Position numbers and translations under genes: made by a program. Below are positions 1 to 46,770 of a DNA stretch of 46,770 nt, piece after piece; the first letter of the stretch is position 1; each line of letters opens with the position of its first letter. A model generated the notes under the pieces. It did no database searches. It saw nothing but the letters and a program-made list of their open reading frames with translations, and had not been told where the DNA came from. This DNA is from an uncultured Oscillospiraceae bacterium (lineage in GTDB: Bacteria > Bacillota > Clostridia > Oscillospirales > Oscillospiraceae): contig CANQMO010000021.1 in assembly GCA_947624985.1 (NCBI GenBank), positions 1 through 46,770 on the forward strand. The letters are read 5' to 3'.

Positions 1-80
1 TTTGATACCTCCTTCTTGGGGGCAACTGCCTTATCAGAATTGGCTTGTTCGATAGAAGCAGATTTCTTTTCCTCGCTCAT
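1..80 (-). CDS. N-terminus of a small mobile-element protein, cut by the window edge
   Basis: Only the first 26 codons are visible, starting with ATG at 80-78. They read MSEEKKSAS followed by a polar, lysine-rich stretch, with no membrane segment. The ATG overlaps the TGA of the upstream gene (ATGA at 77-80), so the two are translationally coupled. Short MSEE-type N-termini like this are common among accessory proteins of Firmicutes conjugative transposons, but no family can be assigned from this fragment. Confidence 0.6.
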   Translation of the reverse strand, partial: MSEEKKSASIEQANSDKAVAPKKEVS

Positions 81-523
81 TCTTCTGCCTCCGCGCCGGT
101 CATGTTCTGCTCCATGATGCGCTCCAGCTTCCTGTCAAGAAGCTCGATCCCGTCATAGCTGCCCGTGACCGTGTAGACAGTCCCGCTGATTTCCTTGATC
201 AGCGTGATCTCCGGCAGCTCGTTTGCAGAAAGGTTCTGGACATGAAGCGTTCCGGATTCATCGCGGCGCTTTTCGTGAACGTCATGGTCCGCCGGAAGCG
301 GCTCCCGTTCAAAGTACGGGTCCGGATTGGAGAAGTAGTATGTGGGAATCTCCTCATTTGGCTTCTCGCTCCGCATCGTCTCGAAAAGGTCAAAGGCTTT
401 GTCCGAGGGGTGCAGTTCCAGCAGACGCTCCAGGATGATACGCTCACCTGGAGTGAGCATGGAGAGGATCTTCTGGTCTTTCTCCGAGAGGCCGGATTCA
501 GTTTTGCTCACTTCCTCACTCAT
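77..523 (-). CDS. Mobile-element accessory protein with a weak TnpW-like C-terminus
   Basis: A 148-residue soluble acidic protein. The ATG at 523 (MSEEVSKTES) is preferred over upstream starts because a GGAGG ribosome site lies just before it and a promoter lies at 572-600. The middle is Pro/Glu/Asp-rich. The last ~45 residues (ITLIKEISGTVYTV, then LLDRKLERIM) resemble, from memory, the small TnpW family carried on clostridial transposons, which have a G-T-x-Y-x-V core and a helical tail. That match is weak. It is coupled to the next gene by an ATGA overlap. The function is unknown; the context says conjugative or mobilisable element. Confidence 0.65.
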   Translation of the reverse strand: MSEEVSKTESGLSEKDQKILSMLTPGERIILERLLELHPSDKAFDLFETMRSEKPNEEIPTYYFSNPDPYFEREPLPADHDVHEKRRDESGTLHVQNLSANELPEITLIKEISGTVYTVTGSYDGIELLDRKLERIMEQNMTGAEAEE

Positions 524-571
524 GGCAGACCTCCAAAACAGAATGAACAGGTCAAGAATTTGCTTTAAAGC

Positions 572-600
572 ATGATAGCAGAACACGAGCGATTTTACAA
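572..600 (-). promoter_or_regulatory. Promoter of the 77-523 gene
   Basis: Read on the minus strand, TTGTAA (595-600) and TATCAT (572-577) are separated by exactly 17 bp and lie ~50 bp upstream of the chosen ATG. It is a reasonable SigA-type promoter and supports the shorter start. Confidence 0.5.
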
Positions 601-667
601 GGCCGCAGTTGTGTCCTTTGAATCAAAACCGAAGAATCTGGCAGCAATCAAAATGGGCCGTTACGAT

Positions 668-898
668 CCTGGCAAGCAGGGCATGGTGGTACACACCATG
701 CAAAAACTTCGTTTTCCTGCCTGCCAGTCTTTTGCCTCCGCGCAATCCTGGCAAGCAGGGCATGTGTGGCACCACACGCATAAAACTTCGTTTTCCTGTC
801 TGCCAGATTTTGCCCAGGTGCAAAACTGGCAAGCAGTGTATGTGGAGCACCACATGCGAAAAATGGTCATTCCAGCTTCCCGCTGAAATGACCATTTT
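668..898. repeat. Three ~78-bp imperfect tandem repeats built from nested hairpins
   Basis: Copies begin at 668, 747 and 825 (steps of 79 and 78 bp), each starting with a CTGGCAAGCAG-like block. Each carries an inner hairpin whose sequence changes while pairing is kept: GCATGGTG/CACCATGC, GTGTGG/CCACAC, ATGTGG/CCACAT. Copies 1 and 2 also have an outer stem pairing CTGGCAAGCAGG with a later CCTG..TGCCAG block. Copy 3 instead ends in a different perfect 12-bp hairpin (860-871 with 887-898). No convincing gene lies here. Covarying stems suggest the structure itself matters, as RNA or as folded single-stranded DNA. Confidence 0.75.
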
Positions 899-904
899 GC
901 TTGT

Positions 905-973
905 TGGGGAAGCATCCCCAAACCCCTTTGAACAGCTCCGTGCCGGAGCTGGCTGCGCGTCCCTGCGGGACGC
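905..973. other. Three consecutive perfect hairpins, possible transfer-origin region
   Basis: Three inverted repeats follow closely: TGGGGA/TCCCCA (905-920), CAGCTCCG-TGC-CGGAGCTG (933-951) and GCGTCCC-TGC-GGGACGC (957-973). The last two share the loop TGC. The segment follows the 78-bp hairpin repeats in a gene-free stretch (524-1118) of apparent mobile-element DNA. Clustered short hairpins are typical of oriT or single-stranded-origin regions, but no relaxase gene is in view, so this role is a guess. Confidence 0.4.
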
Positions 974-1118
974 TTTTACTTTGGCAAGCTGGCATAGAAC
1001 AGCCAATCACACTATAATGGCATATTGGAAAAAGAAAATTTTGAAAAAGTGGAATGTTGTTTAATCATTTTGCTCTTCTACTTGCATTACCATTGTAGAG
1101 ACAGAAAGCGGGTGCCTC

Positions 1119-1631
1119 ATGAACGATAAACAACTGGTAAACAGAATCCGTCAGGGCGATGAAGCCGCCGCTGAAGAACTGGTGTATCGCTACCATCCCT
1201 CCATCCTTCGCTTTTGCAGAAGCCGCTGCGGGAACATGGAAATGGCGAAGGACTTGGCGCAGGAAACATTTATACACTTGTTTGAAGCCTTACCCAATTA
1301 TAGAGAAGAAGGACGGCTCAAGGCATATATCTTCACAATTGCCCGCCGACTGTGCAACAAGGAGAGCAATAAGCCAACTTTAGCCACTTTGGATGATACA
1401 GTGCAGTTGGTGGACGAACAGGATATGCTCCACCAAGTTGAGGACAGGGATGAGATTAGCCGCCTTCTAGAAAGGCTCCCCCCGGGACAGCAGGAAGTGA
1501 TCGTCTTACGATTCATAGAGCGGCTTTCATACCGAGACATCGCAAAGGTGACAGGCTGCAATATGCGGACGGTGCAAAGTCGGGTCCGATTGGCGCTGAA
1601 AAATATGCGGAAGGAGAGCGACCATGAATAA
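1119..1631 (+). CDS. ECF-type RNA polymerase sigma factor
   Basis: A 170-residue sigma-70 family protein. Region 2 spans about residues 10-75, with the typical AKDLAQETFIHLFEALPNY block. Region 4 spans about residues 110-165 (LPPGQQEVIVLRFIERLSYRDIAKVTG, then a helix-turn-helix with RTVQSRVRLALKNMR). It lacks sigma region 3, as ECF factors do. Its stop overlaps the start of the next gene by 8 bp, so it is co-translated with a membrane protein and followed by an ABC transporter. It most likely switches on this transporter cassette in response to an envelope or drug signal. Sequence around it is less GC-rich than the core genes further right. Confidence 0.9.
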   Translation: MNDKQLVNRIRQGDEAAAEELVYRYHPSILRFCRSRCGNMEMAKDLAQETFIHLFEALPNYREEGRLKAYIFTIARRLCNKESNKPTLATLDDTVQLVDEQDMLHQVEDRDEISRLLERLPPGQQEVIVLRFIERLSYRDIAKVTGCNMRTVQSRVRLALKNMRKESDHE

Positions 1632-2397
1632 AAGAGAACTGAAAAAGCGCCTGAAAGATTATTCTGACCAGACAATAAACGAGTACATCATGCCCGTACA
1701 GATGGAGAAAACATCCGGCATCTGCATCGCGGTTATGCGGAGACAGGCGGATAACGCAACAGAGCTTCGGCAGAACTTTTGGGGCTTTTTGTCCGATGTG
1801 TTCCACTTTGAAGGGAAATCCCTTTTGCTGCCGCAGTTACTCGTTCTGCTTGTGACCTGCCACGTCGCATATACCTACTCCATGAGCGCCTATGCGCTGC
1901 CATCCTGGATGCCGCTGTTCATTTTGGTCGTCATGCCGACCTTTTTCCGGGGGCAGTATTGCCGGGTGAGCGAAGTGGAGGCGGCCACCCGCACCTCCGG
2001 GGCGCAGCTTGCCCTGGCCCGGCTGATCCTGGCAGGTGGTGGTGCGCTGGTGTGCCTTACTTTCCTGCTTGCACTGGAGGTCTGGCTGCAAAGGTCCTTT
2101 GAAAACCTGGGCCGGGTGATCCTCTACTGCTTGGTGCCCTATCTGACCTGCATGACCACTATGCTGGCCCTTATCCGCAGAAGAAGAAAAGACGGTGCGC
2201 CCCTGTGTATGGCTATCGCCCTTGTCTCTATCTTCTTCTGGCGGTGGTCTGCCCGCCTGCTTCCATGGCTGTATGAAGCATCCGCCCTGGGGATATGGAT
2301 CGCGGCAGTATTGTTCTATTCCTGGCTTTTAGCAAAAGAGATAACCTATATCATCCATGCCAACAAGGAGGTAAACATGTATGGAATTGTCGATTGA
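1624..2397 (+). CDS. Six-helix membrane protein of the sigma/ABC cassette
   Basis: A 257-residue protein with a ~60-residue soluble N-terminus and about six hydrophobic segments between residues ~60 and 245. It overlaps the sigma gene (8 bp) and the ABC ATPase gene (17 bp), so all are one operon. Position directly after an ECF sigma gene, with a cytoplasmic N-terminal part, suggests a regulator of the sigma factor or a sensor, but there is no zinc-binding anti-sigma motif. It could equally be a transporter subunit. No named family is recognised. Confidence 0.7.
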   Translation: MNKRELKKRLKDYSDQTINEYIMPVQMEKTSGICIAVMRRQADNATELRQNFWGFLSDVFHFEGKSLLLPQLLVLLVTCHVAYTYSMSAYALPSWMPLFILVVMPTFFRGQYCRVSEVEAATRTSGAQLALARLILAGGGALVCLTFLLALEVWLQRSFENLGRVILYCLVPYLTCMTTMLALIRRRRKDGAPLCMAIALVSIFFWRWSARLLPWLYEASALGIWIAAVLFYSWLLAKEITYIIHANKEVNMYGIVD

Positions 2398-3250
2398 CAG
2401 GCTGACAAAGCACTACGGCAGAAAAATCGCCGTGGACTGCGTCAGCGCCAAGCTGACGCCCGGCGTCTATGGTCTGCTGGGGGCCAACGGAGCGGGCAAG
2501 ACAACTCTCATGCGGATGTTGTGCGCCATATTGGAACCTACATCCGGGGAGGTGCGCCTGGACGGGAAAGAGATCGCCGCCATGGGAGAGGAATACCGGG
2601 ACATACTTGGCTATCTGCCCCAGGACTTCGGCTACTATCCCACTTACACCGCCGCAGAATTTCTTTCCTACATTGCGTCTCTGAAAGGAATCCCCAGGGA
2701 CCGGGCTGGTAAGAGAGTGAAAGAGCTTTTGGGTATGCTGGACCTCTCTGCCGTAGCGGACAAGAAGATCAGGACCTTTTCCGGCGGCATGAAGCAGCGG
2801 GTGGGTATCGCCCAGGCCCTTTTGAACAATCCACAAGTGCTTATTCTGGACGAGCCCACCTCCGGCCTGGACCCCAAGGAGCGGGTACGGCTTCGTAATC
2901 TTCTGTCGGAGTATGCCGGGAATAAGATCGTGATCCTGTCCACCCACATTGTGTCCGATGTGGAAGCCATCGCGGATAAGGTGCTTATTATGAACGCCGG
3001 CCAGTTTATTACCAGCGGAACAGTTGAGGAACTGGCAGAACAAGTAAAGGGCAAGGTATGGGAACTGACGGTCCCCAATGAACAGGCAAGGCTCTGGCAG
3101 GCGGACTTCACTGTGGCCAACTACCGGCATGAAGGGGAGGACGTGGTGCTTCGCATTATATCGGAAGAAGAGCCGGACCCTGGGGCCGTACCTTGCAAAC
3201 CCACATTAGACGATGCGTATCTCTATCACTTTGGATCGAAGGAGGCGTAA
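2381..3250 (+). CDS. ABC transporter ATP-binding protein
   Basis: A 289-residue ABC-2-type ATPase. Visible motifs are Walker A GANGAGKTT (about residues 34-42), the signature FSGGMKQRV, Walker B with LILDEPTSGLD, and the switch histidine in LSTHIVSD. The ~80-residue extension after the ATPase core is typical of this class. The ATG at 2381 follows an AAGGAGG site inside the previous gene. It energises the permease encoded immediately downstream. Such pairs beside ECF sigma genes often export peptides or antibiotics or protect the envelope; the substrate cannot be told from sequence. Confidence 0.92.
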   Translation: MELSIDRLTKHYGRKIAVDCVSAKLTPGVYGLLGANGAGKTTLMRMLCAILEPTSGEVRLDGKEIAAMGEEYRDILGYLPQDFGYYPTYTAAEFLSYIASLKGIPRDRAGKRVKELLGMLDLSAVADKKIRTFSGGMKQRVGIAQALLNNPQVLILDEPTSGLDPKERVRLRNLLSEYAGNKIVILSTHIVSDVEAIADKVLIMNAGQFITSGTVEELAEQVKGKVWELTVPNEQARLWQADFTVANYRHEGEDVVLRIISEEEPDPGAVPCKPTLDDAYLYHFGSKEA

Positions 3251-3251
3251 C

Positions 3252-4466
3252 ATGGAACTGTTTGTTTTGGAACATAAAAGGCTGTGGCGGACACCTCGGG
3301 TATGGCTCTGCGTACTATTGTGCTTTGTATACAGTGTTATCTGGGGGAGCGTGATATGGTATCAATGGCCCGGTTTTGGCACCAAAAATGACAGCACCAA
3401 TATGTACGATAACAATTTTGACGGCTATTCCGCCATCCGAGGCTATCAAGAGGAGTTTTCCAAATTCGGCGACTACTGGACGGACGAAACGCTACAAAAG
3501 ATGGTGGAGGAGTATCAGAGTTATGACGTTATGAACCTGCCGGGGCTTCAATCCAAGGGAGACTGGAGTTTAGCATCGGATATCCTCCGTGATCTCTACC
3601 CGGAACTGAAGGACCCAGAGAACCAACAATATCAGCCCCTGATCCTCTACGCGGACACGACGAAGCTGACGGACTTTTACCAGCGGCGGGCGGACCTTCT
3701 GGAGCACACCCTGGAGACCACCCGCCAGAACGAGGGGATGACCGAGGCCGACAAGCAGATGCTCCTGGATATGAACAGCCAGATCGAGGAGCCTTGGCCC
3801 TATGAGTGGACCCAGGGCTGGAACGACTTGTCCTTTGGCTGGTCAAAGCTGGCACCCTATCTAGCTATCGCGCTGGCGTTTCTTTTCTCTGGGGAGTGGC
3901 ACAACAACACCGCGCCCCTGTTGCATACCACGAAATACGGTTGGAAAAAACTGGCCCGGGTCAAGGTCCTCAATGGCCTGGCTTTTGCGCTGGAGTTTTA
4001 TTTGCTCATCGCGGGCGGCAAGGTCCTGGTGCAGCTAATCTATCTTGGCACGTCCGGGTGGGACCTGCCCATCCAATACATAAGTCTGCTGGCCGTGGCC
4101 CCTTGGAATATGCTCCAGGCGGAACTGTATCAGTTGGCCTTTGGCCTGATCGGCGTATTCGGCTATGCGGGCCTGGTCATGCTCATGTCGGCCCTGGTGA
4201 AAAATAACGTGCTGGCGCTTGTATTCAGCTTGGCGTTTGTATATGTGCCGGATGTACTTGGGCGCTACCTGCCCAAATGGCTGATGGCTGTGAGCCAGTA
4301 CCTGCCTCTGGTTGGTAATAGCTATGACTATTTGAATTACAACATATTCCACATCTTCGGCATGAGTGTCTGGTCGCCCTGGATGCTTATTACGGTGCCG
4401 TTCTTGATCGGCGTCGTGTGTATCCCATTTGTCATTTTGAAATGGTCCCGACGGCAAAAGGCGTGA
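3252..4466 (+). CDS. ABC-2-type permease
   Basis: A 404-residue membrane protein. The ATG at 3252 is chosen because GGAGG lies 7 bp upstream; an in-frame ATG at 3213 would overlap the ATPase gene more. It has one helix at residues ~20-38, a large outside domain (~40-205) and five more helices to the C-terminus, which is the ABC-2 permease layout with a big first loop. It begins 1 bp after the ATPase stop and completes the sigma / membrane protein / ATPase / permease operon. Confidence 0.85.
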   Translation: MELFVLEHKRLWRTPRVWLCVLLCFVYSVIWGSVIWYQWPGFGTKNDSTNMYDNNFDGYSAIRGYQEEFSKFGDYWTDETLQKMVEEYQSYDVMNLPGLQSKGDWSLASDILRDLYPELKDPENQQYQPLILYADTTKLTDFYQRRADLLEHTLETTRQNEGMTEADKQMLLDMNSQIEEPWPYEWTQGWNDLSFGWSKLAPYLAIALAFLFSGEWHNNTAPLLHTTKYGWKKLARVKVLNGLAFALEFYLLIAGGKVLVQLIYLGTSGWDLPIQYISLLAVAPWNMLQAELYQLAFGLIGVFGYAGLVMLMSALVKNNVLALVFSLAFVYVPDVLGRYLPKWLMAVSQYLPLVGNSYDYLNYNIFHIFGMSVWSPWMLITVPFLIGVVCIPFVILKWSRRQKA

Positions 4467-4487
4467 GGCCCCAAGCAGAGAGAAGAT

Positions 4488-4634
4488 GTGAACCCAGCAT
4501 CTAGATTCCAGTACGTACTGACGGATGAAAGCGGCAACCTTTGGGCCGAATACTGCAACGGCGACGGAATACGCCTTAAGCCAGACGGTTTTGCCATCGT
4601 GTTGCAGAATGTCCGTACCCACGGCTATCAATGA
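4488..4634 (+). CDS. Small 48-residue protein of unknown function
   Basis: A short frame starting with GTG at 4488 (ribosome site AGAGAGAAG) and ending TGA at 4632. It reads as a compact beta-rich protein (RFQYVLTDESGNLWAEYCNG then GFAIVLQNVRTHGYQ) and looks like real protein rather than noise. It starts 21 bp after the permease stop. Proteins of this size are common on conjugative elements; no family is recognised. It may also be the remnant of a longer gene. Confidence 0.45.
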   Translation: MNPASRFQYVLTDESGNLWAEYCNGDGIRLKPDGFAIVLQNVRTHGYQ

Positions 4635-4676
4635 ACGCCCTGCATCGCATATTAAATAAAATGGTTGGTGAAACAC

Positions 4677-4883
4677 ATGAGTGATGAGCTTTTCCCCGCC
4701 CGCCTGCGGAAACTTCGGGAGGCGAGAAGAATCAATGCGAGAGCCTTGGGAGAACTTTGTGGGCTGTCAAAGAACATGATCGGCCGATATGAAAAAGTAG
4801 AGATGCCGTCTGTCAAATCATTGATGGCATTGGCAGACTTCTTTGATGTGTCGATCGACTACCTGCTGGGACGCGATAAATAA
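4677..4883 (+). CDS. XRE-family DNA-binding regulator
   Basis: A 68-residue single-domain HTH_3 protein: RLRKLREARRINARALGELC forms helices 1-2, SKNMIGRYEKVEMPSVKSL the recognition helix region, and LADFFDVSIDYLLGRDK the classic end of the domain. The ATG at 4677 gives a domain-sized protein; TTG at 4665 and GTG at 4668 are alternatives and no strong ribosome site decides. Such stand-alone repressors usually control mobile-element or transporter genes. It is the last gene before the repeat region that ends the accessory block. Confidence 0.9.
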   Translation: MSDELFPARLRKLREARRINARALGELCGLSKNMIGRYEKVEMPSVKSLMALADFFDVSIDYLLGRDK

Positions 4884-5039
4884 TGCCGTTTTCTGACGGA
4901 CCCGAAACATTCCCTCTGCCTCTGTTGTCCTAGCATAAGCATCCCTAGCAGAAGCCGCCGTTGTTGTCAATGGTCAAGATGAACGGCTCTCTGAGCCGCC
5001 ATTGACAGCCCCGCCCGTTTCCGCTCTCCCTGTCTGTAA

Positions 5040-5072
5040 GAGGGGCGACAGCCATTTCCGCTGTCGCCCCTC
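5040..5072. terminator. Strong hairpin after the accessory gene block
   Basis: A perfect 13-bp stem, GAGGGGCGACAGC pairing with GCTGTCGCCCCTC around a 7-nt loop, ~155 bp after the regulator stop. No clear T-run follows on either strand, so termination is likely but not certain. Confidence 0.5.
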
Positions 5073-5094
5073 TCGCAGTATCTGTTCTTTATCT

Positions 5095-5598
5095 CACACA
5101 TCAGTGGTCGATGTCCGCATTTAAGTGCCCTGGACCTCTTCTGCCGCAAGAGGTTGGACCCGTTAAATGCAGGGGGGTAATGGTGGTATATGGCGACACT
5201 CGAAAATGGGGGTCTATATGCGGACATACTTAAAAATACTTAACGATTTGCTGCTATATGTGTGACCCTGTGAAAACAGGCTTCGATGTGACGCTTTTGG
5301 CCGGTCAGACCCCTTGCGGCGCAAGGCTTTCAGAGTGCCAAAGTCAGGGGGGTAAGGGTAGTATATGGCGCACCCCGAAAACCGGAGTCCATTGCGTAAC
5401 ATACTTCAAAATATTTAAGTATCTGCCTTGCATATAAAAGCCTATGAAAAACAGGGGTTCGATGTCACGCTTTAGAGCCTCTGAACCCCTTGCGGCATGG
5501 GGCTTTCAGAGCGCCAAAGTCAGGGGGGTAAGGGTAACATACGGCACCCCTCAAAAACCGGGGTTCATTGCGTGACATACTTCAAAGTTTTTAACCTA
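5095..5598. repeat. About 2.9 copies of a ~175-bp non-coding tandem repeat
   Basis: The block AGGGGGGTAA recurs at 5171, 5346 and 5522 (steps of 175 and 176 bp), each time followed by a TATATGGC/CATACGGC block and a GACATACTT-type block. A TCGATGT..CGC block and a short hairpin containing TGCCGC or TGCGGC recur in the intervals; a partial copy precedes the first. No gene is seen in any frame from 4884 to 5766. The unit may hold protein-binding sites for a recombinase or regulator, or encode repeated small RNAs. It marks the junction between accessory and core DNA. Confidence 0.8.
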
Positions 5599-5607
5599 TT
5601 CAAAGCA

Positions 5608-5643
5608 GACAGCGGAGGGCGCACTTTAGCACCATCCGCTGTC
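5608..5643. terminator. Hairpin at the accessory/core junction
   Basis: GACAGCGGA (5608-5616) pairs with TCCGCTGTC (5635-5643) around an 18-nt loop. It lies downstream of the MATE gene, which reads leftward, and could terminate it. There is only a weak T-rich tail. Confidence 0.35.
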
Positions 5644-5766
5644 CGTTGTTCAATTCTAATTCCGTAAGGCAGTTGCCAGATGTTCATTTTTCGGGGTCAT
5701 ACTGTCTTACGAGCACCGGGCATTCGTAGCGCGCCTTGTATATTTCTTCGGTCCGGACGCGGCTCT

Positions 5767-7191
5767 CTACGCCGCCGTGTCGTCGCGGGGCAGGCGGAGG
5801 AAGAAGTGGACCAGGAACGGTACGGACACCACCCCCGCCAGCACGTCCGCCAGAGGCTGGGCGTACATGATCCCCGGCAGGCCCCAGACCCGGGACAGGA
5901 CCACCAGCAGCGGGATGAAGCAGGCGCCGCTGCGCATGGTGGACAGCAGCGTGGCCCGTCCGGACAGACCAATGCTCTGAAAGAGCATGGTGGAGCACAC
6001 GGAAAGGGGCATGAACAGCAGCGCCGCGCACTGGGCCCGCATGGCGGGCACGGCGATGGCGATCACCTCCGGGTCGTCCCGCATGACCCGGGCGATGGTG
6101 GCGGCGAAGGCCGCGCCGAAGGCGGCGAAGGCGGAGATCAGCACCGTGCCGAAGCCGATTGTGAAAAAGAACCCGCTGCGGACCCGGGAGTAGAGCCTGG
6201 CGCCGTAATTGAAGCCGGACACGGGCTGGAAGCCCTGGCCGATCCCCAGACCCACGCAGAACAGGAAATTGCACACCCGGCTGACGATGCTCATGGCGGC
6301 GATGGCCGCGTCCCCGAAAAGCTTGGCGTGGCCGTTGAGAAGCATGGTGGAGATACTGCCCAGGCCCTGCCGGCACAGACTGGGCAGGCCCGCCACGACG
6401 ATGCGTCTCAGCATGGTCAGCTGAGCCGCCGGACCGGCCGGTACGGGACCGTCGCTCTGTTCCCGGTCCGCCTCCGGCAGGGGCCGCAGGGGCAGGTACC
6501 GAGGGGAAAAGACCGTCTGGGTCTTGCCGGTGTGGAACATGGTGAACAGGATCAGCGCGCTCACATACTGGCTCAGCATGGTGGCCAGCCCCGCCCCGGC
6601 GATACCCATGTGAAAGCCCATCATGAAAAGGGCGTCCCCGAAGATGTTCAGCACGCCGCCGCTGACGAGCCCCACCATGGCCAGCGCCGCCCGGCCCTCG
6701 TAGCGGAGGATGTTGTTCATGACGCAGCTGGTGACCATGGCGGGGGCGGCCAGCAGGATGTACATGGCGTAGACGCGGGCATAGGGCAGGATGGTGCTGG
6801 TGGAGCCCAGGAGCCTGCAAAGGGGCGTCAGGCATGCCAGACCTACCCCGCCGATGAGCAGTCCCGCGGCGAGGGCGGCGAAAAAGGACGTGGAGGCGAA
6901 CTGCCGGGCCCGGCCCACATGCTTTGCCCCCAGCAGCCGGGATATGTAACTGCCGGCGCCGTGGCCGAACATGAAGCCCGCCGCCTGCAAAATGGCCATC
7001 AGCCCGAACACCACCCCCGTGGCGCCGGAGGCGCTGGTGCCGATCCGTCCCACGAACCAGGTGTCCACCAGGTTATAGAGATTCGTCACCAGCATGCTGA
7101 CGGTGGTGGGCAGGCCCAGCTCCAGGATCAGCGAGGGGATGCTCTGGCGGGTCATCTTGTCATATTGGGTCGTGTAGACAGGGGCTTTCAC
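5767..7191 (-). CDS. MATE-family multidrug/cation antiporter
   Basis: A 474-residue protein with 12 hydrophobic helices in two related halves. The N-terminus (LILELGLPTTVSMLVTNLYN, then VDTWFVGRIG) is the typical start of a MepA/DinF-like MATE exporter. The family expels drugs or metabolites across the cytoplasmic membrane in exchange for sodium ions or protons. The start is GTG at 7191, preceded by AAGGAG at the right distance; a promoter lies at 7230-7258. It is a single gene, converging with nothing and flanked on its 3' side by the ~175-bp repeats. Confidence 0.93.
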   Translation of the reverse strand: MKAPVYTTQYDKMTRQSIPSLILELGLPTTVSMLVTNLYNLVDTWFVGRIGTSASGATGVVFGLMAILQAAGFMFGHGAGSYISRLLGAKHVGRARQFASTSFFAALAAGLLIGGVGLACLTPLCRLLGSTSTILPYARVYAMYILLAAPAMVTSCVMNNILRYEGRAALAMVGLVSGGVLNIFGDALFMMGFHMGIAGAGLATMLSQYVSALILFTMFHTGKTQTVFSPRYLPLRPLPEADREQSDGPVPAGPAAQLTMLRRIVVAGLPSLCRQGLGSISTMLLNGHAKLFGDAAIAAMSIVSRVCNFLFCVGLGIGQGFQPVSGFNYGARLYSRVRSGFFFTIGFGTVLISAFAAFGAAFAATIARVMRDDPEVIAIAVPAMRAQCAALLFMPLSVCSTMLFQSIGLSGRATLLSTMRSGACFIPLLVVLSRVWGLPGIMYAQPLADVLAGVVSVPFLVHFFLRLPRDDTAA

Positions 7192-7229
7192 GGCAGTCTC
7201 CTTAAAACATACAGGTTTGGTATATTTCT

Positions 7230-7258
7230 ATTTTATACCTCTTGCCCGCAAACGGCAA
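7230..7258 (-). promoter_or_regulatory. Promoter of the MATE gene
   Basis: On the minus strand TTGCCG (7253-7258) and TAAAAT (7230-7235) are 17 bp apart, ~40 bp before the GTG start. Confidence 0.55.
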
Positions 7259-7294
7259 GCCCCCGCAAAAAAGAAAACGGCCGGCCCGGATGGG

Positions 7295-9484
7295 TCAGCC
7301 GTTCACCCGTTCAAGACAGTAGAGCAGGGCCCCGTAGTCGCCCCATGGCATGGGCAGAGGCAGGCCCGCGGCCATCAGCGCGCCGCCGGTATACGTCTCA
7401 ACCCCGTCCACCCGGTACCGGGCCGCCGGGTCAAGGCCCTTCAGGCGCAGGGCGTAGAAGGGGTGATTGGCCCGGCACGCGGTGAACACCACGCTGACCA
7501 GCGCCGTGTCTCTGTCGGGGGACACCTGCTCCCAGGCGGTATAGGGCCCGTTCCGGAAGGGGTCTGTGAGCCGGTAGTAGTCGCCGTTATGGAGAAGCTC
7601 CCAGCGGGCCTTATATATCCCGTTCAGCTCCCGGACGGCCTGCTTCTCCCCGTCGGTCAGGGTCCGGGGGTCCAGCTCGTAGCCGAAGGTCCCGGACAGG
7701 GCCACCACGCCCCGGGTCATGATGGGCGTGACCCGTCCGTTGCCGTGGCTGGGGGAGGGGGCCACATGGGCGCCCATGGCGGAGACCGGGTAGGCGAAGG
7801 AGGTGCCGTACTGGATGCGCAGCCGGTCGATGGCGTCGTTGTTGTCGCTGCACCAGATCTGGGGCGTGTAGTAGAGCATGCCCGCGTCAAAGCGTCCGCC
7901 GCCGCCGGAGCAGCCCTCGATGAGCGCCTCGGGCCAGGCGGCGCGGACCCGCTCCAAAAGCTCGTACACCCCCAGCACATACCGGTGATATACCTCCCCC
8001 TGCCGGTCCGCGCTGAGCGCGGCGGACCAGGCGCCGGTCAGGCTCCGGTTCATGTCCCACTTGATGTACGCCAGCTTCACACCCTCCAGCGCGGCGGCCA
8101 GCTGATCGAAAACGCAGTCCCGGACGTCCTGACGGGTAAAGTCCAGCACCAGCTGGCCCCGGCCCCGGACAGGGTCCCGTCCCGCGGGGGCCAGGACCCA
8201 GTCTGGGTGGGCCCGGTACAGGCCGCTGTCCTGGCTGACCATCTCCGGCTCGATCCATATGCCGAAGTCCATGCCCAGATCGTTGATCTTCCCGGCCAGC
8301 GCTTTCAGACCTCCGGGCAGCTTCTTTTCATATGCATACCAGTCGCCCAGACTGGAGTCGTCGCTGTCCCGGTGGCCGAACCAGCCGTCGTCCAGCACGA
8401 AGAGCTCGACGCCGAGCGCCGCCGCCTCTCCGGCGATGGAGAGGAGCTTCTCCGCGTCAAAGTCGAAGTAGGCCGCCTCCCAGCTGTTGAGGAGGATGGG
8501 CCGCCGCCGGCCCGCCCAGGGGTCCCGAACAAGGCAGTTGCGGATAGCTTTGTGTAAGCGGCGGCTCATGGGACCGAGGCCGTCTGGCGAGCAGATCAGC
8601 GCCGCCTCCGGGGCGGTGAAGCCCTCCCCCGGGGCCAGAGAGAAGCAGGACCCGCGGGGATTTATGCCCAGCACCAGCCGGGCGGTCTCGAACTGGCTGC
8701 GCTCCACGGCGGCTTCAAAGTTGCCGCTGTAGACCAGCATGGCCCCGTAGCAGAGGCCTCCGTCCTCATCCGCGCCGGGCTCGCAGAGGATGACGAAGGG
8801 GTTGTGCTGGTGGCTCGAGGTCCCCCGAACGCTGCCTACGGCCTGTACCCCGGGCCGCAGCGCGCCCCGGCTGGGGGCGCGCTCCATCATGTGGCAGCCG
8901 TCGAAGGTGATAAGGTCCATGTCCGCCCGCTGTAGATCCAGACAGGCCGAGGCGGCCTGCCGGAGCCGGACGGGAGAGGCGCCGGCGTTGTCCACCCGGA
9001 CCGCGCGGGTGATTAGGTCGTATTCCTCCTGCACGGCGTAGTATAGCGCCGCCCGCAGATGAGAGACCGGGTCCTCCATGCGTATCACCAGCGTCTCCCA
9101 GCCCTCCCCGTGGAAGGCGGGCAGACCGTCCAGCGCATACTTGCCCGCCTGGCGCTCAAACCCCGTGAAGCGCAGGTCCGCCACGGCGCTGCCGTCGGCG
9201 AGCTCCACCTGGATACAGGGCAGGCGAAGATCGCCCGTTCCCCACCCGGGGTATTCCTGGGGCAGGGTGTCCAGAGAGTAGGTCCGGTCCTCTCCGGCAT
9301 CCGGCGGATTGGGCGAAAAGCCCCGGTCCGCCCGGCCAATGAGCCGGGACATGTCCCCGTCCAGCCCGGACAGGGGACCGTAGTAGGTGTGCAGCAGCAC
9401 GCCGTACCCGTCCGCCTTCATCTGGTAAGCGGTGTGGCGGGTGCAGAGATCGAAAAGCCGTTTTTCCTCGTCGATACGGATCAT
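7295..9484 (-). CDS. Alpha-galactosidase, glycoside hydrolase family 36
   Basis: A 729-residue cytoplasmic enzyme (no signal peptide), the usual length for bacterial GH36. It releases terminal alpha-linked galactose from raffinose-type sugars or galactomannan fragments. The catalytic nucleophile is the Asp of IKWDMNRS (about residue 476), and the acid/base Asp lies in CSDNNDAIDRLRIQYG (about residue 546). The N-terminal ~300 residues form the beta-sandwich, the barrel follows, and a small beta domain ends the protein. The ATG at 9484 has AAGGAG upstream. No sugar transporter or LacI-type regulator lies beside it, which is unusual for a catabolic enzyme. Confidence 0.95.
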   Translation of the reverse strand: MIRIDEEKRLFDLCTRHTAYQMKADGYGVLLHTYYGPLSGLDGDMSRLIGRADRGFSPNPPDAGEDRTYSLDTLPQEYPGWGTGDLRLPCIQVELADGSAVADLRFTGFERQAGKYALDGLPAFHGEGWETLVIRMEDPVSHLRAALYYAVQEEYDLITRAVRVDNAGASPVRLRQAASACLDLQRADMDLITFDGCHMMERAPSRGALRPGVQAVGSVRGTSSHQHNPFVILCEPGADEDGGLCYGAMLVYSGNFEAAVERSQFETARLVLGINPRGSCFSLAPGEGFTAPEAALICSPDGLGPMSRRLHKAIRNCLVRDPWAGRRRPILLNSWEAAYFDFDAEKLLSIAGEAAALGVELFVLDDGWFGHRDSDDSSLGDWYAYEKKLPGGLKALAGKINDLGMDFGIWIEPEMVSQDSGLYRAHPDWVLAPAGRDPVRGRGQLVLDFTRQDVRDCVFDQLAAALEGVKLAYIKWDMNRSLTGAWSAALSADRQGEVYHRYVLGVYELLERVRAAWPEALIEGCSGGGGRFDAGMLYYTPQIWCSDNNDAIDRLRIQYGTSFAYPVSAMGAHVAPSPSHGNGRVTPIMTRGVVALSGTFGYELDPRTLTDGEKQAVRELNGIYKARWELLHNGDYYRLTDPFRNGPYTAWEQVSPDRDTALVSVVFTACRANHPFYALRLKGLDPAARYRVDGVETYTGGALMAAGLPLPMPWGDYGALLYCLERVNG

Positions 9485-9563
9485 GGCGTGTCTCCTTCGC
9501 TGTCGTTACTATGGGAATCATACCACAAATCACCCGCCGCCGCTACTGCCGCCGGCAAAATTC

Positions 9564-9592
9564 TTGCATGCCGTGCGCCGGTGTGCTACACT
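9564..9592 (+). promoter_or_regulatory. Promoter of the cysteine hydrolase gene
   Basis: TTGCAT (9564-9569) and TACACT (9587-9592) with a 17-bp spacer, ~30 bp before the ribosome site. It lies between two divergent genes. Confidence 0.55.
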
Positions 9593-9625
9593 ATGGCAAA
9601 ACCTTTTGAAAAGGAGATATATACC

Positions 9626-10147
9626 ATGCGGAAGCTGCTTCTGGTCATCGACATGCAGAAGGATTTCATCGACGGCGCCCTGGGCACGGTCGAGGCGGAG
9701 GCCATCGTGGACCGGGTGGTGGAGGAGATCGGAAAATACCCGGCGGCGGACGTGATCGCCACCAGAGACACCCATACGGAGGATTATCTGAACACCCAGG
9801 AGGGCCGCAACCTGCCGGTGGTCCACTGCGTGAAGGGCACCCCCGGCTGGGAACTGAACGGGAAGGTGGCCGCCGCCCTGGGCAAGGCGGAGATCGTGGA
9901 CAAGCCCTCCTTCGGCTCCGTGGCGCTGGCGGAAAAGCTGGCCGCCATGGGGAAGGACGAGGAACTGGACGTGACGCTGGTGGGCCTTTGCACGGACATC
10001 TGCGTGGTGTCCAACGCGCTGCTGGTCAAGGCGTTTTTGCCGGAGACCCCGGTGCGGGTGATCGCGGACGCCTGCGCGGGGGTGACCCCGGAAAGCCATG
10101 CCGCGGCGTTGCAGACCATGAAGATGTGCCAGATAGAAGTGGTGTGA
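9626..10147 (+). CDS. Isochorismatase-family cysteine hydrolase (nicotinamidase-like)
   Basis: A 173-residue single-domain hydrolase. The expected triad is visible: Asp9 in VIDMQKDF, Lys70 in HCVKGTPGWE and Cys122 in GLCTDICV. The family includes nicotinamidases (PncA, NAD salvage) and isochorismatases; the RDTHTEDY segment matches the metal-site region of the nicotinamidase side. The ATG at 9626 has AAGGAG 10 bp upstream, and the long in-frame extension upstream is only the shadow of the alpha-galactosidase. It is monocistronic, with its own promoter and a terminator at 10181. Confidence 0.9.
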   Translation: MRKLLLVIDMQKDFIDGALGTVEAEAIVDRVVEEIGKYPAADVIATRDTHTEDYLNTQEGRNLPVVHCVKGTPGWELNGKVAAALGKAEIVDKPSFGSVALAEKLAAMGKDEELDVTLVGLCTDICVVSNALLVKAFLPETPVRVIADACAGVTPESHAAALQTMKMCQIEVV

Positions 10148-10180
10148 GAAAGCCCGGCGCAATGATTTGAGAAGACCCAT

Positions 10181-10211
10181 GCGCCCGCACCCCTTGGGTG
10201 CGGGCGCATTT
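10181..10211 (+). terminator. Rho-independent terminator after the hydrolase gene
   Basis: A perfect 12-bp stem (GCGCCCGCACCC with GGGTGCGGGCGC, loop CTT) followed by ATTTT. Confidence 0.85.
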
Positions 10212-10296
10212 TGTGCCGATTTAGGGTAAATGGCAAAGTTTTTTGAGAAAAACGAAGAAAATTTATAAAAACTGCCCAATATGTTACAGAAAAATC

Positions 10297-10325
10297 TTGC
10301 GTTGTGGGGGGAACGCCTGTATAAT
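10297..10325 (+). promoter_or_regulatory. SigA-type promoter of the flavodoxin-fold gene
   Basis: TTGCGT (10297-10302), 17-bp spacer, perfect TATAAT (10320-10325), 29 bp before the GTG start. Confidence 0.75.
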
Positions 10326-10354
10326 AGCAATATAAAAGGAAAGGGGGGCTCCGC

Positions 10355-10939
10355 GTGAAAGAGGTATTGCTGGTGGATTGTTGCGTGCGGCGGGAGCGGT
10401 CCCGCACGGCCCGGCTGGCCCGGGCGTTCGTGAAGGGCCTGGATGAGGCCCGGTATACGATCAGCGTGATCCGCCCCGACGAGGAACGGATGAGGCCCCT
10501 GACGGGGGAGAGCCTGCGGGAGCGGGACCGGCTGCTGGAGGAGGGGGCCCTGGACCGGCCCCGGTTCGACTATGCCCGGCAGTTCGCCGGCGCGGAAGCG
10601 GTGGTGTTCGCCGCCCCCTTCTGGGACATGAGCTTCCCGGCGCTTTTGAAGATCTATGTGGAGAACATCAGCGTGGAGGGTATCACCTTCCGGACCGTGG
10701 CGGACGGACTGGAGGGCCTGTGCCGGGGCAGGAAGCTCATCCTTCTCACCACTCGGGGCGGATACTACGAGGGAACCGACATGGAGCAGGGCAGCAGCTA
10801 CATACGGGCGCTGCGGAAATTTTACGGCTTTGGGGAGTTCGCGTGCGTGGCAGCCGAAGGGCTGGACATGGCGCCGGACCCGGAGCCGCTGGTGGCCGCC
10901 GCGGAGGAGAAGGCCCGGGCGCTGGCGGCGACTCTGTGA
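10355..10939 (+). CDS. Flavodoxin-fold NAD(P)H-dependent oxidoreductase
   Basis: A 194-residue protein of the flavodoxin_2 / azoreductase / quinone reductase group. The beta-strand EAVVFAAPFWDMSFPALLKIYVENI is the family hallmark (P-x-W-x-x-x-x-P-A-L-L-K). KLILLTTRGGYYEG is the second FMN-contact loop, and EVLLVDCCVRRERSRTARL is the phosphate-binding start. It probably reduces azo or quinone compounds with FMN. The GTG start at 10355 has GGGGGG-type Shine-Dalgarno sequence just upstream and a strong promoter. It is monocistronic, with a terminator at 11001-11039. Confidence 0.85.
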   Translation: MKEVLLVDCCVRRERSRTARLARAFVKGLDEARYTISVIRPDEERMRPLTGESLRERDRLLEEGALDRPRFDYARQFAGAEAVVFAAPFWDMSFPALLKIYVENISVEGITFRTVADGLEGLCRGRKLILLTTRGGYYEGTDMEQGSSYIRALRKFYGFGEFACVAAEGLDMAPDPEPLVAAAEEKARALAATL

Positions 10940-11000
10940 TCGCTCCCGCGCGGCTCGGCCTGACCGGCCTTCGCTGAGAAAAATTATTACAAATTGACCA

Positions 11001-11039
11001 AAAACCGTCCGGCGGGCACCGTCCCGGCCGGGCGGTTTT
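11001..11039 (+). terminator. Terminator after the oxidoreductase gene
   Basis: AAAACCGTCCGG pairs with CCGGGCGGTTTT (one G-T wobble) around a 15-nt loop; the T-run is part of the stem end. Confidence 0.65.
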
Positions 11040-11141
11040 GGCGCGGTGGTAGAAATTTCCCCGGGCGGATGCAAATCCGGCGGAAATGTGCTATACTGGT
11101 GCTGCTATTTTGCAGGGTTGTACCGGAAGGGAAGCGGGCGC

Positions 11142-12401
11142 GTGCGGCAGATCAAAGAGCGGCTGAAAACGGGCGCGGAGGGATTCGCGGCTTTTGCCAA
11201 GTGGCTGGTGCTGGCCGGCTTCACCGGCGCGGCGGTGGGCGCGGCGGCGGTGGCCTTCCACTGGTGTATCGGCACGGTCACGGCCCTGCGGATCATGCGG
11301 CCGAAACTCATCTGGTTCCTGCCGCTGGGCGGCGCGCTGACCGCCCTGGCCTATAAGGTCACCGGCATGGAGAACGACAAGGGCACCAATCAGGTCATCC
11401 TCTCCGCCCGGGACGGCTCGCCCATAAAACTGTGGATGGCGCCGCTGATCTTCTTTTCCACGGTGCTGACCCATTTTGCGGGCGGCTCGGCGGGCCGGGA
11501 GGGCGCGGCGTTGCAGCTGGGTGGCTCTATGGCCTCTTTTATCGGCCAAAAGCTCCGTCTGGACGAGAAGGACCGGGGTATCATGGTCCTGTGCGGCATG
11601 GCAGGGGCGTTCTCGGCCCTGTTCGGCACCCCCATCACTGCGGCGGTGTTCCCCATGGAGGTGGTCAGCGTGGGTATCATGCACTACGCCACCATCGTGC
11701 CCTGTCTGGTATCCTCGGTGGGGGCGTTTTTGCTGGCCCGGGCCCTGGGCCTGCACGGTCTGGTGGGCTACGCGGCGGGCGCGCCGGCGGCCCTGACGGC
11801 GGCCTCCATGGCCCAGACCCTGGCGCTGGGGGCCCTGTGCGCGCTGGTGTCGGTGCTCTTCTGCGAGGCCATGCACCAGTCCAGGCGGCTGTATGCCAGG
11901 TACATAAAAGACACAGTTCTCCGGGGATTTACCGGCGGGGCGCTGGTCCTGGCCGTCACCCTGGCTCTGGGGACGCAGGATTACAGCGGCGCGGGGGACG
12001 AGCTCATCCGAAAGCTGCTGGGCGGCGAGACGATATGGTACGCCTTTTTGCTGAAGATCGCTCTGACGGCCCTGACCATGGGGGCGGGCCTCCGGGGCGG
12101 CGAGATCGTGCCGGCCCTTTGCGTGGGGTGTGCGTTCGGCACCTGGATGGGCCCGCTGCTGGGACTGCCCCACGGCTTTTCCGGGGCCCTGGGCATGACA
12201 GCGGTGTTCTGCGGGTCCACCAACTGCCCCGTCACGTCGCTTCTTTTGAGCTTTGAGCTGTTCGGCGGGGAGGGGATGGTGCTGTTCGCTCTGTGCAGCG
12301 CGGTCAGCTACATGCTCTCCGGCTATTCCAGCCTGTACACGGAGCAGAAGATCGTTTATTCCAAATATAAGACCGAGTGGATCGATAAAAAAGCGGACTG
12401 A
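11142..12401 (+). CDS. ClC-family chloride channel or chloride/proton antiporter
   Basis: A 419-residue membrane protein. The selectivity-filter motif is present as GGSAGREGAALQLGGS, with the gating Glu followed by Gly-Ala rather than Gly-Pro. The second conserved block is FGTPITAAVFPMEV. There are about ten hydrophobic segments and no C-terminal CBS domains. I place the start at GTG 11142 because a TATACT -10 box lies at 11092-11097, so the in-frame codons from 11046 would precede the transcript. It likely exchanges chloride (or fluoride-like anions) for protons. It is followed after 24 bp by the glyoxalase-like gene, probably co-transcribed. Confidence 0.88.
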   Translation: MRQIKERLKTGAEGFAAFAKWLVLAGFTGAAVGAAAVAFHWCIGTVTALRIMRPKLIWFLPLGGALTALAYKVTGMENDKGTNQVILSARDGSPIKLWMAPLIFFSTVLTHFAGGSAGREGAALQLGGSMASFIGQKLRLDEKDRGIMVLCGMAGAFSALFGTPITAAVFPMEVVSVGIMHYATIVPCLVSSVGAFLLARALGLHGLVGYAAGAPAALTAASMAQTLALGALCALVSVLFCEAMHQSRRLYARYIKDTVLRGFTGGALVLAVTLALGTQDYSGAGDELIRKLLGGETIWYAFLLKIALTALTMGAGLRGGEIVPALCVGCAFGTWMGPLLGLPHGFSGALGMTAVFCGSTNCPVTSLLLSFELFGGEGMVLFALCSAVSYMLSGYSSLYTEQKIVYSKYKTEWIDKKAD

Positions 12402-12425
12402 GACCGCGGAAAGAGGACGGAGCCA

Positions 12426-12797
12426 ATGACTACCTTCAACCACTTTAACTTCAATGTGTTCGACCTGGAGCGGAGCCTGGCCTTTTATAAGCAGGCGCTG
12501 GGCCTGACCCCGGCCCGGGAGAAGCCCGCGGCGGACGGGTCTTATAAGATCGTCTTTCTGAAGGACGAGGCGGACAGCCCCTTCCAGCTGGAACTGACCT
12601 GGCTGGCGGACCGGACCGAGCCCTACGACCTGGGAGAGCAGGAGTATCATCTGGCCTTTCGGACGGATCAGTACGACGCGCTGCATGAAAAGCATATGGC
12701 CATGGGCTGCGTCTGCTTTGAGAATCCGGCCATGGGCATTTACTTCATCGAGGACCCGGACGGCTACTGGATCGAGATCGTCCCGGTCCGTGATTAA
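12426..12797 (+). CDS. Glyoxalase/VOC-fold metalloprotein
   Basis: A 123-residue vicinal-oxygen-chelate protein. The four metal-ligand positions of glyoxalase I can be matched: His in FNHFNFNV, Glu in QLELTWL, His in EYHLAF and Glu in GYWIEIV. That suggests a lactoylglutathione lyase-like enzyme removing methylglyoxal or a related electrophile, though VOC proteins vary in substrate. The ATG has AGAGGA upstream. It sits between the ClC gene and the ATP-grasp gene, 15 bp before the latter, in an apparent operon. Confidence 0.85.
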   Translation: MTTFNHFNFNVFDLERSLAFYKQALGLTPAREKPAADGSYKIVFLKDEADSPFQLELTWLADRTEPYDLGEQEYHLAFRTDQYDALHEKHMAMGCVCFENPAMGIYFIEDPDGYWIEIVPVRD

Positions 12798-12812
12798 AGG
12801 AGGCGGCATACC

Positions 12813-14003
12813 GTGAATTTCGTCTTTATATCCCCCAACTTTCCCCGTACATACTGGAACTTCTGCGACAGGCTCAGACGCAACGGCGTGAACGTGCTGG
12901 GGGTGGGGGACTGCCCTTATGACGGGCTGGAGGAGTGCGTGAAAAACGCCCTGACGGAGTACTACCGGGTGGACAGCCTGGAGGATTACGACCAGGTGTT
13001 CCGGGCGGTGGCCTTCTTCGCCTTCCGCTACGGGAAGATCGACTGGCTGGAGAGCAACAACGAGTACTGGCTGGAGCAGGACGCCCGCCTGCGGACCGAT
13101 TTTCACATCACCACCGGCGTGGACAGCCAGGCCGTCAAGCCCTTTAAGAGCAAGTCCGGCATGAAGGCGTACTACGCCAAGGCCGGGGTCCCCACGGCCC
13201 GGTGCCATGTGGTCACCACCAAGACCGCCGCCAAGGCGTTTATCAAAGAGGTGGGCTGGCCGGTCATCGTCAAGCCCGACAACGGCGTGGGCGCGTCCCA
13301 CACCTGGAAGCTGGAGAAGCAGGCGGACCTGGACCGGTTCTTCGCGGAAAAGCCCGACGAGCCCTATGTGATGGAGGAATTCGTCTTTGGCGCCATCCGC
13401 TCCTACGACGCGGTGATGGACTCGCGCTGCGAGCCGCTGATCGAGTCCTCCGCCGTGTTCCCGCCCTCCATCGCGGACATCGTAAACGACCAGGGCGACC
13501 TGGCCTACTATGTGGTGGACAAAGTGCCGGAGCAGCTGGCGGCGCGCGGCCGGGCCACCGCCAAGGCATTTGGCGCGGCCAGCCGGTTCATCCATCTGGA
13601 GTTTTTCGAGCTCACTCAGGCCAAGCCCGGCCTGGGCGAGGTGGGCGATTTCGTGGGGCTGGAGGTCAACATGCGCCCCGCCGGAGGCTACACCCCGGAT
13701 ATGATAAACTTCGCCCACAGTACGGACGTCTACCAGATCTGGGCGGACATGGCCACCTATGACTGCCGGCGGCTGCCCGCCGATGGCAGCGACCACTTCT
13801 GCGCCTACGCCAGCCGCCGGGACAGCGCCCGATACGTCCGCTCCCATGAGGATGTCCTGGCCCGTTACGGCGGGCAGATGGCCATGTGCGAGCGGATGCC
13901 CGACGCCCTGGCCGACGCCATGGGCAACCAGATGTACACCATCCATGCCGACACGGAGGATGAGGCAAAGGAATTCATCCGCTTCGTACTGGAGCGGTGC
14001 TGA
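12813..14003 (+). CDS. ATP-grasp carboxylate ligase
   Basis: A 396-residue ATP-grasp enzyme. Visible parts: a preATP-grasp Rossmann region (FVFISPNFPRTYWNF...), the ATP-binding strand-loop WPVIVKPDNGVGASHTW, the hinge VMEEFVFGAI, and the magnesium-binding GLEVNMRPAGGYTPDMIN (Glu284, Asn286, Arg288). The family joins a carboxylate to an amine or thiol through an acyl-phosphate. The substrate is unknown. Start GTG 12813 has AAAGGAGG upstream. The downstream esterase and peptidase T, coupled in one transcript, suggest making or trimming of a small peptide-like or amide compound; that is inference. Confidence 0.85.
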   Translation: MNFVFISPNFPRTYWNFCDRLRRNGVNVLGVGDCPYDGLEECVKNALTEYYRVDSLEDYDQVFRAVAFFAFRYGKIDWLESNNEYWLEQDARLRTDFHITTGVDSQAVKPFKSKSGMKAYYAKAGVPTARCHVVTTKTAAKAFIKEVGWPVIVKPDNGVGASHTWKLEKQADLDRFFAEKPDEPYVMEEFVFGAIRSYDAVMDSRCEPLIESSAVFPPSIADIVNDQGDLAYYVVDKVPEQLAARGRATAKAFGAASRFIHLEFFELTQAKPGLGEVGDFVGLEVNMRPAGGYTPDMINFAHSTDVYQIWADMATYDCRRLPADGSDHFCAYASRRDSARYVRSHEDVLARYGGQMAMCERMPDALADAMGNQMYTIHADTEDEAKEFIRFVLERC

Positions 14004-14194
14004 TAATGATCATCGCAAGGCGAAAACGAATGTTTTCGCTGCCAAACGACACGTTTGGCAGCAAATGATCCGAGGATCATTTGCGCTATGCTCATTGCAA
14101 TGAATATTTGGCAAAACAGCATAGCTGTTTTGCTCCAGCCGCAAAGCGGCTCGGCGCAACGCCTTACGGCGTTTCGCCATCAGATAATCATTAT
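14003..14194. repeat. ~190-bp multi-hairpin element inside an operon
   Basis: Almost every base can pair. In order: GCGAAAAC/GTTTTCGC (14020-14039), an 11-bp stem with loop ACA (14038-14062), an 11-bp stem with loop GA (14061-14084), the palindrome TCATTGCAATGA (14092-14103), a 10-bp stem with loop ATA (14111-14133), GCCGC-AAA-GCGGC (14138-14150), and an interrupted stem GGCG/CGCC plus AACGCC/GGCGTT (14153-14178). The ends ATAATGAT and ATCATTAT close the whole as a cloverleaf. It begins at the ATP-grasp stop and ends just before the esterase ribosome site. It looks like a palindromic insertion (MITE/REP-like) or a structured RNA; it codes for nothing. Confidence 0.8.
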
Positions 14195-14209
14195 AAAAGG
14201 AGCTACGCT

Positions 14210-14950
14210 ATGAATACACGGTATTTCAAGGAGTACAGCCAGATACTTGGCCGGGACATGGAATTCAAGCTCTACGGCGACGGGGGCAAGCCCTGCTTTG
14301 CTTTTCCGCCTCAGAACGGACGGTTCTTCGACTTTGAAAACTACGGCATGGTGGACACCATCGCCCCCTGGATCGAGGACGGGCGGGTGATGGTGGTGGG
14401 TGTGGACGCCATCGACGGGGAGACCTGGTCCGGCGATCAGGGGACCCCCCGGCAGCGGCTGGAGCTGCAGGAGAAGTGGTTCGCCTATGTGACGGACGAG
14501 CTGCTGCCCCGGGTGTATCAGCTTGGCGCCGCCGGCGTGAAGGCCATGACCACCGGGTGCAGCATGGGCGCTCTCCACGCCGCCAACTTCTTCTTCCGCC
14601 GGCCGGACCTGTTCGATACGGTCATCTCCCTCAGCGGTCTTTTCGACGCCGGCTTCTTCTTCGGCAACTACCACGACGACCTGACCTACGCCAACTCCCC
14701 CATCCAGTTCATCCCCAATATGGCGGCGGACCACCCCTGGCTGGACCTGTACCGGCAGTCCAACATCATCCTCTGCTCCGGGCAGGGCGCCTGGGACGAG
14801 GAGATGATGGCCCATGAGCGGCGGCTGGAGTCCATATTGCATGTGAAGAACGTGCCCGTGTGGGCGGACTACTGGGGCCCGGACGTGTGCCACGACTGGC
14901 CCTGGTGGCGTAAGCAGCTTCCCTACTTCTTCTCCCATCTGCCCCTATGA
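14210..14950 (+). CDS. Alpha/beta-hydrolase, esterase family
   Basis: A 246-residue protein with no signal peptide. The nucleophile elbow is TTGCSMGALHAANF (Ser118), and the catalytic His is probably in VCHDWPWWRKQ (His228). This matches the putative-esterase (esterase D-like) branch of the alpha/beta-hydrolases. The ATG at 14210 follows AAAGGAG; earlier in-frame starts lie inside the hairpin element. It overlaps peptidase T by 4 bp (ATGA). From memory, esterases of this type sit next to ATP-grasp ligases in other Firmicutes, so the two may act on one metabolite. Confidence 0.82.
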   Translation: MNTRYFKEYSQILGRDMEFKLYGDGGKPCFAFPPQNGRFFDFENYGMVDTIAPWIEDGRVMVVGVDAIDGETWSGDQGTPRQRLELQEKWFAYVTDELLPRVYQLGAAGVKAMTTGCSMGALHAANFFFRRPDLFDTVISLSGLFDAGFFFGNYHDDLTYANSPIQFIPNMAADHPWLDLYRQSNIILCSGQGAWDEEMMAHERRLESILHVKNVPVWADYWGPDVCHDWPWWRKQLPYFFSHLPL

Positions 14951-16170
14951 GCAGCGCGACGGAGCGCTTTTTGCGCTATGCGGCGGTCCATACCCAGTCC
15001 AGCGACAGGACCGGCACCACCCCCTCCACGGACTGCCAGTGGGATCTGGCCCGGCTTCTGGCGGAGGAATTGCGCGACCTGGGACTGGAAGAGCCCACAG
15101 TGGACGAGCACTGCATCGTCACCGCCCGGGTCCCGGCGGCCGCCGGCTGTGAGAAGGCCCCGACGATCGGCTTTCTGGCCCATATGGACACCTCTCCGGC
15201 CTTTCCCGGCGAGAACGTGGTCCCGGTGCCCCACCCGAACTACGACGGGGGCGATGTGGTCCTGCCCCGGCAGGGGCGGATCATCCGTGTCGCCGACTTC
15301 CCCTTTCTGAAGGACATGACCGGCAAGACCCTCATCACCGCCGACGGCTCCACGCTGCTGGGCGCGGACGACAAGGCCGGCGCGGCGGAGATCGTGGAGA
15401 TGTGCGCACGGCTCATGGCCGGGGACGTGCCCCACGGGCCCGTGGCGGTGGCCTTCACGCCCGACGAGGAGATCGGGGAGGGGCCGGATCACTTCGACGT
15501 GGCCGCCTTCGGGGCGGAATATGCCTACACGGTGGACGGCGGCGCGGTGGGCTCCATCGAGTATGAGAACTTCAACGCCGCCGGCGCGTCGGTCCGTATC
15601 ACCGGCGTGTCCGTCCATCCGGGCTCGGCAAAGGACATCATGGAAAACGCCCTGCTCATCGCCCAGGAGATCAACGCCGCTCTGCCCCCGGAGGATATCC
15701 CCGCCCGGACGGAGGGATATCAGGGCTTTTTCCACTTGGAGCGGCTGGAGGGGACCGCGGCGCAGGCCGTTATGGAGTACATCATCCGGGACCATGACCG
15801 GGAGCGGTTCGCCTGCCGCAAGGCCCTGCTGGAAGAGGTGTGCGCCCGGACGGCCGCGGCACATCCCACCGCGAAGGTGGAGCTGGACGTGAAAGACAGC
15901 TACTACAATATGCGCGAGAAGATAGAGCCCTGCATGCACCTTATCGACAACGCCAAAAAGGCGGCAGAGGCGGCGGGAGTGACGCCCGTGGTGGAGCCCA
16001 TCCGGGGCGGCACCGACGGAGCCAGGCTCAGCTTCATGGGCCTGCCCTGTCCCAATCTTGGCACCGGCGGGCACAACTGCCACGGCCCCATGGAGTGCGT
16101 GTGCGCCGAGGATATGGAGAAGGTCGTGGAGATACTGCTCAACATCGTGAAGCTTTACAGCGCGTCGTGA
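14947..16170 (+). CDS. pepT: Peptidase T (tripeptide aminopeptidase)
   Basis: A 407-residue M20 metallopeptidase, the normal PepT length. It removes the N-terminal residue from tripeptides in the cytoplasm using two zinc ions. The first metal motif is GFLAHMDTSPAF (His79, catalytic Asp81), the bridging Asp is in LGADDKAG (about 141), the general-base Glu in TPDEEIGEG, and later ligands are in YTVDGG and GTGGHNCHGPME. PIRGGTDGARLSFMGLPCPN is the PepT signature region. ATG overlaps the esterase stop (ATGA). It is the last gene of the operon, ended by a 50-bp palindromic terminator. Confidence 0.96.
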   Translation: MSSATERFLRYAAVHTQSSDRTGTTPSTDCQWDLARLLAEELRDLGLEEPTVDEHCIVTARVPAAAGCEKAPTIGFLAHMDTSPAFPGENVVPVPHPNYDGGDVVLPRQGRIIRVADFPFLKDMTGKTLITADGSTLLGADDKAGAAEIVEMCARLMAGDVPHGPVAVAFTPDEEIGEGPDHFDVAAFGAEYAYTVDGGAVGSIEYENFNAAGASVRITGVSVHPGSAKDIMENALLIAQEINAALPPEDIPARTEGYQGFFHLERLEGTAAQAVMEYIIRDHDRERFACRKALLEEVCARTAAAHPTAKVELDVKDSYYNMREKIEPCMHLIDNAKKAAEAAGVTPVVEPIRGGTDGARLSFMGLPCPNLGTGGHNCHGPMECVCAEDMEKVVEILLNIVKLYSAS

Positions 16171-16179
16171 CATGCGCGC

Positions 16180-16229
16180 AAAATAAGATCATCCCCCGGA
16201 CCGGCCGGTCCGGGGGATGATCTTATTTT
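16180..16229. terminator. Perfect 50-bp palindrome, bidirectional terminator
   Basis: Bases 16180-16204 and 16205-16229 are exact reverse complements, beginning AAAATAAGATCATCCCCCGG and ending with the T-rich complement. It separates the converging pepT and radical SAM genes and gives a T-rich 3' end on both strands. Confidence 0.95.
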
Positions 16230-16230
16230 C

Positions 16231-17109
16231 TCAGCACCGCTCGATCCAGTGCTGGTCGTCCGGCTCAAAGACGACCTTTTCATAGGCGGGCACGTCCATC
16301 ATGACGCCGGTCCAGTCGGAGTGGATGTCCCCGTTCTGCTTGATGATCACGTCATAGAGGATGTCGTAGGTGACCCCGTCAGGGCCGGTCTCGGTGATGG
16401 TGGAGTAGGGCAGGGTCTTGTGGTAGGTGATCTCCACGCCGTCATACTCGAAGTGATAACCGTTGCGCATGCGGCAGCCGTCCAGCCCCTTGTAGGTGAA
16501 ATACTTTTTCAGATCGCGGAGGATCCTGTCCCCCTCCTCCCGGTAGAGGTTTTCGGGGGTGGTGTCGGTGTAGTCGTAGCGGAACTGGATCGACACGCCC
16601 CGGCCCTTCCAGCGCTCTACGAAGGCGGGCAGGTCCTGATCGGGATAATTCTTCCACAGCACGCAGTTGACCCGGGCCGGCACAGGCAGCCGTCCGATGA
16701 GCTCGTCCGGGGACTCCTCCACATATTTCTGCATGTGGCGGGAGATGTTGACGCAGGTGATCTTGCCCCTGTTGCGGGTCAGAAAAGCCAGCACGTCCTC
16801 CTGGGTCTGGTCCGGGAATACGGGCAGGGTGGTGTTGATGAACACCCGGTGGGTGGTGGGGATGCAGTCGAGCATCACCTGGAGGCTCGGCAGATCCGCC
16901 ATAGGCTCGCCGCCGGTGAACACAAAATCGCACCGGGGGGTGATGGCGTCCATCCGCCGTATGCTGGTGCATATCTTCTCCAGGCTGAACCCGGTCGTGT
17001 CCGCGTATTCCTGTTTGTTGATACAGAACGGACAGTGGTTTTGGCAGTCGTAGGGAACGAATACGGTGACGGTCGCGCCGCCCTCTCTTGTCTTGTAGGG
17101 ATTGGCCAT
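16231..17109 (-). CDS. Radical SAM enzyme
   Basis: A 292-residue protein with the [4Fe-4S]/SAM motif Cys22-x3-Cys26-x2-Cys29 (DCQNHCPFC), FVFTGGEPMADLPSL as the GGE SAM-binding strand, and VNISRHMQKY and VNCVLW as later barrel strands. It is a single radical SAM domain without a SPASM or B12 extension, so its substrate cannot be named. ATG at 17109 has GAGGAA upstream, and TATAAT on the minus strand lies ~60 bp further up. It is divergent from sigG, which need not mean a functional link. Confidence 0.85.
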   Translation of the reverse strand: MANPYKTREGGATVTVFVPYDCQNHCPFCINKQEYADTTGFSLEKICTSIRRMDAITPRCDFVFTGGEPMADLPSLQVMLDCIPTTHRVFINTTLPVFPDQTQEDVLAFLTRNRGKITCVNISRHMQKYVEESPDELIGRLPVPARVNCVLWKNYPDQDLPAFVERWKGRGVSIQFRYDYTDTTPENLYREEGDRILRDLKKYFTYKGLDGCRMRNGYHFEYDGVEITYHKTLPYSTITETGPDGVTYDILYDVIIKQNGDIHSDWTGVMMDVPAYEKVVFEPDDQHWIERC

Positions 17110-17297
17110 GGGCGAAATTCCTCAAAATCTTACATTTTAATGATATACTCGCTATCCGGCGCAGTATTATAGCATACCTGCGGCAAAAAAGAAAGGGGTA
17201 CGCCGCATTTTTCGTCCGGCGGTCCGCTGTGAATCAAACTGGCCCCATCTGGCAAAACTATCTCTGCCTGACAAGACGAACGAGAGGGGATAGTCCA

Positions 17298-18077
17298 TTG
17301 CAATGCAAGGTGGAGATCTGCGGCGTAAACACTGCCAGGCTGAAGGTGCTGAAAAGCGACGAGACGAAACAGCTCCTTATCCGGGCCAAGGCCGGAGACA
17401 TGCAGGCCCGGGAGGAGCTCATCAGTGGCAATCTGCGGCTGGTGCTGAGCGTGATCCAGAAGTTTTCCGGCAGAGGCGAGAATGTGGACGACCTGTTCCA
17501 GGTGGGCTGCATAGGGCTTATCAAAGCCATCGACAACTTCGACATCACCCAGGACGTGAAATTTTCCACCTACGGCGTGCCGATGATCTCCGGGGAGATA
17601 CGCCGGTACCTGCGGGACAACAGCGCCCTGCGGGTGAGCCGGTCCCTGCGGGACACGGCTTACCGGGTCATGCAGGCCAAGGAGGCCTATATGAACGACA
17701 ACCAGCGGGAGCCCAGCGTGGAGGACGTGGCGAAAATGCTGGGCATAGAGCCGGGAGAGGTGGTCATGGCGATGGACGCCATATCCGACCCGGTGAGCCT
17801 GTTTGAGCCGGTCTATTCCGACGCGGGCGAGAGCATGTCGGTCATGGACCAGATCGGGGACAGCAGAAACACCGACGCCGCCTGGCTGGAGCGGATCGCC
17901 CTCACCGAGGCGGTGGACAAGCTGGCGGACCGGGAGAAGAAGATACTGTCCATGCGCTTTTTCGACGGGCGGACCCAAATGGAGGTGGCGGCTGCCATCG
18001 GTATCAGCCAGGCCCAGGTCTCCCGGCTGGAGAAGAACGCCGTGGGCCAGATCAAAAAGGCGCTGTTCCCCGCATAG
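17298..18077 (+). CDS. sigG: Sporulation sigma factor SigG (late forespore)
   Basis: A 259-residue sigma-70 factor matching SigG in length and sequence: the N-terminal KVEICGVNTARL tag, region 2 (GNLRLVLSVIQKFSGRGENV, then DDLFQVGCIGLIKAIDNFD), region 3 (YLRDNSALRVSRSLRDTAYR) and region 4 ending GISQAQVSRLEK. It directs late forespore genes such as the SASP at 27101. I chose TTG 17298 as start: it gives the conserved M-x-x-KVEICGVN N-terminus and has GAGAGGGG upstream; the long frame from 17088 covers the promoter region. It lies alone rather than after a spoIIGA-sigE pair. Confidence 0.95.
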   Translation: MQCKVEICGVNTARLKVLKSDETKQLLIRAKAGDMQAREELISGNLRLVLSVIQKFSGRGENVDDLFQVGCIGLIKAIDNFDITQDVKFSTYGVPMISGEIRRYLRDNSALRVSRSLRDTAYRVMQAKEAYMNDNQREPSVEDVAKMLGIEPGEVVMAMDAISDPVSLFEPVYSDAGESMSVMDQIGDSRNTDAAWLERIALTEAVDKLADREKKILSMRFFDGRTQMEVAAAIGISQAQVSRLEKNAVGQIKKALFPA

Positions 18078-18082
18078 CAGGA

Positions 18083-18105
18083 GAGGCCGTGGACGGCCTC
18101 TTTTT
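18083..18105 (+). terminator. Terminator of sigG
   Basis: GAGGCCG/CGGCCTC stem with TGGA loop, then TTTTT, immediately after the stop codon. Confidence 0.9.
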
Positions 18106-18129
18106 ATATTTATATAATATAGTTAACAT

Positions 18130-18172
18130 AAAAAAGAAATCCGCCATTTCTGCCGGGCCGCCGCTCTCTTAC
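18130..18172. repeat. Left copy of a 43-bp direct repeat flanking the CRISPR-Cas locus
   Basis: Matches 27050-27092 without gaps at 39 of 43 positions, including CCGCCATTTCTGCCGGGCCG. It lies at the distal end of the CRISPR transcript. The copy may act as a terminator, as the right copy seems to. Confidence 0.8.
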
Positions 18173-18190
18173 TGACGAAGATGTTGGGTC

Positions 18191-19161
18191 ATTTCGATGT
18201 CTCCGCCCTTACGGGCGGAGACCCGCGACAATGGCGGCGAAGCCGAGGTAGAGCTGATTTCAATCCGCTCCGCCCGTGAGGGTGGAGACCGGTGGTCCAG
18301 GGCGGGAGTTTTGAAAACTGCATATTTCAATCCGCTCCGCCCGTGAGGGCGGAGACTCGGCACCTTCAAGGCCAGGATCGCCGACCACTGATTTCAATCC
18401 GCTCCGCCCGTGAGGGCGGAGACCCAGGGCACCAATCTTCGGCCTATCCCGTCGATATTTCAATTCGCTCCGCCCGTGAGGGCGGAGACAAAATCCGCCT
18501 TTTCGGCGCTGACCGCCGTGATATTTCAATCCGCTCCGCCCGTGAGGGCGGAGACACGAGTGGGCGGCGCTGGCCCGGCAGAGCTACAAATTTCAATCCG
18601 CTCCGCCCGTGAGGGCGGAGACGCCGATCTATATCAACGGCCAGTACACCAGACGAATTTCAATCCGCTCCGCCCGTGAGGGCGGAGACGGCCCGGGAAA
18701 GTGCCGAAACGGCCCGGGCCGCCGCGATTTCAATCCGCTCCGCCCGTGAGGGCGGAGACCGGCATACACAGGCTTTTTATCAGATGAAAGCAATTTCAAT
18801 CCGCTCCGCCCGTGAGGGCGGAGACGTCATAGGACAGGCCGGGCGGGTAATAGGCTGAGAATTTCAATCCGCTCCGCCCGTGAGGGCGGAGACGTGACAT
18901 TTTCGTGCAGCGCTCCGGCGGCTACGAATTTCAATCCGCTCCGCCCGTGAGGGCGGAGACCTGCACGGATCAGGTGTACCCCTACATGGTCCAATTTCAA
19001 TCCGCTCCGCCCGTGAGGGCGGAGACCGGAGCGGGAGAGCGTTGCGGCAGAGTACCATGTGATTTCAATCCGCTCCGCCCGTGAGGGCGGAGACCCCGAA
19101 GTTAAACGGCTATACATGGGCCGAATTTATTTCAATCCGCTCCGCCCGTGAGGGCGGAGAC
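18191..19161 (-). CRISPR. Type I-C CRISPR array, 15 repeats and 14 spacers
   Basis: Repeats of 33 bp start at 18257, 18324, 18391, 18457, 18523, 18590, 18657, 18727, 18793, 18861, 18928, 18994, 19062 and 19129, plus a degenerate 32-bp repeat at 18191. Spacers are 33-35 bp, with one of 37 (18690-18726). Read on the cas (minus) strand, each repeat has an 8-bp stem (CTCCGCCC/GGGCGGAG) and ends ATTGAAAT, the usual type I-C 5' handle. Variants: a C-to-T in the stem at 18257 and one T in the 18457 repeat. The degenerate end repeat lies farthest from the leader, as expected for the oldest end. Confidence 0.98.
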
Positions 19162-19323
19162 ATCAAACATGCACAGATCATCTCCGGCATGTTTATCAAA
19201 GTTGGGTAATTATTTCAACTTTACAGGTCAGACACAGGGCGCGCAGCCGTAAAATCGTGCTGAAAACAGCCATTTTTCCGGTGCGAAGGACTTGCAGAGA
19301 ACATGAGCGCTTACTGTTCGCAC
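19162..19323 (-). promoter_or_regulatory. CRISPR leader between cas2 and the array
   Basis: The gap between the cas2 stop and the first, leader-side repeat. On the minus strand it starts with GAGTGCGAAC and later has CTTCGCACCGG, an inverted pair that I recall from other type I-C leaders, and then AT-rich sequence. It should hold the array promoter and the adaptation signals. A short GTTGAAATAA block inside it resembles the repeat end but is at the wrong distance to be a repeat. Confidence 0.75.
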
Positions 19324-19614
19324 TCAGACTATCAACACCCCGTCCGGGTCGTATCCCGGTTTGGCACCCACATGCTCCACCCGCTTTTGATATTTGTTGC
19401 CCAAGTTATAAAACCGGAGGCTGTCAGTTTCCGGGTCGATGATGTCCCGCAGCTTTGCCTTTACAAACTGGGCCGTGGCGGCGTCCATATCGCATTCAAA
19501 CACGGAATTTTGTACCCGCTGGCCATAATCTACACAAAGCTTGGCGACCCGACGGAGACGTTTGCGCCCGGCAGCGCTGGTCGTGTCCACATCATAGGTG
19601 ATAAGTATGAGCAT
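19324..19614 (-). CDS. cas2: CRISPR adaptation endonuclease Cas2
   Basis: A 96-residue ferredoxin-fold protein with the conserved Asp8 in LILITYDVDT and the RVQNSVFECDMD strand. It dimerises and bridges Cas1 dimers during spacer capture. It is the last cas gene, 9 bp after cas1 and next to the leader, as in standard type I-C loci. Confidence 0.97.
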   Translation of the reverse strand: MLILITYDVDTTSAAGRKRLRRVAKLCVDYGQRVQNSVFECDMDAATAQFVKAKLRDIIDPETDSLRFYNLGNKYQKRVEHVGAKPGYDPDGVLIV

Positions 19615-19623
19615 ATGTATACT

Positions 19624-20655
19624 TCACTTCCAGAAAAAGGGAGGATAACCGTCCAAGTCTCCTCGCAGAAAGCGTGCCAGCAGCAGAGCCTGGATATGGG
19701 GTACAAGGCCCCAGGGAAGCTTTTCCCGCAGATAGGGGTGCGTCAGTTCCTCCCGCTTTCGCTCCTGCCATGCCGTCAGTACGGTCTTACGGCCGCCGTC
19801 ATTCAGAAACACAGCACCGCTGGGCTGGTATTGGAAGTCTTTCAAGCCGAGCTTCCGGCTGTTTATCAATGTCAGAGCCAGCCGGTCGGCCAGGACTGGC
19901 CGCAGCTCCTCCATCAGATCCAAAGCAAGAGAGCTGCGCCCGGGTCTGTCCCGATGGAGAACACCTGCCTGGCTATCCAGACCTACACCTTCTAACGCAG
20001 CGGCACAGTCATTGGCCAGAAGTGTGTATAAGAAGGACAGCAGCGCATTCATGGGATCGAGGGGAGGCCGGCGGTTACGTCCGTTGAAGGAAAATATGTC
20101 TTTGTTTTGCAGTATCAGCTGCCCGGCCACATTAAAATAACAGGCGGCGCCCTTCCCCTCCAGCCCCCGGAGGGTCTCCAACGAACTACAGGCGGCGACT
20201 TCTGGCAGCAACTGTCTGATTTGCTCCGATGCCTCCTTCAGCGCCGCCACATCTACCCGCATGGGGTGATCCCGCGTCGCCCGTTCCAGAACCCAACGGC
20301 AGTTATAGAGCTTGCCAAGGATGAGATCGCGGGCCAGAGCACAACTGGCTGTGACATCATCTGCCAGACGATACTGGGCCCGCCGCAGAAGGATGTTCCC
20401 GCCGCAGGGACCACTCACCCGGGCCAGAAATCGACCGTGGGGCGTGAAAAAAGCCAGGTTTTTCCCGTCATGCACACATTTGCCCATGAGTGCCGGGGAG
20501 GCGCCCTTGTAGCTGAAGCACAGAATAGATTCCAGTGTATGCAGCGGATACCGCCCTGCCATCTCGCTGCCCCGCAGAAGGACCACATTCTCGCCTTCCA
20601 GCGAGAGATACACATCCTCGCTGAGGACAAAGAGGGTATTTATCAGTTTTCTCAT
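19624..20655 (-). CDS. cas1: CRISPR integrase Cas1 (type I-C)
   Basis: A 343-residue Cas1, normal type I-C length. The metal-binding residues can be seen in order: Glu in AALEGVGLD, His in GVLHRDRPGR and acidic residues in LDLMEELRP. The N-terminal beta domain begins LINTLFVLSEDVYLSLEGEN. It inserts new spacers with Cas2, and Cas4 helps select and trim them. Its ATG overlaps the cas4 stop (ATGA). Confidence 0.98.
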   Translation of the reverse strand: MRKLINTLFVLSEDVYLSLEGENVVLLRGSEMAGRYPLHTLESILCFSYKGASPALMGKCVHDGKNLAFFTPHGRFLARVSGPCGGNILLRRAQYRLADDVTASCALARDLILGKLYNCRWVLERATRDHPMRVDVAALKEASEQIRQLLPEVAACSSLETLRGLEGKGAACYFNVAGQLILQNKDIFSFNGRNRRPPLDPMNALLSFLYTLLANDCAAALEGVGLDSQAGVLHRDRPGRSSLALDLMEELRPVLADRLALTLINSRKLGLKDFQYQPSGAVFLNDGGRKTVLTAWQERKREELTHPYLREKLPWGLVPHIQALLLARFLRGDLDGYPPFFWK

Positions 20656-21320
20656 AAACCCTCCTCACTGTAGATATGCCTGTGAAGGTATGTGGCGGCA
20701 GAGAGCGATCTCGTCATTGCGGGCAGACAGACCTCCTTGAGCGAACAGGCGGCACAGCCTTTTCGGTGCTTGACTCTCGGCGTATGGCCCCGGCGGGCGT
20801 AATCGTGCATTTCCCTGCACATGGTCTCCACCTGGGCGCGCAACTCCGGCGTGAACGGGACCGGCTCACGCCGGCGTGTTTCACCGTAGTATAGCGCGCC
20901 CTCCGGCACCTGGCAGCAGAGCATCTCCTCCAGGCACATAGCTTGAGCGCACAGCTGCAGCTGGTCCGCATCGCCGTTCTTTGGTGCGCCGCGCTTGTAC
21001 TCTACCGGGAACGGCTGCCACAGGCCGGGCTCTCCCTGCAGAGGGACGCCGGCACTGTCTGCGTGGAATTCAACCACGTCGCACTTGCCGCTCAGGCCCA
21101 GCCGCTGGGAAAAAACAGACAGGCCCCGGACCGTAAGCACATTGCCACGACGCTCCCGCAGTCCATCTTCATGGGCACGGCTGTGTAGCAATTCGCCCTC
21201 CGCTGTGCGCAGGTTTTCCTCCCACTGGCCCTCCAGATGTATGAGTGCCCATTGACGGCGGCAGAAGGCAAAATGCTGTATGCCGGACAGCGGGAGCGTT
21301 CTGTCCCGCAGGTCCGTCAT
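20652..21320 (-). CDS. cas4: Cas4 exonuclease for PAM selection and spacer trimming
   Basis: A 222-residue RecB-like nuclease. The first cluster Cys is in HFAFCRRQWAL and the other three in GCAACSLKEVC near the C-terminus, giving the 4-Cys iron-sulfur site. The nuclease core includes GKCDVVEFH and PVEYKRGAPKNGDADQLQLCAQ (the E-x-K and Q motifs). It overlaps cas7c and cas1 by 4 bp on each side, so it belongs to the adaptation module. Confidence 0.96.
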   Translation of the reverse strand: MTDLRDRTLPLSGIQHFAFCRRQWALIHLEGQWEENLRTAEGELLHSRAHEDGLRERRGNVLTVRGLSVFSQRLGLSGKCDVVEFHADSAGVPLQGEPGLWQPFPVEYKRGAPKNGDADQLQLCAQAMCLEEMLCCQVPEGALYYGETRRREPVPFTPELRAQVETMCREMHDYARRGHTPRVKHRKGCAACSLKEVCLPAMTRSLSAATYLHRHIYSEEGL

Positions 21321-22243
21321 CCCATCCGCGTGCAGGTCACCCCTGCCGGCAGGCTGGCCTCATCCACGGTCACCGTGTAGTCGCTGTAGGCGCGGGGCGT
21401 GGTGACGTCGGGCCTTTTCTCTGCCTTTACCAGATCGAAGAGCTTGTAGGCAGGGGCGTTGCCCAGCGCGCTTTCGTGCTTGAAAACGATCAACTCCCGG
21501 ACGGCCATCTTGCCGCGGGCGGCGCTGCGATCGTGCTCGAACATATTGAGGATGGCGTCCCACAGCAGTTCCAGGTCCTCCTCGGAAAAGCCGGTAGTCT
21601 TTTGCGCCAGATTGGCGGAGATATACCCCTCGGCCCGGTACAGGCCGTAGGGCACGATGTACTTCCGGCCCATTTCGGTCCCCTTGTTCTCCGCGTCGGC
21701 CTCAGTGGAGATGGCCACGCGGGTGATGGTGACCTCCTGGGGCAGGATGGGGTCAACGCTGTGGGCGAAGCCAAGCTGTACCGGGCCGCGGATCTGGCCG
21801 CAGTTGAGCGCGCCTTTCACAAAGGTGGTCATAACAGCGCCAAAGGTACGGATGTCAAAGAAATTACCGCACATGAAGTCTCTGATCTTCTTATCCAGAT
21901 CCTTATCCTTCTTTTTGGCCTCCTTCAGGACCTTATCCGCGTCCTTGCTGTCTTTGACAGACAGGCCCACATAGGCGCAGGCCTCGGCGTCGCTGCGGTT
22001 CAGAGGTACACCGTCTTTGATATAAATGCGATAACCGGGGCATTGCTCGCCCTTCACCGTCTCCACATAATTGCGGATCTTCCGCTTGAGGCACACGTCT
22101 GTGACGAGTCCGCAGCCGGTCTCCGGGTCGGTGCGGGGCATATTGCCTGCGTCCGGATCGCCGTTCGGATTGCCGTTTTCCACGTCGAACAGGATGACGA
22201 ATTCATAGCGATTGCTGATAGGGTCCATTTTGATCGGTTCCAT
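21317..22243 (-). CDS. cas7c: Cascade backbone protein Cas7 (Csd2, type I-C)
   Basis: A 308-residue RAMP protein. YEFVILFDVENGNPNGDPDAG is typical of Csd2, and the GLVTDVCLKRKIRNYVE block follows. It coats the crRNA in several copies. The ATG at 22243 has AGGAGG 8 bp upstream and lies 1 bp after the cas8c stop, so I reject the longer frame that starts inside cas8c; a second ATG five codons later is possible. Confidence 0.96.
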   Translation of the reverse strand: MEPIKMDPISNRYEFVILFDVENGNPNGDPDAGNMPRTDPETGCGLVTDVCLKRKIRNYVETVKGEQCPGYRIYIKDGVPLNRSDAEACAYVGLSVKDSKDADKVLKEAKKKDKDLDKKIRDFMCGNFFDIRTFGAVMTTFVKGALNCGQIRGPVQLGFAHSVDPILPQEVTITRVAISTEADAENKGTEMGRKYIVPYGLYRAEGYISANLAQKTTGFSEEDLELLWDAILNMFEHDRSAARGKMAVRELIVFKHESALGNAPAYKLFDLVKAEKRPDVTTPRAYSDYTVTVDEASLPAGVTCTRMG

Positions 22244-22244
22244 A

Positions 22245-23960
22245 TTAGGTATCCTCCTTTTTCGTAAAACGGTTTTGTCTTTGATGATAATAGCCCAGGT
22301 CAAAGGCCCCCTGCTGGGGCAGGGTCAGATGGTCGGGATACTGCTCGCCCAGCACCGCCTTGAGTTGTCCGATCTGCTTTTCGTAGAAATTGCGCTGTTT
22401 GACCGGCAGCTTGCGCAGATGTTTCAGGCTGAGCTTGCCAAGCAGCGGGAAGATGACGGCGGGCGTGGCGGACGCGGCGTTGAAATACTTATCCTTGATG
22501 GTAGCATTGATACCGGGATTGGCGGCCTCCTGTACGGCCTCATAGATGTAGAACAGCCGCCCAAGAGTGTAGGGAACGTTAGTGCTCGCTTCGTTCAGAC
22601 TCACTTGCAGGACCTCCTTTGGACAGTCTTTGTTTTGATTTTTCAGGTAATAGGCTTTCAGGATCGCGGCTTTCTGCCGGTTTATATCCCGGTCGGCGCG
22701 GATGCGTATCGTGACCGCCTCCAGCAAAGCCGCGGGATAGGGCGTACCGGAAAAGATGGACCGGGCCACGGCTCCCGCCAGCACGGGGCTGACCTGCTTG
22801 GCCCTGCCGGTCTGGCGCAGCAGATCCCACAGGGGCACAAGCTTGTCCTCAGCGTGGTCGTACCCTACGATACGCATACGCTCATGGTGGTCCCGAACGT
22901 TTTTCATCATCGCGCCAAAGGTGTTTTGCAGGAAGAAACGCACGCTCAGCCGCGCCGCATTGGGCGCCAGTCCCAGCACATAAAACGGCCGCGCGGGGTC
23001 CAGAGGCAGATCCACACAGGGCCTCATATCCGCCAGGCTCCGCAATGCTGCCTGCAATCCGGCGTCCGTCAGCCCCGCTGGCGGTGTGGCACCGAACAGG
23101 ACCGCCGCGCTGAAAGCCTGATAGGCTGGGTCGGCGCCCCTGGCCCAACAGACGACGGTGGCGTCACCGATGGTCTGGACGCTGTTTCTGTCCGCCAAAA
23201 GATAATTGAGCGCGCTGGTATAGGCAAAAGCGGCATACCGGCTCACCGGCGCGTTCAGGCTCTGTTCCTGGCCATAGGAACAGAATGCCGGAGCGTTGAA
23301 GGAAACCAGCGCTGCGCCGGAGGACTGCGCGCCCCGCACGCCCTGGACAGATGGATGGATCGAAGCCACAGGACCCTCGATACCCGTGACCAGGCATTGC
23401 ATGACGGCGCCCTCTTCCTTGTCGTAGTACGCCTGCCAGGCGGCCCGGATGGCGGGGTCATCCTGGGGGAACGCATTGTCTATGCGAAATACCAGATTGG
23501 CGCCGCCCAACAGGGCCTCCATATACCTGGCCAGCCGGGGGTCGTCTGCCGCCGGCGGCTCCCAGTGGTCGAAGTAGGCCAGGATAGCTCTGGCTGCCGG
23601 GGTGTCTACGCCGTCAAGTACACAATGGTGCAGCTGACGGCATGCCTCAAAGCATTTTTTGCTCCGCTCCGGCTTTCCCTTGTCGTCGATGCCCAGCAGA
23701 TAACCGGAATTATCCCACAAAAAATTGGGGGCGATGTTCGACGCCCGTTTCACAGCGGCCGGAAGCTCCATGTCCCGGGGGCCGAGGACCGTTTTCTCCC
23801 CGCTCTGGCGCTCCTCCTGAAGGGAAACCACCTCCGTGAGATGTCCTTCCCGGTCAATGCACAGAGCGTAACTGATCTTGGCCGGACCCCAACCGGGAGG
23901 GGCTACCTTTCCTTGGGCGGCCAGGTCTTCATACAGTTGTACCAATGCCTGTAATATCAT
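22245..23960 (-). CDS. cas8c: Cascade large subunit Cas8c (Csd1)
   Basis: A 571-residue protein with the Csd1 N-terminus (MILQALVQLYEDLA...) and conserved NFLWDNSGYLLGID block. It recognises the PAM and recruits Cas3. In type I-C the 3' part of this gene often also yields the small subunit Cas11c from an internal start; several in-frame Met codons exist in the last third but none has a clear ribosome site that I can single out. It overlaps cas5c by 4 bp. Confidence 0.96.
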   Translation of the reverse strand: MILQALVQLYEDLAAQGKVAPPGWGPAKISYALCIDREGHLTEVVSLQEERQSGEKTVLGPRDMELPAAVKRASNIAPNFLWDNSGYLLGIDDKGKPERSKKCFEACRQLHHCVLDGVDTPAARAILAYFDHWEPPAADDPRLARYMEALLGGANLVFRIDNAFPQDDPAIRAAWQAYYDKEEGAVMQCLVTGIEGPVASIHPSVQGVRGAQSSGAALVSFNAPAFCSYGQEQSLNAPVSRYAAFAYTSALNYLLADRNSVQTIGDATVVCWARGADPAYQAFSAAVLFGATPPAGLTDAGLQAALRSLADMRPCVDLPLDPARPFYVLGLAPNAARLSVRFFLQNTFGAMMKNVRDHHERMRIVGYDHAEDKLVPLWDLLRQTGRAKQVSPVLAGAVARSIFSGTPYPAALLEAVTIRIRADRDINRQKAAILKAYYLKNQNKDCPKEVLQVSLNEASTNVPYTLGRLFYIYEAVQEAANPGINATIKDKYFNAASATPAVIFPLLGKLSLKHLRKLPVKQRNFYEKQIGQLKAVLGEQYPDHLTLPQQGAFDLGYYHQRQNRFTKKEDT

Positions 23961-24619
23961 CCGACCACCTCCCGGTCAGTCATTAAAGGCACCTCCATCA
24001 CACCGTCCCGCAGGTACGCCCGGAAAAACCGGGGTCTGATATCGGCGGGGTCGGAATAGTCCATGTCCAGCAGCATCCACCCCAGATCCCGCTCTCCCTT
24101 CAGTTCCTCCGGGCAGGGCGGTATACTGCTGCATGGAGCAAAGTGCGCCGGGAACTCACGAACTCCGAAGCAGGGCTGATGATAGCACTCGCCCCGCTCC
24201 AACCGCCGCCGCATGATGTCCTGAAATTTGCCGGAGTTGTCCTCCGGCGAAGCCCGGTCTGTTATAACAAAATGCGCCTCAATCACATAGCGCACGTTGC
24301 GCAGCACCATGGCCGCCCGCTGCTGGATACTCTCCGGTGTGGCAAGGTACAGCTCTCCGGCCCCCCGTTCCATCACAGCCCTGGCATTTCGGGCGCTGAC
24401 CACATCTTTGACCTCGTTGCGCCGGATATTGGTGAAACGGACGGGACTGCACACGTGAATGCGGTCGATGACCCAGCGGAGCCCGGGATGCCAATATATC
24501 GCCTCAATGAGCCCCCGGGCAGCGGACGGCGTCATCACGTCGTAGCTTACCCTCTCGACCTTCATTTCCGGTCTTGTAAAGCAGGCATAATCGCCCCACA
24601 CCTCTACGCAAATGGGCAT
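23957..24619 (-). CDS. cas5c: Cas5c, pre-crRNA endonuclease and Cascade subunit
   Basis: A 220-residue RAMP protein. In type I-C it replaces Cas6: it cuts the repeat hairpin and stays on the 5' handle. The start MPICVEVWGDYACFTRPEMKVERVSYDVMTPSAARGLIEAIYWHP is characteristic (given here only as its opening; key blocks are VWGDYACFTRPE and PSAARGLIEAI). Its ATG at 24619 lies 84 bp after the cas3 stop. It overlaps cas8c by 4 bp. Confidence 0.96.
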   Translation of the reverse strand: MPICVEVWGDYACFTRPEMKVERVSYDVMTPSAARGLIEAIYWHPGLRWVIDRIHVCSPVRFTNIRRNEVKDVVSARNARAVMERGAGELYLATPESIQQRAAMVLRNVRYVIEAHFVITDRASPEDNSGKFQDIMRRRLERGECYHQPCFGVREFPAHFAPCSSIPPCPEELKGERDLGWMLLDMDYSDPADIRPRFFRAYLRDGVMEVPLMTDREVVG

Positions 24620-24703
24620 AAGCGTTCACTCCTTTCTCTTTTTGGATGTCATGATCGTGTGTGAAAGAATAATATCGTCCCTCCTGTCCGATAAAATGTA
24701 CAG

Positions 24704-26836
24704 CTATACAAACAGGGCCCTGCCGAGATCCGCCTCCAGAGACAGGCCGGTCATATCGCTGTATAAGCTCATGTCATTCAGCACGGCACTGTCCTCGTCC
24801 AGAAACGTAAGCGCGGGCGCAAGAGCCTTGAAGTGCTGCTCATATACCGATACGCTATACTGTCCCGCCTGACGGTACAGAGTCCGGCCCCGCTCGCCGG
24901 AAAGAAGCCGTTCCGTCAAGGCCGCGCCCTCGCCCCAGGGGACATATACCGTCTTGGTGGCATTGTCGATCAGACGAAACCTCTCCGATACCGTTCTAAA
25001 GGGCATGGCGCGGCCCTCCAGTCCGTGACGGAAAGCGTCCAGCACGCCGCATTTGTCCATGCTCTGTTCTCCGCGCAGGTCGAAAAGACTGTGGAAATAC
25101 CGTCCTACAGCCTCCGGCGCGGCAGGGTCGCCCCCGTCTGCCAATGCCTCCCGGGCCGCGCGGACATTTGCCTGGAACAGGGGAGGCGTCCCGTTGCCTT
25201 CAAATATGGTGACGACGCTGTCCTCCGCCGGACGCTTTCCCTCCCGGTTGCACCGGCCCGCGGCCTGGAGCATGGAGTCCAGACCCGCCATCTGGCGGTA
25301 CACTGCCGGAAAATCTACATCCACGCCGGCCTCCACCAGGGAGGTGGATACCACCCGGCAGACTTTTCCCGCCTTCAGCCTGTCTCTGATCGCCGTTAAG
25401 ACCGTTCTTCGGTGGGCGGGACACATCAGCGTGGACAGATGGAAGCTGCCTGTCTCCGGCAGGGCGGCGAACAGATCCGCCGCCTGTTTGCGGGTGTTGA
25501 CGATACACAATACCTGATCCCGCTCGGAAAGCTCTGACGCCAGCGCCGGTCCGTCCAGCTGCCCGGCAAAGCGGAAGGTCACCCGGCGGAAAGCGCCGGC
25601 ATCCGCTGTGACGTGGGGACAAAGCTCGGCAGGCGCCAGTCCGTAGAGACTGAAGTATGTATCCAGCGCCGGCTGGGTGGCCGTACACAGCACCGCCGTG
25701 GCCCGGAAGTCCTTCACCAAGTGAGCGATGGCCGCTACGCAGGGCCGCAGGTGTTCCACCGGCAACATCTGGGCTTCGTCAAAGATGAGCACGCTATTGG
25801 CCAGGTTGTGAAGCCGCCGGCACCGTGAGGACCGGCTGGCGTACAACGCCTCAAAAAAGCGCACCGCCGTGGTCACCACCACCGGCGCGTCCCAGTTCTC
25901 CGCGGCCAGGGCCTGGCGGCGCTGTTCCGGCGTGGCGTTCTCGTCCATATCTGTCAGTGATCCCGCATGGTGCTCCAGAACATTGCCGTCCCCCAGTATT
26001 TCCCTGAACACCTGGGCGTTCTGCTCGATGATAGACGTGTAAGGCACGACGTATATCACCCGGTCCATCCCGTTTTTCACCGCATGGGCCAGGGCGAAAG
26101 CCAGGGAGGCCACGGTCTTTCCTCCGCCGGTGGGCACGGTCAGCGTGTACAGTCCCCTTGAACTGGCAGCGCTGTCACGGCAGGCCGAAAGGATCGCCCA
26201 GCGCCTCTTATTCAGTGCCGTCTGGGGATCGCTCCACCGGCTGACGTAGGCGTTCAGCCTGTCCAGCAGCGCCGGAAGCGTGTCATATGCGCCCCGTTCC
26301 CGGGCCGGGGCCATGAACCGCTCCGTGTCCAGGTAGTCCGCGTCTACCAGGCAGGAGTAGAGCATCCGAACGAGGAATGAATCCGCCAGGGCGTCCTGTC
26401 CCCAGCCAGGCAGGCCGGGCGCGTTTTGCAGATCACCGGCCCAGTCATCCATGTAATTCGGGATGCCGCCGGCCAGACCCCTTTTGAGCCGTCCGAAATA
26501 GGTGGCATCCCCCGGCACGTCGCCTATGTTCCCCACATCAGGCAGCCCGCTGTGATGGCCCATCACCGCGCTTGCCGCCCAGTCCGCGCCTCGACGGGCG
26601 CACTCGATGGCTCCGGCAGTGGCGTGGTCGCAGATCGGACCGCCCCGTATGCGCCGCTGGAACTGCTGCGAATACTTGCCGATGTCATGGGCTTTGCCGA
26701 TGAACCGCCCAGCCTCCGCCGCGCCGAAGGCGGAGGCGAAGCCCGCCGCCAGTTCAGCCGTCCCCGCCAGGTGTGCTTCTACCGTCTGAATGCTGCCGTC
26801 CTCTCTGATGTGGGCGGCATATTTTTTCTCGTCCAT
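24704..26836 (-). CDS. cas3: Cas3 HD nuclease-helicase (type I-C)
   Basis: A 710-residue protein. The HD nuclease domain is N-terminal, with His22, KAHDIGK (His50, Asp51), His71 and MGHHSG. The SF2 helicase follows, with Walker A VPTGGGKT (235-241), DEAQ (353-356) and a C-terminal helicase half with STSLVEAGVDVDFPAVYRQ and QAAGRCNREGK. It unwinds and degrades DNA marked by Cascade. I start at ATG 26836 (GAGGAC upstream) rather than at GTG four codons earlier. All key residues are intact, so the system looks functional. Confidence 0.97.
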   Translation of the reverse strand: MDEKKYAAHIREDGSIQTVEAHLAGTAELAAGFASAFGAAEAGRFIGKAHDIGKYSQQFQRRIRGGPICDHATAGAIECARRGADWAASAVMGHHSGLPDVGNIGDVPGDATYFGRLKRGLAGGIPNYMDDWAGDLQNAPGLPGWGQDALADSFLVRMLYSCLVDADYLDTERFMAPARERGAYDTLPALLDRLNAYVSRWSDPQTALNKRRWAILSACRDSAASSRGLYTLTVPTGGGKTVASLAFALAHAVKNGMDRVIYVVPYTSIIEQNAQVFREILGDGNVLEHHAGSLTDMDENATPEQRRQALAAENWDAPVVVTTAVRFFEALYASRSSRCRRLHNLANSVLIFDEAQMLPVEHLRPCVAAIAHLVKDFRATAVLCTATQPALDTYFSLYGLAPAELCPHVTADAGAFRRVTFRFAGQLDGPALASELSERDQVLCIVNTRKQAADLFAALPETGSFHLSTLMCPAHRRTVLTAIRDRLKAGKVCRVVSTSLVEAGVDVDFPAVYRQMAGLDSMLQAAGRCNREGKRPAEDSVVTIFEGNGTPPLFQANVRAAREALADGGDPAAPEAVGRYFHSLFDLRGEQSMDKCGVLDAFRHGLEGRAMPFRTVSERFRLIDNATKTVYVPWGEGAALTERLLSGERGRTLYRQAGQYSVSVYEQHFKALAPALTFLDEDSAVLNDMSLYSDMTGLSLEADLGRALFV

Positions 26837-27049
26837 TTCCGTCCTCACAGGATCACACTATTTTCTACATTTTAGGACATTGGGAGGGGAAAGACAAGGG
26901 GCAAGATATAAAATAGAAATGGGCCTTTCGGGAGCCGGCTGGCGCACGGCATATAATATTTCTTTGTGTCTCGGGACGGATGAAGCAACAATATCTTCGG
27001 TGGAGTCGGCGATGTCGACGCCGTTCATCCGGGGAAAGCCGCTCAACGA
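26837..27049. other. Upstream region of the cas operon, no gene seen
   Basis: This stretch should hold the cas promoter on the minus strand. AT-rich blocks (ATATTATATG, TTTTATATC in minus orientation) could be -10 regions, but no box pair with proper spacing stands out. A minus-strand frame here is not convincing as a gene. Confidence 0.4.
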
Positions 27050-27092
27050 AAAAAAGCGACCCGCCATTTCTGCCGGGCCGCCTCTCTCTTAC
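27050..27092 (-). terminator. SASP terminator; right copy of the 43-bp repeat flanking CRISPR-Cas
   Basis: On the minus strand GCGGCCCG pairs (with a G-T wobble) with CGGGTCGC and is followed by seven T, just after the spore-protein gene. The same 43-bp sequence, four changes apart, is at 18130-18172, 8.9 kb away on the other side of the CRISPR-Cas locus. Confidence 0.75.
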
Positions 27093-27100
27093 AGAGGGAT

Positions 27101-27298
27101 TTACTTCATGCCGTTCTCGTAGGCCTCGATCATCTTTTTGACCATCTGGCCGCCAACGGAACCGGCCTGACGGCTGGTCAGGTCGCCGTTGTAACCCTGC
27201 TTCAGGTTGACGCCGACCTCGGAGGCGGCTTCCATCTTGAAGCGATTCATCGCGTCGCGAGCATTGGGGTTCACAAGCTGATTGGAACGATTAGCCAT
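27101..27298 (-). CDS. Small acid-soluble spore protein, alpha/beta type
   Basis: A 65-residue SASP: MANRSNQLVNPNARDAMNRF, then KMEAASEVGV and the C-terminal DLTSRQAGSVGGQMVKKMIE block. It contains the GPR cleavage region (KMEAASEVG) and the DNA-binding GSVGGxMV motif. It coats spore DNA and protects it from UV and heat. The ATG at 27298 has AAAGGAG upstream. It should be under SigG; I could not fix a SigG promoter with certainty. Codon use and context are core. Confidence 0.97.
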   Translation of the reverse strand: MANRSNQLVNPNARDAMNRFKMEAASEVGVNLKQGYNGDLTSRQAGSVGGQMVKKMIEAYENGMK

Positions 27299-27813
27299 TA
27301 CCTTTTTACTCCTTTCCGTTGCATTGGACAAAGAGCAGGACCGGCTGCGCAAAACGGCGGATGCCATTTTGCATTGCCGTCCTATTGACTTGTCCGGGGT
27401 TATGTTTTGCAATTCTCCCCCCAATATGAAATCCAAATTCTGTCGGAAACGATCTGTACGGCAACAGACGTACGCAGATCAAAACGAGCGACAGAGAAGG
27501 AAAAAGCACGGCGCGCCCAGAGTACGACGCCGGTATCACATCGTCAAAAGCCGCGTTTGAAATTCACAGTTACAGGCGCGAAAACAATAAAAAATGTTTT
27601 CGGCGTATACATTGACAAAACATCTCGCGGCCGTCCCGGCCGGACGCCCACATCCCCAAGACCTTGGAGATCGCTACCGTGTACGCCACGTTGAGCGAGG
27701 TCCGAACGGCCATTGCTAAAGCGCCGGGACAGCAGGAGTTACCTGCCGTCCCGGCGTTTTGCCGTTCGTTTTTCATGGCGCGCTGTGGGCCATTATAATC
27801 ATTATGAGGCCCG
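27299..27813. other. Non-coding interval between SASP and deacetylase genes
   Basis: No credible gene. It should contain the SASP promoter near 27299-27440. It has an AT-rich hairpin CGAAAACA/TGTTTTCG (27579-27602) and the strong hairpin at 27722. Short frames on both strands lack ribosome sites and look random. Confidence 0.5.
27722..27760. terminator. Terminator near the deacetylase 3' end
   Basis: CGCCGGGACAGCAGG pairs with CCTGCCGTCCCGGCG (one wobble), loop AGTTA. TTTT follows on the plus strand and a weaker TTTA on the minus strand, where it would end the deacetylase transcript. Confidence 0.7.
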
Positions 27814-29409
27814 TCAGTTCGTGATGGTCGCGGTGACGTACTGGGTGCCGGGCACAGGGGGCTTACCGGTCTTTGCCTGTACGAGCTGGCTGACCGTGAC
27901 GAGCTGATATCCCTTTTCCACAAGGAACGGTACGATACGCTCCACGGCGTCCGCGGTGGAATCGTAGACGTTGTGCATCAGGATGATATCGCCGTCCGAG
28001 ACGTTGTTCATAACGACGTCGCACACGGAGTCGGCGTCCCGGGATTTCCAGTCCTCCGTGTCGATACTCCAGTAAAAGATCGGCATGCCTTCGGAAATGC
28101 AGATATCCCGGATCAGGTCCGTGGTAGAGCCGCCCGGCGAACGGAACGCGCTCGGCCTTCTGCCGATGGCCTGTTCAATGGCGTCGTCGGCCTTGATGAT
28201 ATCCTCCGGCGTGACGTCGGTACCGTAATGGGAGTGGTCATATGTGTGGGAGGCGATCTCGTGGCCCGCCTGCGCTATGCGGGTCATCAACTCCGGCAGA
28301 TTCGACGCGCTGGCCCCCTCCTGGAAGAAGGAGGCGTGCCCGTTGAATTCCTTCAGCGTGGCGAGAATGCGATCGGTGACGTCTCCGTAATCCGGTCCGT
28401 CGTCAAAGGTGAGAGCGACCATCGGCTTTGCCACGTCGATACCGGTCATGTCCGCCGTATGGACCGCGGTGAGCGGCTCGGAAGAGATCCAGTCGGAATA
28501 GATACGGGATTCCCCGTCCTGTACGAAGCCGCGGACCTGGAACGTATACTGGGCCCCCTCCTGTAGATCGGGGATACTGAGCCCGTCGGCGTCGCTGCCT
28601 TTTGCCTCTACCATTTTTGCCTCGCTGTATCCATCGGTGTACTGCACCTCATAGCCGCTGACGCCGCTGTCCTCCCAGCTGAGGAGCGCGCCTGTACCGG
28701 AATTCATCGCGGTCAGATCCTGCACGGTATCCGGCATGGTGTACGCGGAGCACTCCACGGCTCTGCCGAAATGCTTCCCCAGAAAGTTTTTCACGGCGAC
28801 GATGGTGTATGTATAGCGCGTACCGCCCTTCAGTCCGTCCACGGCGTACTGCGGGTCCCTGTCCGCGCCAAGCTCCGTGAGAAGCGTTCCGTCGCTGTCG
28901 TAGATATCGTAGCTGTCCACACCGCGGGACTTCTTCCAGGAGAGCACCTGCTGGTCCGCGGTGGCGGAGGACACCTGGAAATCCTTCACACGGAAAACGA
29001 TGATATTGGCCGCCGCGTAGATGGCGCCGGATATCAGCAGCAGCGCGAGCAGCAGCTTCATCCTTCTGCGCCGTCTCCTTTCCTGGGGCGTGGGGCGGCG
29101 CTTCGGGGGCTTGCGCGCCGCGACCGTATGGGAGGGAGCCGCCCGGCGCTGCCCGGCGCGGGACGCGGCGGTATGGGACGCGTCGGCGCGGGGCGCAGTA
29201 GTGCGGGGCGCGGCGGTATGGGACGGTTCGGGAGGGGGGCTGTTGGGCGGCGCGGCTTTCTCCTGCGCCCGGCGGGGCTCTCTGTCCACGTCCCGGGGAC
29301 GGTCGGCGGCGGCGCCGTCAGAACGGCGATCCAGCACGTCCCAATATTCCGAAAGATCGCTGAAATCCAAAAAATCGCTGCTGGGGCTGTTTTTTCCGTC
29401 CGGCTCCAT
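27814..29409 (-). CDS. Membrane-anchored polysaccharide deacetylase with two fibronectin-type repeats
   Basis: A 531-residue protein. Residues 1-115 are cytoplasmic, Pro/Ala/Arg-rich and low complexity, ending in a run of Arg. One helix follows (~117-137), then two fibronectin III-like domains (~145-310), and a NodB deacetylase domain (~325-520). Catalytic motifs are intact: TFDDGPDYG, SHTYDHSHYG, RSPGG and ILMHNVY. It probably removes acetyl groups from peptidoglycan or another wall glycan outside the cell. ATG at 29409; a consensus promoter lies upstream. Confidence 0.93.
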   Translation of the reverse strand: MEPDGKNSPSSDFLDFSDLSEYWDVLDRRSDGAAADRPRDVDREPRRAQEKAAPPNSPPPEPSHTAAPRTTAPRADASHTAASRAGQRRAAPSHTVAARKPPKRRPTPQERRRRRRMKLLLALLLISGAIYAAANIIVFRVKDFQVSSATADQQVLSWKKSRGVDSYDIYDSDGTLLTELGADRDPQYAVDGLKGGTRYTYTIVAVKNFLGKHFGRAVECSAYTMPDTVQDLTAMNSGTGALLSWEDSGVSGYEVQYTDGYSEAKMVEAKGSDADGLSIPDLQEGAQYTFQVRGFVQDGESRIYSDWISSEPLTAVHTADMTGIDVAKPMVALTFDDGPDYGDVTDRILATLKEFNGHASFFQEGASASNLPELMTRIAQAGHEIASHTYDHSHYGTDVTPEDIIKADDAIEQAIGRRPSAFRSPGGSTTDLIRDICISEGMPIFYWSIDTEDWKSRDADSVCDVVMNNVSDGDIILMHNVYDSTADAVERIVPFLVEKGYQLVTVSQLVQAKTGKPPVPGTQYVTATITN

Positions 29410-29462
29410 GGGGCACCCTCTCTTTCGTGAACGACCATTCTCATATATGAAAATACAATAGA

Positions 29463-29492
29463 ATTATAACCGGCCATGCGTTGTTTTGTCAA
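29463..29492 (-). promoter_or_regulatory. Consensus promoter of the deacetylase gene
   Basis: On the minus strand perfect TTGACA (29487-29492) and perfect TATAAT (29463-29468), 18 bp apart. Confidence 0.85.
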
Positions 29493-29547
29493 TTACTGTT
29501 ATGGGCCGTTTTGCGGATCGCCGCGCTTTCGGGGGTCCGGGGGCGGG

Positions 29548-29576
29548 TTGTTTTTCTCCGGGCGATGTGGTAAAAT
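29548..29576 (+). promoter_or_regulatory. Promoter of the exporter-HAD fusion gene
   Basis: TTGTTT (29548-29553), 17-bp spacer, TAAAAT (29571-29576), 26 bp before the ATG. Confidence 0.6.
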
Positions 29577-29602
29577 TTGAAAAGACCACAGAGCAGCGGG
29601 GG

Positions 29603-30913
29603 ATGGAGATGAAAGGGCACAAAAGAAAAGCGCCCCTGCCCGGTCAGCGGATACTGCGAACGGTCATCTCCGTGTGGCTGTGCTTCGGGGTATATCTGCT
29701 GCGGGGCAGGCAGGGACTGCCCATATTCTCCGCCATCGCGGTGCTTTCGGGGATACAGCCCTACGTTAAGAGCATGCGGGCCGTGGCGAAGGAGAAGGTG
29801 CTGGGCACCCTGATCGGCGCGGCCTGGGGGCTCGCGCTGATATCGCTGGAGATACTGGTCCTGCCCGACGGGGCGCCGGAGGAGTACATACACTATCTGC
29901 TGGTGGGACTGTTCACCGGCGTGACCATCTACTCCACGGTGCTGATGCGCCTTTCCGGCATTGCCAGCTTCGCGGCGGTGGTGTTTTTGAGCGTTGCCAT
30001 CAACCACATTCAGGGCGTGAACGCCTACATTTACGCCCTCAACCGCCTGCTGGACACGGTGATCGGCCTGGCCATCGCGGAGGTGGTGAACCGGGTGCAG
30101 CTGCCCCGTGCCCGCCACACCGAGACGCTGTTCGTCTCCGGCCTGGGCCACACCATCCTCCGGCAGGACAGCACACTCTCCCCCTACTCCAGAGTGGAGC
30201 TGAACCGGCTCATCGAGGACGGGGCCCTGTTCACCATCTCCACCCGGGCGTCCCAGGCCACCGTCCGGGAGCGTTTGCAGGGGGTCGATCTGCGCCTGCC
30301 CATCATCACGTTGGACGGGGCGGCGATGTATGATGTCAATAAAATGCAGTATCTGCACACCGTGCCCATACCGCCGGAAAACGCGCGGCGCGTCATGATC
30401 TGGCTTCGGGAGCGGGAACTGCCCTTTTTCTGCCACATCATCCAGAGCGACACGCTCATCATCCGCTACCGGGATCTGGCCAACGACGCCATGAGCGAAG
30501 CCTATGAGACCCGCCGGCGGTCCCTGTACCGCAATTATGTGAGAAGTCCGCAGGACGTGTATGAGAACGTCGTCTATCTCACGGTGGTGGACAGGACGGA
30601 GCGGATAGAAAAGGCCCGGGAGGATCTGCTGGCGCAGCCCTGGTCCGGCGCATACCGGGTGGCCGCGGATCAATACTATTTTGGCGAGGGCTACAGCTTC
30701 CTGCGTGTCTACGACGCCGCTGTGTCCCGTCAGGCCATGCTCCGGCGGCTGGCGGATATGGTGGGGGCGAAAGAGACCGTCACCTTCGGCTGCGAGGCGG
30801 GGGAGTATGACGTGATCATCGCCGACGCGGACCGCAACACCGTGGTGAAGGAGCTTCGCCGTCGGTACGAGCCGGTGGATATCCGGGGCTGGCGGACCAT
30901 CCTCCGCCATTGA
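29603..30913 (+). CDS. Aromatic-acid-exporter-like membrane domain fused to a degenerate HAD domain
   Basis: A 436-residue two-part protein. Residues ~15-165 hold several helices in the style of the ArAE/FUSC exporters (LRTVISVWLCFGVYLLRGRQ, then FSAIAVLSGIQPYVKSM). Residues ~172-436 follow the Cof-type HAD fold: LPIITLDGAAMYD matches the strand before the cap, and the last third aligns with the Cof C-terminus. The HAD motifs are lost: the DxD of motif I is replaced by Gly180-Leu-Gly182, the Lys by Arg in AVSRQ, and the GDxxND by GCEAGEYD. It is therefore probably a ligand-binding or regulatory domain. ATG 29603 is used; ATG 29609 is an alternative. Confidence 0.75.
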   Translation: MEMKGHKRKAPLPGQRILRTVISVWLCFGVYLLRGRQGLPIFSAIAVLSGIQPYVKSMRAVAKEKVLGTLIGAAWGLALISLEILVLPDGAPEEYIHYLLVGLFTGVTIYSTVLMRLSGIASFAAVVFLSVAINHIQGVNAYIYALNRLLDTVIGLAIAEVVNRVQLPRARHTETLFVSGLGHTILRQDSTLSPYSRVELNRLIEDGALFTISTRASQATVRERLQGVDLRLPIITLDGAAMYDVNKMQYLHTVPIPPENARRVMIWLRERELPFFCHIIQSDTLIIRYRDLANDAMSEAYETRRRSLYRNYVRSPQDVYENVVYLTVVDRTERIEKAREDLLAQPWSGAYRVAADQYYFGEGYSFLRVYDAAVSRQAMLRRLADMVGAKETVTFGCEAGEYDVIIADADRNTVVKELRRRYEPVDIRGWRTILRH

Positions 30914-30977
30914 GAGCACATCATCCCGCCGGAAGGCGGGTGTTGTAAATAAGCATACGAAACAAGGAGGACCAGAC

Positions 30978-31412
30978 ATGGAAGACATCAAAAAAAGACT
31001 GGCGGATTCTCAGAAGAAAATGGAGCAGGTCAAGGCCAAGCTCACCGACGCGGCGGAGACCGCCCAGGTGGCCGGTATGCTGGCCAAGGATAAGCTGGAC
31101 GAGAAGATCGCCGAAGTCAAGGGCAACATGGCCGCCGGCGAGGAGGCCGCCCGCATGGCCGCGGAGCGGGGCAAGAGCAAGCTGTCCAGCACCGTGCTGA
31201 AGGCCAAGATGAGCGTGGACGCCGCCAAGGACGCCATCACGGAGAAGAAGGAGGCCCACGACCAGAAGAGCCAGGAGAAGCGTATTCTGGAGCTTCTGGA
31301 CTACGCCGACGACTGCGAGGAGCTGGCTGCTCAGCTGGCCGCCGAGGCCGACCTGGCGCTGCTGGAGGCCGCGGCGGAGACCATCGACTATTACGCCACC
31401 TACGGCGAGTGA
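30978..31412 (+). CDS. Predicted helical coiled-coil protein of unknown function
   Basis: A 144-residue protein, almost entirely charged and Ala-rich (KKRLADSQKKMEQVKAKLTD...), with no membrane segment, and likely one or two long helices. It resembles stress-type or chaperone-like helical proteins only in composition. Start ATG 30978 has a strong AAGGAGG site. It sits between the exporter-HAD gene and a terminator. No function is assigned. Confidence 0.8.
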   Translation: MEDIKKRLADSQKKMEQVKAKLTDAAETAQVAGMLAKDKLDEKIAEVKGNMAAGEEAARMAAERGKSKLSSTVLKAKMSVDAAKDAITEKKEAHDQKSQEKRILELLDYADDCEELAAQLAAEADLALLEAAAETIDYYATYGE

Positions 31413-31428
31413 ACCATAAAACCTGTAG

Positions 31429-31454
31429 GCGCCCGCGCTTGCGGGCGCTTTTTT
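31429..31454 (+). terminator. Terminator after the helical protein gene
   Basis: GCGCCCGC/GCGGGCGC stem with loop GCTT and TTTTTT tail. Confidence 0.92.
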
Positions 31455-31528
31455 ATGTTCCGGGGCGGCTTGCGGGTCGGTCACGAATGTGGTAGTATAA
31501 TGGCAAAACAGGCAAGAGAGGAGACGCC

Positions 31529-32197
31529 ATGGAGCCGAGACTGACGGGCATAGACCGGCGGGAAGCGCTGGGATACCTGGGCTGCCGGGACGGAGCGGCG
31601 GCGGAGCTGCTGCCGGCGCTGGACCGGTGCGAGGCGCTGCTGCTGGAAACGGCGCGCCCCCGGGCGGTGTGGCGGCTTTTTGACCTTCTGCCTGACGGGG
31701 CCCTGGTCGGGACGGACTTTCATCCCGCCGGGGAGGATATCCGCTCCCATCTTGCCGGCTGCGGGCAGGTGATACTGCTGGCCGCCACGCTGGGGGCGGA
31801 GGTGGACGCGCTGCTGCGCCGGACCCAGGTGGAGGATATGGCCCTGGCGGTGACGCTGGACGCCTGCGCCGGCGCGGCCATTGAAAATGTGTGCGACAAC
31901 CTGTGCGCGGACCTGGACGAGGCGTTTGCGCCGAAATATCTGACGGACCGGTTCAGCCCCGGTTACGGGGACATGCCCCTTGCCCAGCAGGAAGAGCTCT
32001 GCCGGGTGCTGGACGTGACCAGGCGCATTGGGGCGAGCCTCACGCCAGGGGGGCTCATGACGCCCCAAAAGACCGTCACCGCCCTGGTGGGCGTGGCGGA
32101 AACGCCCCGGCCGAAAAGGACCGGGGGCTGCGCCGGCTGCGCGCGGTTTGAAAGCTGTCTGATCCGAAAGGAGGGGGGCCGCTGTGGCGGAAGATAA
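31529..32197 (+). CDS. Methionine synthase activation-domain protein
   Basis: A 222-residue protein matching the stand-alone reactivation domain of B12-dependent methionine synthase. The blocks DRFSPGYGDMPLAQQ and GLMTPQKTVTALVG are the S-adenosylmethionine-binding signature. It restores oxidised cobalamin on MetH. A short Cys-rich tail (GGCAGCARFESC) follows, which is seen in clostridial versions. A TATAAT box is at 31496-31501. It overlaps the next gene, which begins with the MetH homocysteine domain, by 14 bp, so the pair formed a methionine synthase operon. Confidence 0.88.
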   Translation: MEPRLTGIDRREALGYLGCRDGAAAELLPALDRCEALLLETARPRAVWRLFDLLPDGALVGTDFHPAGEDIRSHLAGCGQVILLAATLGAEVDALLRRTQVEDMALAVTLDACAGAAIENVCDNLCADLDEAFAPKYLTDRFSPGYGDMPLAQQEELCRVLDVTRRIGASLTPGGLMTPQKTVTALVGVAETPRPKRTGGCAGCARFESCLIRKEGGRCGGR

Positions 32198-34442
32198 CGT
32201 CATTTTGCTGGACGGGGCCATGGGTACCATGCTACAGGCCGCCGGTCTGCCGCTGGGCGCCATGCCGGAGGTGTGGAACATCACCGCGCCGGAAAAGGTG
32301 ACGGCGGTCCAGCGGCAGTATGTGCAGGCGGGCAGCCGGGTGCTGTACGCCAATACCTTTGGGGCCAACCGCTATAAGGCCGCCGGCAGCGGCTACGCCG
32401 TCTCCGACCTGGTGGCTGCCGGTGTCCGGGCGGCCCGGGCCGCCGGAGAAGGCCACGACGTAAAGGTGGCTTTGGACGTGGGACCCATCGGCCAGCTTCT
32501 GGAGCCTCTGGGGACGCTGACCTTTGACGAGGCATATGACACCTTTAAGGAGATGGTCACGGCGGGGGAGGCCGCCGGGGCGGATCTGGTGATATTCGAG
32601 ACCATGAGCGACCTGGCCGAGGTGCGGGCCGCGGTACTGGCCGCCAGGGAGAACACCTCCCTGCCCGTGTGGGTCACCATGACCTTCGAGGCCACGGGGC
32701 GCACCTTCGTGGGGACCACAGTGCCGGCCATGGGCCTTACTCTGTCGGGACTGGGCGTGGACGCCATGGGCTTCAACTGCTCGCTGGGCCCCGGGGAACT
32801 GCTGCCGCTGGCGGAGGAGCTGACCCACTGGACGGACGCGCCCATCATCCTCAAGCCCAACGCGGGGCTGCCAGACCCGGCCACGGGAAAATATGACACC
32901 ACGCCGGAGGCGTTCGCCCAGGCGCTCGTCCGGGGCCTGGACCTGGGCGCCGCCGCGGTGGGCGGCTGCTGCGGCACCACGCCGGAGTTTATCCGGGCGC
33001 TGGACGGGGCCGTCGGGGGAAGGCGGCCCGCGCCCCGGCGAAAGGCGGACCGGCGGGGCGTGTGCTCCGCGACCCGGACGGCGGCGCTGGACGGGTACCT
33101 GCTGGACTTCGACAAGCGCTTTCCCGGCACGAAGACCGTCATGATGATGCGCAATTACCGCTCCACGCCCCAGATCCTGGCGGCGGCCAATTCCCTCATC
33201 GACAAAAACCGCACCCGGATAAAAAAGGACCTGATCCCCACGCTGCCGGCGGGGGAGAGCGTTTTGTGCCACCACGCCCGGAGCGCGGAGGAGGAGGCGG
33301 AGTGGATGGCGCTGCAAATGCAGGCCCTTCACGACGGCGGCGTGCCCTATAAGGACATGGCGGTGCTCTACCGGGCGCACTATGTGACCCGCTCCGTGGA
33401 GGAGACGCTCATCCGGCGCAAGGTGCCGTACACCATCTACAGCGGCGTGAAGTTTTTCAGCCGGATGGAGATAAAAGACGCGCTGTGCTATCTGCGCATG
33501 ATCGTCTACCGGGACGACCTGTCCTTCCGGCGGATCGTCAACAAGCCCAGGCGGAACATGGGCCAGCGGCGGATGAAGTACCTGGAGCAGGCCGCGGAGC
33601 GGTTCGGCTGCTCCCTCTATGACGCGCTGCTGCGGACTTTGGACGAGGATATCTTCAAGGGCACCAAGGCGGCCCGGTTCGTGGGGCTCGTGGAGGCGTT
33701 CTCCGCGGACTACGCGGGCCGGCCCGTGTCGGAGGTGCTGTCGGCGCTGCTGAACGAGAGCGGCTATGAGCAGGCTTTGCGGACCGAGGGCAGCCAGGAG
33801 CGGCTGGACAATCTGGCGGAGCTGAAGCAGTCGGTGTACGAATACGAGACCTCCTGCGGGGAGGAGGCGACGCCGGAGCACTATCTGGCCCATGTGGCGC
33901 TTTTCTCCAATCAGGACGCCGCCGAGCCCGGGGACAGGGTGAAGCTCATGACCGTCCACGCCGCCAAGGGGCTGGAATTCCCTTATGTGTTTGTGTGCGG
34001 CATGAACGAGGGGGTGTTCCCCTCCCGGAAGGTGCGGACCCTGCCCGCCATGGAGGAGGAGCGGCGGCTGGCCTTCGTGGCCATGACCCGGGCGGAGAGG
34101 CGGCTTTACCTCACCGAGGCGGAGGGCCGGAATCTGGACGGCTCGCCCCGGTACCCCTCCCGGTTCGTTCTGGACATCGACCCGGCGCTGGTGGAGCATA
34201 CCCAGCCGCCACGGGAGGGGCTCATCGCGGACGCCCGGGAGTATATCGAGATGAGCGCGCGGTATCTGCCGGAGGATGTGCAGGCGGAGGTCTTCGCGCC
34301 CGGCGACCGGGTGGAGCACGCCCATCTGGGCCCTGGAACGGTGGTGGAGGCGGACCTGAAAAAGGGCGCGCACCTTGTACAGTTCGATTCCATGACCACG
34401 CCCCGGTCCATCGCCTTTCGGGTGAAGCTGAAAAAGCTGTAA
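32184..34442 (+). CDS. MetH homocysteine methyltransferase domain fused in frame to C-terminal PcrA/UvrD helicase
   Basis: A 752-residue open frame. Residues 1-~285 are a complete homocysteine S-methyltransferase domain: ILLDGAMGTML start, zinc ligands Cys199 (GFNCS) and Cys262-Cys263 (GGCCGTTPE). The folate and B12 domains of MetH are missing. From residue ~300 the sequence is a UvrD/PcrA helicase from just after motif III: MMMRNYRSTPQ (IV), TVHAAKGLEFPYVFVCGMNE (V), FVAMTRAERRLYLT (VI) and the PcrA C-terminal domain. Walker A, DExx and the GDxxQS motif are absent, so no ATPase is possible. The join is at about 33050-33085. It is a deletion fusion or an assembly chimera. Start GTG 32184 follows GGAGGGG. 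Confidence 0.85.
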   Translation: MAEDNVILLDGAMGTMLQAAGLPLGAMPEVWNITAPEKVTAVQRQYVQAGSRVLYANTFGANRYKAAGSGYAVSDLVAAGVRAARAAGEGHDVKVALDVGPIGQLLEPLGTLTFDEAYDTFKEMVTAGEAAGADLVIFETMSDLAEVRAAVLAARENTSLPVWVTMTFEATGRTFVGTTVPAMGLTLSGLGVDAMGFNCSLGPGELLPLAEELTHWTDAPIILKPNAGLPDPATGKYDTTPEAFAQALVRGLDLGAAAVGGCCGTTPEFIRALDGAVGGRRPAPRRKADRRGVCSATRTAALDGYLLDFDKRFPGTKTVMMMRNYRSTPQILAAANSLIDKNRTRIKKDLIPTLPAGESVLCHHARSAEEEAEWMALQMQALHDGGVPYKDMAVLYRAHYVTRSVEETLIRRKVPYTIYSGVKFFSRMEIKDALCYLRMIVYRDDLSFRRIVNKPRRNMGQRRMKYLEQAAERFGCSLYDALLRTLDEDIFKGTKAARFVGLVEAFSADYAGRPVSEVLSALLNESGYEQALRTEGSQERLDNLAELKQSVYEYETSCGEEATPEHYLAHVALFSNQDAAEPGDRVKLMTVHAAKGLEFPYVFVCGMNEGVFPSRKVRTLPAMEEERRLAFVAMTRAERRLYLTEAEGRNLDGSPRYPSRFVLDIDPALVEHTQPPREGLIADAREYIEMSARYLPEDVQAEVFAPGDRVEHAHLGPGTVVEADLKKGAHLVQFDSMTTPRSIAFRVKLKKL

Positions 34443-34446
34443 AATG

Positions 34447-34479
34447 AACTGCGGAGACGGCATTGCCGTCTCCGCAGTT
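34447..34479. terminator. Bidirectional terminator between converging genes
   Basis: Perfect 15-bp stem AACTGCGGAGACGGC / GCCGTCTCCGCAGTT with loop ATT. Confidence 0.9.
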
Positions 34480-34496
34480 TGCTGCCGGACCGGATC

Positions 34497-34796
34497 TCAG
34501 TGCCGGCGCTCCGCCGCCGCCCGGATCGTGCGTATGTCCGCCGCCATGTTCAAAAACACCATGATGGTGGCCGCGTTGACGAACGACAGCAGCACGCCCG
34601 CTCCCATGATCAGCAGCCCCAGCAGCACGCCCAGGAATCCCGGGACCTGCCCGCTGAGCATGACGCCCACGCCCAGTATCAGCGACAGCAGGCACCCCAG
34701 CACGATGTTGATGATGGCCACGACCCGCAGGAGCGTGACCCAGCCGCTGGCTTTGACGGATGGCTGCCGGTCCTCGCGATCGGTGTAGTTATCCAT
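34497..34796 (-). CDS. Small integral membrane protein
   Basis: A 99-residue protein with a polar N-terminus and two to three helices between residues ~20 and 88 (VVAIINIVLGCLLSLILGVG, then GFLGVLLGLLIMGAGVLLSF). ATG at 34796 has AGGAATGGG upstream. It is monocistronic, with a promoter at 34831-34859. No named family is recognised; it lies alone between convergent and divergent neighbours. Confidence 0.8.
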   Translation of the reverse strand: MDNYTDREDRQPSVKASGWVTLLRVVAIINIVLGCLLSLILGVGVMLSGQVPGFLGVLLGLLIMGAGVLLSFVNAATIMVFLNMAADIRTIRAAAERRH

Positions 34797-34830
34797 ATTC
34801 CCATTCCTCCCCGATTTTATCTGTGAGGAC

Positions 34831-34859
34831 AGTATAGCACACGGTACGGTAAAATTCTA
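34831..34859 (-). promoter_or_regulatory. Promoter of the small membrane protein gene
   Basis: On the minus strand TAGAAT (34854-34859) and TATACT (34831-34836), 17 bp apart. Confidence 0.5.
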
Positions 34860-34873
34860 TTTTTTTCAATTTA

Positions 34874-34902
34874 TAGACATGGCGGCGGCGGTGGTGTATA
34901 AT
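34874..34902 (+). promoter_or_regulatory. Promoter of the transglutaminase-like gene
   Basis: TAGACA (34874-34879), 17-bp spacer, perfect TATAAT (34897-34902), 55 bp before the ATG. Confidence 0.7.
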
Positions 34903-34957
34903 GTCGGAGACACGGACAGTGTGTCGAGAGAGCAACTGGCAAAAGGGGTCTCATGGA

Positions 34958-36076
34958 ATGAAGAGATTTTTGAGCGCGGTGCTGGGAATGCTGATGGCGT
35001 TTCTGTGGGGAGCCGGTCCCGCGTGGGCCGGTGAGGAGCAGATACAGGCGTCTCTGGCGGATATCCCCGTGGAAAAGATCGCCGGGTACATCGTGGAGAC
35101 GGGCTGCGGCAGGGACATCGACGATCTGGAGCGGCTGGACGCGACGGTGGACGAGGCGACGCTGGCGTACTATCTGGAGGCCGTCTACGGCCTGGAGAGC
35201 GGATCCTGGACGGACTGTGCCGTCTACCGGGCCGGCGGGGCGGAGGCATTTGAGATCGCCGTGGTGCGGTTCGTCGACCAGAAGGCCGCCGATACCGGCG
35301 GGGAGGCTCTGACGGCGTATCTCGCCGTTCGGGAGGGGGACTTTACCGGTTACGCCCCCGAGCAGGCGGACATAGTTCACGGCTCCCGGGCGGCGGTGTC
35401 CCAGTACGGGGACGCGGCGCTTCTAATCTGTCAGGATGCCGAAAGGGCGGAGGACGCTTTTCTGGCGAGCTACGACTGGTTTTACCGGGAGCCCTTCGAC
35501 CCGCCAGGTAAGGACGACATGACCGTCTATGACACCGCCGCCATTTTGGCGGCCTGGGACAGCGGCGAGGCCGCCGGTCTTTCGGACAAGGACGCCGCGA
35601 TACTGGATCTGGCCGCCGCGGTCGTTGAGGAACAGACCACGCCGGACATGACGGACTATGAGCGGGAAAAGGCGCTGTACGCCTGGGTCACCGGCAATGT
35701 GATCTATGATCAGGACCACTACGACCCCCTGGGGCGTATCGACCCCGCCTCCTACGACCCTTACGGCCCTCTGGCCAATGGCAAGGGCGTATGTATCGGC
35801 GTGGCGTCCACGTTCCAGTTGCTGATGGATATGGCGGATGTGGAGTGTATCACCGTGATCGGCGCGTCCCGGGGCAACACGGCGGACCACGCCTGGAACA
35901 TGGTCCGGCTGGACGGGGCGTGGTACTGCGCGGACCCCACCTGGGACGTGGAGAAGGACGAGGACGATTGGGACTATTTCAACGTGACCAGCGATTGGAT
36001 GGCCGGTACAGACCACCAATGGGACTATGACGCGGTGCCGGAGGCCACCGCCGCCGACGGCGGCGCGGGCGCGTAA
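34958..36076 (+). CDS. Secreted DUF4358 plus transglutaminase-like protein
   Basis: A 372-residue protein. Residues 1-24 are a signal peptide (MKRFLSAVLGMLMAFLWG..AWA). Residues ~30-165 look like a DUF4358 domain. Residues ~220-360 are a transglutaminase-like core with Cys279 (GKGVCIGV), His311 (DHAWNMV) and Asp326 (ADPTWD), the full triad. Such proteins act outside the membrane as peptidases or crosslinking enzymes on wall or surface proteins. The ATG at 34958 is chosen because it begins the signal peptide; an in-frame start at 34901 would precede or overlap the -10 box. It ends at a shared terminator. Confidence 0.88.
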   Translation: MKRFLSAVLGMLMAFLWGAGPAWAGEEQIQASLADIPVEKIAGYIVETGCGRDIDDLERLDATVDEATLAYYLEAVYGLESGSWTDCAVYRAGGAEAFEIAVVRFVDQKAADTGGEALTAYLAVREGDFTGYAPEQADIVHGSRAAVSQYGDAALLICQDAERAEDAFLASYDWFYREPFDPPGKDDMTVYDTAAILAAWDSGEAAGLSDKDAAILDLAAAVVEEQTTPDMTDYEREKALYAWVTGNVIYDQDHYDPLGRIDPASYDPYGPLANGKGVCIGVASTFQLLMDMADVECITVIGASRGNTADHAWNMVRLDGAWYCADPTWDVEKDEDDWDYFNVTSDWMAGTDHQWDYDAVPEATAADGGAGA

Positions 36077-36085
36077 AAAGCATAG

Positions 36086-36122
36086 AGCAGGGCCCCCAGC
36101 CAAAACGGCTGGGGGCCCTGCT
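36086..36122. terminator. Bidirectional terminator
   Basis: Perfect 16-bp stem AGCAGGGCCCCCAGCC / GGCTGGGGGCCCTGCT with loop AAAAC between the transglutaminase-like gene and the symporter pseudogene. Confidence 0.9.
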
Positions 36123-36535
36123 TCATATAAGTCCCTTGACGAGGATGATGAGGATCAGCACCGGCAGCAGAAGATTGCAGACGATGAAGTCCTCGCTGTC
36201 CAGCACGTCCCTGCCGCCCACCAGACGCAGGCCGCTCCACAGGTTATAGCCCAGCACACAGGGGAGACTGGCGATCAGCACCAGCACGGCGTTGAGCAGC
36301 ACGGCCTTTTTCCGGCTCCAGCCCAGAGAGTCCACCCAGAAGGCCAGCAGGTTTTCAAACACGGCGATGACCGTCGTGAAGCTGGCGAAGGTCATGAAGA
36401 GGAAAAACAGCGTCCCCCACAGCCGCCGTTCCGCCCCACCACATACGGGAACCGCCACACGTTGCCGATACCGATGGCGCACCCGGCGCTGACCATCAAA
36501 AAGCCCAGCCGGGTGCCAAAGCTCTCCCTTTTCAT
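36123..36535 (-). pseudogene. Internally deleted sodium:neurotransmitter-symporter-family transporter
   Basis: ATG at 36535 opens MKRESFGTRLGFLMVSAGCA then IGIGNVWRFPYVVGRNGG, the unmistakable TM1 of NSS transporters, with a good ribosome site and promoter. That frame stops after 47 codons. In another frame the sequence continues as LWGTLFFLFMTFASFTTVIA, VFENLLAFWVDSLGWSRKKA and EDFIVCNLLLP, which belongs to the C-terminal third of the family. So ~250 or more residues are gone and the frame is shifted at about 36420-36430. A second, smaller loss may lie between LLLP and VLILIILVKGLI at the end. A normal member has about 440-500 residues. Confidence 0.85.
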
Positions 36536-36566
36536 TGGGCGACCTCTCTTCCGTTTTTCTTACGGC

Positions 36567-36595
36567 AGTATAATATAGTTTCCCCCACCCCGCAA
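36567..36595 (-). promoter_or_regulatory. Promoter of the symporter pseudogene
   Basis: On the minus strand TTGCGG (36590-36595) and TATACT (36567-36572), 17 bp apart. Its -35 box lies in the loop of the hairpin at 36579-36608. Confidence 0.6.
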
Positions 36596-36608
36596 GAGGT
36601 GGGGGAAA
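36579..36608 (-). terminator. Hairpin after brnQ, end of the pilus operon
   Basis: TTTCCCCCACC pairs with GGTGGGGGAAA around an 8-nt loop, 9 bp past the brnQ stop. It has no long T tail on the minus strand, so termination efficiency is uncertain. Confidence 0.5.
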
Positions 36609-36617
36609 CGCGCCGTA

Positions 36618-37964
36618 TCAGATTTTTTTCAGCCGCCGGATGACCGCCGCCAGAAGGAACGCGGCCGCCGCCGGCAGAGCCCAGCCCAGCCCGATGTCAT
36701 ACAGGGGCAGGACCCGGGCGTAGACGCTCCGGACCGCGTCCAGGTGCAGAAAAGCCCTCGCGCCTTCCGGCAGCGCGGCGATCAGATCCCCCACGGCGCA
36801 CACCAGCGTCACCGCCGTGACGATCCGGTGACCGGTCCGGTCCAGGCGCAGCCTCCGCTCCGCCAGAGACGCCAGGATCAGGGTCATGGCCAGAGGGTAG
36901 AGCATCATCAGCACCGGCAGGGAAAAGCGGATGATGTCCGTCAGACCCAAATTGGCGACGCCAAAGGAGATCAGGCTGAACAGCACCGCCCACCCGTTGT
37001 AGCTGAGAGAGCGGGGAAACATCTGTACAAAAGCCTCGGAGCAGCTGGTGATGAGGCCGATGGCGGTCTTGACGCAGGCCAGAAGGATCATCAGCGCGAA
37101 CAGATAGGCGCCCGCGCCGGGGAAATAGTACCGGACGATATCCATCAGCGCCGCGCCGCCGTTGTCCGCCAGCGGGAGGACGCTCCGGCTCCGGGCCCCG
37201 GCCAGGGCCGTCATGGCGTAGATGACCGCCATGAGGATACAGGCGAAAACGCCGGCCCGGACCGTGCAGACGGCCACATCCCCGGGCTCCTTCACGCCCA
37301 GAGAGCGGATCACGTTCACCACCACGATACCGAAGGCCAGTCCCGCCAGGGCGTCCATGGTATTGTAGCCTTCCAAAAAGCCCTGCGCCAGCGGGGCGGA
37401 GACGTAGGCCCCCACGGGCTCCGCGTCCGCCGCGCTGCCCATTGGCCGCAGCAGGGCGTAACCAATGGTGACGAAAAAGGTGACCAGGAACAGCGGGTTC
37501 AGGACCTTGCCGATCCAGGTCAGTATCTTCCCGGGCCGCAGGGAGAACCAGAGCATTACGCCGCAGAAGGCGGCGGAAAAAAGAAAAAGCGCCGTGCCCG
37601 TTGAGACGCCCTCCGGCAGGATGGGCGCCACGGCCGCCTCGAAGGGGACGGTGAAGCACCGGGGGATGGCGAAGAAGGGACCGATGGTCAGATACAGCGC
37701 GCAGGTGAAAAAGTACCCGTAGCCCCTGCCGACCCGGCTGCTGAGGGCCAGCAGCCCGTCCGCCCGGGAGATACCCAGCGCCGCCACCGCCAGCAGGGGC
37801 AGTCCCACGCCGGTGACGAGGAAGCCCCCCAGGGCCGGGAGCATGTTGGCCCCGGACGCCTGGCCCATATAGGCGGGGAAGATCAGGTTCCCGGCCCCGA
37901 AGAAGAGGCCGAACAGCATACTGGCCACGGAGATCGTTTCTCGGAGGGTCAGCGTGCGTTTCAT
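36618..37964 (-). CDS. brnQ: Branched-chain amino acid/cation symporter BrnQ
   Basis: A 448-residue protein with about 12 helices and the family opening FGLFFGAGNLIFPAYMGQASG. It imports Leu, Ile and Val with sodium ions or protons. Length is normal. The ATG at 37964 has AAGGAGG and lies 14 bp after the pilT stop, so it is transcribed with the pilus genes and has no room for a T-box or other leader. Its presence at the end of that operon is odd and may be fortuitous read-through expression. Confidence 0.95.
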   Translation of the reverse strand: MKRTLTLRETISVASMLFGLFFGAGNLIFPAYMGQASGANMLPALGGFLVTGVGLPLLAVAALGISRADGLLALSSRVGRGYGYFFTCALYLTIGPFFAIPRCFTVPFEAAVAPILPEGVSTGTALFLFSAAFCGVMLWFSLRPGKILTWIGKVLNPLFLVTFFVTIGYALLRPMGSAADAEPVGAYVSAPLAQGFLEGYNTMDALAGLAFGIVVVNVIRSLGVKEPGDVAVCTVRAGVFACILMAVIYAMTALAGARSRSVLPLADNGGAALMDIVRYYFPGAGAYLFALMILLACVKTAIGLITSCSEAFVQMFPRSLSYNGWAVLFSLISFGVANLGLTDIIRFSLPVLMMLYPLAMTLILASLAERRLRLDRTGHRIVTAVTLVCAVGDLIAALPEGARAFLHLDAVRSVYARVLPLYDIGLGWALPAAAAFLLAAVIRRLKKI

Positions 37965-37978
37965 AGCGTTGTTCCTCC

Positions 37979-39031
37979 TTACAGCTTCCGGGCCAGCATA
38001 TCCGGGTTGGTGCTGTGGGCCAGAGCCTCCTCACGGGTGATCCTGCCGCTTTTGCACAGCCGCAGCAGGTCGGCGTCCATGGAGAACATGCCGTCGGCGG
38101 AGGAGGAGTAGATGAGCCCGTCGATCTGGTGGATCTTGTTCTCCCGGATCATGTTGCGCACAGCGGTGGTGACGGTCATCATCTCAAAGGCGGCGGTGAC
38201 GCCTCCGTCGGCGGCGGGCAGCAGCTGCTGGCTCACCACGGCCTGTAGCACGCTGGCGAGCTGCACGGCGATCTGCCGCTGCTGGCCGGAGGGGAACACG
38301 TCGATGATCCGGTCGATGGTGTTGGCCGCACCCAGGGTGTGCAGGGTGGACAGGACCAGATGGCCGGTCTCGGCGGCCGTCATGGCGATGGAGATGGTCT
38401 CATAGTCCCGCATTTCGCCCAGCAGTATCACGTCCGGGCTCTGGCGCAGAGCGGCCCGCAGGGCCACGTTATAGCTGGCGGTGTCGGAGCTCACCTCCCG
38501 CTGGCTGATGATGCTCTTCTGGTGCCGGTGCAGGTACTCGATGGGGTCCTCCAGCGTGATGATATGCTTTTCCATGGTGCGGTTGATCTGGTCGATGATA
38601 CAGGCCAGGGTGGTGGACTTGCCGCTGCCGGCGGGACCGGTGACCAGCACCAGGCCCTTTTTCAGACCGCTGAGCCCGATGACCGGAGCGGGGATACCGA
38701 GCCGGACAGGGTCCGGCAGGTCGAAGGTGATGACCCGGATCACCGCGGCCAGAGAGCCGCGCTGTACATAGGTGCTGACCCGGAAGCGGGACAGCCCCTG
38801 TATGGCGAAGGAGAAGTCGTCGTCTCCCGTCTGCCGCAGGCGGGAGATATCCCGGTGGGCGAGCCGGTAGATCTCGCTCACCAGCGTCTCCGTGCTCTCC
38901 GGCATGACCCGCTCGTCGCCGAAGGTCAGCAGCTTTCCGCCCTTTTTGTAAGACAGCGCGCGCCCGGCGACGATGAAAAGATCGCTGGCGCCCTGCTCGG
39001 TGGCCTCCGTGAGAAAATCCAAAACAGTCAT
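37979..39031 (-). CDS. pilT: PilT-type ATPase of a type IV pilus-like system
   Basis: A 350-residue secretion ATPase, PilT length. An N-terminal PAS-like domain is followed by Walker A GPAGSGKST (about 132-140), the Asp box ITLEDPIEYLH, Walker B ILLGEMRDYETI and the His box ETGHLVLSTLHT. ATG 39031 has GGAGG upstream; the frame upstream of it overlaps the previous gene. It is the only pilus ATPase in view. In most systems PilT retracts pili and PilB extends them, so here either PilB is elsewhere or this enzyme does both. Confidence 0.93.
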   Translation of the reverse strand: MTVLDFLTEATEQGASDLFIVAGRALSYKKGGKLLTFGDERVMPESTETLVSEIYRLAHRDISRLRQTGDDDFSFAIQGLSRFRVSTYVQRGSLAAVIRVITFDLPDPVRLGIPAPVIGLSGLKKGLVLVTGPAGSGKSTTLACIIDQINRTMEKHIITLEDPIEYLHRHQKSIISQREVSSDTASYNVALRAALRQSPDVILLGEMRDYETISIAMTAAETGHLVLSTLHTLGAANTIDRIIDVFPSGQQRQIAVQLASVLQAVVSQQLLPAADGGVTAAFEMMTVTTAVRNMIRENKIHQIDGLIYSSSADGMFSMDADLLRLCKSGRITREEALAHSTNPDMLARKL

Positions 39032-39033
39032 GG

Positions 39034-39495
39034 TCAGTCCTCCATGTCCACGGCGCCAGGCAGCGCGCCCGTGCCGAAAAGATCCAAAGTATCGTCCGGC
39101 GCCCATTCGTAGCCGGACACCGCCTGCCAGCGTTCGATCCGGCAGGGCTGGCCGTCCGCGGGCAGCGTCAGCTCCACGGCCAGGACCTGATCCTCCCCCA
39201 GCGGCACCTGATAGACGGCGCGGCCGTCCTCCGTCAGGGTCACGGCCGACGCGGCGGCGAAGGCGTCGGGGTCATCGGCGGTGAGCAGGCCCGTCAGGAT
39301 GGCGTTGGCCCGGTTTTCCGCCTCATAGTAGTCCGTGGTCCGGCCGGCGCTCTTGCGGCTCAGACGCAGATCGGCCTGGGCGCTGACCAGAGAGAGGACG
39401 GAAAAGGTCAGCAGCGACAACATCACGAAGATCAGCACGACGGAGGTGACGCCGGTGCTGATAATGGAGCCCCCGGGCTTTTGTCTATTGCCCAT
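39034..39495 (-). CDS. Minor pilus-associated membrane protein
   Basis: A 153-residue protein with a short basic start (MGNRQKPGGSIIST), one helix at residues ~12-38 (VTSVVLIFVMLSLLTFSVLS) and an outside domain. The next block, AQADLRLSRKSAGRTTDYYEAENRAN, resembles the helical spine after the helix in PilX/TadG-like minor pilins. It overlaps the preceding pilin-like gene by 11 bp and ends 2 bp before pilT. The start at 39495 is chosen by the overlap and the basic N-terminus. Confidence 0.75.
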   Translation of the reverse strand: MGNRQKPGGSIISTGVTSVVLIFVMLSLLTFSVLSLVSAQADLRLSRKSAGRTTDYYEAENRANAILTGLLTADDPDAFAAASAVTLTEDGRAVYQVPLGEDQVLAVELTLPADGQPCRIERWQAVSGYEWAPDDTLDLFGTGALPGAVDMED

Positions 39496-39925
39496 AGTCC
39501 ACCTCCAGGTCGGGCCAGCGCAGGTCCAGAGCGTACAGCGTCCGGCCCTCCGGGTCCTCCATGCGGATGCTGGCGTTCCGGTCCAGAGACACGGTCTCGG
39601 TGTGGATGCGCAGGGTGTATGCCGCGTCCCGGACACCGCAGGGGGCGAAGCCGCCGTCGTAGCACACCGCCACATCCTGCCCGTCGGCGAAAGCGCCGGG
39701 AAAATACGCCCGCACCTGCTCCAGACTGCCGTCGGTGTACTTGACCACAGACGCGGCGCTGGAACAGGCGGAGGAGGCGAAGCTCAGGTCCCGGGCCTGG
39801 ACCGTGAGGGTATGGGCCCTGGCAAAGGCCCGCACACACACGGCGCTGCCCAGAGAGAAGAACAGCAGCGCGATGATGAGCTCGATGAGAAACAGGCTCG
39901 AGCGTGTGTTGTTGTGACTGCCCAC
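39485..39925 (-). CDS. Pilin-like protein (prepilin-type N-terminus)
   Basis: A 146-residue protein starting GTG 39925 (AAAGGAGG upstream). The N-terminus SSLFLIELIIALLFFSLGSA has the F-x-x-x-E pattern and hydrophobic helix of type IV prepilins, with the Glu four residues into the helix, though the usual Gly cleavage residue is not obvious. A beta-rich globular part with two Cys follows. Likely a minor pilin or pseudopilin. Confidence 0.75.
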   Translation of the reverse strand: MGSHNNTRSSLFLIELIIALLFFSLGSAVCVRAFARAHTLTVQARDLSFASSACSSAASVVKYTDGSLEQVRAYFPGAFADGQDVAVCYDGGFAPCGVRDAAYTLRIHTETVSLDRNASIRMEDPEGRTLYALDLRWPDLEVDYGQ

Positions 39926-39959
39926 GGCGGACCCCTCCTTTCCCGCGGGACGCGCCGGT

Positions 39960-40448
39960 TCAGCCGTCGCTGCGCAGATGGGTGAGATAGCGGACGGTGC
40001 GCCCGCCGCTGTCGGAGGCGGAGAACTCGTAAAAGCCCCCGCCCGCGTTGGTGATGGTGAAATCCTCCACGGGCATGATCTCGTCGCCCATGGAGACGGT
40101 GACGTCGGCGTCCGCCCGGACGGTGAGCTCGTACAGCCGCTCCCCGTCGGAGTAGATATAGGTGAGATATGTGCCGTTCCCCAGGTGGTCGGACAGCACC
40201 AGCGCGGGCAGATCCTCCACCTGGCCGATGGATACGCCGCCGGAGGCGTCGTGCTGGCGTATCTTCTCCGCCACATAGGAGATGGCCGTGCGGGTGGAGA
40301 AGGTATCCTGCATGTCGGAGACGGTGTTCCGGTACGCCCCGACGCCGATCATCACCAGGATGAAGGCCGCGGCGGCGAACACGCAGAAAAGGCCGACGGT
40401 GAAGAGCAGGTCGGCGGTGTGGGTCTGTGTACGGTCGTTTTTACCCAT
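39960..40448 (-). CDS. DUF4860-like pilus-operon membrane protein
   Basis: A 162-residue protein with a cytoplasmic start, one helix at ~13-38 (LLFTVGLFCVFAAAAFILVM), a helical spine (DTFSTRTAISYVAEKIRQHD) and a beta-rich end. The shape and position fit a minor pilin; the sequence resembles DUF4860, found next to pilus genes in Clostridia. It starts 9 bp after the 40458 gene. Confidence 0.7.
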   Translation of the reverse strand: MGKNDRTQTHTADLLFTVGLFCVFAAAAFILVMIGVGAYRNTVSDMQDTFSTRTAISYVAEKIRQHDASGGVSIGQVEDLPALVLSDHLGNGTYLTYIYSDGERLYELTVRADADVTVSMGDEIMPVEDFTITNAGGGFYEFSASDSGGRTVRYLTHLRSDG

Positions 40449-40457
40449 GGCGCCGCC

Positions 40458-40784
40458 TCACCGCAGGGGGATGACGGACACGTCCGGCATCAGGTTGGAG
40501 CCGATGACCTCATAGGACACCACATATTTTTCCCGGTCATAGGTAAGGCCGTAGTGGTCCTCCAGATAGGTCAGGCTGTCCGGATAAAAGCCCTCCAGAG
40601 CATAGCAGTGGACGGCGCTTTGAACGATGGAGTTTTCCAGCCCCTCGGCCTCCTGCCGGGCGGTGACGCCGGACAGACTGTTCAGCCCCGCCAGAAACAG
40701 CGCCAGCACCAGCAGGAAGAACACTGCCGGAGCGAGCCGCCCCAATGCCCGGAAGCGGGATGGGGCCTTTTGAAATCGGTTCAT
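40458..40784 (-). CDS. Small single-helix pilus-operon protein
   Basis: A 108-residue protein with a basic N-terminus, one helix (~18-38: APAVFFLLVLALFLAGLNSL) and a short outside part containing LENSIVQSAVHCYALEGFYP, which resembles pseudopilin sequence (helix followed by C/A-x-x-x-G-x-Y-P). It lies 15 bp after the PilC-like gene. Possibly the major or a minor pilin, although it lacks a canonical prepilin site. Confidence 0.7.
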   Translation of the reverse strand: MNRFQKAPSRFRALGRLAPAVFFLLVLALFLAGLNSLSGVTARQEAEGLENSIVQSAVHCYALEGFYPDSLTYLEDHYGLTYDREKYVVSYEVIGSNLMPDVSVIPLR

Positions 40785-40799
40785 AGGCCGCCCCTCCCG

Positions 40800-41837
40800 T
40801 CAGCCGATGTTGCTCATGATCCCCATCAGGGGGAGCATGACGCTCAGAAGGATCATGCCCACCGCCACCGACAGCACCGCCACCAGGGTGGGCTCCAGCT
40901 TGGCGACGGCGCCGGCCATATCCTGCTCGATCTCGCCGTCAAGCTCCTCGGCGATCTGGCGCATTACCTCGTCCACGGCGCCGGTCCGGACGCCGATACC
41001 GATCATGCGGGCGTAAACGCCGGTGAACATCTGCGTCTGAACGATGGCGTCGGAAAGGCTGCCGCCCTCGGCCACCGTCTGCCGGATGGCCTGCACCTTT
41101 TGCCCCACGGTGGGGTGCTCCACCAGCCGGGAGACGGTGTCCAGGCTCTCGTCGATGTTCAGCCCGCTGCTCAAGGCCAGGTGCATCCCGCTGGCGAAGC
41201 GGGCGCAGGCGATCTTTTCCGCCAGCTTCCGCGTGCCGAAAAACCGGGTGGCGAAGCCCCGCAGGTTCTGCCGGCCCTTCCGGGAGACCAGAAAATACGC
41301 GCACACCGCCGCCAGGACCACCGCCGCGACGATGAACACCACGCTGTACCGGCTCATGGCCTGCCCCATCCGCAGCACCGCGCCGGAGACGCCTGTGAGC
41401 CCGGCGCCAAGCTGGCGGAACACCTGGTCGAACACAGGCAGCACCTTGACGACCAGCACCAGCATGACCACTACCATCATACCCAGCATGACCAGCGGAT
41501 AGGTCACGGCGCTCCGAATGCTCCTGGCCAGGGCGTCCTCCCGCCGGTAATAGGCGGCCAGAGACCCCATCACGTCGTCCAGCCGGCCGGACTGGTCGCC
41601 CAGCCGGACCATGCTGCACATATACGCCGGGAAACACCCGGCGGCCTCCGCGGCCTCATGGAAGCTGTCGCCGGTCTCCATATGTCCGATCATGCCCTCC
41701 AGCAGCTTTCGCCCGTCACCGGCGGGGGCGTCCTCGCTCATGATATGCAGGCCCTCCAGCGTGGAGATACCGGAGCGGAGGATCATGGCCAGCTGGCCGC
41801 AGAAAAAGGCCAGCTCCGCGTTGGACAGGGGTTTCAT
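40800..41837 (-). CDS. PilC/GspF-type inner-membrane platform protein
   Basis: A 345-residue protein with two copies of the T2SSF domain: FCGQLAMILRSGISTLEGLH (N-terminal copy) and CARFASGMHLALSSGLNIDE (second copy), each followed by conserved helices, and three membrane helices. It anchors the pilus ATPase and passes force to pilins. ATG 41837 has AAAGGAG upstream. It lies 13 bp after the transglutaminase-like gene. Length is slightly shorter than usual PilC (~400). Confidence 0.92.
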   Translation of the reverse strand: MKPLSNAELAFFCGQLAMILRSGISTLEGLHIMSEDAPAGDGRKLLEGMIGHMETGDSFHEAAEAAGCFPAYMCSMVRLGDQSGRLDDVMGSLAAYYRREDALARSIRSAVTYPLVMLGMMVVVMLVLVVKVLPVFDQVFRQLGAGLTGVSGAVLRMGQAMSRYSVVFIVAAVVLAAVCAYFLVSRKGRQNLRGFATRFFGTRKLAEKIACARFASGMHLALSSGLNIDESLDTVSRLVEHPTVGQKVQAIRQTVAEGGSLSDAIVQTQMFTGVYARMIGIGVRTGAVDEVMRQIAEELDGEIEQDMAGAVAKLEPTLVAVLSVAVGMILLSVMLPLMGIMSNIG

Positions 41838-41850
41838 AATGAGGCTCCTT

Positions 41851-42738
41851 TCAGTGGAGGTATTGGACGACGTAGTTGGACCCGTCGCCGATATATTCCA
41901 ATATGGCGCTGCTGCTGTCCGCGTTGGAGGCGAAGGTGGGGTCCATACGGGTCCAGTCGTTGCCGGAAAATTCGATGAGCTTGTCGATCCAGCCCGCCTC
42001 GGGGATATACACGCTGATCCAGCTGTGGTAGATACTGCCGGAATAGCCGATCTCCAGCCGGGTGGGGATATGCTGGGAGCGGAGCATGGCGGCGGTAAGG
42101 GCGGCGTAGTCGAAGCAGATACCCGTGCCGGTGGCCAGGGTATCGTCCACGGTGGGCAGGTATCCGGCCCGGACGGTGGCGGCCTTCTCGTCGTCATAGG
42201 TCACGTTCTCGATCACGAAGTGGTATATCCGCTCCACCGCGTCCAGATCGTCCGCCGCGCCGGAGACGGTCTGCGCGGCGGTCTGCACGGCCTGGCTGTC
42301 GCCGCTGAAAAGCACATACTGGTTGGGGTAGAGGTAGGGCAGCAATTCGTTTTCCAGCGCCGCGTCCAGCGACTGCTTGAAAAGCGTGGCGTAGGTGCTG
42401 CCCTCCACGTTCTCATACCCGTCCACGGCATAGGTCCCGCTGCCGGCGGTGAGGGGCAGGGGGATGAAGTCCTCCGACGGCGGCAGGAAGTATTTATAGG
42501 TGACCGCGTCCGGGCCGGTGAGCTGGACGACGGCCTTGGCGGCGGCGCCGCTGTACCGGGCCATCACATAGCCCTGCCCGGCGTTGGACACGTCCACCAC
42601 CAGCGGCTCTTCGCCCAGCACGACGCTGCCGGGGGCCTGGGGGAGATAGTCGCCGTCCGCCAGGGCGGTCACGCCGCCGGCCAGGGACAAAAGCCCCGCC
42701 AGCACGCATATCAGTATGGTTTTCATCGCGTTGCGCAT
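41851..42738 (-). CDS. Secreted transglutaminase-like protein inside the pilus operon
   Basis: A 295-residue protein with a signal peptide (MKTILICVLAGLLSLAGGV after a four-residue lead), a ~130-residue beta-rich N-domain, and a transglutaminase-like core with Cys208 (TGICFDYAAL), His238 (IYHSWISVY) and an Asp in RMDPTFA (about 264). The triad is complete. It may crosslink or cleave pilin or surface proteins. It lies between the ECF sigma gene (20 bp) and pilC (13 bp), so it is clearly part of the operon. Confidence 0.88.
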   Translation of the reverse strand: MRNAMKTILICVLAGLLSLAGGVTALADGDYLPQAPGSVVLGEEPLVVDVSNAGQGYVMARYSGAAAKAVVQLTGPDAVTYKYFLPPSEDFIPLPLTAGSGTYAVDGYENVEGSTYATLFKQSLDAALENELLPYLYPNQYVLFSGDSQAVQTAAQTVSGAADDLDAVERIYHFVIENVTYDDEKAATVRAGYLPTVDDTLATGTGICFDYAALTAAMLRSQHIPTRLEIGYSGSIYHSWISVYIPEAGWIDKLIEFSGNDWTRMDPTFASNADSSSAILEYIGDGSNYVVQYLH

Positions 42739-42758
42739 GGGGAATGACGCCTCCGCTC

Positions 42759-43319
42759 TCAGTTGACGAACTCGCGCTGCAGGGCGGCCCGGGCCATGTT
42801 TATGTACCGCTTCACGGACGCGGGGCTCACGCCCATGGACCCGGCGATCTCCTCCAGCTTCATGCCGAACTCATACCGCAGGGTGAAGGCCTGCTGCACC
42901 TTCACGGGCAGCCGGGACAGAATGCCCATCACCCGCTCCCAGGTGTCCCGGTCATAGACCTGGCGCAGGGAGAGGTCCGCGCTCTGGGGCGGGAGGGTAT
43001 TGTCCGACAGGTCCACTGTCCGCTCCCGCCGGGGCAGGTCCCGCCGGAGCATATCGCAGCAGACGTGGTAGGCGATCTGCCGCATCCAGGGCACCAGCAG
43101 CCGGTCCAGCCGCAGGCTGCCGATGTTCTCATACACGGACATATAGATCTCCTGAAGGGCGTCATGGACGTCGTCCGGGTCGTGCAGCAGGGAGCGGACG
43201 CGGCGGTACATGGTGTCGTACGTCGCGCCGTAAAGCTCCGCAAAGGCGTCGGAGTCGCCTTCCCGGATACGGCTGGCAAGTAAACTATAATACTGTTGGT
43301 CAAAACTGCTGTTCGCCAT
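42759..43319 (-). CDS. ECF-type sigma factor of the pilus operon
   Basis: A 186-residue sigma-70 protein with region 2 (LHDPDDVHDALQEIYMSVYE, then LVPWMRQIAYHVCCDMLRR) and region 4 (LSRLPVKVQQAFTLRYEFGM, then LEEIAGSMGVSPASVKRYINMARAALQ). There is no region 3. The GAGG/AAGG region before ATG 43319 is a modest ribosome site. It sits 64 bp after a single-pass membrane protein gene and 20 bp before the transglutaminase-like gene. It probably controls this operon and perhaps the divergent adhesin. Confidence 0.9.
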   Translation of the reverse strand: MANSSFDQQYYSLLASRIREGDSDAFAELYGATYDTMYRRVRSLLHDPDDVHDALQEIYMSVYENIGSLRLDRLLVPWMRQIAYHVCCDMLRRDLPRRERTVDLSDNTLPPQSADLSLRQVYDRDTWERVMGILSRLPVKVQQAFTLRYEFGMKLEEIAGSMGVSPASVKRYINMARAALQREFVN

Positions 43320-43383
43320 TCGCCTTACCTCATACCATCGTATGCCCGTCTAAGCGGTCACGGGGAAAAAGCAGCGCAGGGGT

Positions 43384-44097
43384 TCAGTTTTCCTCAGTCA
43401 GTTGCAGCAGCACGGTCAGGGGATTGCCGCTGTTGTCGGCCACGGACACCCGGGCCGGCGCGTCGGGGAAGGGGAAGCGGATAAAGCCCTCCGCCTCGTT
43501 GACGTCCAGACCGTCCAGAGCGCGGCCCGTGGCCGCGTCGGACACCTTCACGGAACCCCAGTCCACCCCGGAGCCGTCATCCGCAAGGTAAATGTACATC
43601 TCGCCGTCGCGCAGCTCGTCCTCACGCACGGTGGGGGGCTCGGCGTCCACGGCGGTGATGTTCAGCGTGGTCTCCGTGACCTGGCCGAAAAAGGTCCGGG
43701 CCGACAGCGTCAGCGTCCCATTTTTCGGCGCCTCCACCCGGTAGGAGCCGGGAGAGAGGGTCTCGGTCCGCACCGGCGCGCCGGCCATCTCCGCCGATAC
43801 GCTGTCCAGCAGCACGGCCTTGCTCACGGAGAAATCCACCGTCACGCCGCCGTCCGCCGCCACGGCCTCCACCTTCTTGAAGGAGACCGGGGAGAACAGC
43901 CACGCCCCCACGCCCAGCGCCACCAGCACCGCCAGCAGCTTGGGCAGAAGATACTTTCTCCACGCCTCGGCCCGGTTTTTCATAGCCGGCGCCTGGCTCT
44001 GCATGCCCAGCTTCGGCATCAGCTCCCGCAGCAGTGCCTCCCGTTCCTCTTCGGGAGAGGGAACACGTTCATTTTGAATATTTTCATTTATATTCAT
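43384..44097 (-). CDS. Single-pass membrane protein, candidate anti-sigma factor
   Basis: A 237-residue protein. Residues 1-~50 are cytoplasmic and acidic/helical (SPEEEREALLRELMPKLGMQ); one helix spans ~51-70 (LPKLLAVLVALGVGAWLF), and ~165 outside residues look like one or two Ig-like beta domains. This topology, in the same operon as an ECF sigma factor, fits a transmembrane anti-sigma factor that senses an outside signal. No zinc motif is visible. It precedes rather than follows the sigma gene. The ribosome site AAGGAG is inside a hairpin. Confidence 0.75.
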   Translation of the reverse strand: MNINENIQNERVPSPEEEREALLRELMPKLGMQSQAPAMKNRAEAWRKYLLPKLLAVLVALGVGAWLFSPVSFKKVEAVAADGGVTVDFSVSKAVLLDSVSAEMAGAPVRTETLSPGSYRVEAPKNGTLTLSARTFFGQVTETTLNITAVDAEPPTVREDELRDGEMYIYLADDGSGVDWGSVKVSDAATGRALDGLDVNEAEGFIRFPFPDAPARVSVADNSGNPLTVLLQLTEEN

Positions 44098-44101
44098 ACG
44101 A

Positions 44102-44123
44102 AATCCACTCCTTTCGGAGGATT
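44102..44123 (-). promoter_or_regulatory. Hairpin covering the ribosome site of the operon's first gene
   Basis: On the minus strand AATCCTCC pairs with GGAGTGGATT (2-nt bulge) around a GAAA tetraloop. The Shine-Dalgarno GGAG lies in the stem, ~10 nt before the ATG. It could limit translation of the first operon gene. Confidence 0.4.
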
Positions 44124-44615
44124 TTTCATTGCTTTTATCGCATATTCAATCCCGGAAAATAACGAATATTAAACCAAAAACAGTAGAATAATGACGGAAT
44201 ACAAATGAATATATTGAATATCCCCGAAATATCCCTCGAAGACCGCGCCTGTGTCTCCCGGCGGGATCTGCGGAAGGTCCGCCGGTGCGAACAGCAGGGG
44301 CCAGCATAAGTAGTATTATATAGAAAACACGCCGTTTTTCAAGCGAAACCGTAAAAAATGCGCGAAATTAACCGGAAAGGGATATTTTGGTGCCGTCCGG
44401 GAGTCCAAAAAGGGGATAAGGAAGATTTTTTTGGGATTTTTTCAATTTTTTTCAAAAAAAGTGGTCCGTTTTGCCCCCCTTCTTACGTCCTTATATATAG
44501 ACGGATAATTATATATATGTATGTCGTCATCGCCGATCCCCCCGGAGGGGAAGGTAAATCCTTACATTATATTTAATGCACCGGAACGGTCTATCAGCAA
44601 GAGGAGGTACATAAA
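44124..44615. other. AT-rich divergent promoter region between pilus operon and adhesin
   Basis: No gene is supported. The region is markedly AT-rich compared with both sides and should hold both divergent promoters. The stretch at 44459-44515 (pyrimidine-rich CCCCCCTTCTTACGTCC followed by TTATATATAG) may be the adhesin promoter, perhaps ECF-dependent through its CGTC-type -10, but no firm -35 is seen. A 72-codon frame at 44358 is likely chance. Confidence 0.45.
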
Positions 44616-46770
44616 ATGAAGACTTCCAAGAGATTTTTGGCCCTGTTCCTGGCTTTTCTCATGGCGTTCAGCAGCTTTCCCACTGTTGTTATCGCCGCTG
44701 AGGAAGGCATGACGGAGCCCAAGGAGACGCAGACCCAGTCCGAGCCCGCGCCGGAACCCACGGCGGAGCCCGCGCCGGAGCCTGCGGCGCAACCCACAGC
44801 GGAACCGACACCGGTCCCGACGGAGGAGCCTGCCCCCACGGCGGCGCCCACGCCGGAGCCTGTAGCCGCACCTACCGAGGTCCCGGCCCCCACGGAGGCT
44901 CCTGCCCCCACGGCGGCGCCCGAACAGGGTGGAAATGAAAATCTGAATGAATATTCATCCACCCCTGTCCCCCAGTCCAACGGCGGGATGGAGCAGCCCG
45001 GTATCGAGGGCAACACCCTCCTCCAGCTTGTTTTTGAACTGACTGTGGATGGCGTGAAGCAGGCGCCCATCCCCGTGCAGATCGACCCGGCCACCGCCGG
45101 CGGCCCGGTGACCCTGTCCGGCGACATCAAGACCCGCGTGGAGCAGCTGATCGCCGCCGGCTACGAGCTGACCTGGTATAAGGACGCGGGCCACAGCGTC
45201 AAGGTGGAGAAACTGGAAGACCTCACCGTCACCGGCGAGGCCAATCAGCGTATCTACGGCGCGGCGGAAAAGCCCGCCCCGGAGACCACCCCCGAGCCGG
45301 AAGTTACCGAAGTACCTGAAAACGACGTGACCACTTACAGCGTTACCTATAGCAGTGGCACCCAGACTGGCGCCACCAATATACCGGAGACCGGCTCCGT
45401 GGCCGAGGGCGAGACCTATACCATCCCGGACACGACGCCGACTGTCGACGGCTATATCTTCACCGGCTGGCAGGACGGCGAGGGCCATACCTATCAGCCC
45501 AACGGAACCATTGAGAGTGTCTCCGGCGACATCACGCTGACGGCCCAGTGGAAGGAGATCATCTCCGTTACCATCAGCATCATCGGCAAGACGGTTGCAA
45601 TGCCCTACAAGGGCGAGAAATACGCTCCGAACGATGTGGCGGGCCTGTACACCTATGAGATAACCGGCGCAACGGAGACCGGCCTGGGCGTTGAGCTTGA
45701 CAGTTCCGCCGCTTTCACAGGCGACGCCGTTAATGTGGGCGATTATTCGATCACCCTGACGAATGATAGCTTTAAGGTCACCGGTAATGGCGGCACATAT
45801 AACCCCACCGTCACTTACACCGGCGACGCAAAGTTGACCATCACGCCGAAGACGCTGAACGCCACGGTCACGGGCAATACCGCGAGCGCGGAGTATGACG
45901 GCAAGGCCCATGAGGCGGAGGGCTTCACGTTTGATACCAGCGACATCGTTAAGAGCGATGACGTTAAAGTGACGCTGGTGTCGGGCAAGAGCGCCAAGGC
46001 CAGCCAGACCGACGCGGGCACGGCGAAGATGAATCTGACAAAGGAGGACTTCGAGCTCACCGGCGAGAAGGCGGACAACTACACCCTGACGGTGACGAAG
46101 GTCACCGACGGCCAAGTGGAAGTCACGAAGAAAGCGGCCAGCGTGACGTCCGCCAGCGCCGAGAAGGAATACGACGGCAAGCCTCTGACGGATCCCACGG
46201 TCACCTGCGAAGGTTTCGTGGACGGCCAGGGCGTGACCTATGAGGTCACCGGCAGCCAGACCGTGGTAGGCTCCAGCAACAACACCTTTGAGTATGCGGC
46301 GAAGGATGGCACGAAGCTGGACAACTACACGATCACTAAGACCGAGGGCACGCTGGAGGTCAAAGACCGGACGGAGAAGTTCCAGATCACCATGGAGCCC
46401 AATGGTGGCACATACACCTATGACGGTGAGGAACACAGCGTGAACGGCTTTAAAGCCACTACGTTCCCCATTGGCGAAGGGGATAATCAGTTCGAGGTTA
46501 CCGTGGAAGGCGCGAGCGCCAGCGCGACGGGCACCGAGGCGGGGACCTATCCTGTGACCACCGTTGTTACCGGTGTCACGGTGAAGGACGAAAACGAAAA
46601 CGACGTGACTGCTCAGTTCACAGTGACTGCCGGCACGGCCAACCTGGTCATTAACAAGAAGACGCTGAGCGCCACGGTCACGGGCAATACTGTGAGCGCG
46701 GAGTATGACGGCAAGGCCCATGAGGCGGAGGGCTTCACGTTTGATACCAGCGACATCGTTAAGAGCGATG
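44616..46770 (+). CDS. Large secreted repeat protein (adhesin-like), incomplete at the window end
   Basis: At least 718 residues, open to the right edge. ATG 44616 has GAGGAGGT 6 bp upstream. Residues 1-28 are a signal peptide (MKTSKRFLALFLAFLMAFSS). Residues ~30-110 are a Pro/Glu/Thr/Ala stalk (repeats such as EPAPEPTAEP). At ~255-310 is an InlB B-repeat-like unit ending GYIFTGWQDG..TLTAQW. From ~310 on are MBG-type Ig-like repeats (VTGNTASAEYDGKAHEAEGF and relatives). Such proteins are usually wall- or surface-bound; the anchor would be beyond the window. It is divergent from the ECF/pilus operon. Confidence 0.9.
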   Translation, partial: MKTSKRFLALFLAFLMAFSSFPTVVIAAEEGMTEPKETQTQSEPAPEPTAEPAPEPAAQPTAEPTPVPTEEPAPTAAPTPEPVAAPTEVPAPTEAPAPTAAPEQGGNENLNEYSSTPVPQSNGGMEQPGIEGNTLLQLVFELTVDGVKQAPIPVQIDPATAGGPVTLSGDIKTRVEQLIAAGYELTWYKDAGHSVKVEKLEDLTVTGEANQRIYGAAEKPAPETTPEPEVTEVPENDVTTYSVTYSSGTQTGATNIPETGSVAEGETYTIPDTTPTVDGYIFTGWQDGEGHTYQPNGTIESVSGDITLTAQWKEIISVTISIIGKTVAMPYKGEKYAPNDVAGLYTYEITGATETGLGVELDSSAAFTGDAVNVGDYSITLTNDSFKVTGNGGTYNPTVTYTGDAKLTITPKTLNATVTGNTASAEYDGKAHEAEGFTFDTSDIVKSDDVKVTLVSGKSAKASQTDAGTAKMNLTKEDFELTGEKADNYTLTVTKVTDGQVEVTKKAASVTSASAEKEYDGKPLTDPTVTCEGFVDGQGVTYEVTGSQTVVGSSNNTFEYAAKDGTKLDNYTITKTEGTLEVKDRTEKFQITMEPNGGTYTYDGEEHSVNGFKATTFPIGEGDNQFEVTVEGASASATGTEAGTYPVTTVVTGVTVKDENENDVTAQFTVTAGTANLVINKKTLSATVTGNTVSAEYDGKAHEAEGFTFDTSDIVKSD
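45851..46770 (+). repeat. 810-bp internal super-repeat in the adhesin gene
   Basis: The ~110 bp from 45851 recur from 46661 with only about three base changes, a step of exactly 810 bp (270 codons). The second copy runs into the window edge. Near identity implies recent duplication or gene conversion. Confidence 0.85.

Follow-up and report, generated by a model that had tools for sequence, protein, structure and literature searches.

A compact type IV pilus-derived gene cassette with a transglutaminase-like enzyme in gut Clostridia

Layout of the locus

The window, meaning the whole stretch of 46,770 nucleotides analysed from an uncultured Oscillospiraceae bacterium, contains ten packed genes on the minus strand that end in a terminator-like hairpin (Table 1). 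Every open reading frame was found at its proposed place, the spacing between genes ranges from an 11-bp overlap up to 64 bp, and start codons lie at 41837 (PilC, ATG), 39925 (pil3, GTG), 39495 (pil4) and 39031 (PilT). The operon and its gene families, as observed in the original prediction, are real. Matches to Pfam or NCBIfam above cut-off were absent for the transmembrane (TM) protein and for the three small proteins other than DUF4860. Promoter-like sites numbered 2 against 1.7 in shuffled sequences and terminator-like sites 7 against 5.5; because these numbers are close to those of the shuffles, the counts are weak evidence for either signal. A divergent, huge repeat adhesin had also been proposed; the divergent orientation and the List_Bact repeat stand, while the claimed size goes beyond the 718 aa visible before the frame runs off the contig end.

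Table 1. Genes and signals of the operon and its flank, in window coordinates
Feature	Position	Strand	Evidence
Single-pass TM protein	43384..44097	-	N-terminus cytoplasmic, C-terminal part external, read from sequence
ECF sigma factor	42759..43319	-	Sigma70_r2 + r4_2; TIGR02937 72.6 bits vs cut-off 42.9
Secreted transglutaminase-like protein (TGase)	41851..42738	-	Transglut_core PF01841 1e-20; signal peptide read from sequence
PilC/GspF-type platform protein	40800..41837	-	T2SSF PF00482 1.5e-46
pil1, small pilin-like, PilE/GspG-like by position	40458..40784	-	Without prepilin-peptidase site
DUF4860 protein, PilW/GspJ-like minor pilin (predicted)	39960..40448	-	PF16152 6e-29; without prepilin-peptidase site
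pil3, PilV/GspI-like minor pilin	39485..39925	-	Glu+5 present; Ser at -1
pil4, PilX/GspK-like minor pilin	39034..39495	-	Gly before TM helix; without Glu+5
PilT-class ATPase	37979..39031	-	TIGR01420 412 bits; PDB 2gsz 7.9e-99; tree
BrnQ branched-chain amino acid carrier	36618..37964	-	PF05525 2e-136; TIGR00796
Intrinsic-terminator-like hairpin, 14 pairs	36578..36609	-	Begins 8 bp past BrnQ
Sigma-70-like promoter candidate	44315..44342	-	11/12 consensus; upstream of operon
Divergent surface protein	44616..46770	+	List_Bact repeat PF09479; runs into contig end

A conserved seven-gene cassette

Seven of these genes (TGase, PilC, pil1, DUF4860, pil3, pil4 and PilT) form a conserved cassette whose order is nearly always kept. 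Conservation was assessed in 156 loci, comprising the window, 75 loci retrieved through DUF4860 (DUF4860-drawn) and 80 retrieved by similarity to the window pil1 (window-like); at least four places occur under two identifiers (L033/L165, L097/L202, L103/L204 and L114/L173). In the window and the 75 DUF4860-drawn loci, pilC, pil1 and DUF4860 were each present in 76/76, pil3 in 75/76, pil4 in 74/76, pilT in 70/76 and TGase in 61/76. The 80 window-like loci gave 78/80 for pilC, 80/80 for pil1, 79/80 for both DUF4860 and pil3, 77/80 for pil4, 61/80 for pilT and 72/80 for TGase. One locus counted in the 75 and 76, L124, is a canonical pilus operon drawn in because it weakly matches DUF4860; the Gly-x4-[DE] motif counts below omit it, and those of pil3 Glu+5/-1 and of PilT retain it. 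The row sets were A1 with 40 rows (the window and 39 of 60 listed), A2 with 77 (the window and 76 of 79) and A3 with 73 (the window and 72 of 78).

Across the 156 loci, frames are open and gene order is retained in many genera. The synteny survey suggested with the original prediction recovered the seven-gene set in nearly constant order in 155 other loci (75 and 80), so the view of a minimal type IV pilus-like unit, rather than scattered neighbours, holds; chance neighbourhood as its origin is ruled out by this recurrence and conserved order. The widely conserved core excludes the ECF gene, the TM protein and BrnQ, and the proposal of one operon containing these three is correct for the window and does not extend to the core. 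BrnQ, present in 0/155 other loci, is ruled out as a cassette member and is a passenger gene of the window operon. Many gut Clostridia carry a compact, conserved pilus-type set together with a TGase-like enzyme, often without the usual assembly motor or processing enzyme. The literature searched yielded no published description of the cassette, in agreement with the original remark that no described system of such make-up was known to its author, and no mention of DUF4860.

Pilin-like proteins and their processing

Profiles of the four small proteins were built from 40 loci, with L124 left out, and then matched to L124. Each profile found a different pilin of the L124 operon (PilB-PilT-PilC-pilin), with the order preserved and E values from 2.4e-7 (pil1) to 3.2e-13 (DUF4860). 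Membership of DUF4860 (PF16152) is supported by 100 bits against a gathering cut-off of 25, and the protein is predicted from these matches to be a PilW/GspJ-type minor pilin. With its pilin-type subunits, GspF/PilC platform and PilT/VirB11-like ATPase, the set belongs to the type IV filament superfamily, and the cassette of TGase, PilC, four minor-pilin homologues and a PilT-lineage ATPase is a type IV pilus derivative.

Structure models were obtained for pil1 (a 55-residue N-terminal helix plus beta hairpin, pLDDT 86.8) and DUF4860 (pLDDT 89.9). Foldseek with both models gave zero matches at E<=0.001; the top listed probabilities for DUF4860 were GspJ, XcpW and TTHA1219, but at E 0.3-0.5. 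Searching PDB sequences with the two profiles gave best E values of 0.12 and 0.53, to unrelated or designed proteins. The models agree with filament-superfamily homology, though no structural match is significant.

The strict motif Gly-x4-[DE] plus 10 uncharged residues was found in pil1 in 1/155 rows, DUF4860 in 3/154, pil3 in 26/153 and pil4 in 1/150. When Ser and Ala were also allowed at -1, as the published PilFind motif permits, the numbers were 5/155, 6/154, 77/153 (including the window pil3, with Ser at -1) and 7/150, respectively. Glu+5 is present in 150/154 pil3 rows, those without Glu in the aligned column being L119, L192, L136 and L140, the last two of which have a misread start; the -1 residue is variable, with Gly in 27/154. 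Among pilins of type IV pilus (T4P) loci, represented by 36 canonical pilins picked by regular expression, Gly is at -1 in 33/36. The class III signal peptide of type IVa pilins (Gly-1, Glu+5) is therefore not a property of the set, and is near-absent in pil1, DUF4860 and pil4. Because pil3 passes the loose motif in half of its rows, one of the four pilins may still be cleaved in hosts that have a peptidase; Gly, Ala or Ser at -1 of pil3 was seen in 11/15 carriers of Peptidase_A24 (A24) versus 10/25 without it (p=0.055).

Neither PilB, prepilin peptidase (A24) nor PilM was found across the window genome (assembly 87.6% complete), as the original prediction had it for the locus, so that the extension ATPase and peptidase of a type IVa pilus are undetected there. 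The proposed hunt for pilB and pilD elsewhere left PilB undetected in 29/41 carrier genomes and A24 undetected in 26/41 (20/32 among high-quality ones). A24 was found in 15/41 cassette carriers versus 45/156 other genomes (p=0.35), i.e. without association with the cassette. At E<=10, nothing was found in the closed genome G168, and six of ten rechecked A24-negative carriers were empty (G173, G168, G189, G066, G156 and G032). Below-cut-off matches in G071, G110, G038 (the stronger of its two) and G012 were judged on visual inspection to be antisense to a sugar-enzyme gene or transporter-like proteins, although three of the stretches hold a GxGD string; G317 and G266 appeared in the same search as carriers with A24. 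PilM was above cut-off in 12/41 carriers, and in 3 of the 21 whose only strong secretion ATPase is PilT (G058, G110 and G114).

The motor ATPase

The window ATPase belongs to the PilT/PilU family, scoring well above the TIGR01420 cut-off of 319 bits and falling in the PilT clade; the ComGA model gave 144 bits against a cut-off of 300, and a ComGA-type assignment is not supported. The tree contained 40 of 122 length-filtered rows (from 131 loci with pilT), 17 T4P PilT and 17 PilB (last 380 residues only), and placed the 40 cassette PilTs as one clade (99/98) inside PilT, apart from PilB. All 122/122 PilTs carry E-x-R-D in the Walker B region, 119/122 have Walker A, and a strict AIRNLIR-type pattern, a PilT retraction motif, occurs in 63/122. 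A DNA-uptake pseudopilus in place of ComG would have a platform and small pilins alike in size and order, and ComEC occurs in 186/197 genomes of the order sampled. ComEC is near-universal with or without the cassette and hence uninformative on DNA uptake, none of the cassette genes was recognised as a competence gene, and we regard this reading as very unlikely.

A PilB-size (full-length) match was found in 11/41 carriers, and one further carrier has a fragment. In 21/26 A24-negative carriers, one with a closed genome, no strong secretion ATPase (T2SSE) other than the cassette-type PilT was found; G114, where the cassette is cut and PilT lies on another contig, is counted among the 21. In closed G168 and near-complete G173, G110, G189 and G038, the single strong T2SSE match is the cassette PilT, and no A24 exceeds the cut-off even when matches up to E 10 are considered. 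These genomes argue against an ordinary type IV or Com-type pilus with overlooked PilB and prepilin peptidase genes at other places in the genome, as do the lack of A24 enrichment among cassette carriers and the near-complete loss of the processing site from three of the four pilins. The incompleteness of the window genome and the carriers with full-length PilB or A24 speak for such missed parts, and one prepilin peptidase can serve more than one system, MSH loci being described as without their own (PMC6668835); on the whole we consider this explanation unlikely.

For all ten PilT-less cassettes tested, a PilB-size ATPase is encoded elsewhere in the genome, versus 12/39 other carriers (p=8e-5, with G012 and G072 omitted from the comparison group), a pattern that is phylogenetically non-independent, several sharing one insertion site. 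The ten come from 19/80 window-like loci without pilT in the stretch; L156 (2.5 kb past pil4) was left out, and in the other eight the stretch ends <=0.7 kb after pil4. The 10/10 pattern favours an accessory of other type IV pili, serving as spare tip complex and retraction motor, but the 21/26 A24-negative carriers hold no other strong T2SSE to serve, which makes such a role quite unlikely. In G012 (100% complete) PilC and the pilins are present, but PilT and TGase are absent from the stretch, and a T2SSE match was found nowhere in the genome.

Transglutaminase-like enzyme, regulators and neighbours

TGase homologues retain the catalytic Cys (61/61), His (61/61) and Asp (60/61), in keeping with the transglutaminase-like superfamily, which includes proteases too. 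Crosslinking of pilins or the adhesin by this enzyme, as originally suggested, is possible. The lost processing sites and the G012 stretch could be read as a decaying remnant of a pilus locus; intact PilT Walker motifs and TGase triad, open frames and kept order contradict decay and render it extremely improbable.

An ECF gene like that of the window is present in 17/156 loci. It adjoins TGase in 0/75 DUF4860-drawn loci and in 16/80 window-like loci (two with one small gene between) plus the window; as this adjacency is limited to window-like loci, the ECF gene travels with one subclade. Homologues of the TM protein lie upstream of ECF-TGase in 12/80 relatives and the window, a position that makes it an anti-sigma-factor candidate. 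Comparison of the regions preceding the ECF/TM operons gave AT-rich dyads but no promoter motif in common, so ECF control of the operon is putative. The original claim of an operon controlled by its own ECF sigma factor does not generalize, and the 0/75 count rules out such control as a general cassette feature. A BTAD-type regulator lies near the cassette in 47 other loci (Pfam-confirmed on L188, assigned by clustering in the other 46).

Four homologues of the window surface protein occur in other loci, those in L126, L132 and L133 being divergent beside the TM/ECF pair. Ten large neighbouring proteins were scanned (L144, L145, L142, L126, L040, L189, L116, L132, L166 and L120); surface-adhesin domains were found in 4/10 (L144, L145, L126 and L166), beta-helix repeats in L116 and GGDEF-EAL in L040, and the remaining four gave no match. 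Two sortase clusters reach 21/156 loci. These sortases, the large surface-type proteins adjoining several cassettes, the TGase export signal (read from sequence) and a set resembling GspF with GspG- and I-J-K-like proteins would fit a secretion-type pseudopilus, a T2SS-like piston helping TGase or surface proteins through a thick wall. Against it, the cassette motor is of PilT lineage rather than GspE, and no constant substrate besides TGase accompanies the cassette. Known pseudopilins require prepilin peptidase, which further counts against the piston, and we hold it to be unlikely.

A proposed machine

The original interpretation is partly supported. On balance, the sequence evidence favours a machine derived from type IV filaments, in which a PilT-class motor probably moves a short pseudopilus whose pilins stay uncleaved. 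Conserved gene order, homology to the L124 pilins, loss of the processing motif, carriers without detected A24, PilT as the lone strong ATPase in 21/26 of these, the 10/10 PilT-less pattern and the PilT tree all speak for it. The four single-pass pilins would remain uncleaved in the membrane and form a short bundle on PilC, like a pseudopilus tip complex. A PilT-class hexamer would turn PilC and drive the bundle in or out by a short stroke, with no long fibre grown. Outside, the exported TGase-like enzyme may work on pilin heads or on an adjacent protein of the wall or surface, so that whatever the bundle presents is fixed or trimmed. The cassette may be switched on by the ECF sigma factor with its TM partner in the window subclade and by the BTAD-type regulator in many other lineages.

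Several points count against this short-stroke pseudopilus: a non-A24 peptidase could exist, A24 is present in some carriers (15/41), and pil3 passes the loose motif in 77/153 rows. Also on that side are G012 without T2SSE, PilM in 3/21, AIRNLIR in 63/122, the lack of a Foldseek match at E<=0.001 and the phylogenetic non-independence of the 10/10 pattern.

Our broader and more tentative proposal, at somewhat less than even chances, is a type IV filament machine without prepilin processing or extension motor, having uncleaved pilins, a two-way PilT-class ATPase and a surface TGase-like partner. Prepilin peptidase and assembly ATPase are listed among type IV filament core components (PMC6668835, PMC4471445), Nanoarchaeota being the one phylum without detectable peptidase in the list of PMC4471445. 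If the proposal is true, two parts held as core in the superfamily are dispensable. The cassette would be a natural minimal system of platform, four minor-pilin homologues and PilT, both core parts being undetected in more than half of the carriers examined; whether PilT alone drives both directions and whether pilins work uncleaved become testable questions. These observations suggest a pared-down pilus-derived machine with rules not yet described, and the cassette supplies a context for DUF4860.

Comparison with known systems

The PilC platform, PilT-family ATPase and minor pilins are common to the cassette and the type IVa pilus of monoderms such as S. sanguinis and Clostridium, as described in PMC6916266. 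Unlike that pilus, the cassette is without detected PilB and peptidase in more than half of carriers, a full class III signal peptide is missing from most of its pilins, and a TGase gene lies in the operon. The Com pseudopilus (ComGA-GG) likewise combines one ATPase, one platform and several small pilins within a single operon, whereas the cassette ATPase is PilT-lineage and a ComC-type (A24) peptidase is undetected in 26/41 carriers. With the T2SS pseudopilus (GspF, GspG-K) the cassette shares a G plus I-J-K-like set, the DUF4860 model weakly resembling GspJ/XcpW (E 0.3-0.4); its motor is PilT-type, not GspE, and none of the operon genes was recognised as a secretin or GspL/M gene.

The Tad ATPase CpaF is of a different family from the cassette PilT, and Tad systems have their own peptidase and small Flp pilins. 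As described in PMC9815625, the MSHA pilus of Vibrio cholerae needs PilT for extension as well as retraction, which provides a precedent. MSH loci, like the cassette, are described as without their own peptidase (PMC6668835), which in MSH genomes is supplied by another system, and extension in type IVa pili, MSHA among them, has its own dedicated motor, unlike the cassette (PMC9815625, PMC6668835). Comparable to the cassette in relying on one motor, Tad/CpaF is described as a single bifunctional ATPase for both assembly and disassembly (PMC12019362).

Distribution and gene order of the cassette

The second small protein of the cassette bears DUF4860 (PF16152), which marks the cassette and was found in 41/197 genomes of the order, 38/150 of the family and 14/398 of the phylum; it was not found in G282, the other genome of the window genus in the family sample. 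Loci were retrieved through this domain (40 + 35), and gene presence was scored by iterated profiles. Across the window and these 75 loci (n = 76, including L124, a canonical pilus operon), pilC, pil1 and DUF4860 occurred in 76 each, pil3 in 75, pil4 in 74, pilT in 70 and the transglutaminase-like (TGase) gene in 61. The order TGase-PilC-pil1-DUF4860-pil3-pil4-PilT is almost invariant; in L065 and L091 the TGase gene is downstream. Further, the pil1 alignment, searched against named genomes, returned 372 relatives, with isolates such as Lachnoclostridium sp. An196 and An138, Flavonifractor sp. An100, Pseudoflavonifractor phocaeensis An901 and Emergencia sp. 1XD21-10 among them. The best 80 relatives (labelled Oscillospiraceae, Lachnospiraceae, Gracilibacteraceae and others) showed pilC in 78/80, pil1 in 80/80, DUF4860 and pil3 in 79/80 each, pil4 in 77/80, pilT in 61/80 and TGase in 72/80. 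The TGase gene lies immediately 5' of pilC in 121 of the 153 loci examined.

The cassettes of L158, L162, L187, L191 and L203 share an insertion point between genes that by eye resemble rpoC and rpsL; the same point is used, together with an ECF gene, in L155 and L156. Also, 19 loci encode a small conserved protein, which follows DUF4860 in 14 of them and shares its strand in 15; the one member scanned had no Pfam match.

No description of the cassette was found in the literature searched, which was judged mostly from abstracts and excerpts, with subscription journals mostly outside its scope; nor was 'DUF4860' mentioned anywhere in it.

Features with coordinates within the window or the named cassette locus
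Sequence	Positions	Strand	Feature
Window	19624-26848	-	ORFs resembling a type I-C CRISPR-Cas set (Cas3-, Cas5-, Cas8c-, Cas7-, Cas4- and Cas1-like; by eye)
Window	32184-34442	+	Single ORF encoding a homocysteine S-methyltransferase domain (8-276) followed by a UvrD helicase C-terminal domain (320-646)
Window	34901-36076	+	Second exported protein, Transglut_core + DUF4358
L072 (genome G012)	8904-11666		PilC and four pilins
L115	8043-9746		pil1 protein of 567 residues (usually ~108), with a long additional C-terminal part
L188	4389-5651		BTAD-type regulator (example)
L198	10679-11410		Small conserved protein (example)

The window operon and its regulators

All ten ORFs of the window operon were confirmed close together on the minus strand, with a sigma-70-like promoter candidate upstream and a strong hairpin 3' of BrnQ. 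The window is one entire contig of a 2.28-Mb genome (44 contigs, 87.6% complete). The second exported transglutaminase-domain protein is encoded convergently, just past the operon's terminator. The methyltransferase-helicase ORF, in which the helicase N-terminal domain had no match, may be a genuine fusion, the product of a deletion or a chimera created in assembly.

BrnQ had been counted as part of the system, a view we abandon: among the window and the 75 + 80 loci it accompanies the cassette in the window alone. The proposed control by a dedicated ECF sigma factor would apply at most to part of the family: an ECF gene like that of the window adjoins TGase in the window and 16/80 window-like loci but in 0/75 DUF4860-drawn loci; one small gene separates the two in L155 and L156. 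The transmembrane (TM) protein occurs in the window and 12/80 window-like loci. Because carriers of the ECF/TM pair include Lachnospiraceae (as labelled), the pair appears, across families, to have either remained with the cassette or travelled with it. Another 47 loci have a gene for a BTAD-type regulator close to the cassette, encoded on the opposite strand in 33 of them; all 47 lack the TM protein. Judged from these gene neighbourhoods, a single effector module appears to be paired with two or more regulators.

Transglutaminase and surface neighbours

An export signal is read in the TGase sequence, of lipoprotein type in several relatives, and the catalytic triad is intact (61/61, 61/61 and 60/61 homologues). 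Its PDB relatives are weak (3isr, 7e-4), and the protein is a predicted enzyme that may either crosslink, as originally proposed, or cut. Two sortase clusters are present in 21/156 loci, the label being Pfam-confirmed on L098, L115 and one further gene of L104. Large surface proteins with Cna_B, SpaA, VWA or List_Bact repeats adjoin some cassettes; those of L126, L144 and L145 are divergent, whereas that of L166 is encoded on the strand of its cassette. Four other large neighbours had no domain match. In the window, the divergent adhesin gene is present, but its huge size is not borne out, because the contig ends there and truncates the gene. The surface-protein neighbours would fit a surface role of the cassette.

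Motor and prepilin peptidase

The cassette ATPases group as a single clade (99/98) within the PilT side of a 74-row tree, separate from PilB (100/100). The stretch examined lacked pilT in 19/80 window-like loci, of which eight end near pil4 and eleven have room beyond it. Ten of the eleven were examined for ATPases elsewhere, and in all ten genomes there was a match of PilB size (439 bits or more) alongside one or more strong but shorter T2SSE matches. PilB was found in 12/39 other carriers (Fisher p = 8e-5 against 10/10, the lineages being non-independent). This distribution suggests that the cassette requires a PilT-class motor, own or shared. The exception is G012, 100% complete with no T2SSE match anywhere, whose locus (L072) lacks PilT and TGase in the stretch. 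Precedents include a PilT serving extension (PMC9815625) and a single ATPase serving extension (PMC12019362).

Peptidase_A24, the prepilin peptidase family, was undetected in 26/41 carriers (20/32 among high-quality carriers), and was no more frequent in carriers than in other genomes. Ten A24-negative carriers were rechecked at E ≤ 10; six had no match, including the closed G168, and four gave below-cut-off matches only, which by eye resemble other proteins. The cassette-type PilT is the single strong PF00437 match in 21 of the 26, among them G114, where it lies on a different contig from a truncated cassette. A second match was found in each of G071 and G174 and a PilB fragment in G052; G012 and G072 had none, the G072 cassette being truncated by a contig end. 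A full-length PilB match is present in 11 of the 15 A24-positive carriers, and three others (G023, G092, G133) show an additional strong ATPase that differs in length; G063 has neither. A24 thus tracks the other pilus systems rather than the cassette.

The cleavage site itself was also compared. Pilins of the comparison type IV pilus loci have Gly at -1 in 33/36. The pattern Gly-x4-[DE] followed by 10 uncharged residues was found in 1/155 pil1, 3/154 DUF4860, 26/153 pil3 and 1/150 pil4 proteins, and with Ser or Ala also permitted at -1 in 5/155, 6/154, 77/153 and 7/150. In pil3, Glu+5 is kept in 150/154, with Ser (45), Pro (35), Gly (27) or others at -1 (n = 154); pil4 has Gly ahead of the helix in 74/74 of the first locus set, and the acidic +5 is absent. 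Site loss is thus clear for pil1, DUF4860 and pil4 and partial for pil3.

Relationship to type IV filaments

In the predicted structures, pil1 consists of a helix of 55 residues plus a small beta hairpin, and DUF4860 combines a long helix and a beta domain. Foldseek with these models returned nothing at E ≤ 0.001; the top probabilities listed, none reaching that threshold, fell on pilins and pseudopilins, namely PilA4 for pil1 and TTHA1219, GspJ and XcpW for DUF4860. An unusually long pil1 protein is encoded in L115.

The canonical operon L124 carries ATPases of PilB and PilT size, PilC, a pair of pilins bearing the usual leader and then more pilins, with genes among these read by eye as PilM-N-O. 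Profiles built from 40 loci, L124 excluded, each match a different pilin of L124, four in all, with the order of the genes kept (pil1 2.4e-7, DUF4860 3.2e-13, pil3 4.6e-8, pil4 3.9e-7). From position and motif, we take pil1 to be PilE-like, DUF4860 PilW-like, pil3 PilV-like and pil4 PilX-like. Beyond superfamily descent, the mechanism of the cassette is what we infer. Assignment to the type IV pilus family proper does not hold on the features tested, namely PilB, prepilin peptidase and signal peptide; the wider claim, that the cassette descends from a member of the type IV filament superfamily, is upheld.
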